DNA of 64,000 bases from Siderastrea siderea. Its lineage: Eukaryota > Cnidaria > Anthozoa > Scleractinia > Rhizangiidae. How positions within the stretch are numbered: position 1 is the first letter of the stretch; each line of letters opens with the position of its first letter. The stretch covers positions 19,466,365-19,530,364 of the forward strand of contig OZ034971.1 in NCBI GenBank assembly GCA_964030785.1, in the 5' to 3' direction. A program made the position numbers and the translations under genes. Below the pieces are notes generated by a model that made no database searches, was not told the origin of the DNA, and saw nothing but the letters and a program-made list of their open reading frames with translations. This document shows positions 1 to 64,000 of the stretch, in pieces.

Positions 1-824
1 TTTTGTCGGGCAGCGGAAGAAACTTCACACAGCATAATATGAAATATAAGCTTAACGACCATCGTAGTTTCGGCTTGAAAATCAATGTACCAGTGGGCTT
101 TCTATGGTTTAGAAATTAGCTAAAATTTGCTTATCCGCTGAAGCGCTTGGAGCGGGGTAGTTAAAACAGCTAGAAAGATACAAAAGTTAAAAGCTTTTCC
201 CAAATAAACTACAGTTTTGGAAAGAGCAGGAATGGTGTTATGATTTGCTAAAAGTACATCGGTAAACATTACCGCGTTTAGCTGTACGAGCGAAAAGAAA
301 ATGCACCATTTTACCCTTTTTTTGATGGCGGCGGTAGGCCAAAATGGCGATTTTCAGACTTTCCTCGATTTTGAAAAAACTAAAGCGCTTTAGGAACTTT
401 TAATTGTATTTTCGAAAATAACTCACTAGAGGGTTTATTTAGGCAAAATATGAAGGAATTGAAAATTTCACAACTGGCGCCGGGTATTCGATATTTACAG
501 ACACTGGCTCTTAAGATGTGATACCTAAGTGTCACCATTCAAGCAAAAGCTAATGAGCAGTACTTTTCTGTAGCCTTAACGTTGCTGCTTTTAGTAATTC
601 TAATTTGTACGTATGCATGGACTAATGTCCTAAAGTTTACGTTCGACTGGGAAAACTATTGAGCACCGTTCTCCTGCAGTAGCTTAAAATTATGTCCTTC
701 AAAGTTGTTTTACCTTTTAACTTAATTTTAGTACTGTTACATTACTAAGATTATTACAACTTTTTTTTTATTCCTAAAATCTTTAAGGGTTAGCATTCAA
801 GTAAAAACTATGAGTTGGTAGATC
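1..824. other. No recognised feature
   Basis: AT-rich sequence without a gene I can support. A short hydrophobic plus-strand frame near 560-660 has no start, splice context or similarity that would support it. If gene 1 has a terminal membrane-anchor exon it could lie here or further left, but I did not find one. Confidence 0.4.
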
Positions 825-923
825 AACGTTATTTGTTTGTCTCACGATGAGTCACTTCGAGCAGTGGAAACGTCGCGATAAGCACCTCAAGGTGACTCCA
901 TCGTAAGACAAACAAACAACGTT
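825..923. repeat. Short foldback (MITE-like) element, 99 bp
   Basis: The two ends are near-perfect inverted copies of about 31 bases: the left begins AACGTTATTTGTTTGTCTCA and the right ends with its complement, with one or two mismatches. The arms meet around a core of about 35 bases. There is no coding capacity. I infer a miniature inverted-repeat element; no clear target duplication is visible. Confidence 0.65.
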
Positions 924-1074
924 CATTTGCCCATCATACACTCCACGATGAATAATAACCCCATTCCTGAAACTATGGGGTACTTTTAGGTGCTGATCAA
1001 CCTGGTTCGATGTTCAAGCAGGGCAAAGTTCTAAGAATTTTCCAGGTTTCTACGGCTTAGCTTCTTTATCGTAA

Positions 1075-3278
1075 GGGGCCGACCATTTAACTCTTGAGGG
1101 GGGGGGGGGGGGTGGATGATTTCGAAAAAAAATTTCCTGCAAGCCCTTGTCGGAAGAAAAACATTGCATGCAGCACAAATGAAATAGAAAAAAATTCTTG
1201 CACTGCTGCAAGCAAGAAAAGAAAATGTTGCAAAGCTATTTCATCATTCCAGGGAGACTTTACAAAATCCCAGCAAAACTGCAACCATTCTTCCCTTGCT
1301 CCCTTTAAACTCTGGAGTTGGTTATGCTTCAGAATGTGCAATGCATTCTTGGCTTTATAGGGTCCGACAATCTGTGAGCCAGCGAGCCACTCCAGTTAGC
1401 CTAAATCACACTCTGGTTTAGCCAAAACAACATTCCGGTTAGCCTACAGTTATTAGCTTTAATAGGTAGCTTGCGGTTAGCCCTATATAATGGGATATAA
1501 AGGGATTTCTGGCTTGCACGGTTCACAAGGCTCGCGAGTCATAGAGTCATGCAAGCCATTATGGTTAGCCTAAAATACACATTGGCTAGCCTAGTTAGCA
1601 CTGCAGTTAGCCTACAGTTCCTTTATAGGTAGCTTGCGGTTAGCCTTTTTATTGGGATTAGGGATTTCTGGCTCGCTGGCTCGTACTGTATCCAAACTCG
1701 TTAGCTTTATGATATCACAAGCAGTAATGGAGGTAAATTTTTCTATTTAAAGTATCAAGTTTTATTAGACAAAGAAAAATAATTTGTTCATTTTTAATCT
1801 TTTTAACTGAAGCATTTTCATGTAACATAACATTTATAACATATAACATTTTTGCCATTTTTGATTTTTGCGATGTTTTAGTAATGCACCTATCAATGTC
1901 TAGCCCCAATGGGGGGAGTGCAGGCATACCCAAGGGCTATAATGATTGACATTTTCAAATATTTTGGGTCACTAAAATTTTTAAATTCCCCACCCTCTGC
2001 CATTTGAAACCTTGGTTAAATCCTTAATTCTTGTTATGAAAAGTTCTATTCTATGATTCTTGTTGTCAACCGTAAATAACATGTATTTATATTTTTCTAT
2101 GTTTAAATATTTTTAAATAAGATATATCTTTATTATAATATATATTCAGTATAAAAAGAAACAGATCCAAACCTTTCTTGTTGTCAACTATAAATAAATA
2201 AATAAATAAGTAAACAGTAACATGTGTCACAGTGGGTATAAATACACAACGCATAACCTATGCCAAACAGAATGTTTTGTCATTCTCGCAAAGTACATGA
2301 GCTTGTATAAAGAGCAACTCACAAAGCCAATCCCGGCAACTGATGAGACCCATGTGGAGGGTCGAAACCATGGTCTTGCCTGTACATATTGGCATACACA
2401 ACCACGCAGTCGATAGACTTGCTAAGAACAGGGGGAAAGATATAAAGCTCCTAGACACGAAACTCTCAGTTTCAAGAGGAGCTTACTCACATATGTTTGA
2501 CTGAAGCAGAGTTCAGCCATCTATTACATGTTACATAGGTAGAAAGAAACTACAACTTCAGTTTCATGAAGGAAAGGGTCTATAGATCACACTCCGTGAT
2601 GTAAAACACAACATCCTGCGAGAGAATTATACAAATAAGCTGGGCCCAGCGTTACAAACATCAGCAGGAAATTAACTCATCACGTTACAGATAATATTTC
2701 AGATCCTTTATTGTCACAACTACAAACATGAGAGGCTGAAAAACAGTATCAAGTTCCTAAACGGGCCAGACTCAACGTACCTAGTATGCCGAAAGCGGCA
2801 TAGAAACCACATTTAGTCGCCTAACAAACGATCCGAGGTCAACTTTAACGGAGAATAACAAACAGTGCGCGCAATCCGCAAGAATCCAACGGTTATCAGA
2901 AAAAGATCGATATGACCTCGAGATAAAGTCTAAAAATGCGACGTTTAAGTTGAAATGGCTCAATTCAGTAACCATTTAAAAATCCTCCTTACTAAACCCA
3001 CTACAAACATACAAGAAGCAAAATTGGTCGAAAGACCGAGTCATGTAAGGCGAAGTGTACGAAAACGTGAAGTAGGAGTCGTGCAGGCCTCCCAACCCCA
3101 TTTTATAACTGTGAAAAAAAAATCCTGCAGAGAAATGAAGAGGAAAAAAAAATATTCTGCAGAGCATTTAGAAGGAAAAAAATATCCTGCCCACCAGGTT
3201 GCTAGAAAAAAAAAAGCTTGCTGACCAGAAATCATCCACCCCCCCCCCCCCTCCCTCAAGAGTTAAATGGTCGGCCCC
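1075..3278. mobile_element. PIF/Harbinger-like TIR element, non-autonomous, about 2.2 kb
   Basis: The ends are inverted copies starting GGGGCCGACCATTTAACTCT, running into a long G run (C run on the right) and then GGTGGATGATTTC. Both ends are directly flanked by TAA (1072-1074 and 3279-3281), the 3-bp duplication typical of PIF/Harbinger transposons. Similarity between the arms continues weakly for about 200 bases (A-rich, TCCTGCA-containing). No transposase frame is visible, so it is non-autonomous or holds unrelated filler, including the tandem duplication at 1381-1680. Superfamily is inferred from the target-site duplication and G-rich terminus. Confidence 0.6.
1381..1680 (+). repeat. Imperfect tandem duplication, about 120-140 bp unit
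   Basis: Two copies (about 1381-1520 and 1558-1680) share the motifs GTTAGCCTA, ATAGGTAGCTTGCGGTTAGCC and GGGATTTCTGGCT. It lies inside the TIR element and has no coding potential. Confidence 0.55.
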
Positions 3279-4128
3279 TAACAACAAATACAACAGCAAA
3301 CATGAAAATAACGAGAAGTCCGAAAAAAGACCGAAGATGAGTCCAAAATTCGCCTTGTTCTCTTCGTCTCCAGTCTGTTTCCCCATGATAGGCAGAGTGG
3401 CTTGTATTGTGGGCGTTTGGGTTGAGAGCCCGGCTCAATTATTTATTGATATTTTACTCACTAAAAATGGCTAAGAGCCTATATACAGTCCGTTGAAGTA
3501 GTATAATGGCAATGTTAGTCAAGGGAAAGAGGATATGTTACACCGATTCTTTTTGAAAACGGGATGAACTTGCATTAAGATTACGAAAATTTAAACATTA
3601 AGTTTGGTTTCTTTATGTTCTTTTCAGCGAACAGAAGTGTTCCAATCTGATAAACTTCTGGAAAGAACAACTAAAGGTCAATCAGATAAAAAGAGGTTAT
3701 TTGTTTGTTTGTTTGCTTATCTTGTCTTTTTTTCTGCTTCTTTTCGGCATTTCCTTTGTTAACAAACCCGCAGTTTTCTTTTTTTTATTCTGTAAGCCAA
3801 TTTTTATCAGATTTTCTTAACAAGATTTCTTATCTCACCACCTGTCGTTTCCAATAACTGCTAGTTTATCTATTAGACATTAACTGTGTGAATCGCCTGA
3901 TAGATATGGCTTCTAAGGCAAGCAATTTTTTGGATAAAATGCTTTTTATCAAGATTTCGTGCAAAAAAATAAATAAAATGAAATAAAATAAAATGCTAAT
4001 TAACAAAGGCAGCCAACAGTTTTATTCTATCATATCTTACATTTCTAGCATGAAAAATATGCAACGAAGTTTGGGTAAAGCCCATTTTTAGACCATTGTT
4101 ACACACAAGTCTCTTAAAAAATATATAC
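3279..4128. other. Gene-free stretch downstream of gene 1
   Basis: About 850 AT-rich bases between the TIR element and the last exon I can support for gene 1. The final exon and 3' UTR of gene 1 might be expected here, but no hydrophobic terminal exon like that of gene 2 is seen on the minus strand. Confidence 0.4.
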
Positions 4129-4185
4129 CTTTGGTTAGGCTTGCATTCTGAGTGCTCGGTATGGTACTTATGGTGGAGCTTCCAT
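4129..4185 (-). CDS. Gene 1 candidate exon: Ser/Thr-rich linker
   Basis: The acceptor TTCTTTCTAG is followed by 57 nt open in phase 1-1, then a GTATAT donor. It reads DGSSTISTIPSTQNASLTK, a short Ser/Thr-rich stalk like those placed before a GPI site. Length divisible by 3 and phase matching the preceding B exon support it. Gene 2 has no equivalent: there the last B exon joins the anchor exon directly. Without a visible next exon this remains tentative. Confidence 0.5.
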
Positions 4186-4946
4186 CTAGAAAGAACATGT
4201 AGTTTAAAATGACTTTTGAAACTCAGCTGGTTCGGAAATTTTAGTCTGTTGACAGAAATTAAATGTACGCATAAAAGTACAAAATACTCAACGCAGGCCG
4301 CGAGTTTGACAAAAAACGCAGACTAGCAGTTGGAATCGTGTGCTTGTCCTTTTTCAAAGCGGTTAGTTTAGAAATAGGTTTGTATCGGCAGAGAATATCT
4401 TATAATTACCATACACCACAAAAATCCAAGTAAAATAAATAACCACCATTCGACAACAAAACTGAAATTAGGAAATTTTCCATGATTTTATCGTTGATGT
4501 TCTTGGTAGGTGCATCTCCGTCAGAATTCAAATTGTAAATCTTCTCTTTGCCCATAATTTCTTTAACTCTCCCTTCCCTATCTTTTTTTTCCTTAAGAAA
4601 ATTCCCAAATTTTTTCCCTAGGCCCGAGCATTTATTGCTTCCTGGACTATGACTTTGTTGGAGCATTTGTGCACGGACTTACTCGGACTTACTCTTATTA
4701 CAAACCAGGAATTGACGGTAATTCACCCATGAAGTGAGACAGTCATTCAGGATCATTCAGGCAAGGCTTGAACTCTTGAGTGTTTTGTTTGTTTCCTTTG
4801 CCCGGATTACCATTTGCAAGAACAAATTGTTCGTAATCGTTTTTCAATTCAAATTCATTTGTGTGTGTCAGCTAATATGTAGCACATATTTTCATGGTAC
4901 TAAAGTATGGACCTTGCCTTCAAGGATAGTCATTTCTTTACGTTAC

Positions 4947-5069
4947 CTTTGGATGGGATCTGAGTGTTATAGTTGTCGTCAGTACAACACTCAATTTCAT
5001 ACTGCCACATCTTCCAACCTCCTTTACCTCTGAGATAACCACCAACAGCTGCACAAGCTGCTTTCTTAT
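4947..5069 (-). CDS. Gene 1, domain 4 exon B (cysteine-poor)
   Basis: A 123-nt exon, phase 1-1, beginning DKKAACAAVGG and containing EIECC, the LU-domain C-terminal signature. Two otherwise invariant cysteines are Tyr: the one before EIECC (QYEIECC) and the one in the final CN motif (NYNT). Donor AAAG/GTAACG. Together with its A exon this domain keeps fewer disulfide partners than the other copies, so it may fold poorly or differently. Confidence 0.65.
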
Positions 5070-5365
5070 CTAAATTTATCGGGTAAAACGATGGACGATA
5101 TGACTTTTTGAAGCATCAGTTTTGAAACCAACAAACAAGATGTGTCAGCATTTGGATTGAGCATATTAACGAGAACATTTGTAAAGAAGATAACATTTTG
5201 GACTCCAAAAGATGGGAATTGGGTGCATTAACGAGGAAAACGTGTTAACAGGGTTTTTAGATGAGAAAATCTCTGACCTTAACGGTATGGTCGCAAGTTG
5301 GGATTCCTCTGTTTTCCAGTGATCTTCCCACGCAGTTTTGCTCTCAAACAAAGACGTTTACTAAC

Positions 5366-5539
5366 CCGCACAATCAATGCACCCACGATAAAAGACACAA
5401 AAGCTGTACGATCTTCCCACAACAGAACCACAATGAGTTATCCCAAGTGAAGATCGATCTGAAGCACAAAACTGGGATCTAAGGCCGCCCAAACTATCTC
5501 TTCTATCGACACGACTAATACACTGTTTTGGACCAGAAA
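5366..5539 (-). CDS. Gene 1, domain 4 exon A (lost CxxC and third Cys)
   Basis: A 174-nt open exon with acceptor TATCTCACAG and donor GTTAGT. It reads SGPKQCISR at its start, where other copies have CxxC, and has no cysteine at the usual third position. It keeps SLGITHCGS and YRGCIDC near the end and gains one cysteine (SFC). The second and third cysteines are missing together; in canonical LU domains these two form the loop-I disulfide. It is shorter than the other A exons (195-198 nt). Confidence 0.65.
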
Positions 5540-7739
5540 CTGTGAGATAGAGAAATAAATAAAAGTTTTTTTGCAAGGTTTAATGTACAACCAAAGGGGA
5601 AGAGAACAGGAAATGCACTTTCTTTCTGGGTCCCACATATTTACCCTATAGAAAAGGGGAAGTGGGGCGGTATAGCAGGTCACACCTAGAAATGAATTCT
5701 ACAAATCTGATTTGATAGATACAGCTGTACTGGAATGCGTGCAGTCGCATTTTTTTGCTTCCCATGTTTTCTTTTTTTTGAAAGCTGGAAAGACTGTACG
5801 CCCGGCAGTCCGAAATGTTCAAAGAATCGCAAATATTCTATACAATCCCTACGTCTGCAATACAGACCCCTCTAATAATGCAGACATTTTAGTCTGTCCC
5901 TTTGGCGTCGTATAAAGGGAATTCTCGTCAGTTCATTGCCAGCGCCAAACAGTCACTTTATTTCTGTATAAGTGAGGACAAACTTGAACTGGATTGCACT
6001 TCAAAGGAGGGAAATTCGCTTTTGGAAGCTACTCCGGACCAGGCAAAAATTTGTCTAATACAACCGTAATCACAATTAGTAGCTGTTGTTATGTATTTCT
6101 GAGAGAAAAAAAAACCACAACAAAGCAAAACTCTGAAGGAAAAATTCAACATACTCCGATCGGACACATTATTTGAGTTTCCCACGCCGAAGTTCGTCTT
6201 AACCTGGTGCAGATCCAGTGCAAGCTTAGAAGCGGAGGACTTGGGGCATTTATTAGAACTTTAAACTTACAAGAACTCCTTCCACTTTGGAAATTTTTAC
6301 GCTCGACAAGGCAAACAGACTTCCATTACCGTTCAACTTATAACAAATAACAAAAACCACAATTGCACCTCAGCGAATCAATTAAGCTACAACAAAAAAG
6401 CGTGAGTGCTTCTTCACTTTGGGGATCGTTACGCTTAACGAGGCTGAAGGATTTTGGCATTTTATTACAACACGCGTTACATGTAAATCTACTTAAAATC
6501 CTCTGGCGATTCGAGTCATTTTGTCATTTCAGTGTTTCGTGCACAGGACAAGCCCTCAAGTGATAGCATGTTGCATAATTACAAGAAAATAACACAGTGG
6601 ACCTTGCGTGCGGCATTATTGCACCTCAGCTGAAAATCACAACAATCAAACACATTTAAAACCATACACTGCACTATCTCGCATCAAAGCTCTTTACAGA
6701 CGAGCTTCAGCAACTGATGAGGGATCCCTCGATAGGTTGGCGCATATAAGTTTGAAACAAAGTGGGTGCTTAACCTTTCTGATAAATCTTTATTCATCTT
6801 TCTCCCTTATCTTTCGCCGTCTCCCTAGTCAAATTACAAACTGACCGATCGCATAAAGGAAAACCATGACAGCGTTGCTCTAGATTTCTTCAAACAAAGC
6901 GCTACAATTAATTTTTACTCAAGAAGCAATCACAAGTAAACGCGAACGGGATTACCTTCTAACCAACGTAAATTAAATTGGCTTAAGGACACTACTCGAC
7001 CTCTGCACTCACTGTTACTGATTACTGACAGAAATGGGAAATCTGAAGGTAGAATTTAAACATAGTCCGATTGCAAGCTAATTTCATAAAAAAAAGCAGC
7101 GACCATAAACTCTTTCTATTAGAGTACCATAGCGTGCACGCAAACGTCTCTTATTTCCTTTGCACGCAGGCTAGAGTACCACCGCATGATCTCGAAGAAA
7201 ATAGATCGACACAGCTCGGACTGACGTGTTGTCATTTAATTACCCAATCACCATGCAGGGATTCGTTCAACTTGGCCTGAAGTCATAACTAGCTAATATC
7301 GTCACGCACGCTTTTATCAGCATGAACCAATCACCGTACAGCCCTTTATCACATCTTCCGATACCCACTTGCGCGCCTACTTTCCTGATACCACCGTACA
7401 GCTCCAGTAACGACAAATCGATATTTTTTCTGGTACATGAACTGTATATTCATACTGCAAGTACTTATAAGCGGGGACCTCAAGGATACTTCCTCGGGTT
7501 CCTTGGTCTCTGGGCCAAGACCCTTTTGTGGCAATTAAAATGCGCGGTGCATGGGCTCTTCGTTTTCATTTCTAAAAGCCAATGATGTTTCAAGAGCTCT
7601 CACTTCTTCGTGTTGCTTACACGTAGAGACGGAAACTCTAGGAAAGAGATTGGCATGTGAGGTGATAATGTTAAGTCTGAAACTTGAACTGAAAAGTCTT
7701 ACTCACACTCAGTCTATCAAATCTAAAGGTCCATATTAC
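5540..7739 (-). other. Gene 1 intron, about 2.2 kb
   Basis: Intron between domain 3 exon B and domain 4 exon A. I see no A- or B-type exon, no inverted-repeat element and no recognisable coding frame on either strand. Confidence 0.5.
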
Positions 7740-7898
7740 CTGATCGAGTAAACACCATAATTGATTTCGGTGATAGTGTCGGGACATGCGTGTTACAGTT
7801 GCTTCCAGTGCAGCACTCAATCTCACACTGCAGCAGGGTGACTTCACTGTTTTTTCCTTTCAAGTATCCACCAAGAGCAAAGCACGCCGTTTTTCTGT
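7740..7898 (-). CDS. Gene 1, domain 3 exon B (intact)
   Basis: A 159-nt exon, phase 1-1. It begins DRKTACFALGGYLKG, contains LQCEIECCTGSNCNTHVPTL and ends with a short linker including SIMVFTRS. All five expected cysteines are present. Acceptor CCAG and donor GTAATA. Its own A exon carries a stop, so it can be translated only if spliced to another A exon. Confidence 0.75.
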
Positions 7899-8235
7899 CT
7901 GGAAAAAAATAATGTAAAACAAAGCGGAAAACCACTAGAGTGCCACAAAGCGGCTATTTTGTTCCACCTAGTTCCAAACATATCACAAATGTATCGGTTC
8001 TAATTTAAGAACATGTTCAGCTTCTAAATAACCTATAAATTCATCAACACATAAATAAGAAACTAAAAACGTAAAAAAAACGACCAAAGAAACTAATTAA
8101 AGGCAAGAAACGAACAGGAATAAACGACAACAAAACAATAATGGCAATACTGGATATAAAAGACAAGGTACACAAAGGGTCAATGTTTCAAGCTATTCCA
8201 AGACTATTCCAGCTATAGTTTCATAACAACATTAC

Positions 8236-8418
8236 CGAAACAATCAATGCATCCACGATAAAATACATCCCGAACATTTCCAGACTAGTCCCAATATTTT
8301 CCAGCAGCGGAACCGTAATGAGAGAGGCCAAGTGATTTTGGGCCATATGATTCGAAACGCTGATTCTCTAAGCAACTCCCTGCATCACTTCCGAAACAGC
8401 CATAACATTTTGCTTGTC
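8236..8418 (-). pseudogene. Gene 1, domain 3 exon A with in-frame stop
   Basis: A 183-nt exon reading KCYGCFGSDAGSC, later SLGLSHYGSAAGKYWD, then TAG, and ending YRGCIDCFG. The canonical THCGS is HYGS, losing a cysteine, and the amber codon interrupts the frame before the last two cysteines. Splice sites still look usable (AAG acceptor, GTAATG donor). A dead exon if included. Confidence 0.75.
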
Positions 8419-8573
8419 CTTCCCAAAAAAAAAGAAGGAAGGAAAACAAGTGTCTTAGCTTAACTTAATTTATACACTTCCAAGAAGTTTTTATTTTTCT
8501 ATTTTGTATTTTTATTTCGTGGCACACCTGTAAACTAGCTTTTTAGCTAAGCGTGCCGACCACGTTAATAAAG

Positions 8574-8574
<1 letters not shown>

Positions 8575-8646
<72 letters not shown>
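8575..8646 (+). repeat. GATT tetranucleotide microsatellite
   Basis: About 17 nearly perfect GATT units in the intron between domain 2 exon B and domain 3 exon A of gene 1. Confidence 0.95.
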
Positions 8647-8647
<1 letters not shown>

Positions 8648-9255
8648 CAATAAATTCGAGCAAGAAAGGATGAAGGGGTTAGAGAGTTAATCTCCCATAT
8701 AGGCCCTATTCCCATATTTATCCCTCTAAAGTTATTTTTAGTAACACAATTCAAATGTCAAAACGTTATACCATTTGAGTAGATAAACATATTCCATTAA
8801 TTTTTTTTCAGTTTTGAGATCTGTGTAACGAGGTCACTCAGAAACCAACATAAGATATCCCATCATACTAAAAGCAAAATTTGGCGCCAACTTTGTGACG
8901 TCATTTTTCCGTCAAAAAATGTCAAAATTGGAAAAATTAAAATCACGAAATTTTACAGAATGACGAGTTCTATATTGTTGCGAAAATTCAGGGTAATTGC
9001 TTTAAAACTTAATAAGGTATTTGAAATTTAAATTTCTCATCATTTGTTCCTAAAAATAACGCGGATGAGGGAGTACCTGTCTTACCCTTTCATCCTCTCT
9101 TGATAAGTTCGAGCAAGTGCATTTGTGCTTAGCAAAATAAACATTGTTGCAATTCTTAGAACTTCTAATACTGTCATTCCTAGGACGTAGAAAGACGAAA
9201 ATCAGGTTTTATCCATATGTTGAATAAGAACGCTGGCTAACAAGCTGGGCTTTCA

Positions 9256-9440
9256 AGCAACTTACCCAGCAAGAAAATTCCATGTTGCAAGTTGAGCTGT
9301 TGAAGTATTCCTCGAACTCAATCTAAGAGTTGCTTTTGCCTATCGTGTCAAGCAACTTACCGAGCAAGAAAATTCCTTGTTGCAGCTGTTGAAGTATTCC
9401 TCGAAGTGAATCTAAGAGATGCTTTTGCCTATCGTGTCAA
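9256..9440 (+). repeat. Tandem duplication, about 92 bp unit
   Basis: Two adjacent copies share AGCAAGAAAATTCC, TTGAAGTATTCCTCGAA and TGCTTTTGCCTATCGTGTCA with few differences. Located in a gene 1 intron; non-coding. Confidence 0.7.
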
Positions 9441-9888
9441 TTAGCAAGCAACTCGATCGTACGCTTCTCTCTTGGTTTCTAGATTTCCTGCGTGCATCCA
9501 CAGTTAAGTGGACGTCACTGAGCATAAAACGGCTTTTAAATTTCTCACTAACAGCGACCGAGCTGGAGTTTCCTCTTTGTTAGAAGACAAATACCTTATC
9601 TACAACCATCAGCATTTATGTAACTCTTTCCAAAATGAAAGGAATTTTTCTATTAAACAAAAAAACACGCGATCTTAACAAACCGGTTTATTTTTCAAAG
9701 GGACATGATTGCTCCCCATTAAGCCAGCCACTCAGAATCTAATTCTCAATAGAACATAGTGAATAGCTATCGAGAGGAGTTGCAGAAATAAACGCAGAAG
9801 ATTAGACGAGCTCGAACTCTTCTATTTATGAATACTCTTCTTTTTTTAAATAACTTTCTCCATCCACACTGCAGTTGAGTCTTATTAC

Positions 9889-10001
9889 CTCTATCCATAT
9901 TGCAGAAGGTCCTATTGCAACACTCGATTTCACATTCTGTCACAGTTCCCATCCACTTGCTTTAAGATAGCCTCCGATTGCTCCACAAGCTGTAATTTTA
10001 T
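9889..10001 (-). pseudogene. Gene 1, domain 2 exon B, frameshifted
   Basis: Starts DKITACGAIGGYLKASGW in the expected phase, but the C-terminal half (VTECEIECCNRTFCNM) is in the next frame. Length is 113 nt, one short of a multiple of 3, so a single-base deletion lies near 9945-9960. Acceptor CCAG and donor GTAATA are intact. A mutation or an assembly error cannot be told apart here. Confidence 0.7.
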
Positions 10002-10640
10002 CTGGATAGATGAATAAAAAAGATTAGTCAAATTCCACGCTATTTTCAACTAAAAATCACTTCAGGAACTTACTTTCAAACCAGCTTGTATTTGAGGTCC
10101 GGCGTTATAGCTTGGTTAGCGGGTAAAATTTGGAGCACTGTTTTTATTTCAAATTTGGTATTCTGTGTGCGCTGGAGTTGTTATCTGGAAATAGCCCTTT
10201 TTTGCACAACACACCTTTCACATTTTTCTCCCTTGATTGGGAAAGGACAAGAACCTTGCCCAGTTTCCATGAGGTACTTGAAAAAATCCTTAAAAAATAA
10301 CCCTCGGGCGCACATGGGGGGAGGGGTAATGTGTGCCTCCCCCCTAGAAGTTTTTCTTCAATATTTTATCGAGAAGTTTTTTTTTTTAATCAACATCTGC
10401 TGTTTTCTGTAGCTGAACGCATATTCTTTAGATGTAAAAGTTTGGTAGGAATCGGTTCCTATGGTATCGAGAAATGACGTCAGAAGACGGCAACCATATT
10501 GGCTACCATGCTGGATGAAGTGACAGGTTCCCAGAAGTGCCATAAGTCATAAGGTCAAGTAATAAGTGCCGTAGACTTGAAATTGGAGCGAGAGTCTCTA
10601 CCTGTACGTTGCTTTTCTCTTTAAGTGAAAGTGTACTTAC

Positions 10641-10835
10641 CTGCACAGTTGATGCATCCTTTAAAAAATGCACTCTTGACGTAGGCAAATGTATCGTCCT
10701 GGCCTTTTACAACTGCCGTGCCACAGTGAGTCTTGCCAAGTGCATAATTAGAGGGGGTAGCGCAAGAATGGGTACTTTCACTGCAAGTAGCTGCATCGTG
10801 TTCAAGACATTCTCCACAAGCTTCTGGACCAGAGG
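10641..10835 (-). CDS. Gene 1, domain 2 exon A (intact)
   Basis: A 195-nt open exon with the full A-type pattern: SGPEACGEC, ATCSESTHSC, ALGKTHCGTAVV, FFKGCINCA. All seven A-exon cysteines are present. Acceptor TTTTTGACAG, donor GTAAGT. The best preserved A exon of gene 1. Confidence 0.8.
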
Positions 10836-11391
10836 CTGTCAAAAAGAAAAAAAAACAAAAAAAACAAACAATCAAAAAATGTTAGAAGATTAAATTTACC
10901 CTTTTTCTATGCCGATGTGTTAACCTAAGAGGGACGTTGGAAGAACACAAGGAATAACTTTTGAAAAAAAAACTTGTCAAGGAGACAGCGAATATATTCC
11001 AACACGATGATTGGTTGTCGTTTTCTCGTCACATCAATCACATGACGCGTAAATACCATTCACAGCTACCGGCTGAAAGTTGAATGAACACAATCTGTAC
11101 CAAAAAACACACACACCTAACAAAGCCAAGGGAAATTAAACCAAATAAAAGACCGGTGCCTTTTATTCAGAGGATGGAAATTGTAATTAAGAAACAAAAA
11201 CTGCGCATAGCATAGCTACCCAATTTATTGGTTGAGAAAGAGCAAACAATTTAACACGGGTTTGACCTATTAGTCCAAACTATTGTAAATAGGCATAATC
11301 GTGCTCTGTATTATACATTACCGCGCTCTACGTCGCGGTTACATGCCACTTCATAACAGTCGAATCATCATTAAAGTTTGACATTAATTAC

Positions 11392-11547
11392 CGTCTTTTG
11401 GAAACACAATAATTGCGTCTCGTGTCAGCTGCACATCCTGAGTGTTACAGTGGCTGCTGTTGCAACACTCGATCTCACATTGCAGCGCAAGCTCCGCTTT
11501 TGTCCATATTAGGTAGCCAGCAAGAGCAAAAACAAGCCGCTTTTTAT
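11392..11547 (-). CDS. Gene 1, domain 1 exon B with compensating indels
   Basis: A 156-nt open exon ending LQCEIECCNSSHCNT plus a linker to IIVFPKD, as in the intact copies. The start reads DKKRLVFALAG where others read DKKAACFALGG. One A is missing before GCGGCTTGT and one T is extra after it, so the frame is shifted for only a few codons and the first B-exon cysteine is lost. Acceptor CCAG, donor GTAATT. Confidence 0.75.
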
Positions 11548-12212
11548 CTGGAACAAAAGAAAAGGGATGTTTTACTTAGGGGAAACATATCATTGTCAGG
11601 ATAAAGCCTTTGTACCATTTGAAGCGTCCCTATAGTTCGTGCCTCTGTCCTAAAGACATTTTATCGAAGCTTGTTGTGACTCATTCTGTGACCCAACAAT
11701 TCGTAAGCGTCTCAAAGGGATCGCTTCCTTTAGCCTTCTCTGCGAATTTTTTATTCTTATTCACCACCACCGCTATTTTTTTAACATTTTTACTTCCCTG
11801 TATTTTCAATCAACTTTAAAAAGTTGAAGTTGAGGATAGGATCAGTGCCATTTCTTTTTATTTATTTTCTCCATTTTTTACCTTCCTGTATTATGAAAGC
11901 ACTCAAAAAAGTTGAAGTTCAGGATTAGATTGGACCATACTCCTAAAATTGCTAAATATAACTTAAATGAGGTATTCCTTAGGAGATCCGCTGATGGTGA
12001 GCAAGCCTACCGTGTCTACCTATGTATACACTGGGTGGTATCTTCCATTTGTTGCATAAGAAGCATCGAGTGAGAGGTAACATAACTAGACAGCTCAATG
12101 TGGATGTTTGCAGCGGTGCAGGCAGATCAGATTGTTAGCCGTTAGAAACAGTTTACAGCCAATGTAAATTTTCTTTAAAGTCTTGGGTCAACCGTCAAAA
12201 AAGTCAACTTAC

Positions 12213-12400
12213 CTTCGCAGTTAAAGCATCCTCGAAAAAAGCTAGTATCACCATCAAAGATAGAGAACCCTCCGTATTTGATTGCCACAGAAGCACAGTG
12301 AGTTGTGCATGGCTTAAGCACAAGTCTGGTTCCCGCTGATTGGCGGAGCAAGTGGCTGCGTCATGTCCAATACAAGAATAACACTGTGTCGGATTTCCAA
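12213..12400 (-). pseudogene. Gene 1, domain 1 exon A, frameshifted
   Basis: The 5' half reads VGNPTQCYSCIGHDAATC, the expected start. The 3' half (TTHCASVAIKYGG, then FFRGCFNCEG) lies in another frame. The exon is 188 nt instead of 186 or 189. The break falls near 12300-12320, just before the THC motif. Donor GTAAGT and acceptor TTACACAG are fine. Confidence 0.75.
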
Positions 12401-12561
12401 CTGTGTAATAGAAGTGTATAGTAAGGCTTTTGGCATACTACTTTTATCACATTATTTTTGGATACTGTAAATGGTTTGAACTACGCAGATTAGTCATCAT
12501 ATCATAAGTCGGTAAAGTATGATCGTCCGGGTGAGTGTAGTCCTGAGAAGGACTGTTTGTG

Positions 12562-12612
12562 ATGACATTGACTGACGTTTCGACAACCTGAGTGGAAGTC
12601 ACCATCGCGTGA
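12562..12612 (-). ncRNA. Degenerate hammerhead-like motif (pseudo-LTR copy)
   Basis: The minus strand carries TGACTTCCACTCAGGTTGTCGAAAC, the stem II and 3' core of a hammerhead ribozyme, but the CTGATGA core is altered to GCGATGG. It is the partner of the plus-strand copy at 13705-13758 and probably inactive. Confidence 0.4.
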
Positions 12613-13704
12613 ATGCGTAAAGTGTGAATCTTTTCGTGGTCCTCCTGATTGGTTGACAAACTCACGTTATTGATCATCCATCTGTTAAGCCGTGATGTTA
12701 TTGGCTGCATGTGAAGACTATAAAACGTGATTAGTGCTTTTCGTTCCGCCTTTCGTTAGTCAGGTGTACGTCGGTCTGTGGTTGGTAAAATTAGTCGGTT
12801 TGTCTATTGATCGTCTGTCTTGTTAGTGCCGTCAATCAGTCGTTTGTAAATTACAGGTAGTTGTTGGCAACAGTTCAGTGGTGTTTACAAGTTAGTAAAC
12901 CAACTTTCTAGGGTGATTCGTTGATAGTAGGTCCGCTCTGTAGGTAACGCATTTAGCAGAGTCACAGTCAATTCTGTGGTTTGTTTGTAAATCGTGCTCA
13001 ACAATGTGATTGTTCATATCACCATTTCTAGTAGCTCGTTTGTGTTGAGTCAGTCGTATGTTCATTCTCAGCAATATATGTTGCCTGGCAGTCACAGCAT
13101 TTGATCTTACAAACTGCTCCCTGTCCGTCACTTGGCTCGTCTTTGTCGTTAACTTTGGTCAACAGCTGTCGCAAAGTAGTGATAGGTTTGTGAGCAAAAC
13201 GGATGTTGTAGGGTTGTAGGATTCGCGCTATAGTTTCAGAAGTCCATTTGATATTAGGTATAGTTGCATTCGTTGCTTTGTGAGAAATAGGGTAGTTAGA
13301 TGATTGGTCGAGTAGCCTGTCGGTATGCGTCGGGTATCTGTAAATTGTCGTCCGTAGTTTGCTATTGTCACGCGTAACTAAGCAATCTAAAAAGGTATTT
13401 TACCATTTTCCTCGATCTCCTTAGTGAACTGTATGTCAACGTTCTTGTCTGTTGAAGTCTTGGTGAAAGTCGCCGATTTCGTGTTTGTGTACAGCTGTGA
13501 AGGTATCGTCAACGTTGCGCAGCCAGAGTGGTAGTGTTCGTTCTTAAGTTGTAAGTATGTTTTGCATAGCGATTTCTGCTACAATAACGACAACCGGTGT
13601 GCCCATAGCTGTTCCATGTAACTGTTGCTAGTGCTTGCCTTTGTACTAAAAGTAAGTAGAAGAAAAACAAAGGTTCAGTAACATCTACTGACGATTCACA
13701 GTTC

Positions 13705-13758
13705 ACTTGACTCTGATCATGACTTCCGCTCAGGTTGTCGAAACGTCAGTCAGTGTCA
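13705..13758 (+). ncRNA. Hammerhead-ribozyme-like motif of the Penelope element
   Basis: Reads CTGATCA, a stem-II segment GACTTCC...GTTGTC, then CGAAAC, a minimal stem III and GTC. The flanks TTGACT and AGTGTCA can form stem I with one bulge. Penelope-like elements are known to encode such ribozymes in their terminal repeats. The core G in CTGATGA is changed to C here, so this copy is probably impaired. Confidence 0.5.
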
Positions 13759-13935
13759 CCACAAACAGTCCTTCTCAGGACTACACTCACCAGAACGATC
13801 ATACTTCACCGTCTTTCTGGATAAATAAGATTAAAACAGCCTGAACCAGTTTGTTTTATATTGTGTTCAAATTCCTACGTACCAGCCTAACTACCTACTT
13901 ACCGACCTGCTACACTAACTACAGCTTCATTTCTA

Positions 13936-14185
13936 AAACAGACATACCTACCCACCTGCCTACCTACCTGCCTGCCTACCTACCTACCTACCTACCTACC
14001 TACCCACCTACCTACCTACCTACCCACCTGCCTGCCTACCTACCTACCTACCTACCTACCTGCCTGCCTACCTACCTGCCTACCTATCTACCTACCTACC
14101 TACCTACCTACCTACCTACCTGCCTGCCTACCTACCTACCTTCCTACCCACCTGCCTACCTACCTACCTATCACCCACTTGCCTA
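13936..14185 (+). repeat. CTAC/CTGC tetranucleotide microsatellite
   Basis: About 240 bases of CCTA units with interspersed CCTG and CCCA variants, in intron 1 of gene 1. The open plus-strand frame through it (repeated Tyr-Leu-Pro-Thr) is only a consequence of the repeat. Confidence 0.95.
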
Positions 14186-14387
14186 CTACATACCATCTAA
14201 CTGCCTACCTTCTCACCTAACAACCATCGTACTTACCTCAACCTACGCATCTACCTAAACCTTTGTACTTATGTTACCTAAATAAGTACCTAGCTGCATA
14301 TTCACCCGGAAACGTACTAAGACAGGTAGGCTTTAAGATATTAAAGCGAACGTCAAAATTAATATAATTTAAAAACCTCATACTCAC

Positions 14388-14433
14388 CAACCACATCTGC
14401 AAAGATTAAGATGACCGCAGGAAACAGCTTCAT
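14388..14433 (-). CDS. Gene 1 signal-peptide exon
   Basis: ATG followed by 15 codons reading MKLFPAVILIFADVV, a compact hydrophobic signal peptide. The exon ends in phase 1 at GTT G/GTGAGTAT, a strong donor. It matches the gene 2 first exon (MKLF..A..L.FA.DAV) and its upstream sequence is also similar (ending in a few A/C before ATG), so start choice is supported by the paralogue. Confidence 0.75.
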
Positions 14434-15634
14434 GTTCGTATTATAAGAATAATATCACTTGTGGGATGACAAAAAAAAAGTTACTACGTGCCTAGTCGGT
14501 ATCGACCCGAAATGATCTCCAGTAATGTGACGAACTCAACTAAATAAAAATAATCCTGAACCTTCCCCGGAACTTATACCTGTATTTCTGTATTTATTTA
14601 AATTGCTAAGCAAAGAGTTCTTCATCTGAAATTGTCAGATTTTTAGAGAATTTCTTGCGTTTTCAGCCTCTAGTCTGATCTAGCAAATGTGGTAACGTCA
14701 TGTTTTCATGGATGCATTTGTAACTTCGTCCGTTATATGGTATGCTGATAAATAAGCACTGATCTACGAAACTGGCCCCGGATGCAAAAAGAAACTTAAC
14801 ATTAAGTGGGAATTTTGCAACTGTTCCCTGTTTTGCGGAGGTTTTTTTTCACACCGTCATTGCATATGTTTTCTCCGCTTATATTCTTTAATCCGCCTTC
14901 AGCCGATTTATCCATAATAGCGTGCAATAAAATCCTCCGGAACACAGAGAATGCTTGTCGAAATTCCCACCGCTTAGTCTTAAGTTTCTTTACGCACCTA
15001 ACATCGTAACGTCGTAACATCGAATCAAGTCGAAGTATATATCGCTTGAATTCGCAACATTTGGCCGCATTTGGCCGCAGTCCCAACGTTAATCATAACA
15101 ATAACATAACTGTCCACAGTAAAGGTTTTTGCGGCGGCCCGAACACATGTTCTCAAGAAAAAAACGGTGTTAATGTCGATCGAGTCGCTTTTCTCACGTG
15201 AAGAGATATAAATATCAAAATTAATCTGCCACTTGCCACCGACGTCACCGTAGCTCAGAGGAAGTGCAATCGCTCGCAAAGGAGATGACCCGAGATTGAT
15301 TCTATGTCAAGGGGGAAAAAATGTGGTCTTTTGTTTCTTTGTGTTTTTTTTTTTTACGACCAATTAGAAAGTTGATTTTAACAACAATAATAAAGTAACA
15401 ATTAAAAAATAATCTTCATTCTCTTAAATTAAAAAAAAAATGGAATTCCATTTTAATTTCAAAAAAAATCAAAAAATCGTCTTGGATGCATCATAGGACA
15501 AGGAAAGGGGTGCTCACATATTTAGAACGTCCGTTTAAAATGTACAGACAAATGATAGGATAAATAGGTCACCTACTCCTGATCTTTTCGACAAGAAATA
15601 CTTAAATACTATGATCTACTGAAAGTTTACACAG
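14434..15634. other. Gene 1 upstream region
   Basis: About 1.2 kb upstream of the gene 1 start, where its promoter should lie. I see no clear TATA box or other site I can support, and no coding frame with good evidence. Confidence 0.35.
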
Positions 15635-15889
15635 AAATCAACATGGGCTCCTGGTGAAGCTAATAGAGCAAGATACCAGAAATCAGTCAGTTTCTACCGA
15701 CATAGAGCTGGCAGAATTGATACTTCTATCAGCAAAGCAGCAAGTCATAGCAACACACACAACCTTTACAATCATCGACCAAAACATTCTACTAACCTAA
15801 CCTGCAAATTTAGTACATTTGCCACAGAACATGGGTGTAGACATGAAGGTCTTGCTACTACAGCTTACAAGAATTATCGAAGGTTTTAA
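15635..15889 (+). CDS. Isolated open frame, possible terminal exon of an unknown gene
   Basis: Behind an acceptor-like GTTTACACAG, 84 codons run open to TAA, starting KSTWAPGEANRARYQK and ending near GLATTAYKNYRRF. The composition (Arg, His, Ser, Tyr rich, mixed polar) looks more like protein than AT-rich noise, but there is no ATG near its start and I found no upstream partner exon. I do not recognise the family. It could also be a fragment of an unrecognised repeat. Confidence 0.3.
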   Translation, partial: KSTWAPGEANRARYQKSVSFYRHRAGRIDTSISKAASHSNTHNLYNHRPKHSTNLTCKFSTFATEHGCRHEGLATTAYKNYRRF

Positions 15890-16529
15890 AGGCACGGCAC
15901 ATTAACTTTAAACTCAACCGTGTGGCACATCCATCAACTTCCAAGTCAATAGTGTGGCACATTCATCAATCGGCAATTTCCTTAGCTACATGCGACCCCT
16001 GTCTTTGTGTGCGTTGTTATTATTGTAGTAAAGGATGTGGGGAGGTAAAGGGTCCCTATGACTTGGAAGGCTCTGAAAAATGGATGAATAGTCAGAACCT
16101 GATCTTAAAGCTGGGTTTTTTTAATTTCTTTCTTTTTTTTTTTATTTATTAACTTTTTTGGCAAGGTAGCAACTAGAGATCTGTAGTTAACTATGCAAAT
16201 CAATGATGCCTCATTTTTACCTTTCAATTAACTTGCTTGGAGCTTACAAAGACTCAAACACAAAGACATTGATAGTCAAAAAATGCCAGAAACCAGGAGT
16301 GAAAGTAAGATAAACAGACACCTGGAATTCTCTCAAACTGCAGGACTGTATCTTTGTCTGTAAAGAGAAAACACTGTCCATGGATAAACTTCTTAAATGC
16401 CACAAAGCTTTGTGTCAGATTTGTTTTTCTTTAGTCATTTGAATGAACTGTATGAATTACAAGCGTATGTCATATAATTCGATGACAACTTGGAAATTTT
16501 CAGCTTGCAAATCAGGAAGGACTATTAAA

Positions 16530-16905
16530 CTTAAAGGGAACATTCACTGTTGTGACAAATTGACGTAAATTAGTTGAAATAAAGTCTCAATTCCAATTCT
16601 TTAAGTTATCTAGTGGAAAGAAAGTCTTAGTGCACTACAAGTTGGATATAATTATTTACGTCAGTCCCCTATTTTTCGTTTTCGAAATTCCTGCGCGCTG
16701 TCACTGTGTTTATATGACGTGATAGGGTTGCTCATATTGTTGCATACAAATTAAAATAAATGCCACATACATAGATGATACTTACGTGCAACTTTGCGTT
16801 TACTAAAACTTCCTTTCCACTCAATACAAAAAACAATGGAATTTGGACTTTTGTTCCCAACAATTTAATGTCAAATGGGTATAACAGTGGAGGCTCCCTT
16901 TAAAG
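16530..16905. repeat. TIR element (MITE-like), about 375 bp
   Basis: The left end TTAAAGGGAACATTCACTGT and the right end (complement TTAAAGGGAGCCTCCACTGT) are imperfect inverted copies extending about 45 bases. No coding content. Confidence 0.55.
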
Positions 16906-17019
16906 TAAAGGATCATGACGACAATATCTAAAGAACCTTCATGTATATATGACGATGATTTTCTTCATACTAGAGTTTCAACTTGATCCAACTCCGCCCT
17001 TGCGAATTTTTTTTTCTAA

Positions 17020-17070
17020 TTTAAGAGACGTGTTTCGATAGTTCAGACGTCATCATCAGTTTAAGGGAAA
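17020..17070 (-). ncRNA. Hammerhead-ribozyme-like motif, intact core
   Basis: The minus strand reads CTGATGATGACGTCTGAACT followed by ATCGAAACACGTC: the CTGATGA and CGAAAC core elements, a stem-II candidate between them, a minimal stem III and a GTC cleavage triplet. TTAA on both flanks can pair as stem I. This is the arrangement of ribozymes in Penelope-like elements. No RT frame is recognised next to it, so it may be a solo terminal repeat. Confidence 0.5.
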
Positions 17071-19712
17071 TGAAAATCCATGTTGAGTTACATAGCACGC
17101 ACGTGGCCAAAAACGAATACGTTGAATGGTGTTTCAGACTCCAACGGAAGTAGAATGCGGACGGCTGCCAAAATTACTTGAGGGGTATTGACAGATTTAT
17201 GTGATTGACATGTTGACTACAGGTTTTTCTCGTTTAATGTACGTATATTCTTTAATTTTGAACTGAAATTTAGTAGCTACATAGACAAGGATCTTAAAAA
17301 AATCAGTTCAACCAGAGGTACCACTGGACTTTGAATTCTGTAAATGTTTAAATACGAAGTCATGTTGTACTCCCTTAATTAAATAACGAGTAATTTACAT
17401 TTTTAAATTTTCTGATTATGGAGGAGGTGGGGGAGGGGAAGCTGGGGGAATGAATGTGAAAACTCACCTGTATCAAGACTAAAAGTGAAACTCTGGCGCT
17501 CACCTACGCTCACTTAAGACCCTCTCTCCCTCCCCCTCCCCTCACTCCCAAACAAAACTCTAACCTTGGCTAAGTCCGTGACTTGAGAAGATCCATCCGA
17601 AGATAAATGAATTTTTGGACGCGTGTGAAAACGATGTGGGCTAGCTTCCCCAACATAACAAGTATTACTTCTTGCCCAATAAAATTCTTAGACCAAACAC
17701 ATACTGATCCTGCTGGGAAAGGGATATTTCACGATTTAAAGATTCTTGTTTTGCAATCAAATTGATAAGTTTTCGCAGCTTGTTTTAGGCTGTAACCAAG
17801 AACTGGCCAATGGAAGACACCTTAAAATAGAACTAAGGTATTTCCTGAGCACTGACACCTGATGTAGATCGATTGCAGTAGCCTTTAACTGCTATAGATA
17901 TGAATTGGTAGATTAACCTATCTAGGATATGCTCAGGAAAGAGATTATTACGTAAAATCAAGGATTCAATTTAATTTTTGAATGTCATTTTGGAAACCCA
18001 ACCGTGTAGTTTATTTTAGTCAAGTTAAAGTTTCTCAGATCTTATTGTAGACCATTATACAGAAGTAATAGTTTCCCCGAAAAATCTGTGAAGAGTTAGC
18101 CTGCTATTTGGTTTATTTTATACCTCGTTTTGTTTTGCAAAAGCCGTATTCATACGGATCGAGTTGTTTATTATTTATCGGTTTCGGTTTGCTTTTATAG
18201 CGCCTGGTATTTCGCCTCGACTTTTTTCGTCTTCAGAAAATTGTCATTGCAAAAATTGGGGGGGTGAACATACACGATGTTTCCATTCGTGCAAATATCG
18301 AAGAATTATCCACCCATTTTGCCAAGGATAAACTAATTATTTATTTATTTATATACCGTATATATTTAAAGCAGCAATTATTAAATACGTCACGTGGCCG
18401 ATGATGTCATATTTTCTCGAATACTTGCAAAACCTGCTTGAAACCTTAAACTTAATATCTGTTTTGAAAGGCATAAATTTGAAAAATACGTCGACTGGCG
18501 TGATATACATGAAAGGGCTGCTTGGGTCCTTGACGGAGCACTGATCAAACTTTAGGATTTTACGCATGCGCAGATTCAAACGGGGAGAGCCAACTTAATT
18601 AATAGCCAAGGATAAAATTACTCGAGAGCCATGTAGTTTCGATGTGACATCTCCGAGGAACTCAGACGAAATTGCAAATTGTCCAAATTTCTTCAAGGTT
18701 TAATTCCCATAAAAGTGTTGAATTAACGAAAACAAACATAACATTAGAGCGCTTCTCAACTGAGCGTTGAATAAGTAATCACACAAACTAATCACAGCGA
18801 ACGCCAAAGAACACAACTCAAAGAACCAATCAGAGCTTGAAGGGAATACATGTCAAAGACACCAAACGCGAGTGAACGCGTGCGACGGAGACATTATTGA
18901 CTTAAACCAATCACAGAGTGGAGCAAGCAAAACCAAAGCAATCAAAGCAAACGTGAAACAACTCCGGCACTGTATTCAGAAATCCTCTACTACATCCGGG
19001 GAGCCTCGGCATCGTGTGAGAGTAACGTTGTGCTATATACGGAACACTGTTACTGAGAATAAACTCTTTACAAAAACATTGAAAACAAGCTCCGAGTTCA
19101 CAGTTTTTTCCTTGTAAGGCCTATATATAAACGGCATCAAAAAGGGATCAATGTCAAGGGTCCTTATCGATCCATGTAGTGATATATTATCATTGGTCAT
19201 ATTTGCTGCGGCATGTTGCACGCAAACTTCCCTGTATTTATGAAACACACGTCATTAAGACAGAGGGTTTTAGTATCCGGCAATTAGATATTTGACAGTT
19301 GGACACTATTTACTTCCAACACCAATGCTTTGTATTGTCTTATGCACCCCCCCCCCCCCACCCCCCCTTCAAAGTTGATATGGTTCTAATGTTTGACTCT
19401 AGATATGTAGGCACAACCCAGGTGCTGTGTGTTTATAAATTTTTCTTTAATATGCAAGCTTAAACATGGAACGAATCTATAAGACTGAGGCTGAGGTGTT
19501 CAGCCTGTCAATTCCAAATCCCAAGGGATGCCGATGGTGGCATTTGATTGGCTCACTTGCCAGACCAAAAGGAACGTGCTTTCGAACGTGCTTTCTCTCA
19601 TTACTCGCAAAATTGGTAGCCGATGAACAAGATAAAATAAATAAAAACTTCGTCGAAAGCGGATTTAAAGGAAGACTCAACTCTTCAAGCCGTAGTATTA
19701 CGTAGTTTCGTT
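17071..19712. other. Intergenic stretch without recognised features
   Basis: AT-rich sequence with a C-run at 19346-19371 and no gene or repeat structure I can support. Short frames at 18872-19117 and 19466-19705 show no domain. Confidence 0.4.
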
Positions 19713-19911
19713 TTAAGAGGCTCTGACTGTAAATATCGAGAATCGGCGGACAAGCTCAGAAAATCGAAAATCCTGATAACTTGCCAGAAGAACACTTTTG
19801 GGGAGCTATCTTCGAAAATATTACTTAAACCTTCTGGAATTCTATTGTTTTCGGGAAATTCGGAAAAACGGTTTTGCTTAATTTATTACGCAATAATCAG
19901 GCTTACAAATT

Positions 19912-20083
19912 ATGAATATATGATATTCATATATTTGAACTGAGGAATGAAGAAATAAATGTAAAGAAGATCCTTGCAGTTATTAACGCAACTTATGCAG
20001 TTGCGAAAAGAAAGCCTGAAAAAATCAGGCTTGCCGGGACTCGAACCCTGACCTCTGCGATACCGGTGCAGCGCTCTAACCAA
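19912..20083 (-). repeat. tRNA-derived SINE inserted in the left arm
   Basis: The minus strand reads TTGGTTAGAGCGCTGCACC (box A) and GGTTCGAGTCCCGGC (box B), followed by GCCTGATTTTTTCAGGC and a 3' region with GCAACTGCATAAGTTGCG. That is a tRNA-like pol III head with a shared SINE body. The right arm of the surrounding inverted repeat lacks it and serves as an empty site. AATT flanks both ends, consistent with a short target duplication. A second, tail-only copy lies at 23160-23222. Confidence 0.7.
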
Positions 20084-20715
20084 TTAAACAAATTGAAAAC
20101 GCTTGCTTTAAAACCGTTTGCAACGCCAGAAAACAATTTTAATTCTAAATGATAGCAATGCCCTTATACTTTCTATCAATGGGAATTGCATGGAGTTTTG
20201 CTTTATTTATGTGGTTTGGTGGTTCTTTGAAACAAAAATTGGTAAACTACAGAGGCTTCAAATGGGTCTTGGTATGTCTAATATCGAATTGAAATAAACA
20301 CTGTGATAAAGTTTGGCCCTACTTCTATTATGATATGAAATAAAAAATCTGGGCAATTCAGGCTCGCGCTGACAAAAACAAAAATTCGCGAACCAGTGTT
20401 GTGCATAATGAAATGAATGAAATGAAAAGTAGTAGTTTGGGTGAGCTTAATTTAGAGGATTTTATCCACTGAAGACACACAAAGAATGGACTAAAACATT
20501 TCTTCAATCTATTCTTGCATTGTTTTGGGCTTGTACTATTTCTACGTAAAACTAAAGAGAAGGAGAAGAAGTTTTTAAAAATTCTTAGAACATGGTCACA
20601 CCCACTCAGCCAATCAGTGTCCAGCATTTCGATGCTCTATATTCCATAAACTGTCTTAAATTATGTAAAGTGGCGGGGGCTTTGAAGCACAGGGAAATTG
20701 CGGGGTAAAAGTACA

Positions 20716-20862
20716 GAGAATTTCTGCATTCATTAGTGGTTTTATATAGAGCATACTAATGAGGCATTGTTTTCCTTTGTTTGGAAGTCTCATTAGTATG
20801 CTCTATATAGAGCATACTAATAACTAAGTAGAAACTACTAATGAATGCACAAATTCTCTGTG
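20716..20862. repeat. Foldback element, about 147 bp
   Basis: Outer inverted repeats CAGAGAATTTCTGCATTCAT and its near-complement enclose a second inner palindrome built from AGAGCATACTAATGAG. Nested inside the large inverted-arm element. Confidence 0.65.
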
Positions 20863-21454
20863 AATATTTATAACTAAATCGATAAAAACAACAGCTTCAA
20901 CGGCGATGTCAAAAAAAACAACAAAAAATGCAATCTTGTAATAGCAAAGCAAAAATGCAAATCGAAAGAAAAACCATTACTTTACAGCTTTACATGAAAT
21001 AAAAAATGTTCAGACCTTAATTGAAATAGAAAGACAGACTTGTTTCTGCGCGCTTACCGGACTACGAGTGTTGTACTTGAACTTGTCTTTGGTCTCTAGC
21101 TTGGCTTTCCCTGCGGGTTCCCCACTTGCTGGTGCCGGTGGTCGTAGCGCGTAGAAGACTGCTTTCACCAGTGTAAATCTAGTAAATCTTGTAGGGCAAT
21201 CACTGCCTCGAGTTCCTCAGTCCGTGTATTGGCTCATGGCTGTTTACGCATCAACTGCGATAAACCGCGCGGTGAAGCACTCTCAGTAAAACATTGCAAC
21301 TCAAAGGCGTGTGTACAATAGCAAAAATATCGTAAACAAAATAGCAACTTGATTTCAAGGTGAGAACTAAAAAATTAAAATGCAAAAATACACAATTTAT
21401 GCAAAAATACACAAAAATACACAAAAATGCAAAAATACACAAAAATACACTCGC

Positions 21455-21499
21455 AAGATAGAATGCCACTCGGCCTGCGGCCTCGTGGCATTCTATCTT
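21455..21499. repeat. Perfect 15-bp hairpin with GC-rich loop
   Basis: AAGATAGAATGCCAC and its exact complement flank a 15-base loop (TCGGCCTGCGGCCTC) that can itself pair. It follows a short run of ACAAAAATAC units. Likely a snap-back remnant; a terminator or structured RNA function cannot be claimed. Confidence 0.6.
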
Positions 21500-23159
21500 T
21501 GCTCGGGACACTATATCCCATAGAACACTCGCGTTCATTGTCTAACCCTTACTACACAAGCTGTTGCGTGACCCGTGTCACGTGAATATTTTTGTCAATT
21601 TGTCAACTTACTTATGGCAGTTTTTGAATGCGGTCTCCTACATTGGCCGCTGTTTTATGCATGGCTAGTTCTCCAGAGAATACGGTACGCATTCCTGTGT
21701 TTGGGGCATACTGTCATGTGCAGTTGATATTCTACTGGGACGAAAATTCCGACAGGCAAGTCTAGAATTAGTTTTGAATACATATGACACCTTTCCCTTC
21801 GAGAGGAGAAAACTGCGACATAGTATGTTGCTGTGTACGTGACTCGATCGCTCTTTTCAAACGGCTACTAAAATTTTGGGTGACTTTTTGAAATGACACT
21901 ATTTTGGCCAGGAAGCAAAAGTACATCATTATCATTACGATTTATACGTATTTGTCAAAACATGTGCTGTTTCTATCAATATTATTACACTTGTATAAAT
22001 GTTTAAAAATAAACGCAAACCACGAACGAGATCGGTATTTGAGTTTTTAATGCGGCTGTATATCTAAGAGATATCAATACACAGTTTGTTTGGTTTTACT
22101 ATGCAAGATCGCTGAGAACTCTTTCACAGTTTTGGAGGAAAAGATTTTCATTGAAGAATATTTTCACGTTTGCATGAACGTGCAGTAATCGGTTGCGTGA
22201 CTTCATTATTTTGAGTGGTACTTTGTGTTCCTTTACCTTACACAGCCATTTTAGCTCTCAATTTATACGCGTACGTCAACTTTAATGATTAATAAAAGAA
22301 ACCGTTTGGATTTTCGAGAACATTAGTATTTTCCCAAAGAAACTGCAAATAACAGAGAAAGGCCAATGGTGCTGCAGAGTAAAGACATCTGACAAAATAT
22401 GATAACCCACTGCACTCTTAAGTTTCATCAACAATTTTCCAAATTTGTTCGTAATTCTTCAGAAAGATAAATGAAGATACCAGCGAATGCATCATCTAGT
22501 AGAAAGACCATCTGAAAATAGTTACGGTAAACGATTTGTCATATTTCAAGTCGTCCTTCCATTATAGTTTTTTTTTTCCTATTATCCAAATTATGTAAAT
22601 TTTGGCAACAATGGTTCGCGAATTTTTGTTTTTGTCAGCGCGAGCCTGAATTGCCCAGATTTTTTATTTCATATCATAATAGAAGTAGGGCCAACCTTTA
22701 TCACAGTGTTTATTTCAATTCGATATTAGACATACCAAGACCTATCTTAAGCCTCTGAAGTTTACTAATTTTTGCCTTTTTCGAAAGTGCGCAAAATGCC
22801 TTTGTTTCAAAGAACCACCAAACCACATAAATAAAGCAAAACTCCATGCAATTCCCATTGTTAGAAAGTAGAAGGGTATTGCTATCATTTAAAATTAAAA
22901 TTGTTTTCTGGCGTTGCAAGCTGTTTACAAACAAGCACATTCAATTTGTTTAATTTTAAACCTGATTTTTGCATAATTAATTAGCAAAACCGTTTTTTCC
23001 GAATTTCTCGAAAACAATAGAATCCCAGAAGCCTTAAGTAATATTCTCGAAGATAGCTCCGCAAAGGTGTTCTTCTGGCAAATTATCAGGATTTTCGATT
23101 TTTTGAGCTTGTCCAACGATTCTCGATATTTACAGTCAGAGCCTCTTAAGGCTTAATGA

Positions 23160-23222
23160 CCAGCAACTGCAAAAGTTGCGTCTATAACTGCGATGGTCCT
23201 TCTTTACATTTAATAATTCCCA
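23160..23222 (+). repeat. SINE tail fragment
   Basis: AACTGCAAAAGTTGCG, ATAACTGCGATGGTC and TTCTTTACATTTAAT match the 3' part of the SINE at 19912-20083, in the opposite orientation and without the tRNA-like head. Confidence 0.55.
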
Positions 23223-23267
23223 GTGTTTATTAAACCGACTTATTCAATGCACTTTTTTTCAGTATGG

Positions 23268-23470
23268 AGAATGAAGTGGAGTCCCTTATCTCGAACCCCG
23301 GATATCTCGAACTTCCTGTTACTTCGAACCTTGAGGGCAGTTCCCGACAATCTGCTTCAGTATAACACTGTTTTTATACCCTGGATATCTCGAACCTCGG
23401 ATATCTCGAAAATCTCCTTAACTCAAATCAAAACTTCTACCCCCACCAAGAAAAAATTCCCCATACTTTT
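23268..23470. repeat. TATCTCGAAC-rich sequence, pogo/Tigger-like terminal remnant
   Basis: Repeats of TATCTCGAAC with GGAGTCCCTTATCTCGAACC at the left. A related block with GGAGGTTCGAGATAAC lies at 26545-26612 in the other orientation. Termini of pogo-like elements often have this CAGTGGAACC-like, TCGATATC-rich form; assignment is tentative. Confidence 0.35.
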
Positions 23471-23748
23471 ACCCCCAATATCTCGAATCAACATCGAAGA
23501 GGGGACTACATCTCAAAAACGGAATAAAAATGAGGTGTTAATCATTACCTTAGTGATGATGGATTATTGTAGAATGATGTAAGCGTATACATTAATTCAA
23601 ATAAAGCAGTGTAATGTTTCAGTCGTCACTTTTCGCCGAACTGTTCGAACGCTAGTTAGTTCACCCTATCCCGCTCAATCCTTAAGGCGTACAAGTTTAT
23701 TGTTTTGCTAGTTATTCGTATTACTTTCACATTTCGACTGTCAAACAT

Positions 23749-24600
23749 TAAGCTTGTTTACCATTTACAATGGCAAACCGGTCGGTTTACGGTTTGGGCA
23801 AATGGTAAGCAAATTTCCGTCTTGGGAAATTCCGTTCGGAACTGGCGCTTCCATTTGCAGAAAACCCTCCCATTTACGAAAAAATTGGCATGACGGCGAC
23901 GACTAACGAGATGGTCACAAAACAAAAGCTTTAATTAACAAAACAACAACTCTGCACGTGCGTTATTCTTGGCACATTTCTTTGCCGTTCTGTGCACAAC
24001 TACAACGTGAAATGACAAAATTCAAAGTTAGGTGTAGAACGCGAACACACGATGGTGAATTTTCGTTTTCACTAAAAATAATAATAACAACAACAACAAC
24101 AACAACATAACAATAATAACTTTAATATTTACGGGTAAAGTGATCTAGCACCCTGTAAAGACAGGGCGCTAGCTGGGGACACATAGCTATTTTCTCATGA
24201 ATTTTCTATTGAAACGCCGTCCTTACAAATTCAGCTCCTGGATAATTCGACTATATTAAATAGGCAAAACGAGTCGGAATAATCGCCAAGAAGTTTAAAA
24301 GATTGGGAAGTCATTTTAAAAGTTACATTTTCCTTCCGGTCGCTGTCGTGGTTGCTTAAAGCTCTCTAATTTTGGGACAGAAAATGGCGCGAGAGCATGC
24401 AACTGGTATCAAAGATTAGGTTTGAACAAATGCAACGAATTTCCGTTTGGAACATTCCGTCCGAAAAAACAGGACTACCTTTTCAGACGCTCCGTTGCTC
24501 CCGGAAATTTTCCACTGGAACGACCCGAAAAGTCTTGTACCATTTACTTTCCAACCGGAATTTCCGGAAAGTTTTTGTAAATGGTAAACAACCTAAAGCT
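23749..24600. mobile_element. TIR element, about 850 bp
   Basis: The left end AAGCTTGTTTACCATTTACA and the right end (complement AGCTTTAGGTTGTTTACCAT) are inverted. ACCATTTAC and GGAAATTCCG motifs recur inside in both orientations. No protein domain seen. Confidence 0.5.
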
Positions 24601-25006
24601 TCAATTGCCATTTTTCTCTTGTTACTGATTTGCATTTATGTGTGAAAATTATGAGATCAAATAAAGTGGATTAAATAATAAACACTAATGACCGGCCCCA
24701 AGGTAAACAGCGACTTTTGCTTCCCAGAGACCCTCAATGTTCGCCGACGGAAAAACACTGAGGATTGAGGGGAAGCAAAACTCTCAAGTGGTTTGTTATA
24801 CCTCCCAACTCAAAAATAATACAAATTACATACGTGAGCAAGGAATTGAGATCCGTCTTGTTTAGTTCTTCAAAGCTTTGTTGTAAGTTTTGCTCCTTAC
24901 AAAACTCTTTTTAAGGTTTGTTAAAACAGCATTTTGTGTCGCTTTGTTTGTGGATTTCGAGCTTTTATCCCGTATCAATTGTTCAATTTCTTCTTCTGTT
25001 CGGACT

Positions 25007-26058
25007 TTAAAGAGCCAGTGTCACCCAAAGTGCTTTGCGCGCCAAGGTACATTTTTCATATATGAAAAATGCGCCATTTTCTTGATTGTCGTGAGGTCTG
25101 ATTTGTATCTTCTTCCATCGCTGCCATTAGCGATCCGAAAGCACTAGTGTGAATTTTGACTTGACATTTAAGTGTCGCCGTATCGATTTCGTTGTATATT
25201 TCCGAATTCTGAAGTGTTTTCGCGGTGGAGAAGGAGATCTTTAAATTGGATGCCTCGTTGGGTTCAGGAAAGTTGAGGCGAAGGCCGAGTCTTCCGGGCT
25301 CTGCCAAAGTTGTACGGCTGAAGGAGTCCGTGTATCAGTAGCGGAGGGAAAGAAAAACATCTACGGGTTTCAGCAATAGTACTGACACTGTGTTTGCCGA
25401 AATAGTGCTACATTCGTTGCCGAATGAAAACAGAAGGAACGTTAATTTACCACAAAATTAACAGTAGCTACGGGCTTGCTCCAAAATAATGCTTATGGTC
25501 ATGAGCTTGTGCTGTTTTGCTTAATTATTCCTTGTGTTCACTGTCTGTTTATGTTTTAGTTTTACAAAAAGTGTAAGTTGCTATTCTGGTTTTGCATACA
25601 TCGACATCGGTCGATGCGATCGATCGCGCAATCAATCGATCGGACTGTAATAGATCCATGTATACGCATTGAATGCAAAGTCAGATCTTGAGTAGTTTTC
25701 TCCAGTGACATCTAGCGATGAAGACGTCAATATTCGTACTACTTGTTTTTGTCTTATTATTTTTATATCAAGTGGAAGTGGCTACTCTGGTTTTACGTCC
25801 ATCGAGATCGATCGATCGATCGATCAATCGATCGGTTGTTATAAAAGCTCCATACGCGTTGACTACAAAGTCAGATGTAGAGTTGTTTTCTCCGGTAACA
25901 TCTAGCGATGAAGATATTGCTATTTTCAGAGGCTACTACTGTAAATATCAGCTTGCTGAAATGCCAGAGCGGCAGGGTATAATTTGCGGAACGTCCCGCA
26001 AAACGTCAAAACAAAAACACAACCGCGCAAAGCACTTTGGGTGACACTGGCTCTTTAA
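25007..26058. mobile_element. TIR element, about 1.05 kb, with internal tandem duplication
   Basis: The ends are near-perfect inverted copies of about 36 bases beginning TTAAAGAGCCAGTGTCACCC. Inside, a unit of about 185 bases is duplicated (about 25551-25735 and 25740-25920), sharing CTGGTTTT, a GATCGATCGATC core, CAAAGTCAGAT and ACATCTAGCGATGAAGA. No transposase; non-autonomous. Confidence 0.65.
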
Positions 26059-26838
26059 GGCGTTTCACAGCCATGACTGAGAAAAAGATATCATCTTGAC
26101 GCGGCTGGACACAAAGTTGCCGCGGTTTCAAGGCGCACGAAATGATCACGTGCGAGTCGAAAGTTCAAGTTGTTGTTTTCCCTCGGAAGTTTTGAGTTTT
26201 GTTCGCCCTAGGGAGTTAGACTGTTTTTACCCATGGCACGTGACACGTTCTTGTCCATCAAAGAAGGCTTTTGAGTTGATAGCTGGAGGTATAACAACAA
26301 ATTTTATTCGCTCCGTTGGTCGTCTCCGTCAATAAAAATTGTAAGGCAAATCAAGAGATGCCTGTTCTCAACTGTCAAAACAAGTCATAAACTGTTATGG
26401 TGTAACATTTTAAGTTCCTTTTGTGACAGACGATGGCAAAGTGGTATAATGCAGGGACGATATATGTCAATTTATTTTTATTTTAGATACAGCGTATAGG
26501 CATTTTATATTTAGCAACGATTGAAAAACAACGAAATTCGAAGCTTCGTTATATCTCGAACCCCCGTTATCTGGAGCCTTTTCCCTGGTTCCCTGGAGGT
26601 TCGAGATAACAATTAATTTTAAGGAAAATTACTAAGGCACAGCTGTGTCCTTGGTCGAAAAAGCTACTCAACTCGCAAGCTCCTAAAAAGTTAAGGGGAA
26701 CTAAGCAGGGTTAACGAAGACGAAAACGACACCAGCAATTTTGCGTTAGGCCAGCTTTTATCGACGCTATACTAGTTTGCTATCTAAACGCGTAGGATTT
26801 CTAGACTTTGTAACTAGCATCAACTTTTGGTAGAAGCG

Positions 26839-26921
26839 TTACATGACGTTAGCAAAGGCCACTGCTAAGGCAAGTGCTCCGATGAGCAAGATAAGTTGGA
26901 CATCTCTGGTAGCCCCAGCAT
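26839..26921 (-). CDS. Gene 2 terminal exon: GPI-anchor signal
   Basis: Behind the acceptor TTATCCCTTGCAG the exon reads DAGATRDVQ, then a hydrophobic stretch LILLIGALALAVAFANVM, then stop. Small residues (D-A-G-A) followed by a short polar spacer and a 15-18 residue hydrophobic C-terminus with no charged tail is the standard GPI-transamidase signal. A conventional transmembrane anchor is less likely because no cytoplasmic residues follow. Confidence 0.75.
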
Positions 26922-29900
26922 CTGCAAGGGATAAATTTCCGTTAGTTTGACATTTTATAAATAACACTAAATATGAACTTTGGGTACCGCATACAAAACC
27001 ACAAAGTCCGCTTCATCATCAACACAAAAATACCCACAAATATGTTATTTTACTTGCACCATATACAATTACGTCGTTTTGGAGCTAAAGATCATGGTTA
27101 TTGCATTTATGGCATTTTTATTGGTTCACCGCTCACAAGTTTCTTAGCAAATAACACAGGGCGCAGAGGAGTCATATTTGACCGTAATGCTGGCTAAATA
27201 TTCATCGTGCAAATCGATCTTGTTGATTCAAAACAATAAACGTGACTGAACAAAGCATCATGCTATCTGGGTACGCGTCTGGTGAAATGCCACCCGCATG
27301 ACGAAAACCGCATACAGCAGTTACTCTGGGCGTATCACCAGTAACTAACAGCCGACTAACAGTAAAGAAAGAGACAAGGGACGAAAGCAATTTCGGTCCA
27401 ATTTTCAATCCCCAGTAAATCGCCACACTTCGAACAAAAAGGCCTCGTTTTTGGCAGGTGCAATGAAAATAATACTTTCTACCAAGGCGGATTAAAAGTT
27501 TAATCAGAAAGTTCGTTAAATCTATAAACTTTTGGGGAGCGAATTTTTGGAGTTGAACGGCCCGCTTTCGTTCGATGTGAACCGGAGGATACCGGTGACG
27601 GAAATGCGTCATCAATTACATAACAAAGCATTATGTGCAGGATCGGAAGTGATTTTGACAGGTCGGTCTTTCAGAACATACGCAAAGCTTAGCAACGCTA
27701 TCCCGGGACGCGTAACAAGATAGCATGACGCTTTGTTCAGTCACGTTCAGTTGTTTTGAATCAACAAGATCGATTTGCGCGATGAATTTAGCCAGCATTA
27801 CGGACAAATCTGACTCCTCTGCGCCCTGTGATCGTATTTGATGTTGTTCAAAAGCCTTAAATAAAATACACTAAATATTTAGTCAAAGCTTCATGTTTAC
27901 ACCGATTGAGACTCAAAACATTTCACCAGAAAATCAGTTACTTCGCGTACTAAAATTTATCACCAATTTTTGAAGAGAGATTTCATTTCCAATTTCAATT
28001 TTTTCCTCATCTGTCCATTATCTTGCGGTAAATAGCGTTTTTCCGAAGAATGTTTCCCATCGTTGTACGAACTACCGGCTGATCAGTCAAGATCAGCTGT
28101 TGTTTTGAATTTGAATTGATTTCACTTCCTCTCAGCATGCAGAAAATCCTCTTCCGTTTCCGTCACCAGTGTGTTACGGTCCACATCGAACGAATCACGT
28201 GGTTTTGGTTTCTTCCCTTTTGGTTTTTTTCTTCGCGGCACTTCGTGCCTCGTTTCGGAAAGCTTCGCTTTCCGATAACGTCGCCCTTCGGGCGACCATT
28301 GTCGGCCTTTTGTCTTGCGGATACAATTTCACCAGACGCGTAACTACATAGCATGCTTTGTTCAGGCACGTTCATTGTTTTGAATTCAAAACAAGATCGA
28401 TTTGCGCGATGAATTTAGCCAGCATTACGGTCAAATGTGACTCCTCTGCGCCCTGTGCAAATAACACTACATTTGGCCTTGTAAGCAGTCTGATCAACTG
28501 ATGCGGTGTACAAAGTTTTGTGCAATCACACAACAAAAATGAGCAGCTTATATTTTCCTAAAGACCCTCCTCTTCCATGATATTTACTACCCTGTATGAG
28601 TCACAAATGTATTTTAATTTTCTTCGTCTTTTCAGTACTCAATAATAACAAAAGGAACTAAGAAATAGCAATGATTATAGTAATATAAAATAAACAACTT
28701 GAAGCTACGCACTTCGTTTATCCAACGTGCAATAGTGGGATTATTGAATTATTTTTCGGTAAACCGAAAGCTTACATGTTCACATTACCTTTGATCAGAG
28801 TTGGGATATGAGTGTTACAGAGTTCGCCCGTGCAGCACTCGATTTCGCACTCCAACTGAGTCCATTTTTGAACATTTTTACGGAAGCCACCTAAAGCCGC
28901 ACAAGCTGCCTTTTTATCTGAAAAGAATAAAAATCTATAAATTTGAAATGAATTTCTAACCACAAAGGAACAATTGGACGAAAACACTTCAGTTAGCCTT
29001 TCGTTTGTGTTGCCACAGCATTGCTAGTCGGTTAGGATAAGGTGACATATAATAAATGATAACCACAATAGCGGCAATCTTTCCAATAAAGGCGCGACTG
29101 GTCCGACTAGATTATGAGCTGCTACCTGTGGACCAGTTTATTGAAAAACTACTGTAATCAAGAATTTCAATAAAGTTAAAAGTTGAAAAGTTGAAGTTGA
29201 TGGTTGATTTTCGCCGAAATTCGCCAGGAAAAAAAAAACGGATGGGATTTACTTAAGAATATTTTTGTCCTTCTTGAACGAAATTAATTTTGTCAAACTG
29301 CAACAGGTGAATTTTGTTAAATAATTTTAGAATCCGTGTTACAACCAGGTTTTACTCTTGGAGATATTTACTGTATTCTAGAAGACCACATACTTATACG
29401 AAAACTGTGCAACGAACATTGCTTTATATAGAACTATAGAACTTTCTTTTTTCTCCTGAAGACGTTTTGTAGAATGTTTCCAGGCTCAAATGGCCAAGAA
29501 AAAATAATAATGACAACTCGACGTTTTTATAACTAACATTATCAATACGGCTCTACCTGAACTCGAAATTTCGATGTCCTTATAAAACAGAGCGACAGGA
29601 TGTACTTTATTTGACTCTTTTTTGTTTACATACCTGCACAGTTAATACATCCTCGAAAAAAGCCGTTCGCAGAATTTCCCTTACTGTCCAGATATCTTCC
29701 CACCGCCGAACCACAGTGAGTTGTACCAAGTGAGTATGGGTTTGTAGCACAAACTTGGACTTGCTGATTCTTTGAGCAGCTGGTTGCATCTTTTTCGAGG
29801 CAAACATTACACTGCGCTGGGCCAGAAACTGTGGATTAAAAAGAGTAAAGTGGTTGTCCAAGGTTATGTTTGCAGTTAATTGCAACAGTCATCGATACGA

Positions 29901-32900
29901 AAGAAAGAATTCTTACTAAGACGGTAAAATAACCTTGACATGCAATTTTTAAATGAGCTACGGATTTCCGTATTTTTTAATGTGCACAACGTTTCGTTTC
30001 GTTCTCACTGCTCTTAAAAAAGGAAGAATTGTGTTATCCAGTTGTTCGTGAGTGTGTTTTATGCCGTCTTAGCACAGTGTGGCTTTGAACAGTTGAAGCT
30101 ATTTAATTGTGAAATGAATGGATGTAACATGTACCTGGCTCAATGATTGTGATGTGTTATTTCTCTAAATGCAAAAAATTAATATGCTCAATTTACCTGT
30201 TGGTGTAAACACAGTTACTGCAGCTGGCAGGAGAGATTGGTTTTGATAGTTACAGTTGATACCACTACAGCACTCGATGTCACATTGCAGCACGGTCGTA
30301 TGTCCAACATTCTGAACATCTCCTTTGTAGAAGCCTCCAAGAGCAAAACACGCCGCTTTCTTATCTGGAGCCGCGTTAAATAAAACAAAGAAAGTTTTGA
30401 ATTAAAAAAATGCGAAGAAAGTTTTCTAAAAAAACATTTACTGTTTTTCGTCAAAAAAAGAAACTTAAGATTCATATTTCCAAAGAAAAGGGAATATGGC
30501 TTTATTGCCCTTCCAGGGTTTGCGCGTTTATATTCGACGAATATCCTAACGCAATGCATTGTTTGAACTTTTGGACGGTCATCTCAAAGGTAAATTTAAA
30601 GTCCTCACAAGCTTTGAGTTGATAATCGATCGAAGGGTCATACCCCTAGCATCTTATTGTGTTTCTAGTAAAGGTTCGATGGTATCCACATCCACCTGGG
30701 TAACAAAAGAAAAGATTTCTTGTCTAAGGCAAATAGTACGACACAATGCAGGTGCCAGGCTTAAGCTGCGGACTATTTCATCAAAAGAACATTGGAGCGT
30801 GTAAAATTAGCTAACCACTAACCCATCGCGCCCCTTATCATCTGAGACAAACCTTAAGTCTGTGATAAAACTAACAATAAAAATTGCTAGATGCCGCTAT
30901 TTCATGGACTTAAATATTGATACATACAAGAAGGTACCTGAAAGTTCTTCGGCAATAAAAAGAAACTTTTACTTACCCTCACAGTCAAAGCATCCTCGAT
31001 AAAAGAAATCTTGGACAAGCCCATTCTGACTGCGATATTTACCAACAGCGGAACCACAGTGGCTTGCACCAAGTGATTTTTGGTCAAGGGGACAAATTTG
31101 GCGCTTCTGTGTCGAAGAGCAACTGGCTTCATCACGTTCCATGCAATGATTGCACGTTGTTAAATCTTTAGCTGTCAGGGGAAATATACAGAGAAAAGAA
31201 GAAAGCTTTCAACAGTGATCATGCTCTGTCGCAAAAAAATTAATTGATTAGGCTGGTGAACCAATAGCTGTTATTACAGTTGATCCTGCGGTCCAATTTC
31301 CTTCTGTTTCAAAAGGACGCGCAAACGATGCCAGTGGGTCAATATCATGCGATAAAAGGCACAATGACCCACTAGCCTCGTTTGTGTGGCAAAACCGCTG
31401 ATAACTGTAATAACAGCTATTGTAAAGTAACACCATAGGATGTCCGCTCAAAAAAACATGTACATGCGCGAATAAAAATAATCAATCTATTAATTACAGT
31501 TCTCTTCTTTGCAGGAAGAGAACTTGGTAAAAGGTACACATTAAACACCTGTTGTAATAGCGTAGCCCACGTGCTAGCGCGTCAGCGGAGCACCATTGCT
31601 AAGGAAATTTGGTACCCTTTCAAGCCAAGAAATTTTGGTAGTGACGTAATAGCGGAGCCTGCGGGCAAAGCCCGCCAGCGGAGCTCCGTTGCTAAGCAAA
31701 TTTGGTAACCTATCGATCCAAGAAATTTTGGTTGTGACGTAATAGTCGCGTGCCCGTCCGTCCGTCCGTACGTACGTACGTCCGTCTGTCCGAACGCACA
31801 GACTCTGCGGGAGGGGGAGGGTATTTCCAAGACAACCCGACAGTGGGGTAGAGAATGCCATCTTTTCTTGGCGGGAAATCGCGCGGTGCTTTTGGGCAAC
31901 CGGCGTTTTTCTTGGCGGGAAATCGCACGACCATCGTCGCTTTTGAAAAAGAGGTTTCTTTAAAGGCTCAAACTTCTTTAGCAAAACGATTGTACGAGAG
32001 TACTGAAGTACTTGACAAAAAAAATCTAATATCTATAAATGGAAAGAAAAAGTTCAAAAGAATACTGGTAGAAGGCGAAAAGTTCAAGTTACAAAAGCTG
32101 CCTTCAAAGGACTTCATCGCTTTGTTTTCTTCACGGCGGAGAGCTTACCCTGTTGTGAAACAACCGAGTAAGTGAAGTTTTTAAAGGGTCTAAGGTATAT
32201 GATTTTGAGTATTACGGTCAAAGAAATTACATTTTAAAATGGGAATTTAATTTATGTCATTAGAAATGTGTCATTCACTTTTGACTTTAAAAAAAATATT
32301 AGAAAACGCGCTCAGATTTGTAACAGATGTAGTTTTAAATATTTTGCCATGCTCAGACGATTTCACTTGCGTGGACGGATCCACGATTTTGGAAGTGTAA
32401 CGCGAATTGCATTTAAGTATAAACTTACGGGTTTTCGAATAAACTTTTTTCCAAAATGATTTCTCTGTCCATTATTTTGTGTTTGTTTTTTCATGACGGT
32501 AGGTCTAAGCACAGTCGCAAGACAACTAGCTGCACAAGCATAACTTCAGTGAGATTACGACGAATAATTGCTTTCAGTACATCTCTTTGACGTGCAATTG
32601 TCGATTTTCTTGTCCTAGAAGTTTTCAATAGTAATAACCTTTTAAGCGAAGCAGTTGTCGGTTTAAAGCTATTTTATCCCAAAAGCTTCCGAAAACAGTT
32701 TTGTGCGTTCCTCAAAGCGGGTAACTTTATATAGGCTTACTTCGCATCCGCAAAACTTATGCCGGCATAATTTAAAGCGTGTTTGGTGTTTGTTTGTTTG
32801 TTTGTTTGTTTTGAATCTTGATGGTCTCTACTGAGTTAGAGAACAAAAAATAACAGTTATTAAAAAAAATTATAAGCGAAGCAGTTGTCGGTTTAAACCT

Positions 32901-35900
32901 ATTATATCCGAAAAGCTTCCAAAAACAATTCTGTGCATTTCTTACAGCGCTCAAATTTAAAACAATTTGCAGGACTATTTTTAAGAAACGAACACCAATT
33001 TATTCCTTGGCGGCTCCGCTTTTGGGCTTGGCTAAATCTATATATTAGACACTTGACCATCCGTCCGTCCGTCCGCATCACAGGATCACCAATATGAAGT
33101 GGCATACACTGGATATAACCCGAAATCGCATGTTGACCTGCGTTGTAGCAAAAGCAGAGACAACAAAAGTCAAAAACAAATTTGTTAATGGAAAAAAAGT
33201 TCAAAAGAATACTCAGTTGTCTTTTTGGTGGAAGGCGAAAGGTTCAATTTAGGCGAAAGAAATTAGGCGATAAAGTTCAGGCAAAAAGTTTAAATTTGCC
33301 TTGTCGGTTCTGTTGTGAACTCGATCGGCACACCGCTTGAGTTCCCAGCTTCTCGCAGTGGTTTTGACGCCAAATATAGCAGAGCTAGTGCTTTTTTTGG
33401 CCAGAGCTAGAGCTAGAGCTAGTGCTTTTTTTGGCCAGGAAAAACACCAGCATTTTCATGTTGATAGGTAGCTTGTCACGAAGAAAGAAGTAAGTAGTAA
33501 CATTAACAACTGGGGACAACAATAAACGCTCATGGCCTAGTGGATTAATCGCCTGCTTTTGACGCCGTCGATCCGGATTCGGCTCTCAGCGCGGACATGA
33601 ATATCTTCTTTCTTTTTTTTTATTTAACGACTTGAATGAGAGTATTTTCACAAATTCAGTTAATAAGTGCCAGCAAAAAAAAGGGGGGGGCCGCTTTTAG
33701 GCTTGGCTACATCTATATATTATTTATAAATCAAGAAATATCTCATTATTTTTCCTTTTTACCTCCATCGTTACAGTAGCTACCATTGCAGCACTCAATG
33801 TTGCATTCCAACAATGTCCCGTACAATCGACGATATTTAAGAGATCCAGCAATTGCTGCACAAGCTGCCTTTTTATCTGCAACGGCCAATGCACAAAATA
33901 AAAATAAAATAAAATCAATCAAAACAATAAATCAATCAATCAATAACTAAAAATAAATAAATTGCGGTACTTTTCAATAACATACAGCTGTTTTTTTATC
34001 AGAATGGACATCTGCTTCGACATTGACATAAACAAATTACCCACATAATAAACATTTTACTTATCTCCAATAACTTTTTATACAACTGCAGCACTGATAA
34101 ACTTTATTAAGTTAATATGTTTATGTTTGCCCGTTAGAGGCCATTTTACAGCAAGAATTGATATAGACAGTGGCAAAATTTGCATTAGTCTAATGACACC
34201 AGCACTGTGATGTGAGGCCGTTGTACAATAAATAATTGAACAGATACGTTGACATTGAAAAGCAACATTGACATAGACATTGACGTTAATATCAACATAA
34301 ACAACAACAATAACATCGACCTTGGGGTTAACATTGACAATGATAAGGACATCAACATAGACATTAACACCACTAGGGGGGGTCAGGGGGGTTAAACCTC
34401 CCGCTTCCCATACCCTTTAATCCCGGTTTCCACCCTGTACTTGTTGGCTCCCACGTCTTTGTATTTTTTCGATTGCGAAATATTGCGTAATGTTGCGTAA
34501 TTTTTCCCTTTTTCTCCTGCTTCCTGCCACCTTTGTCAATAATCCATCTTCCCCCCACCCCTCTTCTCCCGCCTCCAGTACACCTCTTGTCCCTTTTTTC
34601 CGCTCTCCCGCCCCCTGTCCCTCTCCACATTACGTTCAATCACTCCGATCACTGGCCCACCTGCACAGTCGATACATCCTCGAATTACACTAACATTAAT
34701 ACTTCCAGACAGGACGTCCCGAAATTTAATTGTAGCTGAACCACAGTGAGTTTCTCCAAGAGAATAGGAATCGTCGCGGCACGTTTGGGTATCCTGTTGC
34801 AGAGTGCAAGTGTCTGCATCATTTTCAAGACATTTGTAGCATTTTGCTGGACCGGGAGCTGTTAAAATAAAAGCAAAAGAAAAAATGTTCAACATATTGA
34901 AAAAATTAAAAAATCATTGCACAAGTTTTAAAATCGTAAACGAGTTTTGGCATTCAGAAAATGTCATCCACAAGGCAAAGAGTTTCCTTAAGGGTACGAA
35001 TTTTTTACGCATATACTAATCTTAAAATATCTATTCTGCAACTAATTGTTGAAATTGTTTCAGTTTCTTTGTGCCACGCCGTCTTCATGCCGTCAGATGA
35101 AACGGATTGTTATGTCATGACATTGTAGGACATTATAACTACAACAAGTAACAAAACCATAGTTTCTTTACATTTGCATCTATTCATAATTGAAAATAGA
35201 AGCGCGCAGACATAACATTTATAAATAAATCAACATAAAGGTGTATTACCGTCTGGTGTAAACACAGTGATTGCATTTTCTGACAGGGTCGTGACGTTGG
35301 TGTTACAGTTGCTGCCATTACAACACTCTACCTCACATTTTAGCACGATCCAATCTCTCCTGGTTCTCAGATAGCCACCAAGAGCAAAGCACGCTGCTTT
35401 TTTATCTGGAACAAGAAAAAGATTTCAGGATAAATTGTAACTGTTTTCGGAACAAAAATAAATTTACATAATGGTTTGGAGGCGCAGGATACATGTATCG
35501 CTAGCAATAATTGTAGATCAGACGCCTGTTCTTCTCCATTGTGAGCCAATCTACAAGATGATCTTCAATTGATTGTCTTGTAATCAAAGCTCTGACCAAT
35601 AACAACCTGCGAAAAAAAAACCAGGTTCTCTTTTACATCGCAATCACAAAGCATACTTAAGCATGGTCAAAACGTGATCAAAGCAAACCGTGTATCAAAA
35701 GCAAATATTTGTCAAAACCTATTTGGGGGGAGGGGCATTCCCCATAATGCTGTCTACCAAAAGGTAAAATCGGGTCCATCACCAAACCCCACCCCTACCA
35801 TCACCGCCACCACTCCTTGTACCACAGTGGGAGTATGACTTAGCTTGTACGTCAATTTGCTATGCCTTGCTAGATATCAAAAAACATCATGCTGTCCTTT

Positions 35901-37953
35901 AAATAATGCTCTATTCTTAGTTTTTATTCTTATGATGAAATGAGTTTGCTTGCGTGGGCAACATTCAGAAACAGAGGAGTATAACAGTAGGTAAAAACGA
36001 ACAATGACAACAATCTCCGGGTCTATAGTACTCTTCAGAAGGAAGTTACCGAGAAAATAATTGTCATGGAAACAATCAATGAACTTACGGATTACAGTCC
36101 CTGGAGCCACAACTCACACTTAATGAGAAGACATTTGTTACGGTATTATGACTGGACTGAGCTACCATGACGAATTAGATCAAACTTTACTATTTATTTG
36201 TAAATCCAAGTTATGTCTTGACATGAAACTTTCCTTGAAGATTTATCTCGCCAGCACCTTGTATATAGTAAAAGGGCACCCTTGTGGTGGCCTTTAAGTT
36301 TACATTTTAGAATTTTGATGACGACACACAAAAAAATCAGCAATTCTACTGTCGTAAATGATTCGTCCTTGAAAGTAAAAAGTCCGTACTTGGCATCGGA
36401 AATTTGAACTGATAAATTCATAATAACATATGCAATATCTTTCATTAAAAGCATACTTACTCGTACAGTCAAAGCATCCTCTAAAGAAATAGTTGTTTAC
36501 AGAACTACTCCATGTTGCCCGGTATTGTATTGCCGCTGAACCACAATGAGTTGTGCCCAGTGAATAAGGATCTGTGGCACATTTTTGGTTTTGCTGGCTA
36601 GTGCTGCAGTATCCTTGAAAATTTTCGGAACAGTAAAAGCACTGTGTCGGACCGGCAACTAGGGAAAAAATACATATTAAATTTTAGTGGCAAGACGAAA
36701 GAAGTCATGGTGGCTGGAAAAATGATTTTTTATTTCGTGGTTTCAATTATCAGTCCAGCAAGAGATACGAGTAATAAAGAAACGAGATTATCTTTGAAAA
36801 ATTCCTGAGAACAGAGACTGACAAGACAAAGAAAGTTACAGAATCAGATTTAACTTCTTTGTTGTTTAACGTCAAGAGAAACATTTTGGTGAAATAAAAT
36901 ACAAAGGTATCGTTGCAAAAAATATTTAAAACATTTTTCTTTAAAAAAAAAAACAAGCAAAAAAGCGTCAACAGCCACGGGATGTCCAGTCCGTGGGACG
37001 GTTGCTGTCTAAGTATTAGGTATTCGTTATAAAACGCTCGATGAATGTTCATTAAAGGACGTCAAAAACAAATTGCTTGGAATGGAAGTTAGTGACAAGG
37101 GTTCAACGGTAGACCGGTATTTTAGCCCAATACCTTCTTCGTTATACCTTTTTGCCTGTTCCGGTTAATACAAACATTGTTTAACAGGAATGAGTATAGT
37201 TTCTGTATGGAGCATGGTAGACAAACCTTTTTATGTCTATTTTAAATGTCGAGAAAAAATAACTAAAATTATGAAAGGAGCATTGAGGTTGCTGCAAGTT
37301 GTTTTAGTTTTCCCAGATCCATATCCTGGTAGTGCCTTAGTGGTGAAATCTTGCCGTTTCAATGAACTAACAGAGAAGATCAGCCGGCCGAGCTTCAAAA
37401 CATTGCCCCTCTTTCAACTAAACACAGACGCTACGGCTATAAGTAAGCCAGTCAGTAAATCAGGTAGTTAGTCAGTCTTTCAGTCAGTCAGGCAACCAGT
37501 CAGTCAGTCAGTCAGTCAGTCAGTCTGTAAGACGGCCAGCCAGCTAGTCAGTCAGTCATTCAGTCATGAGACAACCAGCCAGCCAGCCAGTCAGTCAGGC
37601 AATTAGTCAGACAGGCAGTTTAGTCAGTCGGTCAGTCTGTCAGACAAACAAGCAGTTAGTCATTCAGACAGTAGGTCAGTCAGTTAGTCCGTCAGGCAGC
37701 CAGCCAGCTAGTAAGTCAGTTAGTCAGTCAGCCAACCATCCAATCAGTCAGTCAGTAAGTCAGCCAATCAGTCAGTTAGTCAATCAAGCCTTATTCAGAA
37801 AGGTAATTAATAGTAAGCAGTGCATAACTTAACAACCGTGTATATGCAAATTCAACGCACAGTTTCGGTCACGAACAAGTGTGAAATAAAGCAACTCGTA
37901 TACTCACAAACGGCGTCACCAGCAAATAGGAGGATCGCAAGAAACAGCTTCAT
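26839..37953 (-). CDS. Gene 2: four-domain Ly6/uPAR-like (three-finger) GPI-anchored protein
   Basis: Ten exons on the minus strand: signal 37953-37908; A 36658-36461; B 35405-35250; A 34858-34661; B 33876-33763; A 31171-30977; B 30364-30197; A 29828-29634; B 28917-28789; anchor 26921-26839. All junctions are phase 1 with GT/AG sites. Every internal exon is a multiple of 3 and the total (1482 nt) gives one open frame of about 493 aa. Each A/B pair has the pattern CxxC...C...C...THCGSA...F.RGC.DC then DKKAAC...L.C.IECC....CN, 12 cysteines per typical domain. Established for the family: LU domains are extracellular disulfide-rich ligand-binding modules, and uPAR has the same layout (signal exon, two phase-1 exons per domain, GPI tail). 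A GPI-anchored cell-surface receptor or inhibitor is inferred; the ligand is unknown. Confidence 0.8.
27156..28456. mobile_element. Mutator-like TIR element with 9-bp target duplication
   Basis: Both ends start ACAGGGCGCAGAGGAGTCA and remain inverted copies for about 145 bases, to ACGCGTCTGGTGAAAT. The flanks are identical 9-mers GCAAATAAC (27147-27155 and 28457-28465). A 9-bp duplication with long TIRs is typical of Mutator-like elements. A second copy of the right end lies inside at about 27716-27829, so the element is compound. It contains GC-rich hairpins (GTCGCCCTTCGGGCGAC) and no transposase. It sits in the last intron of gene 2. Confidence 0.65.
28789..28917 (-). CDS. Gene 2, domain 4 exon B
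   Basis: 129 nt, phase 1-1: DKKAACAALGGFRK, then LECEIECCTGELCNTHIPTL. All five B cysteines are present. Acceptor AG before ATAAAAAGG, donor GTAATG. Joins directly to the GPI exon. Confidence 0.85.
29634..29828 (-). CDS. Gene 2, domain 4 exon A
   Basis: 195 nt: SGPAQCNVCLEKDATSC, QVQVCATNPYSLGTTHCGSA, GFFRGCINCAG. Seven cysteines. Acceptor TTTAATCCACAG, donor GTATGT. Confidence 0.85.
30197..30364 (-). CDS. Gene 2, domain 3 exon B with linker
   Basis: 168 nt: DKKAACFALGGFYKGDVQ, VLQCDIECCSGINCN, then a linker ending AAVTVFTPT that leads into the next domain. Five cysteines. Acceptor CCAG, donor GTAAAT. Confidence 0.85.
30977..31171 (-). CDS. Gene 2, domain 3 exon A
   Basis: 195 nt: TTCNHCMERDEASC, RQICPLDQKSLGASHCGSAV, FFYRGCFDCEG. 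Seven cysteines. Acceptor CCTGACAG, donor GTAAGT. Confidence 0.85.
31262..31422. repeat. Foldback element in a gene 2 intron, 161 bp
   Basis: Perfect 20-bp terminal inverted repeats, CAATAGCTGTTATTACAGTT and complement, with a second inner inverted pair (AGTGGGTCAAT / ATGACCCACT). It lies about 90 bases 5' (in gene sense) of the domain 3 A exon. Confidence 0.7.
31559..33048 (+). repeat. tRNA-headed repeat family, copy 1
   Basis: Begins with GTGCTAGCGCGTCAGCGGAG and GCTAAGGAAATTTGGTA (this first block is itself duplicated at about 31578 and 31668), then a GTCC-rich microsatellite at 31757-31790, GGCGGGAAATCGC motifs, and ends with the family signature CTTGGCTAAATCTATATATT. A 70-bp unit beginning AAGCGAAGCAGTTGTCGGTT occurs twice (32643 and 32873). 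Non-coding; located in the large central intron of gene 2. Confidence 0.6.
33050..33722 (+). repeat. tRNA-headed repeat family, copy 2
   Basis: Starts CCATCCGTCCGTCC, contains CGAAATCGCATGTTGACC, ATTAGGCGATAAAGTTCAGG and CCAAATATAGCAGAGCTAGT, a tRNA-like segment near 33530-33595 (ATGGCCTAGTGG ... CCGGATTCGGCTC), and ends CTTTTAGGCTTGGCTACATC. It directly follows copy 1 and ends 41 bases from the domain 2 B exon of gene 2. Confidence 0.6.
33763..33876 (-). CDS. Gene 2, domain 2 exon B
   Basis: 114 nt: DKKAACAAIAGSLKYR, LLECNIECCNGSYCN, then DG and donor GTAAAA. Five cysteines. No linker after the CN motif, unlike domains 1 and 3. A transposable repeat ends just beyond its donor. Confidence 0.8.
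34000..34372. repeat. Degenerate ACATTGACAT-type minisatellite
   Basis: Many imperfect copies of ACATTGACATAGAC and variants, densest at 34240-34370, in the intron between domain 2 A and B exons. The short frame through it is repeat-derived. Confidence 0.55.
34661..34858 (-). CDS. Gene 2, domain 2 exon A
   Basis: 198 nt: APGPAKCYKCLENDADTC, TQTCRDDSYSLGETHCGSA, VIRGCIDCA. Seven cysteines. Acceptor TTTTAACAG, donor GTGGGC (the weakest donor of the gene). A long pyrimidine-poor, GGGA-rich tract follows the donor on the minus strand. Confidence 0.85.
35250..35405 (-). CDS. Gene 2, domain 1 exon B with linker
   Basis: 156 nt: DKKAACFALGGYLRT, VLKCEVECCNGSNCNT, then a linker ending ITVFTPD, closely like the domain 3 linker. 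Five cysteines. Acceptor CCAG, donor GTAATA. Confidence 0.85.
36461..36658 (-). CDS. Gene 2, domain 1 exon A
   Basis: 198 nt: VAGPTQCFYCSEN-type start, GYCSTSQQNQKC, PYSLGTTHCGSAAIQYR, FFRGCFDCT. Seven cysteines. Acceptor TTTTTTCCCTAG, donor GTAAGT. The signal exon donates T, making the first residue Phe. Confidence 0.85.
37440..37790 (+). repeat. CAGT/CAGC tetranucleotide microsatellite
   Basis: About 350 bases of imperfect GTCA units with CAGC variants in intron 1 of gene 2. A plus-strand frame rich in Ser-Gln-Pro-Val runs through it but is repeat-derived. Confidence 0.9.
37908..37953 (-). CDS. Gene 2 signal-peptide exon
   Basis: ATG then MKLFLAILLFAGDAV, a short cleavable signal peptide; donor T/GTGAGTAT in phase 1. 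Upstream, on the minus strand, TTACCTCACAG lies about 25 bases before the ATG and could be a 3' splice site for a 5' UTR intron. Confidence 0.8.
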
Positions 37954-38068
37954 GTTTAAATCCCTATAACAATGTGACCTGTGAGGTAAGCAAAAACGCT
38001 GTTAATAATACGGGATGTAATTATTAGCCTTGCTATGTACACATGTACGCGAAACGGCAAGGACATTA

Positions 38069-38077
38069 CAGGGACAT

Positions 38078-38129
<52 letters not shown>

Positions 38130-38146
38130 TTATTTATTTATTTAAT
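38069..38146 (+). repeat. TTTA microsatellite
   Basis: About 19 TTTA units with one or two interruptions, just upstream of gene 2 (minus-strand sense). Confidence 0.9.
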
Positions 38147-38179
38147 CAAATTTTAAATTACATTACATTGCACAAGACA

Positions 38180-38245
38180 ATCCAATGTGACTGTCATAAG
38201 CTGTGACTGAAAAGTCACAGCTTATGCAGTAGCATCGTATTGGAT
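38180..38245. repeat. Snap-back hairpin with 14-bp perfect stem
   Basis: CATAAGCTGTGACT and its exact complement flank the tetraloop GAAA (38195-38226). Outer arms TCCAAT/ATTGGA and ACTG/CAGT extend the pairing. It lies about 240 bases upstream of the gene 2 ATG. It may be a small foldback element or a structured site. Confidence 0.6.
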
Positions 38246-41200
38246 TTACATTAACCAAGATTTAAGGGGGCATAAAGTCAGCCCTAGGCACAATGATATT
38301 TCGTACGTATACAGAATATTTTTATTCCTAAAGCAGTTTTATTTTCCCACAGATTAAATTAACAGACCTGACAGATTGGAGGACTTTGGACGTTTCCACT
38401 ATGCAAGCTAGAGCCACCAAAACTTAATGGCTTTTCTTAAATTTAACTGGGAACATGCCAGCTTGAAGTTTAAAATTTTGGCTTCTTTTCTTGTGGATCT
38501 GTAAATTGGTTTAAGGAATGTGCAGGAAATAGCAAAAAGACGGTTGGACGCACAAGGAGTAAGGGAAAATAGAACACTAGGATCGATCACGTCGAGAATG
38601 CTGAGATGTCTTTTTGGATAACTGCCATATATGTAGTGTATTACTAAAAATACTTCTATAATAATCCAAGACGGCACAAAGTAGTTCATCAATGAATGTT
38701 CGTATCTGACGGTGAACTTCTTTTCTCTTGGAACCTTTTCAACAGTGTCAAGGCTTTGGGTATCACAACACCTCAACTCATTTAATAGCTACCCAGTGTT
38801 CCGCATCAATTCATTCTTAACAGAACACGTCCACGCAAGCTTCAGTTCACGAGCTTGTACCCTCATCATGTTGCTCAGTTTCGCTAGGTGGCGTGTGCGG
38901 TTGTGTGTTTTTGTTTTTGTGATCAAAGTCAAGGTTGGTCATACTCAAAAAACAATCCATTTTCAGCATATTCAAAAGCTGCCGTAGGTGCCTAGTTTAA
39001 CATAAGCATAAGCAAGATTAACACGAAAGACCTTAAACGCTTTTAGAACAGAGATTAATGTATACAGCTTGGATTCACGATAAATATACGTGACATTTTA
39101 AGGTACGGCAGTTAGTTACTGTTAAGAATATCTTCAATAACTTGCTATATTCACTGACAAGTCTAGGTAGCACAATAAAGTAAAGAAAAGTATGTAAAAT
39201 GTTAAGTTAGGTTTGAGTAAACTTATGTTGCGTTTTGTCGCGAGCGCATAAGTTCCCTGAAGAGAATCTCAAGTCTCCAAGCCTGATCTCAATCAATTTT
39301 GGCCTTGTTTTGTTCCGGTAATTCCTTTACAGCAGCCTATACCTCTCTTGAAAGTTAAACTGTGTTTCAGTATCAAAACAGAAATAAGAGCGAACATTTG
39401 AAGAAAAAGAGGACGGGAAAAGACTAATGTAACCTCAAATCGACCCACACACACGCACTGTTTGACAGTTAAGTTGCTACACGTGCACCTTACTTTCGCG
39501 GTAACTTATATATCCAGATAGCATGCCTTACTTACACTTCCGTTTATTCGATTCAGCATAACTGATTTTGAAGACTGTCATTTAATGCTTGTTACGTAAT
39601 CGCAAATGAGGAATGTCTGGAACAGCGTGATGCTGCAAAATAAGGTTATGGTACTGACAAAACATGCATGGATTTCGTAGCCTGCGAATACAACCGCCTC
39701 TCGTCGCTCTTGGCCTTTAAAAATCATTTTCGTTTCGACAAATCCTTCAGGAAATGCAAATCAGAAATAATATATAGATTTAGCCAAGCCTAAATGCGGA
39801 GCTCCACATCCCTCTTTCATGCTTGTTGGCCGTAAAATACATTAAATTTTAGTTGTACAGTTATTCGCCGAGAGGTGAAAAACAGCAGGGGAAAACATGC
39901 AGAGCACTGAGGAAACTGTGACTCGGCTTATTTTTCTTCAAAGAGAAGACTTCAGCACGACTTTCACCGACAGATCTTCTTGTAGCATTCTTTCGAAAGC
40001 TAGCTAATTAAGTTCAAGAAGAGTACTTGTAAAACTACAATTGCTAAAAACCCACTTAAGTTGCTCCCGGTAGCAACTCCACAGACTTTTCCCTGCAAAT
40101 ACACATTTCTCACTGATTCCAATGCATCCCTCTGGCTGTTTAAATCTGTTAACCATGAAACATTTCTCGAAATCTATTTTTCTAAAATAAATAATATTTT
40201 CCCGGCATCAAACCGTTTACTGACAAAAATTACCCAAAAACTGTTTTCGGAAACTTTTAAGCACACGTACATAAATTATCAAGGGAAAATGACACAAGTT
40301 TTTCACCCGCGGAGTATTAATCGGGCGCTTTCAAGAACACACCCTGAAATATGAATTTTAGGAAGCTTTTAGAGTCTCATTTTAGACAAAAAAGACTTAA
40401 ACCGAGAAATGCTTTGCTTATAGCTACTTAAATAAAGATTTCATTTCGATCTGTAACTAAAGACACACTGAAATGGCTTATCGGTTAAAAACGAACGAAC
40501 ACGAAAACATGCCACACTGAAGTCACTCACTGAAATGGCGATTCTAAGTTTAGTCGCTAAATTGGGACAGAAATGTCATTCACTTTTAATGAAGAAACCA
40601 AAAATATATAAAAATATAAGGAAGGTAAAATATTCCACAACTGAACAAAAAACATCTGGAGCTTATTACACCAAGACTATAAACTTAATAAAAAAATATT
40701 GACGACAGAGCGACTCTTCAGGTCTTGAATACTAAATTACGAATTAGTCAAAACAACCCGATATGCGGTGCCGAAGAAAAACAACCTAGATTGAAAAAAC
40801 AACGCAGACTCAATCTAGAATAGTCATGATTTCTACTTTACGAATAAAATACACTACTGACTAGAATTGCTCAAAGAAAAATATTGAAAAGTACGCACTA
40901 AAGTTCAAAAGAAAATTGCGCATATATATCAGATTCAGGTCACTAACGAAAATTCCTTTAATGAATAAACACAGAAAAAGGGACACAAGAAACCTTCAAA
41001 AACATGAAATGTCATTCACATACGAAGCACTTGTTTGCCTAGGAAAGCAAACTGCATTCAATTTTCCCCTCGTGTGAAGTTACTCGCAAGCCGACAAACG
41101 GGAACTACAAGGTAATTTCACAGATATTTTAAACAAGTGTTTAAAACATTGCAAGAAAATTACCGTAATTTACTAAACATGTAAAGCATCGCGCAGAATG

Positions 41201-42070
41201 CCTATTGTTCTCGGGACATTTACTTCCAGTGAAAGAATGTTTGTAGGTCTGTCATATCGCACATTGTTATTCGTTGACGCTTAGAAAGAGCTTAATTCAT
41301 TGGTTACCATGAACGCAAGGCGATGCTCATTATCATGATGTAGGCGGCAAACTTAACAATGAACGCAGAGCGCTTTCGTTTCTCCTTTTGTTTCGCAAAA
41401 TCGCACATATGCACACATTTTGGAAGAACATTTCATGAAACTGTTTTCCATTTTGATTTATTGCGTGGACATTGTTAGAGTGGTTTCCTTTGGGAAAACG
41501 TTACAACATAGAAAGAAGGCCATTTCGAATTGTCTCTGCGCGAGCGATATGATTATGTCGTAGATAAACCCAGCATTTCGCTTGTTAGTGCACGGAAGCG
41601 GCAGACGCCGCAACGTTTTCCTTTGTCTTTGGGAGCTTTTTAACTTTTATATAAACCAAAACAGCGGCGCGTGTCGAGCCGCTAGTGCAGTGCTCCGTCA
41701 CGTTTCACGGCAGCAGATGTTCGCGCCCGCGGCGCTTGTTCGTTTCCTTCGACTATCCCTGAGCGGAAAGAGAGACTGGTCGTAGTCTAGTACCGATAGA
41801 TAGATAGATAGATAAACTTTATTTTAACACGATAATAATAAAAGCTAAAAGCTTGTGGGGTCGTGTATTTAATTTAAAATTAAAATTACAATTAAAATAT
41901 CTAAAATTACAATTCTTATGTTTATACAATCGATCATATGGATATGTGACACACAGGCGATTCAGTGATCGCATCTACTACATATGTTAGTTTATAGACT
42001 GAATCGGTTTTATCACTACGATCAGTGAGTATCAGAAATCGCACGCATTCATTGTACAGAAACCATTTTT
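38246..42070. other. Region upstream of gene 2, mostly featureless
   Basis: AT-rich non-coding sequence. The only repeat I recognise is a 3'-end fragment of the tRNA-headed family on the minus strand at 39770-39815, and a GATA run at 41797-41813. No gene frame can be supported. Confidence 0.4.
39770..39815 (-). repeat. tRNA-headed repeat family, 3' end fragment
   Basis: The minus strand reads CGCATTTAGGCTTGGCTAAATC and TATATATT, the terminal signature shared with the copies at 31.5-33.7 and 42.1-42.9 kb. Confidence 0.5.
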
Positions 42071-42930
42071 GTAGCGGAGCCAGCGCGCTAGCGCGTCAGC
42101 GGAGCTCCATTGCTAAGGAAATTTGGTAACCTATGAAGCCAAAACATTTTGTTAGTGACGTAATAGTCATGTGACCTTCCGTCCGTATGTCCGTACATCC
42201 GTACGTCCGTCCGTCCGCACCAGAGGACTACCAATACACTTCATCCACTGGATATAACCCTGTGCTGAATCCCGTGTGTTTTTGGCGCGAAATCGCATGT
42301 TGACCCGCGTTGTAGCAAAACAAGCAAAGACAACAAAAGTCAAAAACAAATTTGTTAATGGAAAAAAAAAGTTCAAAAGAACACTTAGTTGTCTCTTTGG
42401 TGGAAGGGGAAAAGTTCAATTTAGGCGAAAGAAATTAGGCGATAAAGTTCAGGCAAAAAGTTCAAATTTGCCTCGTCGGTTCTGTTCAAACTCCGTCGGC
42501 ACACCGCTTGAGTTCGCAGCTTTTCGCAGCGGTTTCGACGCCAAATATAGCAGAGCTAGTGCTTTTTGGTTTTTTCTGTCCACAACCATGGTTTTTACGG
42601 CGTTTCGAACACATTTTGCCAGGAAAAACACCAGCATTTTCATGCTGATAGGCAGCTTGTCACGAAGAAAGAAATAAGTATTTAAATTAACTTCTAATAT
42701 AACGTCAAACGCCCATGGCCTAGTGGTATGTCACCGGCATCTCACGCCGATGAGCCGGGTTCGACACTCAGCGTGAGCAGGTACTTTTTTTTTATTTAAC
42801 GACTTGAATGAGAGTATTTTCACAAATTAATAACTGCCAGCAAAAACAAAACAAAACAAAACTAAAAACAAAAACAGACAAAACAAAAAGGGGGGCTCCG
42901 CTTTTAGGCTTGGCTAAATCTATATATTAG
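42071..42930 (+). repeat. tRNA-headed repeat family, near-complete copy
   Basis: GCGGAGCCAGCGCGCTAGCG start, GCTAAGGAAATTTGGTAACC, GTCC microsatellite (42179-42217), CGAAATCGCATGTTGACC, ATTAGGCGATAAAGTTCAGG, CCAAATATAGCAGAGCTAGT, a tRNA-like segment at 42710-42778, and the CTTTTAGGCTTGGCTAAATC end. It aligns with copy 2 at 33050-33722 over most of its length. Non-autonomous; how it moves is unknown. Confidence 0.65.
42710..42778 (+). repeat. tRNA-Glu(CTC)-like pseudo-tRNA segment
   Basis: ATGGCCTAGTGG gives a box A/D-arm, CGGC-ATCTCAC-GCCG a perfect 4-bp anticodon stem with 7-base loop and anticodon CTC, and GGGTTCGACACTC box B/T-arm. The acceptor stem does not close. It looks like a tRNA-Glu-derived pol III head inside the repeat family, not a tRNA gene. 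Confidence 0.6.
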
Positions 42931-43122
42931 CTTTGAATACTCGTGATCTAGATTTCTCATTGCTAAAAGAAAATCTTATCTAATAGGCGATATCCATACA
43001 GTATTCAAACTTCGTGCATGCCTTATTTTAGACGCAGTTTGGATAAATACTCCATTTACAAATGACTGCATTTAGTTTATTACAATAGAGTTCAGCTACT
43101 TATTGTTTATTCATGGTAACCA

Positions 43123-43617
43123 TTGTTATACGGTAAGACAAAGTCTTGGCTCGGAACACGCGTGAATTTTGAGCCTCGGATTTTCAAGCGTAAGAGTCTG
43201 GAACTTCTTCTGCTCGAATTTGGACGAAAAAACTACCAGGGTGTAGGGGAAACATGTATCTTCGATAATCCGCTGTTTCATACGGAGTTTGTTTCTTATT
43301 TCGAAAAAGACTCCAAGCTGAATTTTAATACGGGTCTAAACCCATATAAAAAATCTCGAAAATGCACATTTTTGAAAGCAAAAAGTCTGGAAGTTGTTCT
43401 CGTTGTATTTTTCTATTTTTTACATAACGTTGTAGATTTGCCCTTTAACTACAAAAATCCGCTGTTTCATCTTAAAAAAGTAGCCTGTGAGTATTTCGAA
43501 ATAGTAATTTTAGTGAGTAAACTTCGCCAGATTCGTCTCTTTTCTCTCTTATTGTGGTGCTTTTATGGAGCGTTCATGCTTGAATGGCTCGCCACGGTAC
43601 CTCATTATTATGCGTAA
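43123..43617 (+). other. 164-codon open frame over a tandem duplication, doubtful gene
   Basis: An intronless open frame whose two halves derive from a DNA duplication of about 120 bases (KSLELLLLEF / KSLEVVLVVF and NPLFH in both). No domain recognised, hydrophobic and Leu/Phe-rich as expected from AT-rich noise. Listed as an observed frame; I do not claim a gene. Confidence 0.15.
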
Positions 43618-43974
43618 ATGTCCGGCCATTCTGCCCGATGCGCTCAATTAAACAATTTTTACAATGTAAATCCACAATCAAATCTGTAATTTACTTTACT
43701 ACTGAACTGAAGGAAGGACTTGAAAACCTAAACGAAAGTCGCCGGGTTCTTTCCAGATCTCCTTAGCTTTGAAAATAACAAGTATGTCCTCGAACAAGGA
43801 TTTCTTGCCTTCAAGCTCTCCAATATCTTCTATATGCGCCATCGAGATTGAAGCAATCCTTCTACTTTTCATGATGAACTGTTACAAGTCTTCATTCCAA
43901 GAGTGTTTTACAATTTAATATCGTATTGCGAATCAAGCGCACGAGGAACCAGCCGCCATATTGTTTACTTCAGC

Positions 43975-44165
43975 TACAAGAAAAAAAAGGTTCATTCCGC
44001 CTCCCCCGGTCGGGTTGTCTTGGGACTCCCCTCACCCTCCCCCAGAGTCTGTGCGGACGGACGGACGGACGGACGCATGGACGTATGCTGACGTGAGAAC
44101 CAAACTTTTTGGATCAACGGGTTACCAAATTTGCTTACCCATGGTGCTCCGCGAGCTCCGCCGTA
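43975..44165 (-). repeat. tRNA-headed repeat family, 5' fragment
   Basis: On the minus strand: CTCCGCGGAGCACCAT-like start, GGTAAGCAAATTTGGTAACC, GTCC microsatellite and AGACTCTGGGGGAGGGTGAG, the same order as at 31.6-31.85 kb. Confidence 0.55.
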
Positions 44166-46898
44166 AACAAGAATTACATTAGCTACGAAAAGTAGACGCG
44201 TCGTCTACGAAAAGTGAATGCACTATTTTACTTCTATATTTGCCTTTTTGTTATTGTTTCTAAGCGCATTCTAACAATTTACTACAGGCCTTGAAAGCTA
44301 AAATCATTTTCCACTCCAATTTGATGCAAGTGGGATTGCCGTTGTAAGGCATTGCAGTTGTTGTTTCTTCGGTGTAAGTTTGTCTTACTCCAGATGCATG
44401 CTTAACATAATCGTAAGATAAAAACAAACTTACTCGGCACGTCTGAAGACTCCTCCGTTTGTCCTACCAAGCAACAAATTATTTTGCCCCCTTCGAGTTT
44501 TGCCTTTGTTGCTTGTTCGTATTTAACTGGGTTTTGCTTATCTCGAAAGAGCTTCTTTTATAATCTGTATTCAAAGCTGGAATATGCTTTTCCTCGTTAC
44601 GTCACAATCAGAGGTACATCAATATCAATACGCCGGAAGATGCTCCAGGTAAACGATGTAATGTAAATAAGAAAGATTGTGAAATATCCTGGTGTGAATT
44701 GTGAAACCCAGGACGTGACAGGAAGTTAATGTTCTTAATTCTTCATGAGTCGCGTGGGCCAATATGTCTCATGTTCGCGGAAAATGTTGGAATACTTCAG
44801 GTTTCTAAAGACCAGCTACGCAAGACTATTGTTGGAGTAACGAAAATACATACTGAGGAGCAAGCAAACTTTCGAGAAAGGCCGTGAAACTAAATTTCAA
44901 AATAAAGCGATTGCTCTTCATACACGAAACTGACAAAACTTACCTAAGTTTAGTTGGCTCAGTACTCACCCAAAGAAAGGTATCTGATGTTAACAGACGG
45001 AACTGACAACTTTATTTTATCCTTATCAATTTAAACAAATTTCTGCTTGACTATCGGCAGGAATTTTGATATATACTCATTTTTAACCGCAGACTCGGTC
45101 GTTATTATTTCACATCATTTTCAACTTCGTTTAGTCCTGATTAAAACTATAAGCTACAGTGATTATCTTTATTATTTAAGAAAACCGCAGAAAGAAAGCT
45201 TATTACGTAAGCTAAAACTAAGACATCAAGTTATTCATTTAAGCACAATGCGGATTGCTCATGCATGACGGTATCATATAACGCGCTCAATTGAGTGCAG
45301 CTTAATGTATTGCAGTCACGACCCAGTTCTCTACTCGGAGATATGCGTGATCGATGATGACGTGTTGCAATTTTCCGTGGTACGTTCGACAGCTGTAGGT
45401 GACACGTACTTCCTAATGCACGTATCAGTCTTACTGCTAAAGTCAATTGCAGAGTTTAAGCAATCTTGTTTTATTGCAGTTACAAAAAAAAAAAAACGAA
45501 ATAGTTCTGTGAGAAATGTAGATTTTCGTTGAAGACAATGACCTACAACTGTACGTGACACGGAATATTATTTAGTGGCTGTGGCCACAATAATGCACAG
45601 TATAGGGTTAAAGTCCGCTGTTCACGGAGAAGCGCATGCGCGAGCGGAACGGCTCAAAAATAAATTGTACTGGTCGACACTAAAGTCGAACTGAGCTTAT
45701 GGCAGAAAAATCCGTTGAAATCGCGCCCTAATTTTGCACATCCGCTCTTCGCTTTCCACATTTGATAGTCTTTATTTCCTGTTGTAAATATTAGTTTGAT
45801 TTTTATAATGTTAAAAGTGATTCAGCAGCCGAAATCGGCATTTTAGTCAATGGATGGTCAGAAGAGACATCGTGGTAGACTGGCGACGGGACGGCAGAAC
45901 ACAATACATTCACGAGATTGAAGAATCCTTGAGTCTTACGAACCAGCATTTTAACTGTTGCTGATTTAACAAATGGAAATCGTTAAGAACTACAAACAGA
46001 CTATCACAAGCAGGTCAAACAATAACCTTTGTCCGAATTGCTGCTGGAGATCTAACAGTTGGATGTTAGTAAGTTCGCCATAAGACAACAGAGGTGTAAT
46101 GTTTTAACTCCAAGAATTCTATTTCTATTTTAACCACAACCACGAAAGTGGAGTTAAAACGACAGCGCCAGAAGCTGTAGCTTCTTTATGATCAAAAGAG
46201 ATGGCAACAGTCTCAGAATAATTAATTTGGATCTGACATCCGTGATAAAGAAAGTTACATGTCTTGCAGATAACCGCAAGCAAACATCAAATTACGTATT
46301 AAGAAACTCGTGGATCCTTTCATCAATTAAACGTCACTCTTTTAAGCGGCTTTTAGGAATCTTGCAATTAAACTGAGCACAAAAACCTAACTAGTTGCCA
46401 AAGAGCTAGTACACACAGAGACACAAAGATTTCAAACTGCTCTAAGAACATCAAACACTCCAAACACTATCACAGCTTAAGGTTTCTCCCGGATCAATAG
46501 GTCAACCACACAATTTACCGGCACAATTTCGCTGTGTCGCCTTCAAATCATCTTGATCAAAGGGACAAAGCTGTTACGATTGTACGTGGGCAAGCTCTAT
46601 TTTGAAGGCTGGCCGGAATAACTTCAACAACTAGCGGCAGTCTGCTTGGCCTGTCATTTCATATATTATCGACAACAAGTTATAACAATTTACCGCCATA
46701 TCCCGCCAGGGTTGTGAATGCGCTTGTAATTGGTCTAAAAACAATTATCTTGACAGTGCTCAAGTCATCGCTCGCACATGCGCTGAACCGTGAAACTCTG
46801 CCTTTAAATCAGTGGCGGTTGGACACGGGCCGAAAGGCATGGTGGATCATTATATTAGCCAATCACGAGCAGTCTCTCAACCAGGACGAGAAATCAAC
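44166..46898. other. No recognised feature
   Basis: About 2.7 kb of AT-rich sequence with short frames on both strands, none with a domain or splice context I can defend. Confidence 0.4.
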
Positions 46899-49554
46899 AT
46901 GGCGGCCTTTGACGGGAATGTGAGCTTCGCTTCTTGTCATTTTAACGTGCTATCTGTCCCCAGTGCAACTTACATTTAACAAGAATAATTAGGATTGGTG
47001 TGTATCTAGATGTCTTGAAATTTTTGGATCTGGTCTTCTTTTGTAAGTTAAGTTTGAGCATAATTTCGTGGTAGGTGGATCGAGCAACGTGTGCTTTCAT
47101 GATATTTGAGTAGGTCTTACATTTTGAGAATTTGTAGGCTAACCCAAAAATCTAACACCGTTTATTTTACACCAAGATCAAGATGGATAAATTTGCTTTT
47201 ATAAAATTATATAGCGCCCGATAGCGCCCCTCTAGTTAGAGAATTATGTGTTGTTTAAGTTGTCGAATTTTCTCTCCAATATTACTCTCACGCTGCGAGA
47301 TGTGAAAATTACCCGCGAAATATTAACGCGAGTGATCGTCTTATTTTAATTATGACAAGTATCAACAGTATGGTGTGGCATCCCAGTTGAGTGTTTTCCC
47401 TTCTTTGTTTTGTTGTCTTTAGGTTAAGAGGCAAAATGGTTTCTTCGGTCTGCTCTGATGCCATGTATGCAACAAACTTTCAAGAATCACATTTTGTTTG
47501 CTGAAATGACCAAAATTGTTTGGGCTTTAGGGTCTTAATATATAGTCACATCATCTGTTGTGGATTGGTTTCCTAAGATCCCCTTAAGGTTCTTAACTTG
47601 CAACCTCTGTGCAGTGAACCATTGAGAAAGCTAAAATAAATTCAATATAGATCAGTAACTCAGATTGGAAATTCACGGTGCTATCTTAGACATGCAAGAG
47701 AAACCAAAGCTTGTTTGAGATATCAAAAATTTGAGACAGCCAATAGTAAATAAGTGAGCAAGATCAACCGAGAAAAACAAAAATATTTTCACTTCAATAT
47801 AGTTGTGAGCAGGTGGGGGGGGGGGAGTTGGGTTCAAGTTAGTGGGTCTGCTGTAAGAAATAAAATCCAGAGCTATTAAGGGAGAACTGTGAATTATTGA
47901 TTGAACATCCGTTTCAACTTGTCAGTTTAGTTGTTATTAATAACAAATAGAGGTATTGAGACCCATAAAAGGGTTTAGAACTGTGAATTGATTAAATATC
48001 CCTTTTCTAATGGAACTCGCAACTTTCGTTTTCTTCATCAATTTTTTACATTGGTATCAATCCTTATTTGTTTTCTACTGAATTGTCTTCCAGGAGACAG
48101 ATTTCACACCAAAGTGAGTGGTCTTACCGTGTTTCCATGATTATGGTGCAAGTTTTTGCACCGGATCGAAAATCTTGATCTGGTACAGCAACCAGAATAA
48201 ACTCGCACTGGTAAAACTCGTAATAGTATGAAATCTTGTGCTGGTATCATTATACAGAGCCATAAAAGGGAATGAAACTCAAACCTGTATTATGTAAACA
48301 CCCCTTAAGTTTCTGTTACTCGACTTAACAGACAGACTTGGTGCCCAGTGGTGAGTCCAGACTTTCATGGCGGGTGGAATCCAAGTTTAATGGTGGGTGA
48401 GGGGAGACAACAAAATACAAAACCTTTGTGGAGTTATATCTTGGTATTATTCTGTACTATATTCTGACTATAAGTAAATCGACAAAAAAAAATCAGATGC
48501 TTTCTGAGTGGAGTATGATGTTGTACACAAGCTAATCGGCCCTCCGCTTCATTGTAGTCTGGAGTAAATGTATAACTTCATAATTGTTTTGTTCATGTAT
48601 ATTGCTGTCTGTTAGTCTGTTTTGTCCAGCCTTATTTTCTTTTCAACAAAAGGGGGGATACCCTTGGCCCCTCCTCTGGATCCACCATTGACTTTTCAAC
48701 ATGGTAGAGGTCTGAAGTAAACAAATGTGAGAGTTAGTTAGAGTTAGAGTTTGCTCTGTATTTGGGACAGCATTCTAATAATTATAAAAATATCAATTTA
48801 CTCATTGTAAAAGAGTAAAAGAATTGACAGATTTGTAGAAATGACCTTGGATGTATTGCTCAACTGTGCTTCACTACTTTTAAAAGGATCCAAGCTAAGC
48901 AGGTTCCCTGTGACGTCGATAATTTTGTCGTGATAATAGTGCAAAGCCCCCAGCAACCCTGTCTTAAAAACTATTTTCTGCTTGAGGTCCTTGTGGGTAA
49001 ATGAGTCAATGCTTTCATTGATGTGGCTGAGAAAAAAATATGGGTACACTGTACCCATATTACAGGCTGAACATAGCTTTGTTAAATTTTCTTAAGACAG
49101 ATTTTCATGTCCGCTGCAAAAGAAAGTGGAATTCTCGTTCAATCACAGACTAACTTTGTTAGCATCAGTTACTTTCAAAAGCAAAACAAATTAATTAATT
49201 AATTAATTAATATTGACTGCTAGCAATTTGAACAATAATATTTTAACACAGCCTTGTTTAGCTAAGCTGTGAAAGTATAATTTCAGACAAACCCTTCCGG
49301 ATTACTACATCCTGCATCAACGGTATTCTTGAGAAACAGAAGCTTTTGGACAACCTGGAGGTTAAAGGACTGTTAATGCTATAAAATGAACATTCGTAAG
49401 GTTTTTCATGACACGTACTCGACGCTTATCCATCGGGCAAAACTTACGACTTCACACAACTGACGCAATTACAAGACCTCAGAAAGCCAGGCATCTATGT
49501 TTTCACTTTCGATGATTGGAAATAAGTCCTTCATGGCCCAAGAGGCTATTCATG
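46899..49554 (+). other. Exon-like fragments of an unidentified plus-strand gene (tentative)
   Basis: ATGGCGGCC at 46899 starts MAAFDGN and meets a GTGAGC donor at 46920. A 20-nt segment at 48094-48113 (ETDFTPK) lies between CTTCCAG and GTGAGT. At 49287 a TTTCAG acceptor precedes an open stretch reading ITTSCINGILEKQKLLDNLE, and at about 49400-49540 overlapping frames read QLQDLRKPGIYVFTFDDWK and SMFSLSMIGNKSFMAQEAIH before a GTAAGA donor. The phases do not join into one frame, so exons are missing, broken or wrong. No family recognised. Confidence 0.25.
49036..49060. repeat. Small perfect palindrome
   Basis: AATATGGGTACA and its complement meet around one base. Function unknown. Confidence 0.5.
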
Positions 49555-50340
49555 GTAAGATGTTTGCACATATAAGTTACTAAAGAGGCTTATTCCTGAT
49601 AAACCTGGGATTGAAGTCCCCACGTGTACGCGTTCAATCGATCAATGTATGAAACCAACCGTTAAAATGTTACATTAAATATTCAGATGTAAACAAAGGA
49701 TAATTAGATCACAAGAATCGGAGAAACTTCCATCGTTGTTATTTCCAGCTCTTGTAGTTGAATTTGTTTTGGCTCTTCGAGATCCGCACAGTACGAAGGT
49801 TCATTGCAACTGAGCTCGAATCGATCGATAGCCCCATCATGCTTTGCCAACCGTGTCCAACCACCACTGGGGTTAAATAACGACAAAGCACGTTAAATCA
49901 AGATAAAGCTCGAATACCTTTGTGACCGCACAAAAATGCCATTTACTAAAATGTGCTTCAAACCTGATATTGTGGTAACGCTGCTCTAGTTTTGAACCGA
50001 TTTGGCAACGTGATTGGTTCACGAAACCAGTTTTAGCTAAATCGCCAGCTATAACACATAATTATTTCATACATACTGAGATTTACAGATAGAATTGATC
50101 TGTTGAAAACCCGGTTCGGAAATTCTCGCAGCCAATGACAAGAGCGAAACGACTTTCTCACACGTGGGAAACCCGTTTCGTCCAATCAGAAAGCGGCTGT
50201 CAAAACGCATCAACATTTTCAATGAACGTGGTAGCTTTGTCGATGGGGCTAGCTTTTTTACGGCTTGAAATTTCTCGCTCGCCGGGATTTTGGTTTTTTC
50301 GCACTAGACGAGTTTAAAACATTCTGATAAACAACTACTG

Positions 50341-51412
50341 ATGGCTGAATGTTCTGGCAGTAGATTCAAACCTTTGGAAAAACCCATCGAAGAATATATT
50401 ACCGACCAAGAAAACAAAAACACTCGAGCAAAAACGCAGTGGGGTGTGAAGCTACTTACTGTACTTCTGCTGGAGAAAAACGAACAAAGAAAACATACAG
50501 AAATTCAACTAGAAGAGCTCAACCGCTACGTTAGTGAATTTATTCCTAGTGTGAAAAGAAAAGATGGCCAAGACTATGAACCTTAAAGTCTTCGAGGGTA
50601 GTTTTCAAGTTTCAACCGGCATTTAAAAGAACGCAAATACTCAACGAGTATTCTCGAAGACATTGCGTTTGATCAAGCAAGAAAATGTCTGGAAGCTCGC
50701 AGCAAACAACTGAAAAAAAGAAGGAAAAGGGAACAAACCCAACGCAGCTGAAACTTTGGCTGATGTGGAGGAAAACATTCTTAACGAAAAGAATGTACTC
50801 GGAATCTCACTCAAATGCCGAAGCTTTGCTAAACACAGTGTGGCTTTTCAATTCGGTGCACTTTGGCTCGGGAGGCTGCGAAGAACATCGGTAGATTACT
50901 TGGGGCGACGTGCAACTTCACATGGAAGCTGACGGAACTGAATACTTAGAGTATTCTGAACGTCAAATGAAAACTAGAACGGGAGCTGGACCTCGTAATA
51001 TCAGAGCTGTTAAAACCGAAGGCTTTCGCAGCACCAAACGGTCCACCTGAAAGAGATCCAGTTGCCGTTTACAAGATTTATTCCGAAAAGTGACCTGACG
51101 CGATGAATAAACCTGATGCGCCATACTATCTCAGAATAAATTACACAAAAAAGCCTTCGTCTAATAAACTGTGATTTAAATCAAATGCAATGGGTCAGAA
51201 CAAATTGAACAGTTTGATGAAAACCATGGGGAAAAAAAGGAGGCCTTTCAAGTAAACGGCTGACAAATCACAGCGCTCAAAAACGCATGATACAAAAACT
51301 AAACAACAGCGACATACCCCCTAGTCACATAATGCAGCTTTCAGGCCACAGAAATGTCCAAAGCATTAACAATTATGGCCACGTATCTCAGCAACAGCAA
51401 AAAAAAGGAATA
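50341..51412 (+). pseudogene. Crypton-type tyrosine recombinase domain (DUF3504-like), intronless, decayed
   Basis: Opens MAECSGSRF, then ELNRYVSEFIPSVKRKDGQDYEP, the N-terminal core-binding part of the DUF3504/Crypton-derived recombinase family (as in ZMYM and QRICH1-like proteins). A TAA at 50584-50586 and TAG at 50599-50601 interrupt SLRG. In shifting frames follow matches to the family: GGCEEHR-like, RDPVAVYKIYSEK, NKLNSLMKTMGKK, NHSAQKRMIQKLNNSDIPP, QLSGHRNVQSINNYGHVS. The HxxR, GH and Y residues of the tyrosine recombinase active site are recognisable. Many stops and frameshifts and no introns: a dead copy of a mobile or domesticated Crypton gene. Confidence 0.7.
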
Positions 51413-52927
51413 TGTCAAAAATACTGAGTGCGACCTCGACTGAACCTGCTGCAAAACTACATCGAACACTGGCTACAGAGAGAGTGAAGCTGAAACTCTG
51501 TCTTGTAGTTTTCACTTATCAAGCAGTCCTACAATGCCTGGAGCAAGTGTATTTAGCGGAGCGGTCTTTCATTTTTGAAATAGCGTAATAATTTTGTGCA
51601 CTTCCATTTTGTGTACTTTCGTTTACAATAAAACACTTGAGAGCTATGTGTGCATGTTTACCAAACCTGTTCAGTGCGGGAAAAAACTCAGTATGTATAA
51701 AATAAACAAATTACAGTATGGAAAGTGCTTTGTACGGTGTTTAATTACGCACTCGTTGTTTTGTATCAGAAATCTCACTCGTTCACTGCGCTCACTCGTT
51801 CGATTTCTAATACGTCAACAACTCGTACGTAAACACCGTACGCGCGCACTTTCCATAAAGTAATCTATATTTAATCTACGAATTTTATTTCCAGCCGCTC
51901 AGAAATACTTTTCTTTGTTCTAAACCAAGCTGGCCCGGTGTTTTCCCTTTCGTTTCGTAAAGGAATAGGTGTATTTCAGCCATTTGTTGGGTTGCCGGGT
52001 TTGCGAACGTTTGTGCGTGCCATTGGTCCATTTTCCGTTTGTTGGGTTTGTTCGTTCATTCATACACTGCTTTCGTTCGTTCGTTTAGTGGCCATTCTTT
52101 CGGTCGCATGGCTTCTGCGTTCATCCATTGCCTTAAGCCTTCAGCTTCCCTTCATTTGCATTTACTAGTTAACTCATAAAATATAAACCCGATCATAAAG
52201 TCTAAAATATATTAATACCCAGTAGAGATTAGCATCTCTTGGGTTTTAATATTAGAGATAGCATACCACAGTGGAGGACCAGTGTCCTTTACAAATAATT
52301 TCAGAGATCAAAAAACTACTTTTTCGAGATTTAGACGGAGAGTTATTGCTTGATCTCTGCCAATTTCTCGCCCTGATGACGTCATAGTAAATCACTACTT
52401 AGAAGTAGGTATTTTTATGGTGAAACACAATTCTTACAAGAGATAAAAAAGGATACCTCACTTAACCAGTGTTTGCAGACAGTCCACACACACTGACCAA
52501 TACCTATCGTATGATTGATATCCCCGTGAATCAGTAAAATGCGGTATTGTCTGGTGTGATCGAACTAAACATCTTATAAGAAGACCATCAGCTTTCTCTT
52601 AAGAAAAAAAGCACTTATCATCAGTTCTTTATTTCAAAGGGATATCCACATTCGTTTATGGAAGACGTCGCAAAAATGAAGGGACAATCAAATAGAAAAG
52701 AACTTTATTCTGAAAGATTTACCGCTTTCTGCCATATATAAAAGGCATACAGGGGTTCTTCACCGTTGCAAAAGTCATACACACAAGTCTGAAACAACAC
52801 CCAGATCAAACTCAGTGCGACCTAAATGGAGACTGTCCTTTCAAGACGTCAAGATGATGTGGTCTAAAAAATGTCCTGCGCACCGAGCACTATGCGCTTA
52901 GAGACAAATTTATGTTTATAATCGTGA
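51413..52927. other. No recognised feature
   Basis: About 1.5 kb without a supported gene. CGTTCGTT-rich stretches occur near 51940-52100. The short frames there are not supported. Confidence 0.4.
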
Positions 52928-53038
52928 CTAGCCTGTCCCAGGCGTTCAGATAGTAGAGCGCCCTCTTCCCTAGCCTCCCCTCGTTTTTTCCTGCTCTTTC
53001 GCTCGCGCTCCACTATCTGAACGCCTGGAACAGGCTAG
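52928..53038. mobile_element. hAT-like miniature element with 7-8 bp target duplication
   Basis: CTAGCCTGTCCCAGGCGTTC and its near-complement form terminal inverted repeats of about 28 bases around a 55-base core. ATCGTGA(C) directly flanks both sides (52921-52928 and 53039-53046), a duplication of the length left by hAT transposases. Non-coding. Confidence 0.7.
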
Positions 53039-53945
53039 ATCGTGACCCATAATGATATAGGAACAACCATAGGATTTCAAAAGGCCGTTCACATAAGACT
53101 TCACCCTAACAACATCAAAAGGGATAACGGAATTGAAATTCCAGAAGCGTGGATACCCATGATTAAATAGCACCCTGGCAGCCCATCGGTGCCACAACTG
53201 ATCGCTGATGGGACAACGGCTAGCGTGAACAATGGGATCTAGATCCCCTAATCATTAACAACAGCAGCGATGATGGAAACTCAACCATAGCCAGTCAACA
53301 CCATCGCCTGATGCAGACCAGCAGTATAGCGGTCGACAATTCGCGATGAACGTCAAAGTGACTACTAAAGTCGCGATCGTCAGACAAACAAGAATATGAA
53401 ATTACTATTTATTCCAGAGAAAATGTCTTGCAGCACACTAGATTTTCATAGCCTGAATACCATTTTGTTATTTAGTACACTCGCCACGCGAATAGCTTCA
53501 ATCAGATTAACTTGAACCTAAAAAAATACTTATTGCCTTTTGAAAATGAGCAGGTATCTGGTCAACCTCGATCGATCCGAAGCGGTGTGGTTGGGGATTG
53601 TTACAATATTAATAAGTATCCTATAAATTTCAAGAGATATAAGAATTTATTTTTTTCTGAAGCATCTCAGCGGTCTGCAATCCTAAATCCTTGAATCTGA
53701 TTGGCTAATGACGCGCGCTCCAGCGGTCCGGATTTTCCCGGCATCCGGATCCCGCGTACGGACCGCTCCAATCGGCGGGAAAACTTGAAGTGAATTCATT
53801 TACTACCGCACAACGAAACGCTGGATTTTTCTTCTTGAAATGGAACTTTTCTCTTATCAACCGTTGTAAAGTGAAAGGAAAAATCAGCAATGGAATAAAA
53901 GGCCTGGTTATTCTCCGAAAAAGGCGAGTATTCTTGTGTTTTTGT

Positions 53946-54462
53946 TAAAGTGGTACTACGATCAAAAAATCACTTTTATTTTTTCTTCGAATTTCGAAAC
54001 TTTGTTTACTAAACACTCCCCAAGCGAAATTTTAAGCCTTAATTTCGACAAGAAGACTGTTTATTTAAACTGCAATTTTCCGATTCAATAGTCCGCCATT
54101 ATTACACCAGAAAGGACAGAATGACATCATTCACACACGAGTTTTAGAATGCAGTGTGTGTGAAAGTGCCTTATTTAGTATGCAGCACGGGAGTTTTGAG
54201 CTTTCACACTCTCAAACTTGTGTTTTGCATAATTTGTAAGCCGCGTTCACACACTACATTCTACAGCTCTTGAGTGTATGACGTCATTGTATCCTTTCTG
54301 GTGTAATAATGGCGGACCATTAAAACGGAAAAGTGCAGTTTAAATTAACGGTCTTCTTCTCAAAATTAAGGCTTATAATTTCGCTTGGGGAGTGTTTAAC
54401 AAACATAGTTTCGAAATCCGAAGAAAAAATTAAAGTGATTTTTTGATCATAGTACCACTTTA
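53946..54462. mobile_element. Foldback element with about 210-bp inverted repeats
   Basis: The ends TAAAGTGGTACTACGATCAA and complement are inverted copies that continue for about 210 bases (AAACACTCCCCAAGCGAAAT, CCGCCATTATTACACCAGAA in both) around a central part of about 90 bases. No coding capacity. Confidence 0.75.
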
Positions 54463-54758
54463 AGAAAAATTTGCTGGCTTGCTTTTTTCGAGTTGTAGTT
54501 TTCTTATTGACACGCCATTTGATTTAACACGGGTTAACTGCAAGGGAACTGCAAGGTAATCTTTTGACCTCCGTTTCTTGGTTGATTAATTTCGTTATTT
54601 TCCTTGGAGATCTCTTTTCTAATCTCGTCCCATTTAGCTTCATTGAAGACAATATGATTATTAATGATTGTTATCTAAAACAGTCAAACAAGAAACCTCG
54701 CAACGCTGTGTCTTCGACAAGAACTTCTGCATGTCAACAGGTTTTTTATACAGTTTAG

Positions 54759-54972
54759 GCCCAGTTCAGACGCCGTACCTCTCATGTCCCGTACCAAGTA
54801 GTACGTAGTTTTTTGGCAGTTGTACGGTGTCCAAATGAGTTTTTTTTCGACAGATCTCAATTAGACAAGCCAAAATCTCAGGGTACGGCAAAGCTTGCCG
54901 CTTAATGCGACCTAGGAGCGAAAATGTATTTGGTAATGACGGCACATGAGAGGTACGGCGTCTGAACTGGGC
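54759..54972. repeat. MITE-like element, 214 bp
   Basis: Terminal inverted repeats of about 29 bases begin GCCCAGTTCAGACGCCGTAC and end with the near-perfect complement. Short A/T flanks; no clear target duplication. Confidence 0.7.
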
Positions 54973-55418
54973 ATAAGTTTTCTCAAAGTATCGATTTGCG
55001 AAACTCTTGACCAAGAACGAACAAAAATGTTTAAAATACTAAGATATGCAGTGGAGTTTGTGGAGTGTAAGCCCTAGTTTTCACTAAAAATCTTGTTTTA
55101 AAGATCTTTCGGTATTGAAAACCAAATTTAAACGTGTGATTTCATTTTCAACAAGACTAAGTTTATTTCTTTATTCTTGCTATGAGACGTCGGGGTTTGT
55201 TCTTAACTCTCATTGTTTTTTGATATCTTTTTTAGTTCTGTTTTATCGTTAGTCTATCCTCTATCCCTACGGTTTGTTAACGGCTCTTTTTCGTAAGCTT
55301 AATAATTTTAACTTAACTTTGATCGTGGGAACTAGCGCACGTAGAAGGACTGTTTACTAACAGTTCTCAAATCAATTCGCTCCGTTCCATCTCCAAAATT
55401 GCAGGAAAAAATAAACAC

Positions 55419-55470
55419 GTTATTCACCGGCCTAGGTCGGACCTCCCGGACCTCCCGGCCGGTGAATAAC
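55419..55470. repeat. Compact GC-rich foldback, 52 bp
   Basis: GTTATTCACCGGCC and its exact complement flank a core made of repeated GGACCTCCC. A stand-alone hairpin within AT-rich DNA. Confidence 0.65.
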
Positions 55471-55737
55471 ATATATATAGTTTATGTGTCACCAAATAAT
55501 TGTGTTATTTGCTCTTGTCCAAGAAGACTTGAGTAAGTAGAATGCTAATTAGAACATTTTGATAAATAGTCTGTGAGCTGTAAGATTGCCTCTCCCCTTT
55601 CCCTCTCCATAGCTTAGAAAAGCTTACTCACACGGGATTAACAGTCATCGATACATCTGCCATGCTTGTTTGCCCAGCATATCCCTAATAGCGATAAGTG
55701 AAAAAATCTCATATATGTTCTAGTTGTCTAGCAATAG

Positions 55738-56519
55738 GAATTTTTAATTTTCGCCGTTTTTGATAATTTCTAATTTGGGGTAAAATCCAAGATGGCGGTC
55801 ATTTGGATGACGTCACAGGCTCCTAGCAGCAACACAACCCATAATATATAATTCTTCTTGTAGAGCGCATTTCGGGCTTTCTATTAACGGTAAAATCTTT
55901 TTTAAATATTGTAACACAGCAAAAACCCAAGGAGAATTCATATACCAATCACTTCTGTAAATTTCTATTGTGTTCGCCTTTTTATACCGTCTCTGTCTCT
56001 TTGTAACCGTTATAGTGTTAAATTTGTTTTGTTTGTTTATACAGTTACCCTTTTCAACCAATCACGTATCATCATTTATCTTACCCTTGTTTGAAATATT
56101 GTAACTAGTCGTTTGCTTCCATTTTCACTTAGCTTTTCTAGCCCCTGATGAACTAAGGTTAGTTTTTTCTGACCGAAATATTGGGCAATCATATTGAAAT
56201 ACTAGCTGTTCAATCAGCCTTGCCTCTTCTAATTTAAATACATCAACCCTGCCCTTGCACGACGGCGGGGGTGACTTTGCTTGTACGTCAAGGGGTTAAC
56301 CTGGAAGTTATTAAATGATCGTGTATTTTCTCCCATGGAATATTCATAGCCCATCCGCCAAGTAAAAGGGACAGTCCCCACCTTAGAGGGGATAATTATT
56401 GTGGCTGTTAATGAGGCGGGGGGGGGGGCTTGTGACGTCATCCAAAATGGCGTTCAAGATGGCCGCCAAAATGGATTTTACTCAGAATTAGAAATTAAAA
56501 ACGACGGAAGTTAAAAACT
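55738..56519. mobile_element. TIR element, about 780 bp
   Basis: The left (GATAATTTCTAATTTGGGGTAAAATCCA region, GATGGCGG, TGGATGACGTCAC) and right ends are imperfect inverted copies over about 85 bases. Interior non-coding apart from an unsupported short frame. A hammerhead-core-like CTGATGA...CGAAA string lies at 56139-56180. Confidence 0.5.
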
Positions 56520-57188
56520 TTGATATAAGTATGACATAATTAAACACCTTTTTGCTTTTTGCCGACATTTTGTGCTTTTTTGGTAACTGAAGAGGGTGAA
56601 AAACACGTCTTTAAATCCAAAAATGGCTTAACCATCTCTTATATCTCGTCACCATAGTAACCGATTTTCCCCAAACGCATGCCTAAGAGATATGCGTACG
56701 GCTACTGAAACGGCAGGAGCTGATAAACATCATCTTGAAAAAATTGAAGAGATCCCCTCTCTCTTGGACGCCCGAAGGACATTCTTTCATACATTGCGTG
56801 TGTATTTAAAAATTTGAGTTTTTTTGGTCATTTACTCGGAAAAAAAAATTCAGGTTGTTCCCAACACAGAACGTTGTAGCTTCATACGCATTGGTATGGT
56901 TTTTCCCTCATAACTGTAGGAATCTGTCAGTGTTTTAAGTCTTCCTAATTATTAAAGTAAGTTCACCCCACAATATGACCGTCTTGTTTGTTACTTCAGG
57001 TAATAGTCCTTAGCCCAAACAAAAAAAGCTCATGCTTTTTTTTTAGTGGGGGGGGGTCCAGTTCTCGAACTCCATGTTGCTAATGTTGTAATTTTGGCGA
57101 ATTAAATCCGATTATCGTCCAAGACATCGATCCATTTCGTAGGTGCAATCGTTCGATTGATTCTCATAGATGTTTGTGGTGGTGACCC
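56520..57188. other. Sequence preceding the BEL/Pao coding region, possible LTR remnant
   Basis: TGGTGACCC at 57179-57187 resembles a retroelement primer-binding start and lies just before the gag region, so an LTR might end here. No TG...CA boundaries or second LTR are visible in the window, so this is only a suggestion. Confidence 0.25.
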
Positions 57189-60100
57189 GTGAAGTTCAAA
57201 ATTGGCCGCTCAATTCAATGCCCGCTTCCTAACAATTACTTTCTATTTTTTTTCTGGCGACTTAACAAAGCTTTTACGCTAGAAAAAGAAAGACGCAAAC
57301 GACAAGAAGGAGCCATGCACGAAGCTTTACACACCCTAAGAAAGTCGCGTGCAGGATATGTTTCGGCTATGACTAATTCAATTCACAAATTGATATTCTT
57401 CTCGTCGATTACGCGAATCTAGTCAAAGTTAAGTCTGTTCAGTCAACTCTGGATAAAGCGTGGCGTCACTTCCAAGAAAACGTTAGACGATGTAAAAGTC
57501 TCCTGGACGAAAATAGCGACGAAATTTACGAAGTCGTCACTCAATACGCTACTCAAGAAACGATAAAGCATCAGTATGATCTGAAGATTGAGCAATACGC
57601 AATTGCCGCCGCCACACATTTCAACGAACAAGTATCTCATGATCTTGCCAATTTCGGAATGGCATCGCCAGGAAGATCTCTCCGATCCGCAAGCAGTCGT
57701 GCTTCTTCAAAGCTCAGTGAGGCAAGCGCAAGACTTCACGACACGAGGACTGCGGCGGCCAAGGTTGCGTTAGCAGTGAAACAAACTGAACAGCAACGAA
57801 AAAGATCCATTGAAATAGAACTGAAACGTCTAGAAATGGAAATGAGTCAGAAATGTGTCGAACTAGAGCTGGCGAAGCTGGAGGCTGACAGGGACGTAGC
57901 CGAAGCAAAAGAAAGGACTGAAATAGCCGAGTTAGAAGCCAAATTACCCGAAGCCAAGTATTCTCTATAAAATCTTTATCGCATTCCGGTCATGTTGTGT
58001 CAGGGTTGGAAAAGTTGGAATTACCTCCAGCACCTCTTCGTTAACGACTCTTCCTGCATCCACACAAGTTAACACGTTTCCCGTCATGAGCACCCAAGCT
58101 CACACGCTTCCAGCCGTGCCTACGCAAGCTTATACGCGTTCAGCCGTGTCCACGCAAACTTACATGCTTCCAGCCGTGTCCACGCAAGCTTACACGCTTC
58201 CAGCCGTCTTTACGCAAGCTTACACGCTTCCAACCGTGTCCACGCAAGCTTCCACGCTTCCAGCCGTGTCCACGCAAGCTTACGCGCCTCCAGTCCTGTC
58301 TACGCAAGCTTACGCATCTCCAGCCGTGTCCACGCAAGCTTACACGCTTCCATCCGTGCCCACGCACGCTTACACGCTTCCAGCCGTGTCCACGCAAGCT
58401 TACGCGCCTCCAACCCTGTCTACACAAGCTTACGCATCTCCAGCTGTGTCTACGCAAGCTTACACGCTTCCATCCATGTCCACGCAAGCTTACACGCTTC
58501 CATCCGTGTCTACGCAAGCTTACACATTTCCAGCCAAGTCCACGAAAGCCTACCCGCTTTCAGCCGTGTCCTCGCAAGCTTACACGCTTCCAGCCGTGTC
58601 CTCGCAAGCTTACACGCTTCCAGCAGAGTACACGCAAGCTTATACGCGCCCAGTCGTGTCAACGCAAGTCCCAGCTGTTCCTTACGGCACTCTCCTGTGT
58701 CGGTGCGTCTCCAGTCACGTCCACGCAAATGTCCTTGTTTCCAACCTTTTCCTCGCAAATTCCGAGGCCTTCAGAGGCAGCTTCATATGTGTCTTCATTT
58801 CCGGTCGGGCCTGCCATGTTTTCGGTCCCGTCCTATACCGCCGACCTCTTCCGGTGCGCATGTTGTACATCGTTATGATCCTGTGGTTCCGCTTCACCAC
58901 TCAGCTCCCGGTTTAAGTGCCGCTGCCTCAAGTTACAACTATACTTCAGTTTCAAGTGTTGCAGATGTTCCACAGTGCATTTTACCTACCCCACACTGCC
59001 TGTTGGCGGAAATCTCCTCGCAATGATCGCCGCTACCATGGAGAAAATGAATGCTGATCATGGCTTACCTGCATTACAAGTTGTCAAGTTCGATGGATCT
59101 CCTGAAAACTACCCGATGTTTCGTCAAAGGTTCCGTCAAATGGTAGAGTCAAAGGCTTTGGACGAACCGACAAAAATAGCCCTACTGCTGCAATTCCTCG
59201 ATGGCCCCGCTGTATTAGCCGTGGAGAGGTACGAGTCCGTTCCGGGTGGCTTGACAAAGGCACTCCAAGTCCTTCAAGATCGCTTTGGTCAACCGTTCAA
59301 GATATTACGAGCATGTGTTGACTCCTAAGTTAAAGGCCCCGTCATAGCGCCTCAAGATAAGAAAGGCTTAAGGCGTTACGCAGATAGAGCACAAGTTATG
59401 TATGACACGTTGGAAGCTATGAACTGCCTAGGAGAAACCTTGAGAAAATGATTCTAAGATTACCTAAGTGGGCGCAAGCCAAATTTAGAGAACATTTGAA
59501 GAAGCTTGAACATCAAGGACGCATCATGCCTACTTTCAAGGACGTCATTAATTTCTTGAACGATCGCGCTGATGTGGCAAACCATCCGTTCTTCTCAAGT
59601 TCTTCAACCGAAACAAAGCCTCCGGATTCCAAAAGGCCGAATACAAACGATCAAACTAGTCCTTTCAAGTTTACTACGCTGACTACCGAAGGTGCGAAGA
59701 AAGACAGCGAGGACAGCAATCCTGAAGTCAGTAAAGATCGCAAAACCGGAAAGTGTCCAATGTGTGGCCGTTCTCATCCACTATACCGCTGTGAAATGTT
59801 TAAGTCGAAGCCTGTTGAAGAAAGAGCCGAGTTCGTCAAGATGAAGCGGATTTGCTTCAACTGTTTCAATTCGGTTGAACATTCCTCAAGATCATGCAAG
59901 TCGTCAGTACCCTGCAGGACACCAGAATGTGGGAAACCTCATCATACTCTGTTACATCTTCCGAGGCCAGTCCTGAAAGAAACGTTCACCAAGCCAATAA
60001 TGTTGAAACCATGGTTATTCCAACCGTTCCTATGGCTCCCCCAGATGGTCAAAACGCTACATCCAGTACGTGTGCTACGGCAACTGCGGCGGAGTCCTCT

Positions 60101-60250
60101 GAGATTCTATTGCAGATCATTCCTCTCAAGGTTATTGGTAACAACGGAAGGAGTATCACTACTTACAGCCTCGTAGATTCAGGCTCCGATGTGACAATGA
60201 TTGATCCATCCCTTATCAAACAGCTCGAGATTCAAGGTGAAACTGTATCT
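57189..60250 (+). pseudogene. BEL/Pao retrotransposon gag-protease region, frameshifted and interrupted
   Basis: In order on the plus strand: an N-terminal helical part (RLNKAFTLEKERRKRQ), then after a frame change near 57400 VDYANLVKVKSVQSTLDKAW; a charged coiled coil (about 57760-57960); a Ser/Thr/Pro repeat (58089-58658); a DUF1759-like gag segment (VVKFDGSPENYPMFRQRFRQ) at about 59080-59300; a double zinc-knuckle region (CPMCGRSHPLYRC, ICFNC) with CGKPHHTLLH at about 59755-59955; and an aspartic protease motif LVDSGSDVTMID at about 60170-60210. This is the BEL/Pao order. Several frame changes (near 57400, 58000, 59320, 59960) disable it. RT, RNase H and integrase are absent: a Penelope-like element begins right after the protease. 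Confidence 0.75.
58089..58658 (+). repeat. 30-bp coding minisatellite in gag (19 units)
   Basis: Nineteen consecutive 10-residue units of the form STQAYTLPAV, each 30 bp with an AAGCTT core, in one open frame. A higher-order pattern is visible: the four-unit block APPVL-ASPAV-TLPSV-TLPAV recurs as APPTL-ASPAV-TLPSM-TLPSV. The product would be a Pro/Thr/Ser-rich disordered spacer between coiled coil and gag core. Confidence 0.9.
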
Positions 60251-62230
60251 GCACGAAAGATCCAACTGGAACAAGAACGAATTAAACTACAATCTACTAA
60301 CAAAATCCATAATTTCACTGAAATACAACTCCCAGAAGAAGTCACCAACCTACTCAATAAAGGAACAACCTTCATCCCTACCCAAGAAAAAACTTCAACC
60401 CTCTCAAACTAAGCCGCACTATATCTTCAGAAATCAACTCAGCCCTCGAACTTATAATCAAGAGACCAGCTCAATCCTCCTATACCTCCAAGATCAAATC
60501 CTCGCGCAACAAAAAAAGAACAAAACCATATACAAAGAACAATCCCATTAAACTTCTTCGAGAAGAACAACTAAAACCTAACTTTGATTTTCACCTTATT
60601 GATTACGTCCATAACACAATTTCATACACTAAACATTATCTACAATCCACAAATCTCAACAAACTCATACAACCACATCATACTAACATTACACCTTCAA
60701 CCACAGAACACATTCTCAAACTTCAAAACAGCACAGACATCATCATTACACAAACTGACAAAAACATGGGATGGGCACTTGTGACTATCTCGTGGTTAAC
60801 AAACGAATACAACCGACACTTTACAGACACTCATACATACAAACTTGTAAACAACTTTGACATCAAACAACACGTTTCAAACTGCAACCAACTATTACAA
60901 AAACTAAAATCACGGTTCAAAGGACTTATGACACCAGACAAACAAAAATTACTCAACTCCAACACACTCAACAACCTACAAATACCTTACATGAAATTAC
61001 TACAAAAAGTACACAAACTGACGTCAATAGCTTCTACTTCAAACCTCAAAGACCTAACTGGACGACCTATTATAACAGCACATTCCTGGACAACCTCTAA
61101 CCCGTCACGACTCTTAGGAACTGAACTTGACACTATTATTTTACGACTGAAAGACCTTTTTGCTACAAAAAACATACATTTTCCTTTAATTTACAACTCA
61201 ACAGAACTAACAGACCTTTTACAACAACACATCTCACACATTGACAACTACTGTTTAACAACATTTGACTTCACTTCACTTTACACTAAAATCTCATATC
61301 AAGACACTACTCATGCCATCATCACCAGTTGCATGCTTCTTAACCTCCCTAACTCTTACCGCGATTTTTTACTTAATCTTAACAGTTTCATTAATAACCG
61401 TAATTTTTTCACTGCTGGTAATAACATCTACCAGCAAACACAAGGTGTTGCCATGGGCAGCTACCACAGCAGGCAAATCGCCGACCTTGTGCTACTAATT
61501 AGCGAATTTAACTTTTTTGGTACTTTTAACACTAATGGCATTTCTATTTTTTTCGCGCTACATTGATGATGGTTTTATGCTTACTAACAATGCTAATCGT
61601 AACCAAATAATTACTAACCTCATCTCATCATATCCAACACAAATCCCAATCACATTCACATCCAACCACCATTCAGTCAATTACCTCGACCTTACCATAT
61701 CACTCAATCATGACACAATCATGTACCACAAAATCCATTATCAAATCTATCAAAAACCACACCACAAATACATGTATCCTCATTTCTCATCAAACCATCC
61801 TCAACACATTTTCGCAGGCATCATCAAGACTGAAACAACACGATACAGCAGACTCTCCTCGACTTTTGACGATTACAACTTTATACGCAAACTATTTACA
61901 CTCAGACTTACTACCTTGGACTACCCAACCAAACTAATCAACGACAACTCTTTCCCCTTTCTCCCCTACAACAGCCACAAACGAAGAACGAAAAACAAAC
62001 AGAATAGACAGACCAAACGATACGCAACTACTGTCTATTACAAACCAAAATACAACAAACATGCTCGAACTGACAGAATCGTACAACATATACTCCACAA
62101 ATACCACAACAAACACCTCCCGAAACTAACAAAAGCCTACTGTAACACCACTAAACTACATACCATGCTGCTCACAAACAAACAACTGCACAGCAAACTC
62201 ATCCATGCCAAGACTCCACACACATCTTAA
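60251..62230 (+). mobile_element. Penelope-like reverse transcriptase, G-poor, no endonuclease seen
   Basis: Begins near 60251 inside the BEL/Pao copy: HNFTEIQLPEEVTNLLNKGT is the typical PLE N-terminal LLxKG region. Then a frame change near 60400, NSTDIIITQTDKNMGWALV, a GRPIITA-type template segment, TTFDFTSLYTKISYQDT (motif A), QTQGVAMGS (motif B), YIDDGFMLTNN (motif C, catalytic Asp pair) and SVNYLDLTISLNHD with YQKPHHKYMYPHFSS. It closes with LTKAYCNTTKLHTML and a stop at 62228. A second frame change lies in a run of T at about 61545-61551, just before motif C. No GIY-YIG domain follows before 62516, in contrast to the element at 12.5-13.8 kb. Confidence 0.8.
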
Positions 62231-62516
62231 TACTACACTCAATCACTTCACTAACAAATTTACAATTCGTTAAGCTATACTCTAATTAGTATCCAATGTT
62301 TACTTAGCACACGAGATGCTGTTATAAGACAGCTAAAACCAAATCTAAACATGCAATTGAACTCCATTCATGCAAATTTAATATAAATATTTTCCGTAAT
62401 TGTCACATTATATTTTCACACATAACTACCTTGACAATAGCGTCACGAAGACCACGATATGTTAGTTTTTATCATTCATTTCTACTCGTCTATGTTTTAG
62501 CAAACCAATATTGATG

Positions 62517-63351
62517 TATTTTCTCGATTAAGGGCCGGGGGCGTTTATTTAAAACTCGGCCTCGTAGACCCGGCGTTTATTTGAACCCGGCGTTTATTCG
62601 GGGCCCGGCGTTTATTTATTAAATGCATTTTTCAGTATTGGAAGTTGATTTAACCAAGAACCAAATTTAAGCAAAAACGTTTAAAAGATGTGGAACAGTC
62701 TCATCAACTTTGTTTCATCTAAGTGAATCTGGTAAGTTATTTATAAAAAAAAGAAAAAAGATAAAAAAAACATCACTGACAGAAACAGGGAATGAGCTCT
62801 TCTCAACGTTACGTTTCTTGGCGTGCATAAAACACGGAGGAAGTGTATCGGTAACTGCTCGACAGCAAACGTACTGTGAAAGAAATCTTGAACAAGGTGG
62901 TGGCGAGGTTCCATCTCAATCAGTTCTGAGAAAGGCAAAATTATGGAACGGTGCAATTGCAAGAAACTGCTGGAGAAACGCTGGAGAGACCCTAGAGATG
63001 ATCCTTGCTTGATGTACAAGCCCGCAAAAAAATTACCATGATTTAAAAGAGATTGATACGATACCTGATGCGTCGTTTGTTTCATCTGTTTTAATAGAAG
63101 TACTTTTGTCAAAGGTAGTTTGGTTTAAATATTAGTGTATAAATTCAAATATAATGGTAGAAAGAGGACTAGTATGCAGTCACGACACGTAATCCTGATT
63201 TAATATACCCATCTCGAATAAACGCCGGGACCTCAAATAAACGCCGGGACCCCGAATAAACCGTTTATTTTAAACTCGGCCCTGTAGACCCGGCGTTTAT
63301 TTGAACCCGGCGTTTATTTGGGGTCCGGCGTTTGATCGAGAAAATACGGTA
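62517..63351. mobile_element. TIR element with GCGTTTATT-rich subterminal repeats
   Basis: Termini TATTTTCTCGAT (left) and ATCGAGAAAATA (right) are inverted. Next to both ends lie GC-rich blocks of CCCGGCGTTTATTTGAACCC and related units with AAACTCGGCC and GTAGACCC, which occur as direct copies (62527-62620 and 63255-63335), plus an inverted set at 63215-63255. The interior has a short frame (62710-63012) without a recognised domain. Probably a non-autonomous DNA transposon that inserted downstream of the Penelope-like RT. Confidence 0.55.
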
Positions 63352-64000
63352 TACAGGTATTTATCAATAATTGAAATTTTCCTCAAAATTCAACATCTGT
63401 AAATAACAAAAAGCTTCTATCAATTTAATATTGTTAACAAATTTCATGAATTTAACTTTACAATTAAATTAATTTTAAACTCATATTTGACTTCGTTTAT
63501 TTTAATCCCTTGTTTGTTCGTTGCCTTAATTAAATTTAGGTACTCAACCGGACGCAAACAAAAAACCTTGCCAATGAAGAATTTTGAAGCAAAGAACGAG
63601 ATAAATATGATAGAAATCTGTTATGAATCGTGTTTTCTCTCAGATCCAGAAGTTTCAGGCCTACTATATATCTTAGTTATAGGTTTATTAGACATATAAG
63701 TTACTACCGTTGATCTGAGATGAGAACCACGAAAACAGAGGACCCCCAAAATATTCAAGAATTATTTTCCACCAATTGGAGTTTGGATTACAAAACAGAT
63801 ACTAACCTAATATTTAACCTTCACGTAACGATATAAAATACATACTCACTTTTCTCAGACATCCAGATGCCTCTCACTTTGGTACAACTTATCTCCAAAA
63901 GAACGAACAAATGGCGACGCATCAATCCACCATAACTCCAAGCACGTACGGGCGCCTGCATTCAGCAACCTACCCCTTCTCTTCACAAACAGATGATTGT
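63352..64000. other. No firm feature; possible first exon on the minus strand
   Basis: Mostly AT-rich. On the minus strand near 63858-63870 an ATG reads MSEK and meets a GTGAGTATG donor, which could be the start of a gene running leftwards, but no second exon was found and the evidence is thin. Confidence 0.2.

What the first reader, a model, noticed from the sequence alone, without database searches (positions are those of the whole stretch)
26839..37953. Four-domain, 12-cysteine LU (three-finger) protein with a GPI tail and fully symmetrical exons
Seen: ten exons on the minus strand with correct splice sites, every internal exon divisible by 3, all junctions phase 1, giving one frame of about 493 residues. 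Known: vertebrate uPAR has the same gene logic with three domains. New here: four domains, each with 12 rather than the usual 8-10 cysteines, including a conserved THCGSA and GC(I/F)(D/N)C-DKKAAC stretch spanning the exon junction. Inference: an invertebrate surface receptor family that grew by duplicating two-exon cassettes.
Basis: partly seen in the sequence, partly recalled or inferred. Interest (0 to 1): 0.75.

Follow-up and report, generated by a model that had tools for sequence, protein, structure and literature searches.

The report
Coral skeleton protein with four uPAR-like domains
The finding is a real stony-coral gene, one of a tandem family related to the known but uncharacterised skeletal protein USOMP-2, and it encodes four uPAR-like three-finger domains that may hold the skeleton-making cell layer to the skeleton matrix.

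Summary
In detail: all ten exons, splice sites, phases and end coordinates are right (493 residues, four domains of 12 cysteines, signal peptide, hydrophobic GPI-type tail). The gene is a paralogue of the Acropora skeletal protein USOMP-2, which has the same plan. Predicted structures of two homologues, one about 91% identical, give LU folds: all Foldseek hits with E<=0.001 are uPAR, CD177 or C4.4A. Paired cysteine losses in three domains suggest bonds 7-10 and 8-9; one domain contradicts. Claims of novelty weaken: CD177 also has four LU domains and a GPI tail; 12 cysteines occur in 35 of 36 other LU domains parsed from this genome; USOMP-2 is named. New: the intron inside each domain precedes the loop-3 helix instead of sitting at the tip of loop 2; the gene lies in a tandem array of four-domain copies, one decayed in this window; two literature searches found no paper linking USOMP-2 to LU domains. 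Likely role (inferred): calicoblastic-surface adhesion protein shed into the skeleton.

The parts
37908..37953 (-). exon 1, signal peptide (MKLFLAILLFAGDAVF)
   Evidence: homologues start alike (P0004 MKLFLGIILIVVDVVVAS); similar stretches in the array
36461..36658 (-). exon 2 (A1), first part of LU domain 1, 7 Cys
   Evidence: A-exon profile 86 bits
35250..35405 (-). exon 3 (B1), second part of LU domain 1, 5 Cys, long linker
   Evidence: B-exon profile 71 bits
34661..34858 (-). exon 4 (A2), LU domain 2
   Evidence: 90 bits; joins as in P0001
33763..33876 (-). exon 5 (B2), LU domain 2, short linker
   Evidence: 59 bits
30977..31171 (-). exon 6 (A3), LU domain 3
   Evidence: 95 bits
30197..30364 (-). 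exon 7 (B3), LU domain 3, long linker
   Evidence: 60 bits
29634..29828 (-). exon 8 (A4), LU domain 4
   Evidence: 105 bits
28789..28917 (-). exon 9 (B4), LU domain 4
   Evidence: 64 bits
26839..26921 (-). exon 10, GPI-type hydrophobic tail and stop
   Evidence: tail nearly the same in P0001; mean hydropathy 2.91 over 15 residues, no charge in or after that core
4947..12400 (-). decayed tandem copy: eight exons in the same order, A1' 12400-12213, B1' 11547-11392, A2' 10835-10641, B2' 10001-9889, A3' 8412-8236, B3' 7898-7740, A4' 5539-5366, B4' 5069-4947
   Evidence: AG and GT borders present at all eight, but reading-frame breaks in A1' and B2', a stop in A3', cysteines missing in B1', A3', A4' and B4'
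14407..14433 (-). possible signal-peptide exon of the decayed copy (weak)
   Evidence: 85% over 27 nt to exon 1, E 0.002

Best explanation
A working member of the coral USOMP-2 family: a secreted, GPI-anchored chain of four 12-cysteine LU (Ly6/uPAR) domains. Shown by sequence: gene structure, family, purifying selection, tandem array. Predicted: LU fold, GPI anchoring, bonds 1-5, 2-3, 4-6, 7-10, 8-9, 11-12 (the first three and the last by analogy). Inferred: made by the calicoblastic (skeleton-facing) epithelium, displayed on its surface through the GPI anchor as a disulfide-stiffened adhesion rod whose exposed loops bind matrix partners, then shed and trapped in the growing aragonite, where its Acropora relative is found. 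It would join cell and skeleton rather than nucleate mineral, since it is not acidic (computed pI about 7.0, Asp+Glu 9%, Lys+Arg 9%; USOMP-2 is listed with pI 5.9).
For: Family. P0003 has 505 aa, 51 Cys and 10.49% Cys after a 19-residue signal; USOMP-2 B7WFQ1 is listed with 505 aa, 10.5% Cys, SP 1-19 (PMC4043741 table) and the A. digitifera Cys-rich SOMP with 51 Cys, 10.49%, tandem repeats and four CC blocks (PMC4890752). An A. cervicornis protein named SOMP 2 is identical to P0003 for 65 residues, up to the end of exon A. Fold; Pfam UPAR_LY6 26 bits, cut-off 24.8; profile comparison with other LU domains of the genome 95.9%, E 5.9e-9. Bonds: 7 and 10 lost together in P0011; 8 and 9 in P0038 and in the partial P0041. 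Place: USOMP-2 is listed in the Acropora skeleton proteome; Pdcyst-rich, a single-LU GPI-type coral protein, was immunolocalised to calicoblastic cells (PMC2728513). PMC4043741 argues that membrane-bound matrix proteins are cleaved and occluded. Selection.
Confidence: 0.66

Rival explanations
1. A true uPAR-like surface receptor: it captures a secreted protease or growth factor at the cell surface and signals through partners; presence in skeleton is incidental trapping.
For: Closest solved folds are uPAR, CD177 and C4.4A. The family predates the skeleton if it is in corallimorphs. Coral studies report or cite 'uPAR' transcripts changing with sediment, temperature or salinity (passages of PMC10836209 and PMC3650039).
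Against: No ligand known; a shared fold shows no function; introns and linkers differ from uPAR and CD177. In PMC3650039 uPAR did not respond to the treatment. Whether those 'uPAR' transcripts belong to this family was not tested.
Confidence: 0.21
2. A fast-evolving recognition family (self, microbe or algal symbiont) expanded by tandem duplication.
For: Array of four-domain copies with decay of one; LU genes often lie in clusters.
Against: dN/dS over whole domains is 0.19 to 0.47 in the seven gene pairs computed, the highest with the decayed copy; no site test was run. Domains 2-4 keep their positional kin across corals.
Confidence: 0.1
3. The window copy is a recent pseudogene or a misjoined model.
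For: One neighbour in the window is decayed; the copies at -41 and -66 kb lack some cysteines in the matched parts.
Against: All frames, splice sites and 48 cysteines intact; dN/dS 0.28; spliced-looking relative P0001.
Confidence: 0.02

Closest known systems
USOMP-2 (B7WFQ1, Acropora millepora; A. digitifera Cys-rich SOMP)
   Same: Four repeats, about 50 Cys, signal peptide, same domain order; P0003, taken as its Acropora form, is 57% identical over 99% of the window protein and models as four LU domains
   Different: Paralogue in a local array; D1 of P0002, P0003 and P0004 lacks the third cysteine at its usual place and has one nearby
CD177
   Same: GPI-anchored, four LU domains; Foldseek E 1.8e-6 to the P0003 model
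   Different: Three or four disulfides a domain, domains packed as 1+2 and 3+4 with a 20-residue linker between the pairs; here 23 residues follow D1 and D3 and 8 join D2 to D3, counted from CN to the next C
uPAR (PLAUR)
   Same: GPI-anchored tandem LU domains, phase-1 two-exon sets
   Different: Three domains, the first lacking the 7-8 bond; intron at the loop-2 tip
LYPD6 / LYPD6B
   Different: Single domain; the exact place of the extra bond was not compared
Pdcyst-rich (Pocillopora damicornis)
   Same: Coral LU protein, GPI-type end, calicoblastic cells
   Different: One domain, 147 residues; sequence not compared here

Membership tests
LU (Ly6/uPAR) domain | 10 plesiotypic cysteines and Asn after the last (PMC6600238) | tested here: met
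   all 4 domains have 12 Cys, C-x2-C at the start and CC-x4-CN at the end; which ten are the plesiotypic ones is an assignment
LU (Ly6/uPAR) domain | three-finger fold | tested here: met
LU (Ly6/uPAR) domain | Pfam UPAR_LY6 above the curated cut-off | tested here: met
   whole protein 26 bits against 24.8; D4 alone 17.7, D1 alone none
LU (Ly6/uPAR) domain | disulfides 1-5, 2-3, 4-6, 7-8, 9-10 | tested here: inconclusive
   co-loss supports 7-10 and 8-9 in the 12-Cys numbering (3 domains), one domain contradicts; the others were not tested
vertebrate-type multi-LU gene (PLAUR, CD177) | phase-1 exon sets of two exons a domain | tested here: met
vertebrate-type multi-LU gene (PLAUR, CD177) | intra-domain intron at the tip of loop 2 | tested here: not met
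   junction at P0001 residues 72, 175, 296, directly before the helices starting at 73, 176, 297; the gaps between strands 3 and 4 (loop-2 tips) are 54-58, 157-161, 278-282
vertebrate-type multi-LU gene (PLAUR, CD177) | GPI signal in the last LU exon | tested here: not met
   separate exon 26921-26839
USOMP-2 | sequence homology over the full length with four repeats | tested here: met
   that P0003 is B7WFQ1 or its near relative rests on length, Cys count, signal length and the A. cervicornis fragment, not on the database sequence
USOMP-2 | present in the skeletal organic matrix | not testable with these tools
   reported for Acropora, not for this gene
GPI-anchored protein | cleavable C-terminal signal | tested here: inconclusive
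   tail composition only; no predictor was on hand

The most novel reading that the evidence does not exclude
Corals built a uPAR/CD177-like multi-LU surface protein independently of vertebrates, from a cassette whose internal intron sits at a different place, and turned this family of tandem LU proteins into the adhesive link between calicoblastic cells and the skeleton, expanded as a gene array.
Probability: 0.4. Interest if true: 0.68.

Novelty: new member of a known kind. Interest (0 to 1): 0.45.

Why it matters
USOMP-2 is carried in coral calcification studies as an 'uncharacterised' skeletal protein. Placing it among LU proteins gives a fold, a disulfide map, a likely membrane anchor and testable partners, and links it to an older report of an LU protein in calicoblastic cells. 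The shifted intron would make the multi-LU architecture a case of parallel evolution. The window gene itself is an ordinary paralogue.

Tried and rejected
Sequence searches against solved structures found no LU relative; the hits, OsWRKY45 and a monooxygenase, look like chance, so the fold evidence rests on predicted models. A domain-length protein search (12 hits) showed no clear single-domain full-length relative and none named Pdcyst-rich. Duplication of a two-domain block (1+2 to 3+4) was considered because the linkers alternate 23, 8, 23 residues, but within-protein identities do not favour 1-3 and 2-4 (window: 1-2 52%, 1-3 49%, 1-4 55%, 2-3 44%, 2-4 54%, 3-4 53%): unresolved. One duplication of the neighbouring pair of genes was considered, but dS differs (0.15 and 0.29): not shown. 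Pfam side hits in family members (BrkDBD, a deaminase at E 0.00053 in 2 of 17 members, and others) were set aside as not shared by the family. Pfam found nothing in five ORFs elsewhere in the window.

Counts and rows dropped: of 56 PF00021 matches in the genome (the tool calls such counts lower bounds) 40 were fetched; left out were the three with a stop inside and 13 others at the weak end. The LU core was parsed in 36 of 40 (no parse: L027, L036, L039, L044); two pairs among the 36 are identical (L012/L013, L018/L019); one of 36 has 11 cysteines. The 56 are whole-domain matches, so domains split by an intron would be missed; nothing about their introns follows. Of 122 domain hits in found proteins 116 spanned the columns; many are half-domains cut at the exon border and say nothing about bonds. 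The tree has 99 columns for 60 rows and an unsettled bootstrap, as its output warns. P0005 and P0010 (and P0020, P0021) were left out of the first structure alignment, and P0005, P0016, P0020, P0021 and others of the second.

Full report
1. The observation. One search located and spliced the ten exons. The product has 493 residues, four domains of 12 cysteines each, nine phase-1 introns and eight symmetric internal exons. Exon profiles built from 52 coral domains without this gene, P0001 or P0022 find all eight LU exons at 58.9-104.9 bits; the highest score in 20 simulated windows was 11.8 bits, with the profiles, which include this gene.

2. Whose gene. The protein search returned 21 proteins, a second with a domain 12 and a third with an alignment 53. 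In these lists every hit with an organism name comes from a stony coral (Montipora, Porites, Pocillopora, Oculina, Desmophyllum, Acropora); many have no name, and only the candidates sharing most words were scored. Several are called 'skeletal organic matrix protein 2'. P0003 fits the published Acropora USOMP-2 in length (505), cysteines (51; 10.49% of the mature chain) and signal length, and a named A. cervicornis SOMP 2 model is identical to it for 65 residues, up to the end of exon A, where it runs on into other sequence. That run-on, and 12 domain hits that hold just the A part and 10 that hold just the B part, suggest that the intron place is shared by other corals.

3. Transcripts by proxy. 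P0001 (365 aa, 91% identical) lies on a contig of 2,189 bases but covers what takes 8.4 kb in the window; P0022 (190 aa, contig 1,406 bases) joins exons B3, A4 and B4 of a neighbouring gene whose exons are spread over 8.9 kb in this genome (98%, 91%, 98% identical). Both therefore look spliced. No RNA data for the window locus were on hand.

5. Cysteines. Of 122 domain hits in the found proteins, 75 have all twelve. P0011 lost 7 and 10, P0038 lost 8 and 9, and the partial P0041 also lacks 8 and 9. This suggests bonds 7-10 (the usual 7-8) and 8-9 (extra, helix to last strand). P0045 (8 and 12 lost) does not fit; P0010 lacks 11 and 12 at what looks like a truncated end. Twelve cysteines are not peculiar to this gene: 35 of 36 LU domains parsed elsewhere in the genome have twelve, and one locus read out in full codes for three such domains and a hydrophobic tail in one open frame. 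Profile comparison links the two kinds (95.9%, E 5.9e-9), though its alignment pairs cysteine 8 here with the seventh there, so the match of cysteines 7 and 8 between the kinds is not settled.

6. Gene logic. The LU review says that the intron inside the domain falls at the tip of loop 2 and that the GPI signal is in exon 3 of the typical gene (PMC6600238, passages). Here the intron falls right before the second helix (P0001 residues 72, 175, 296 against helices starting at 73, 176, 297), and the tail has its own exon. So the cassette is built in the vertebrate manner but is not the same cassette. A tree of 60 domains puts window domains 2, 3 and 4 with those of the same position in Montipora, P0003 and P0004 (supports 98/98, 99/94, 97/89; domain 1 unresolved): the four-domain form probably predates the split of these corals.

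7. Neighbours. The window holds a second, decayed four-domain copy on the same strand (4947-12400). Fetching 100 kb on either side and scanning with exon profiles showed, in window coordinates, a two-domain copy on the plus strand near -90 to -88 kb, four-domain sets at -66 to -54, -41 to -36 and 95 to 120 kb, and one from 139 kb running off the fetched stretch. The decayed copy is 93% identical to the -66 kb gene, the window gene 89% to the -41 kb gene. dN/dS is 0.28 (window against -41 kb) and 0.33 (against 95-120 kb); the seven pairs computed range from 0.19 to 0.47, the highest being that with the decayed copy. The -41 and -66 kb copies lack some cysteines in the matched parts, so they may be partly eroded.

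8. Role. USOMP-2 is listed in the Acropora skeleton proteome. A 2009 study found a single-LU coral protein, Pdcyst-rich, in calicoblastic cells, its transcript 101-fold down after 12 days of warming (PMC2728513, passages). PMC4043741 proposes shedding of membrane-bound proteins into the skeleton. From this I infer a surface-anchored adhesion rod. Against a purely skeletal role, PMC6824150 reports that USOMP-2 first appears in corallimorphs. Searches of the held library for USOMP with Ly6 gave 0 papers, and for 'skeletal organic matrix' with uPAR 1 paper that does not connect them in the passages seen; Pdcyst-rich occurs in 2 papers. Subscription journals are mostly not held, so this does not prove that the link is unpublished; some database entries in the family are named 'Sodefrin-like factor', a three-finger name (recalled), and P0001 carries a precomputed UPAR_LY6 match.

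9. Papers. These were seen as passages found by term: PMC2728513, PMC3650039, PMC4043741, PMC9570262, PMC6824150, PMC4890752, PMC4839075, PMC6600238, PMC13022285, PMC10836209; none was read whole.

Noticed in passing
window 4947-12400 (-), and 14407-14433 for a possible first exon: Decayed four-domain tandem copy with splice borders present, 93% identical to a gene about 60 kb away.
   Followed up: yes
G000:C3, many at 24.1-25.7 Mb (L001-L048): LU domains each in one open frame, 12 cysteines; one locus (L002, 345 aa frame) has three in a row and a hydrophobic tail: a possible intronless uPAR-like family in coral.
   Followed up: partly
window 27155-28457: Intron 9 holds an element with inverted ends (45 nt, 98%, plus further arms) and an internal copy of one end, perhaps a non-autonomous DNA transposon.
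   Followed up: no
window 31554-31745: Two copies of a unit of about 93 bases, 84% matches, in intron 5.
   Followed up: no
window 58059-58668: 30-base tandem repeat, 20 copies, open in a plus-strand frame.
   Followed up: no
window 59448-62230 (+): ORFs that look like pieces of retroelements (cysteine knuckles; reverse-transcriptase-like), a guess from the letters; Pfam gave no match at E<=0.001.
   Followed up: partly
window coordinates about 81715 and -12776 (outside the window, in L060 and L057): A copy of the signal-peptide exon and one of the tail exon with no LU exon found close by: possible remains of further gene copies.
   Followed up: no
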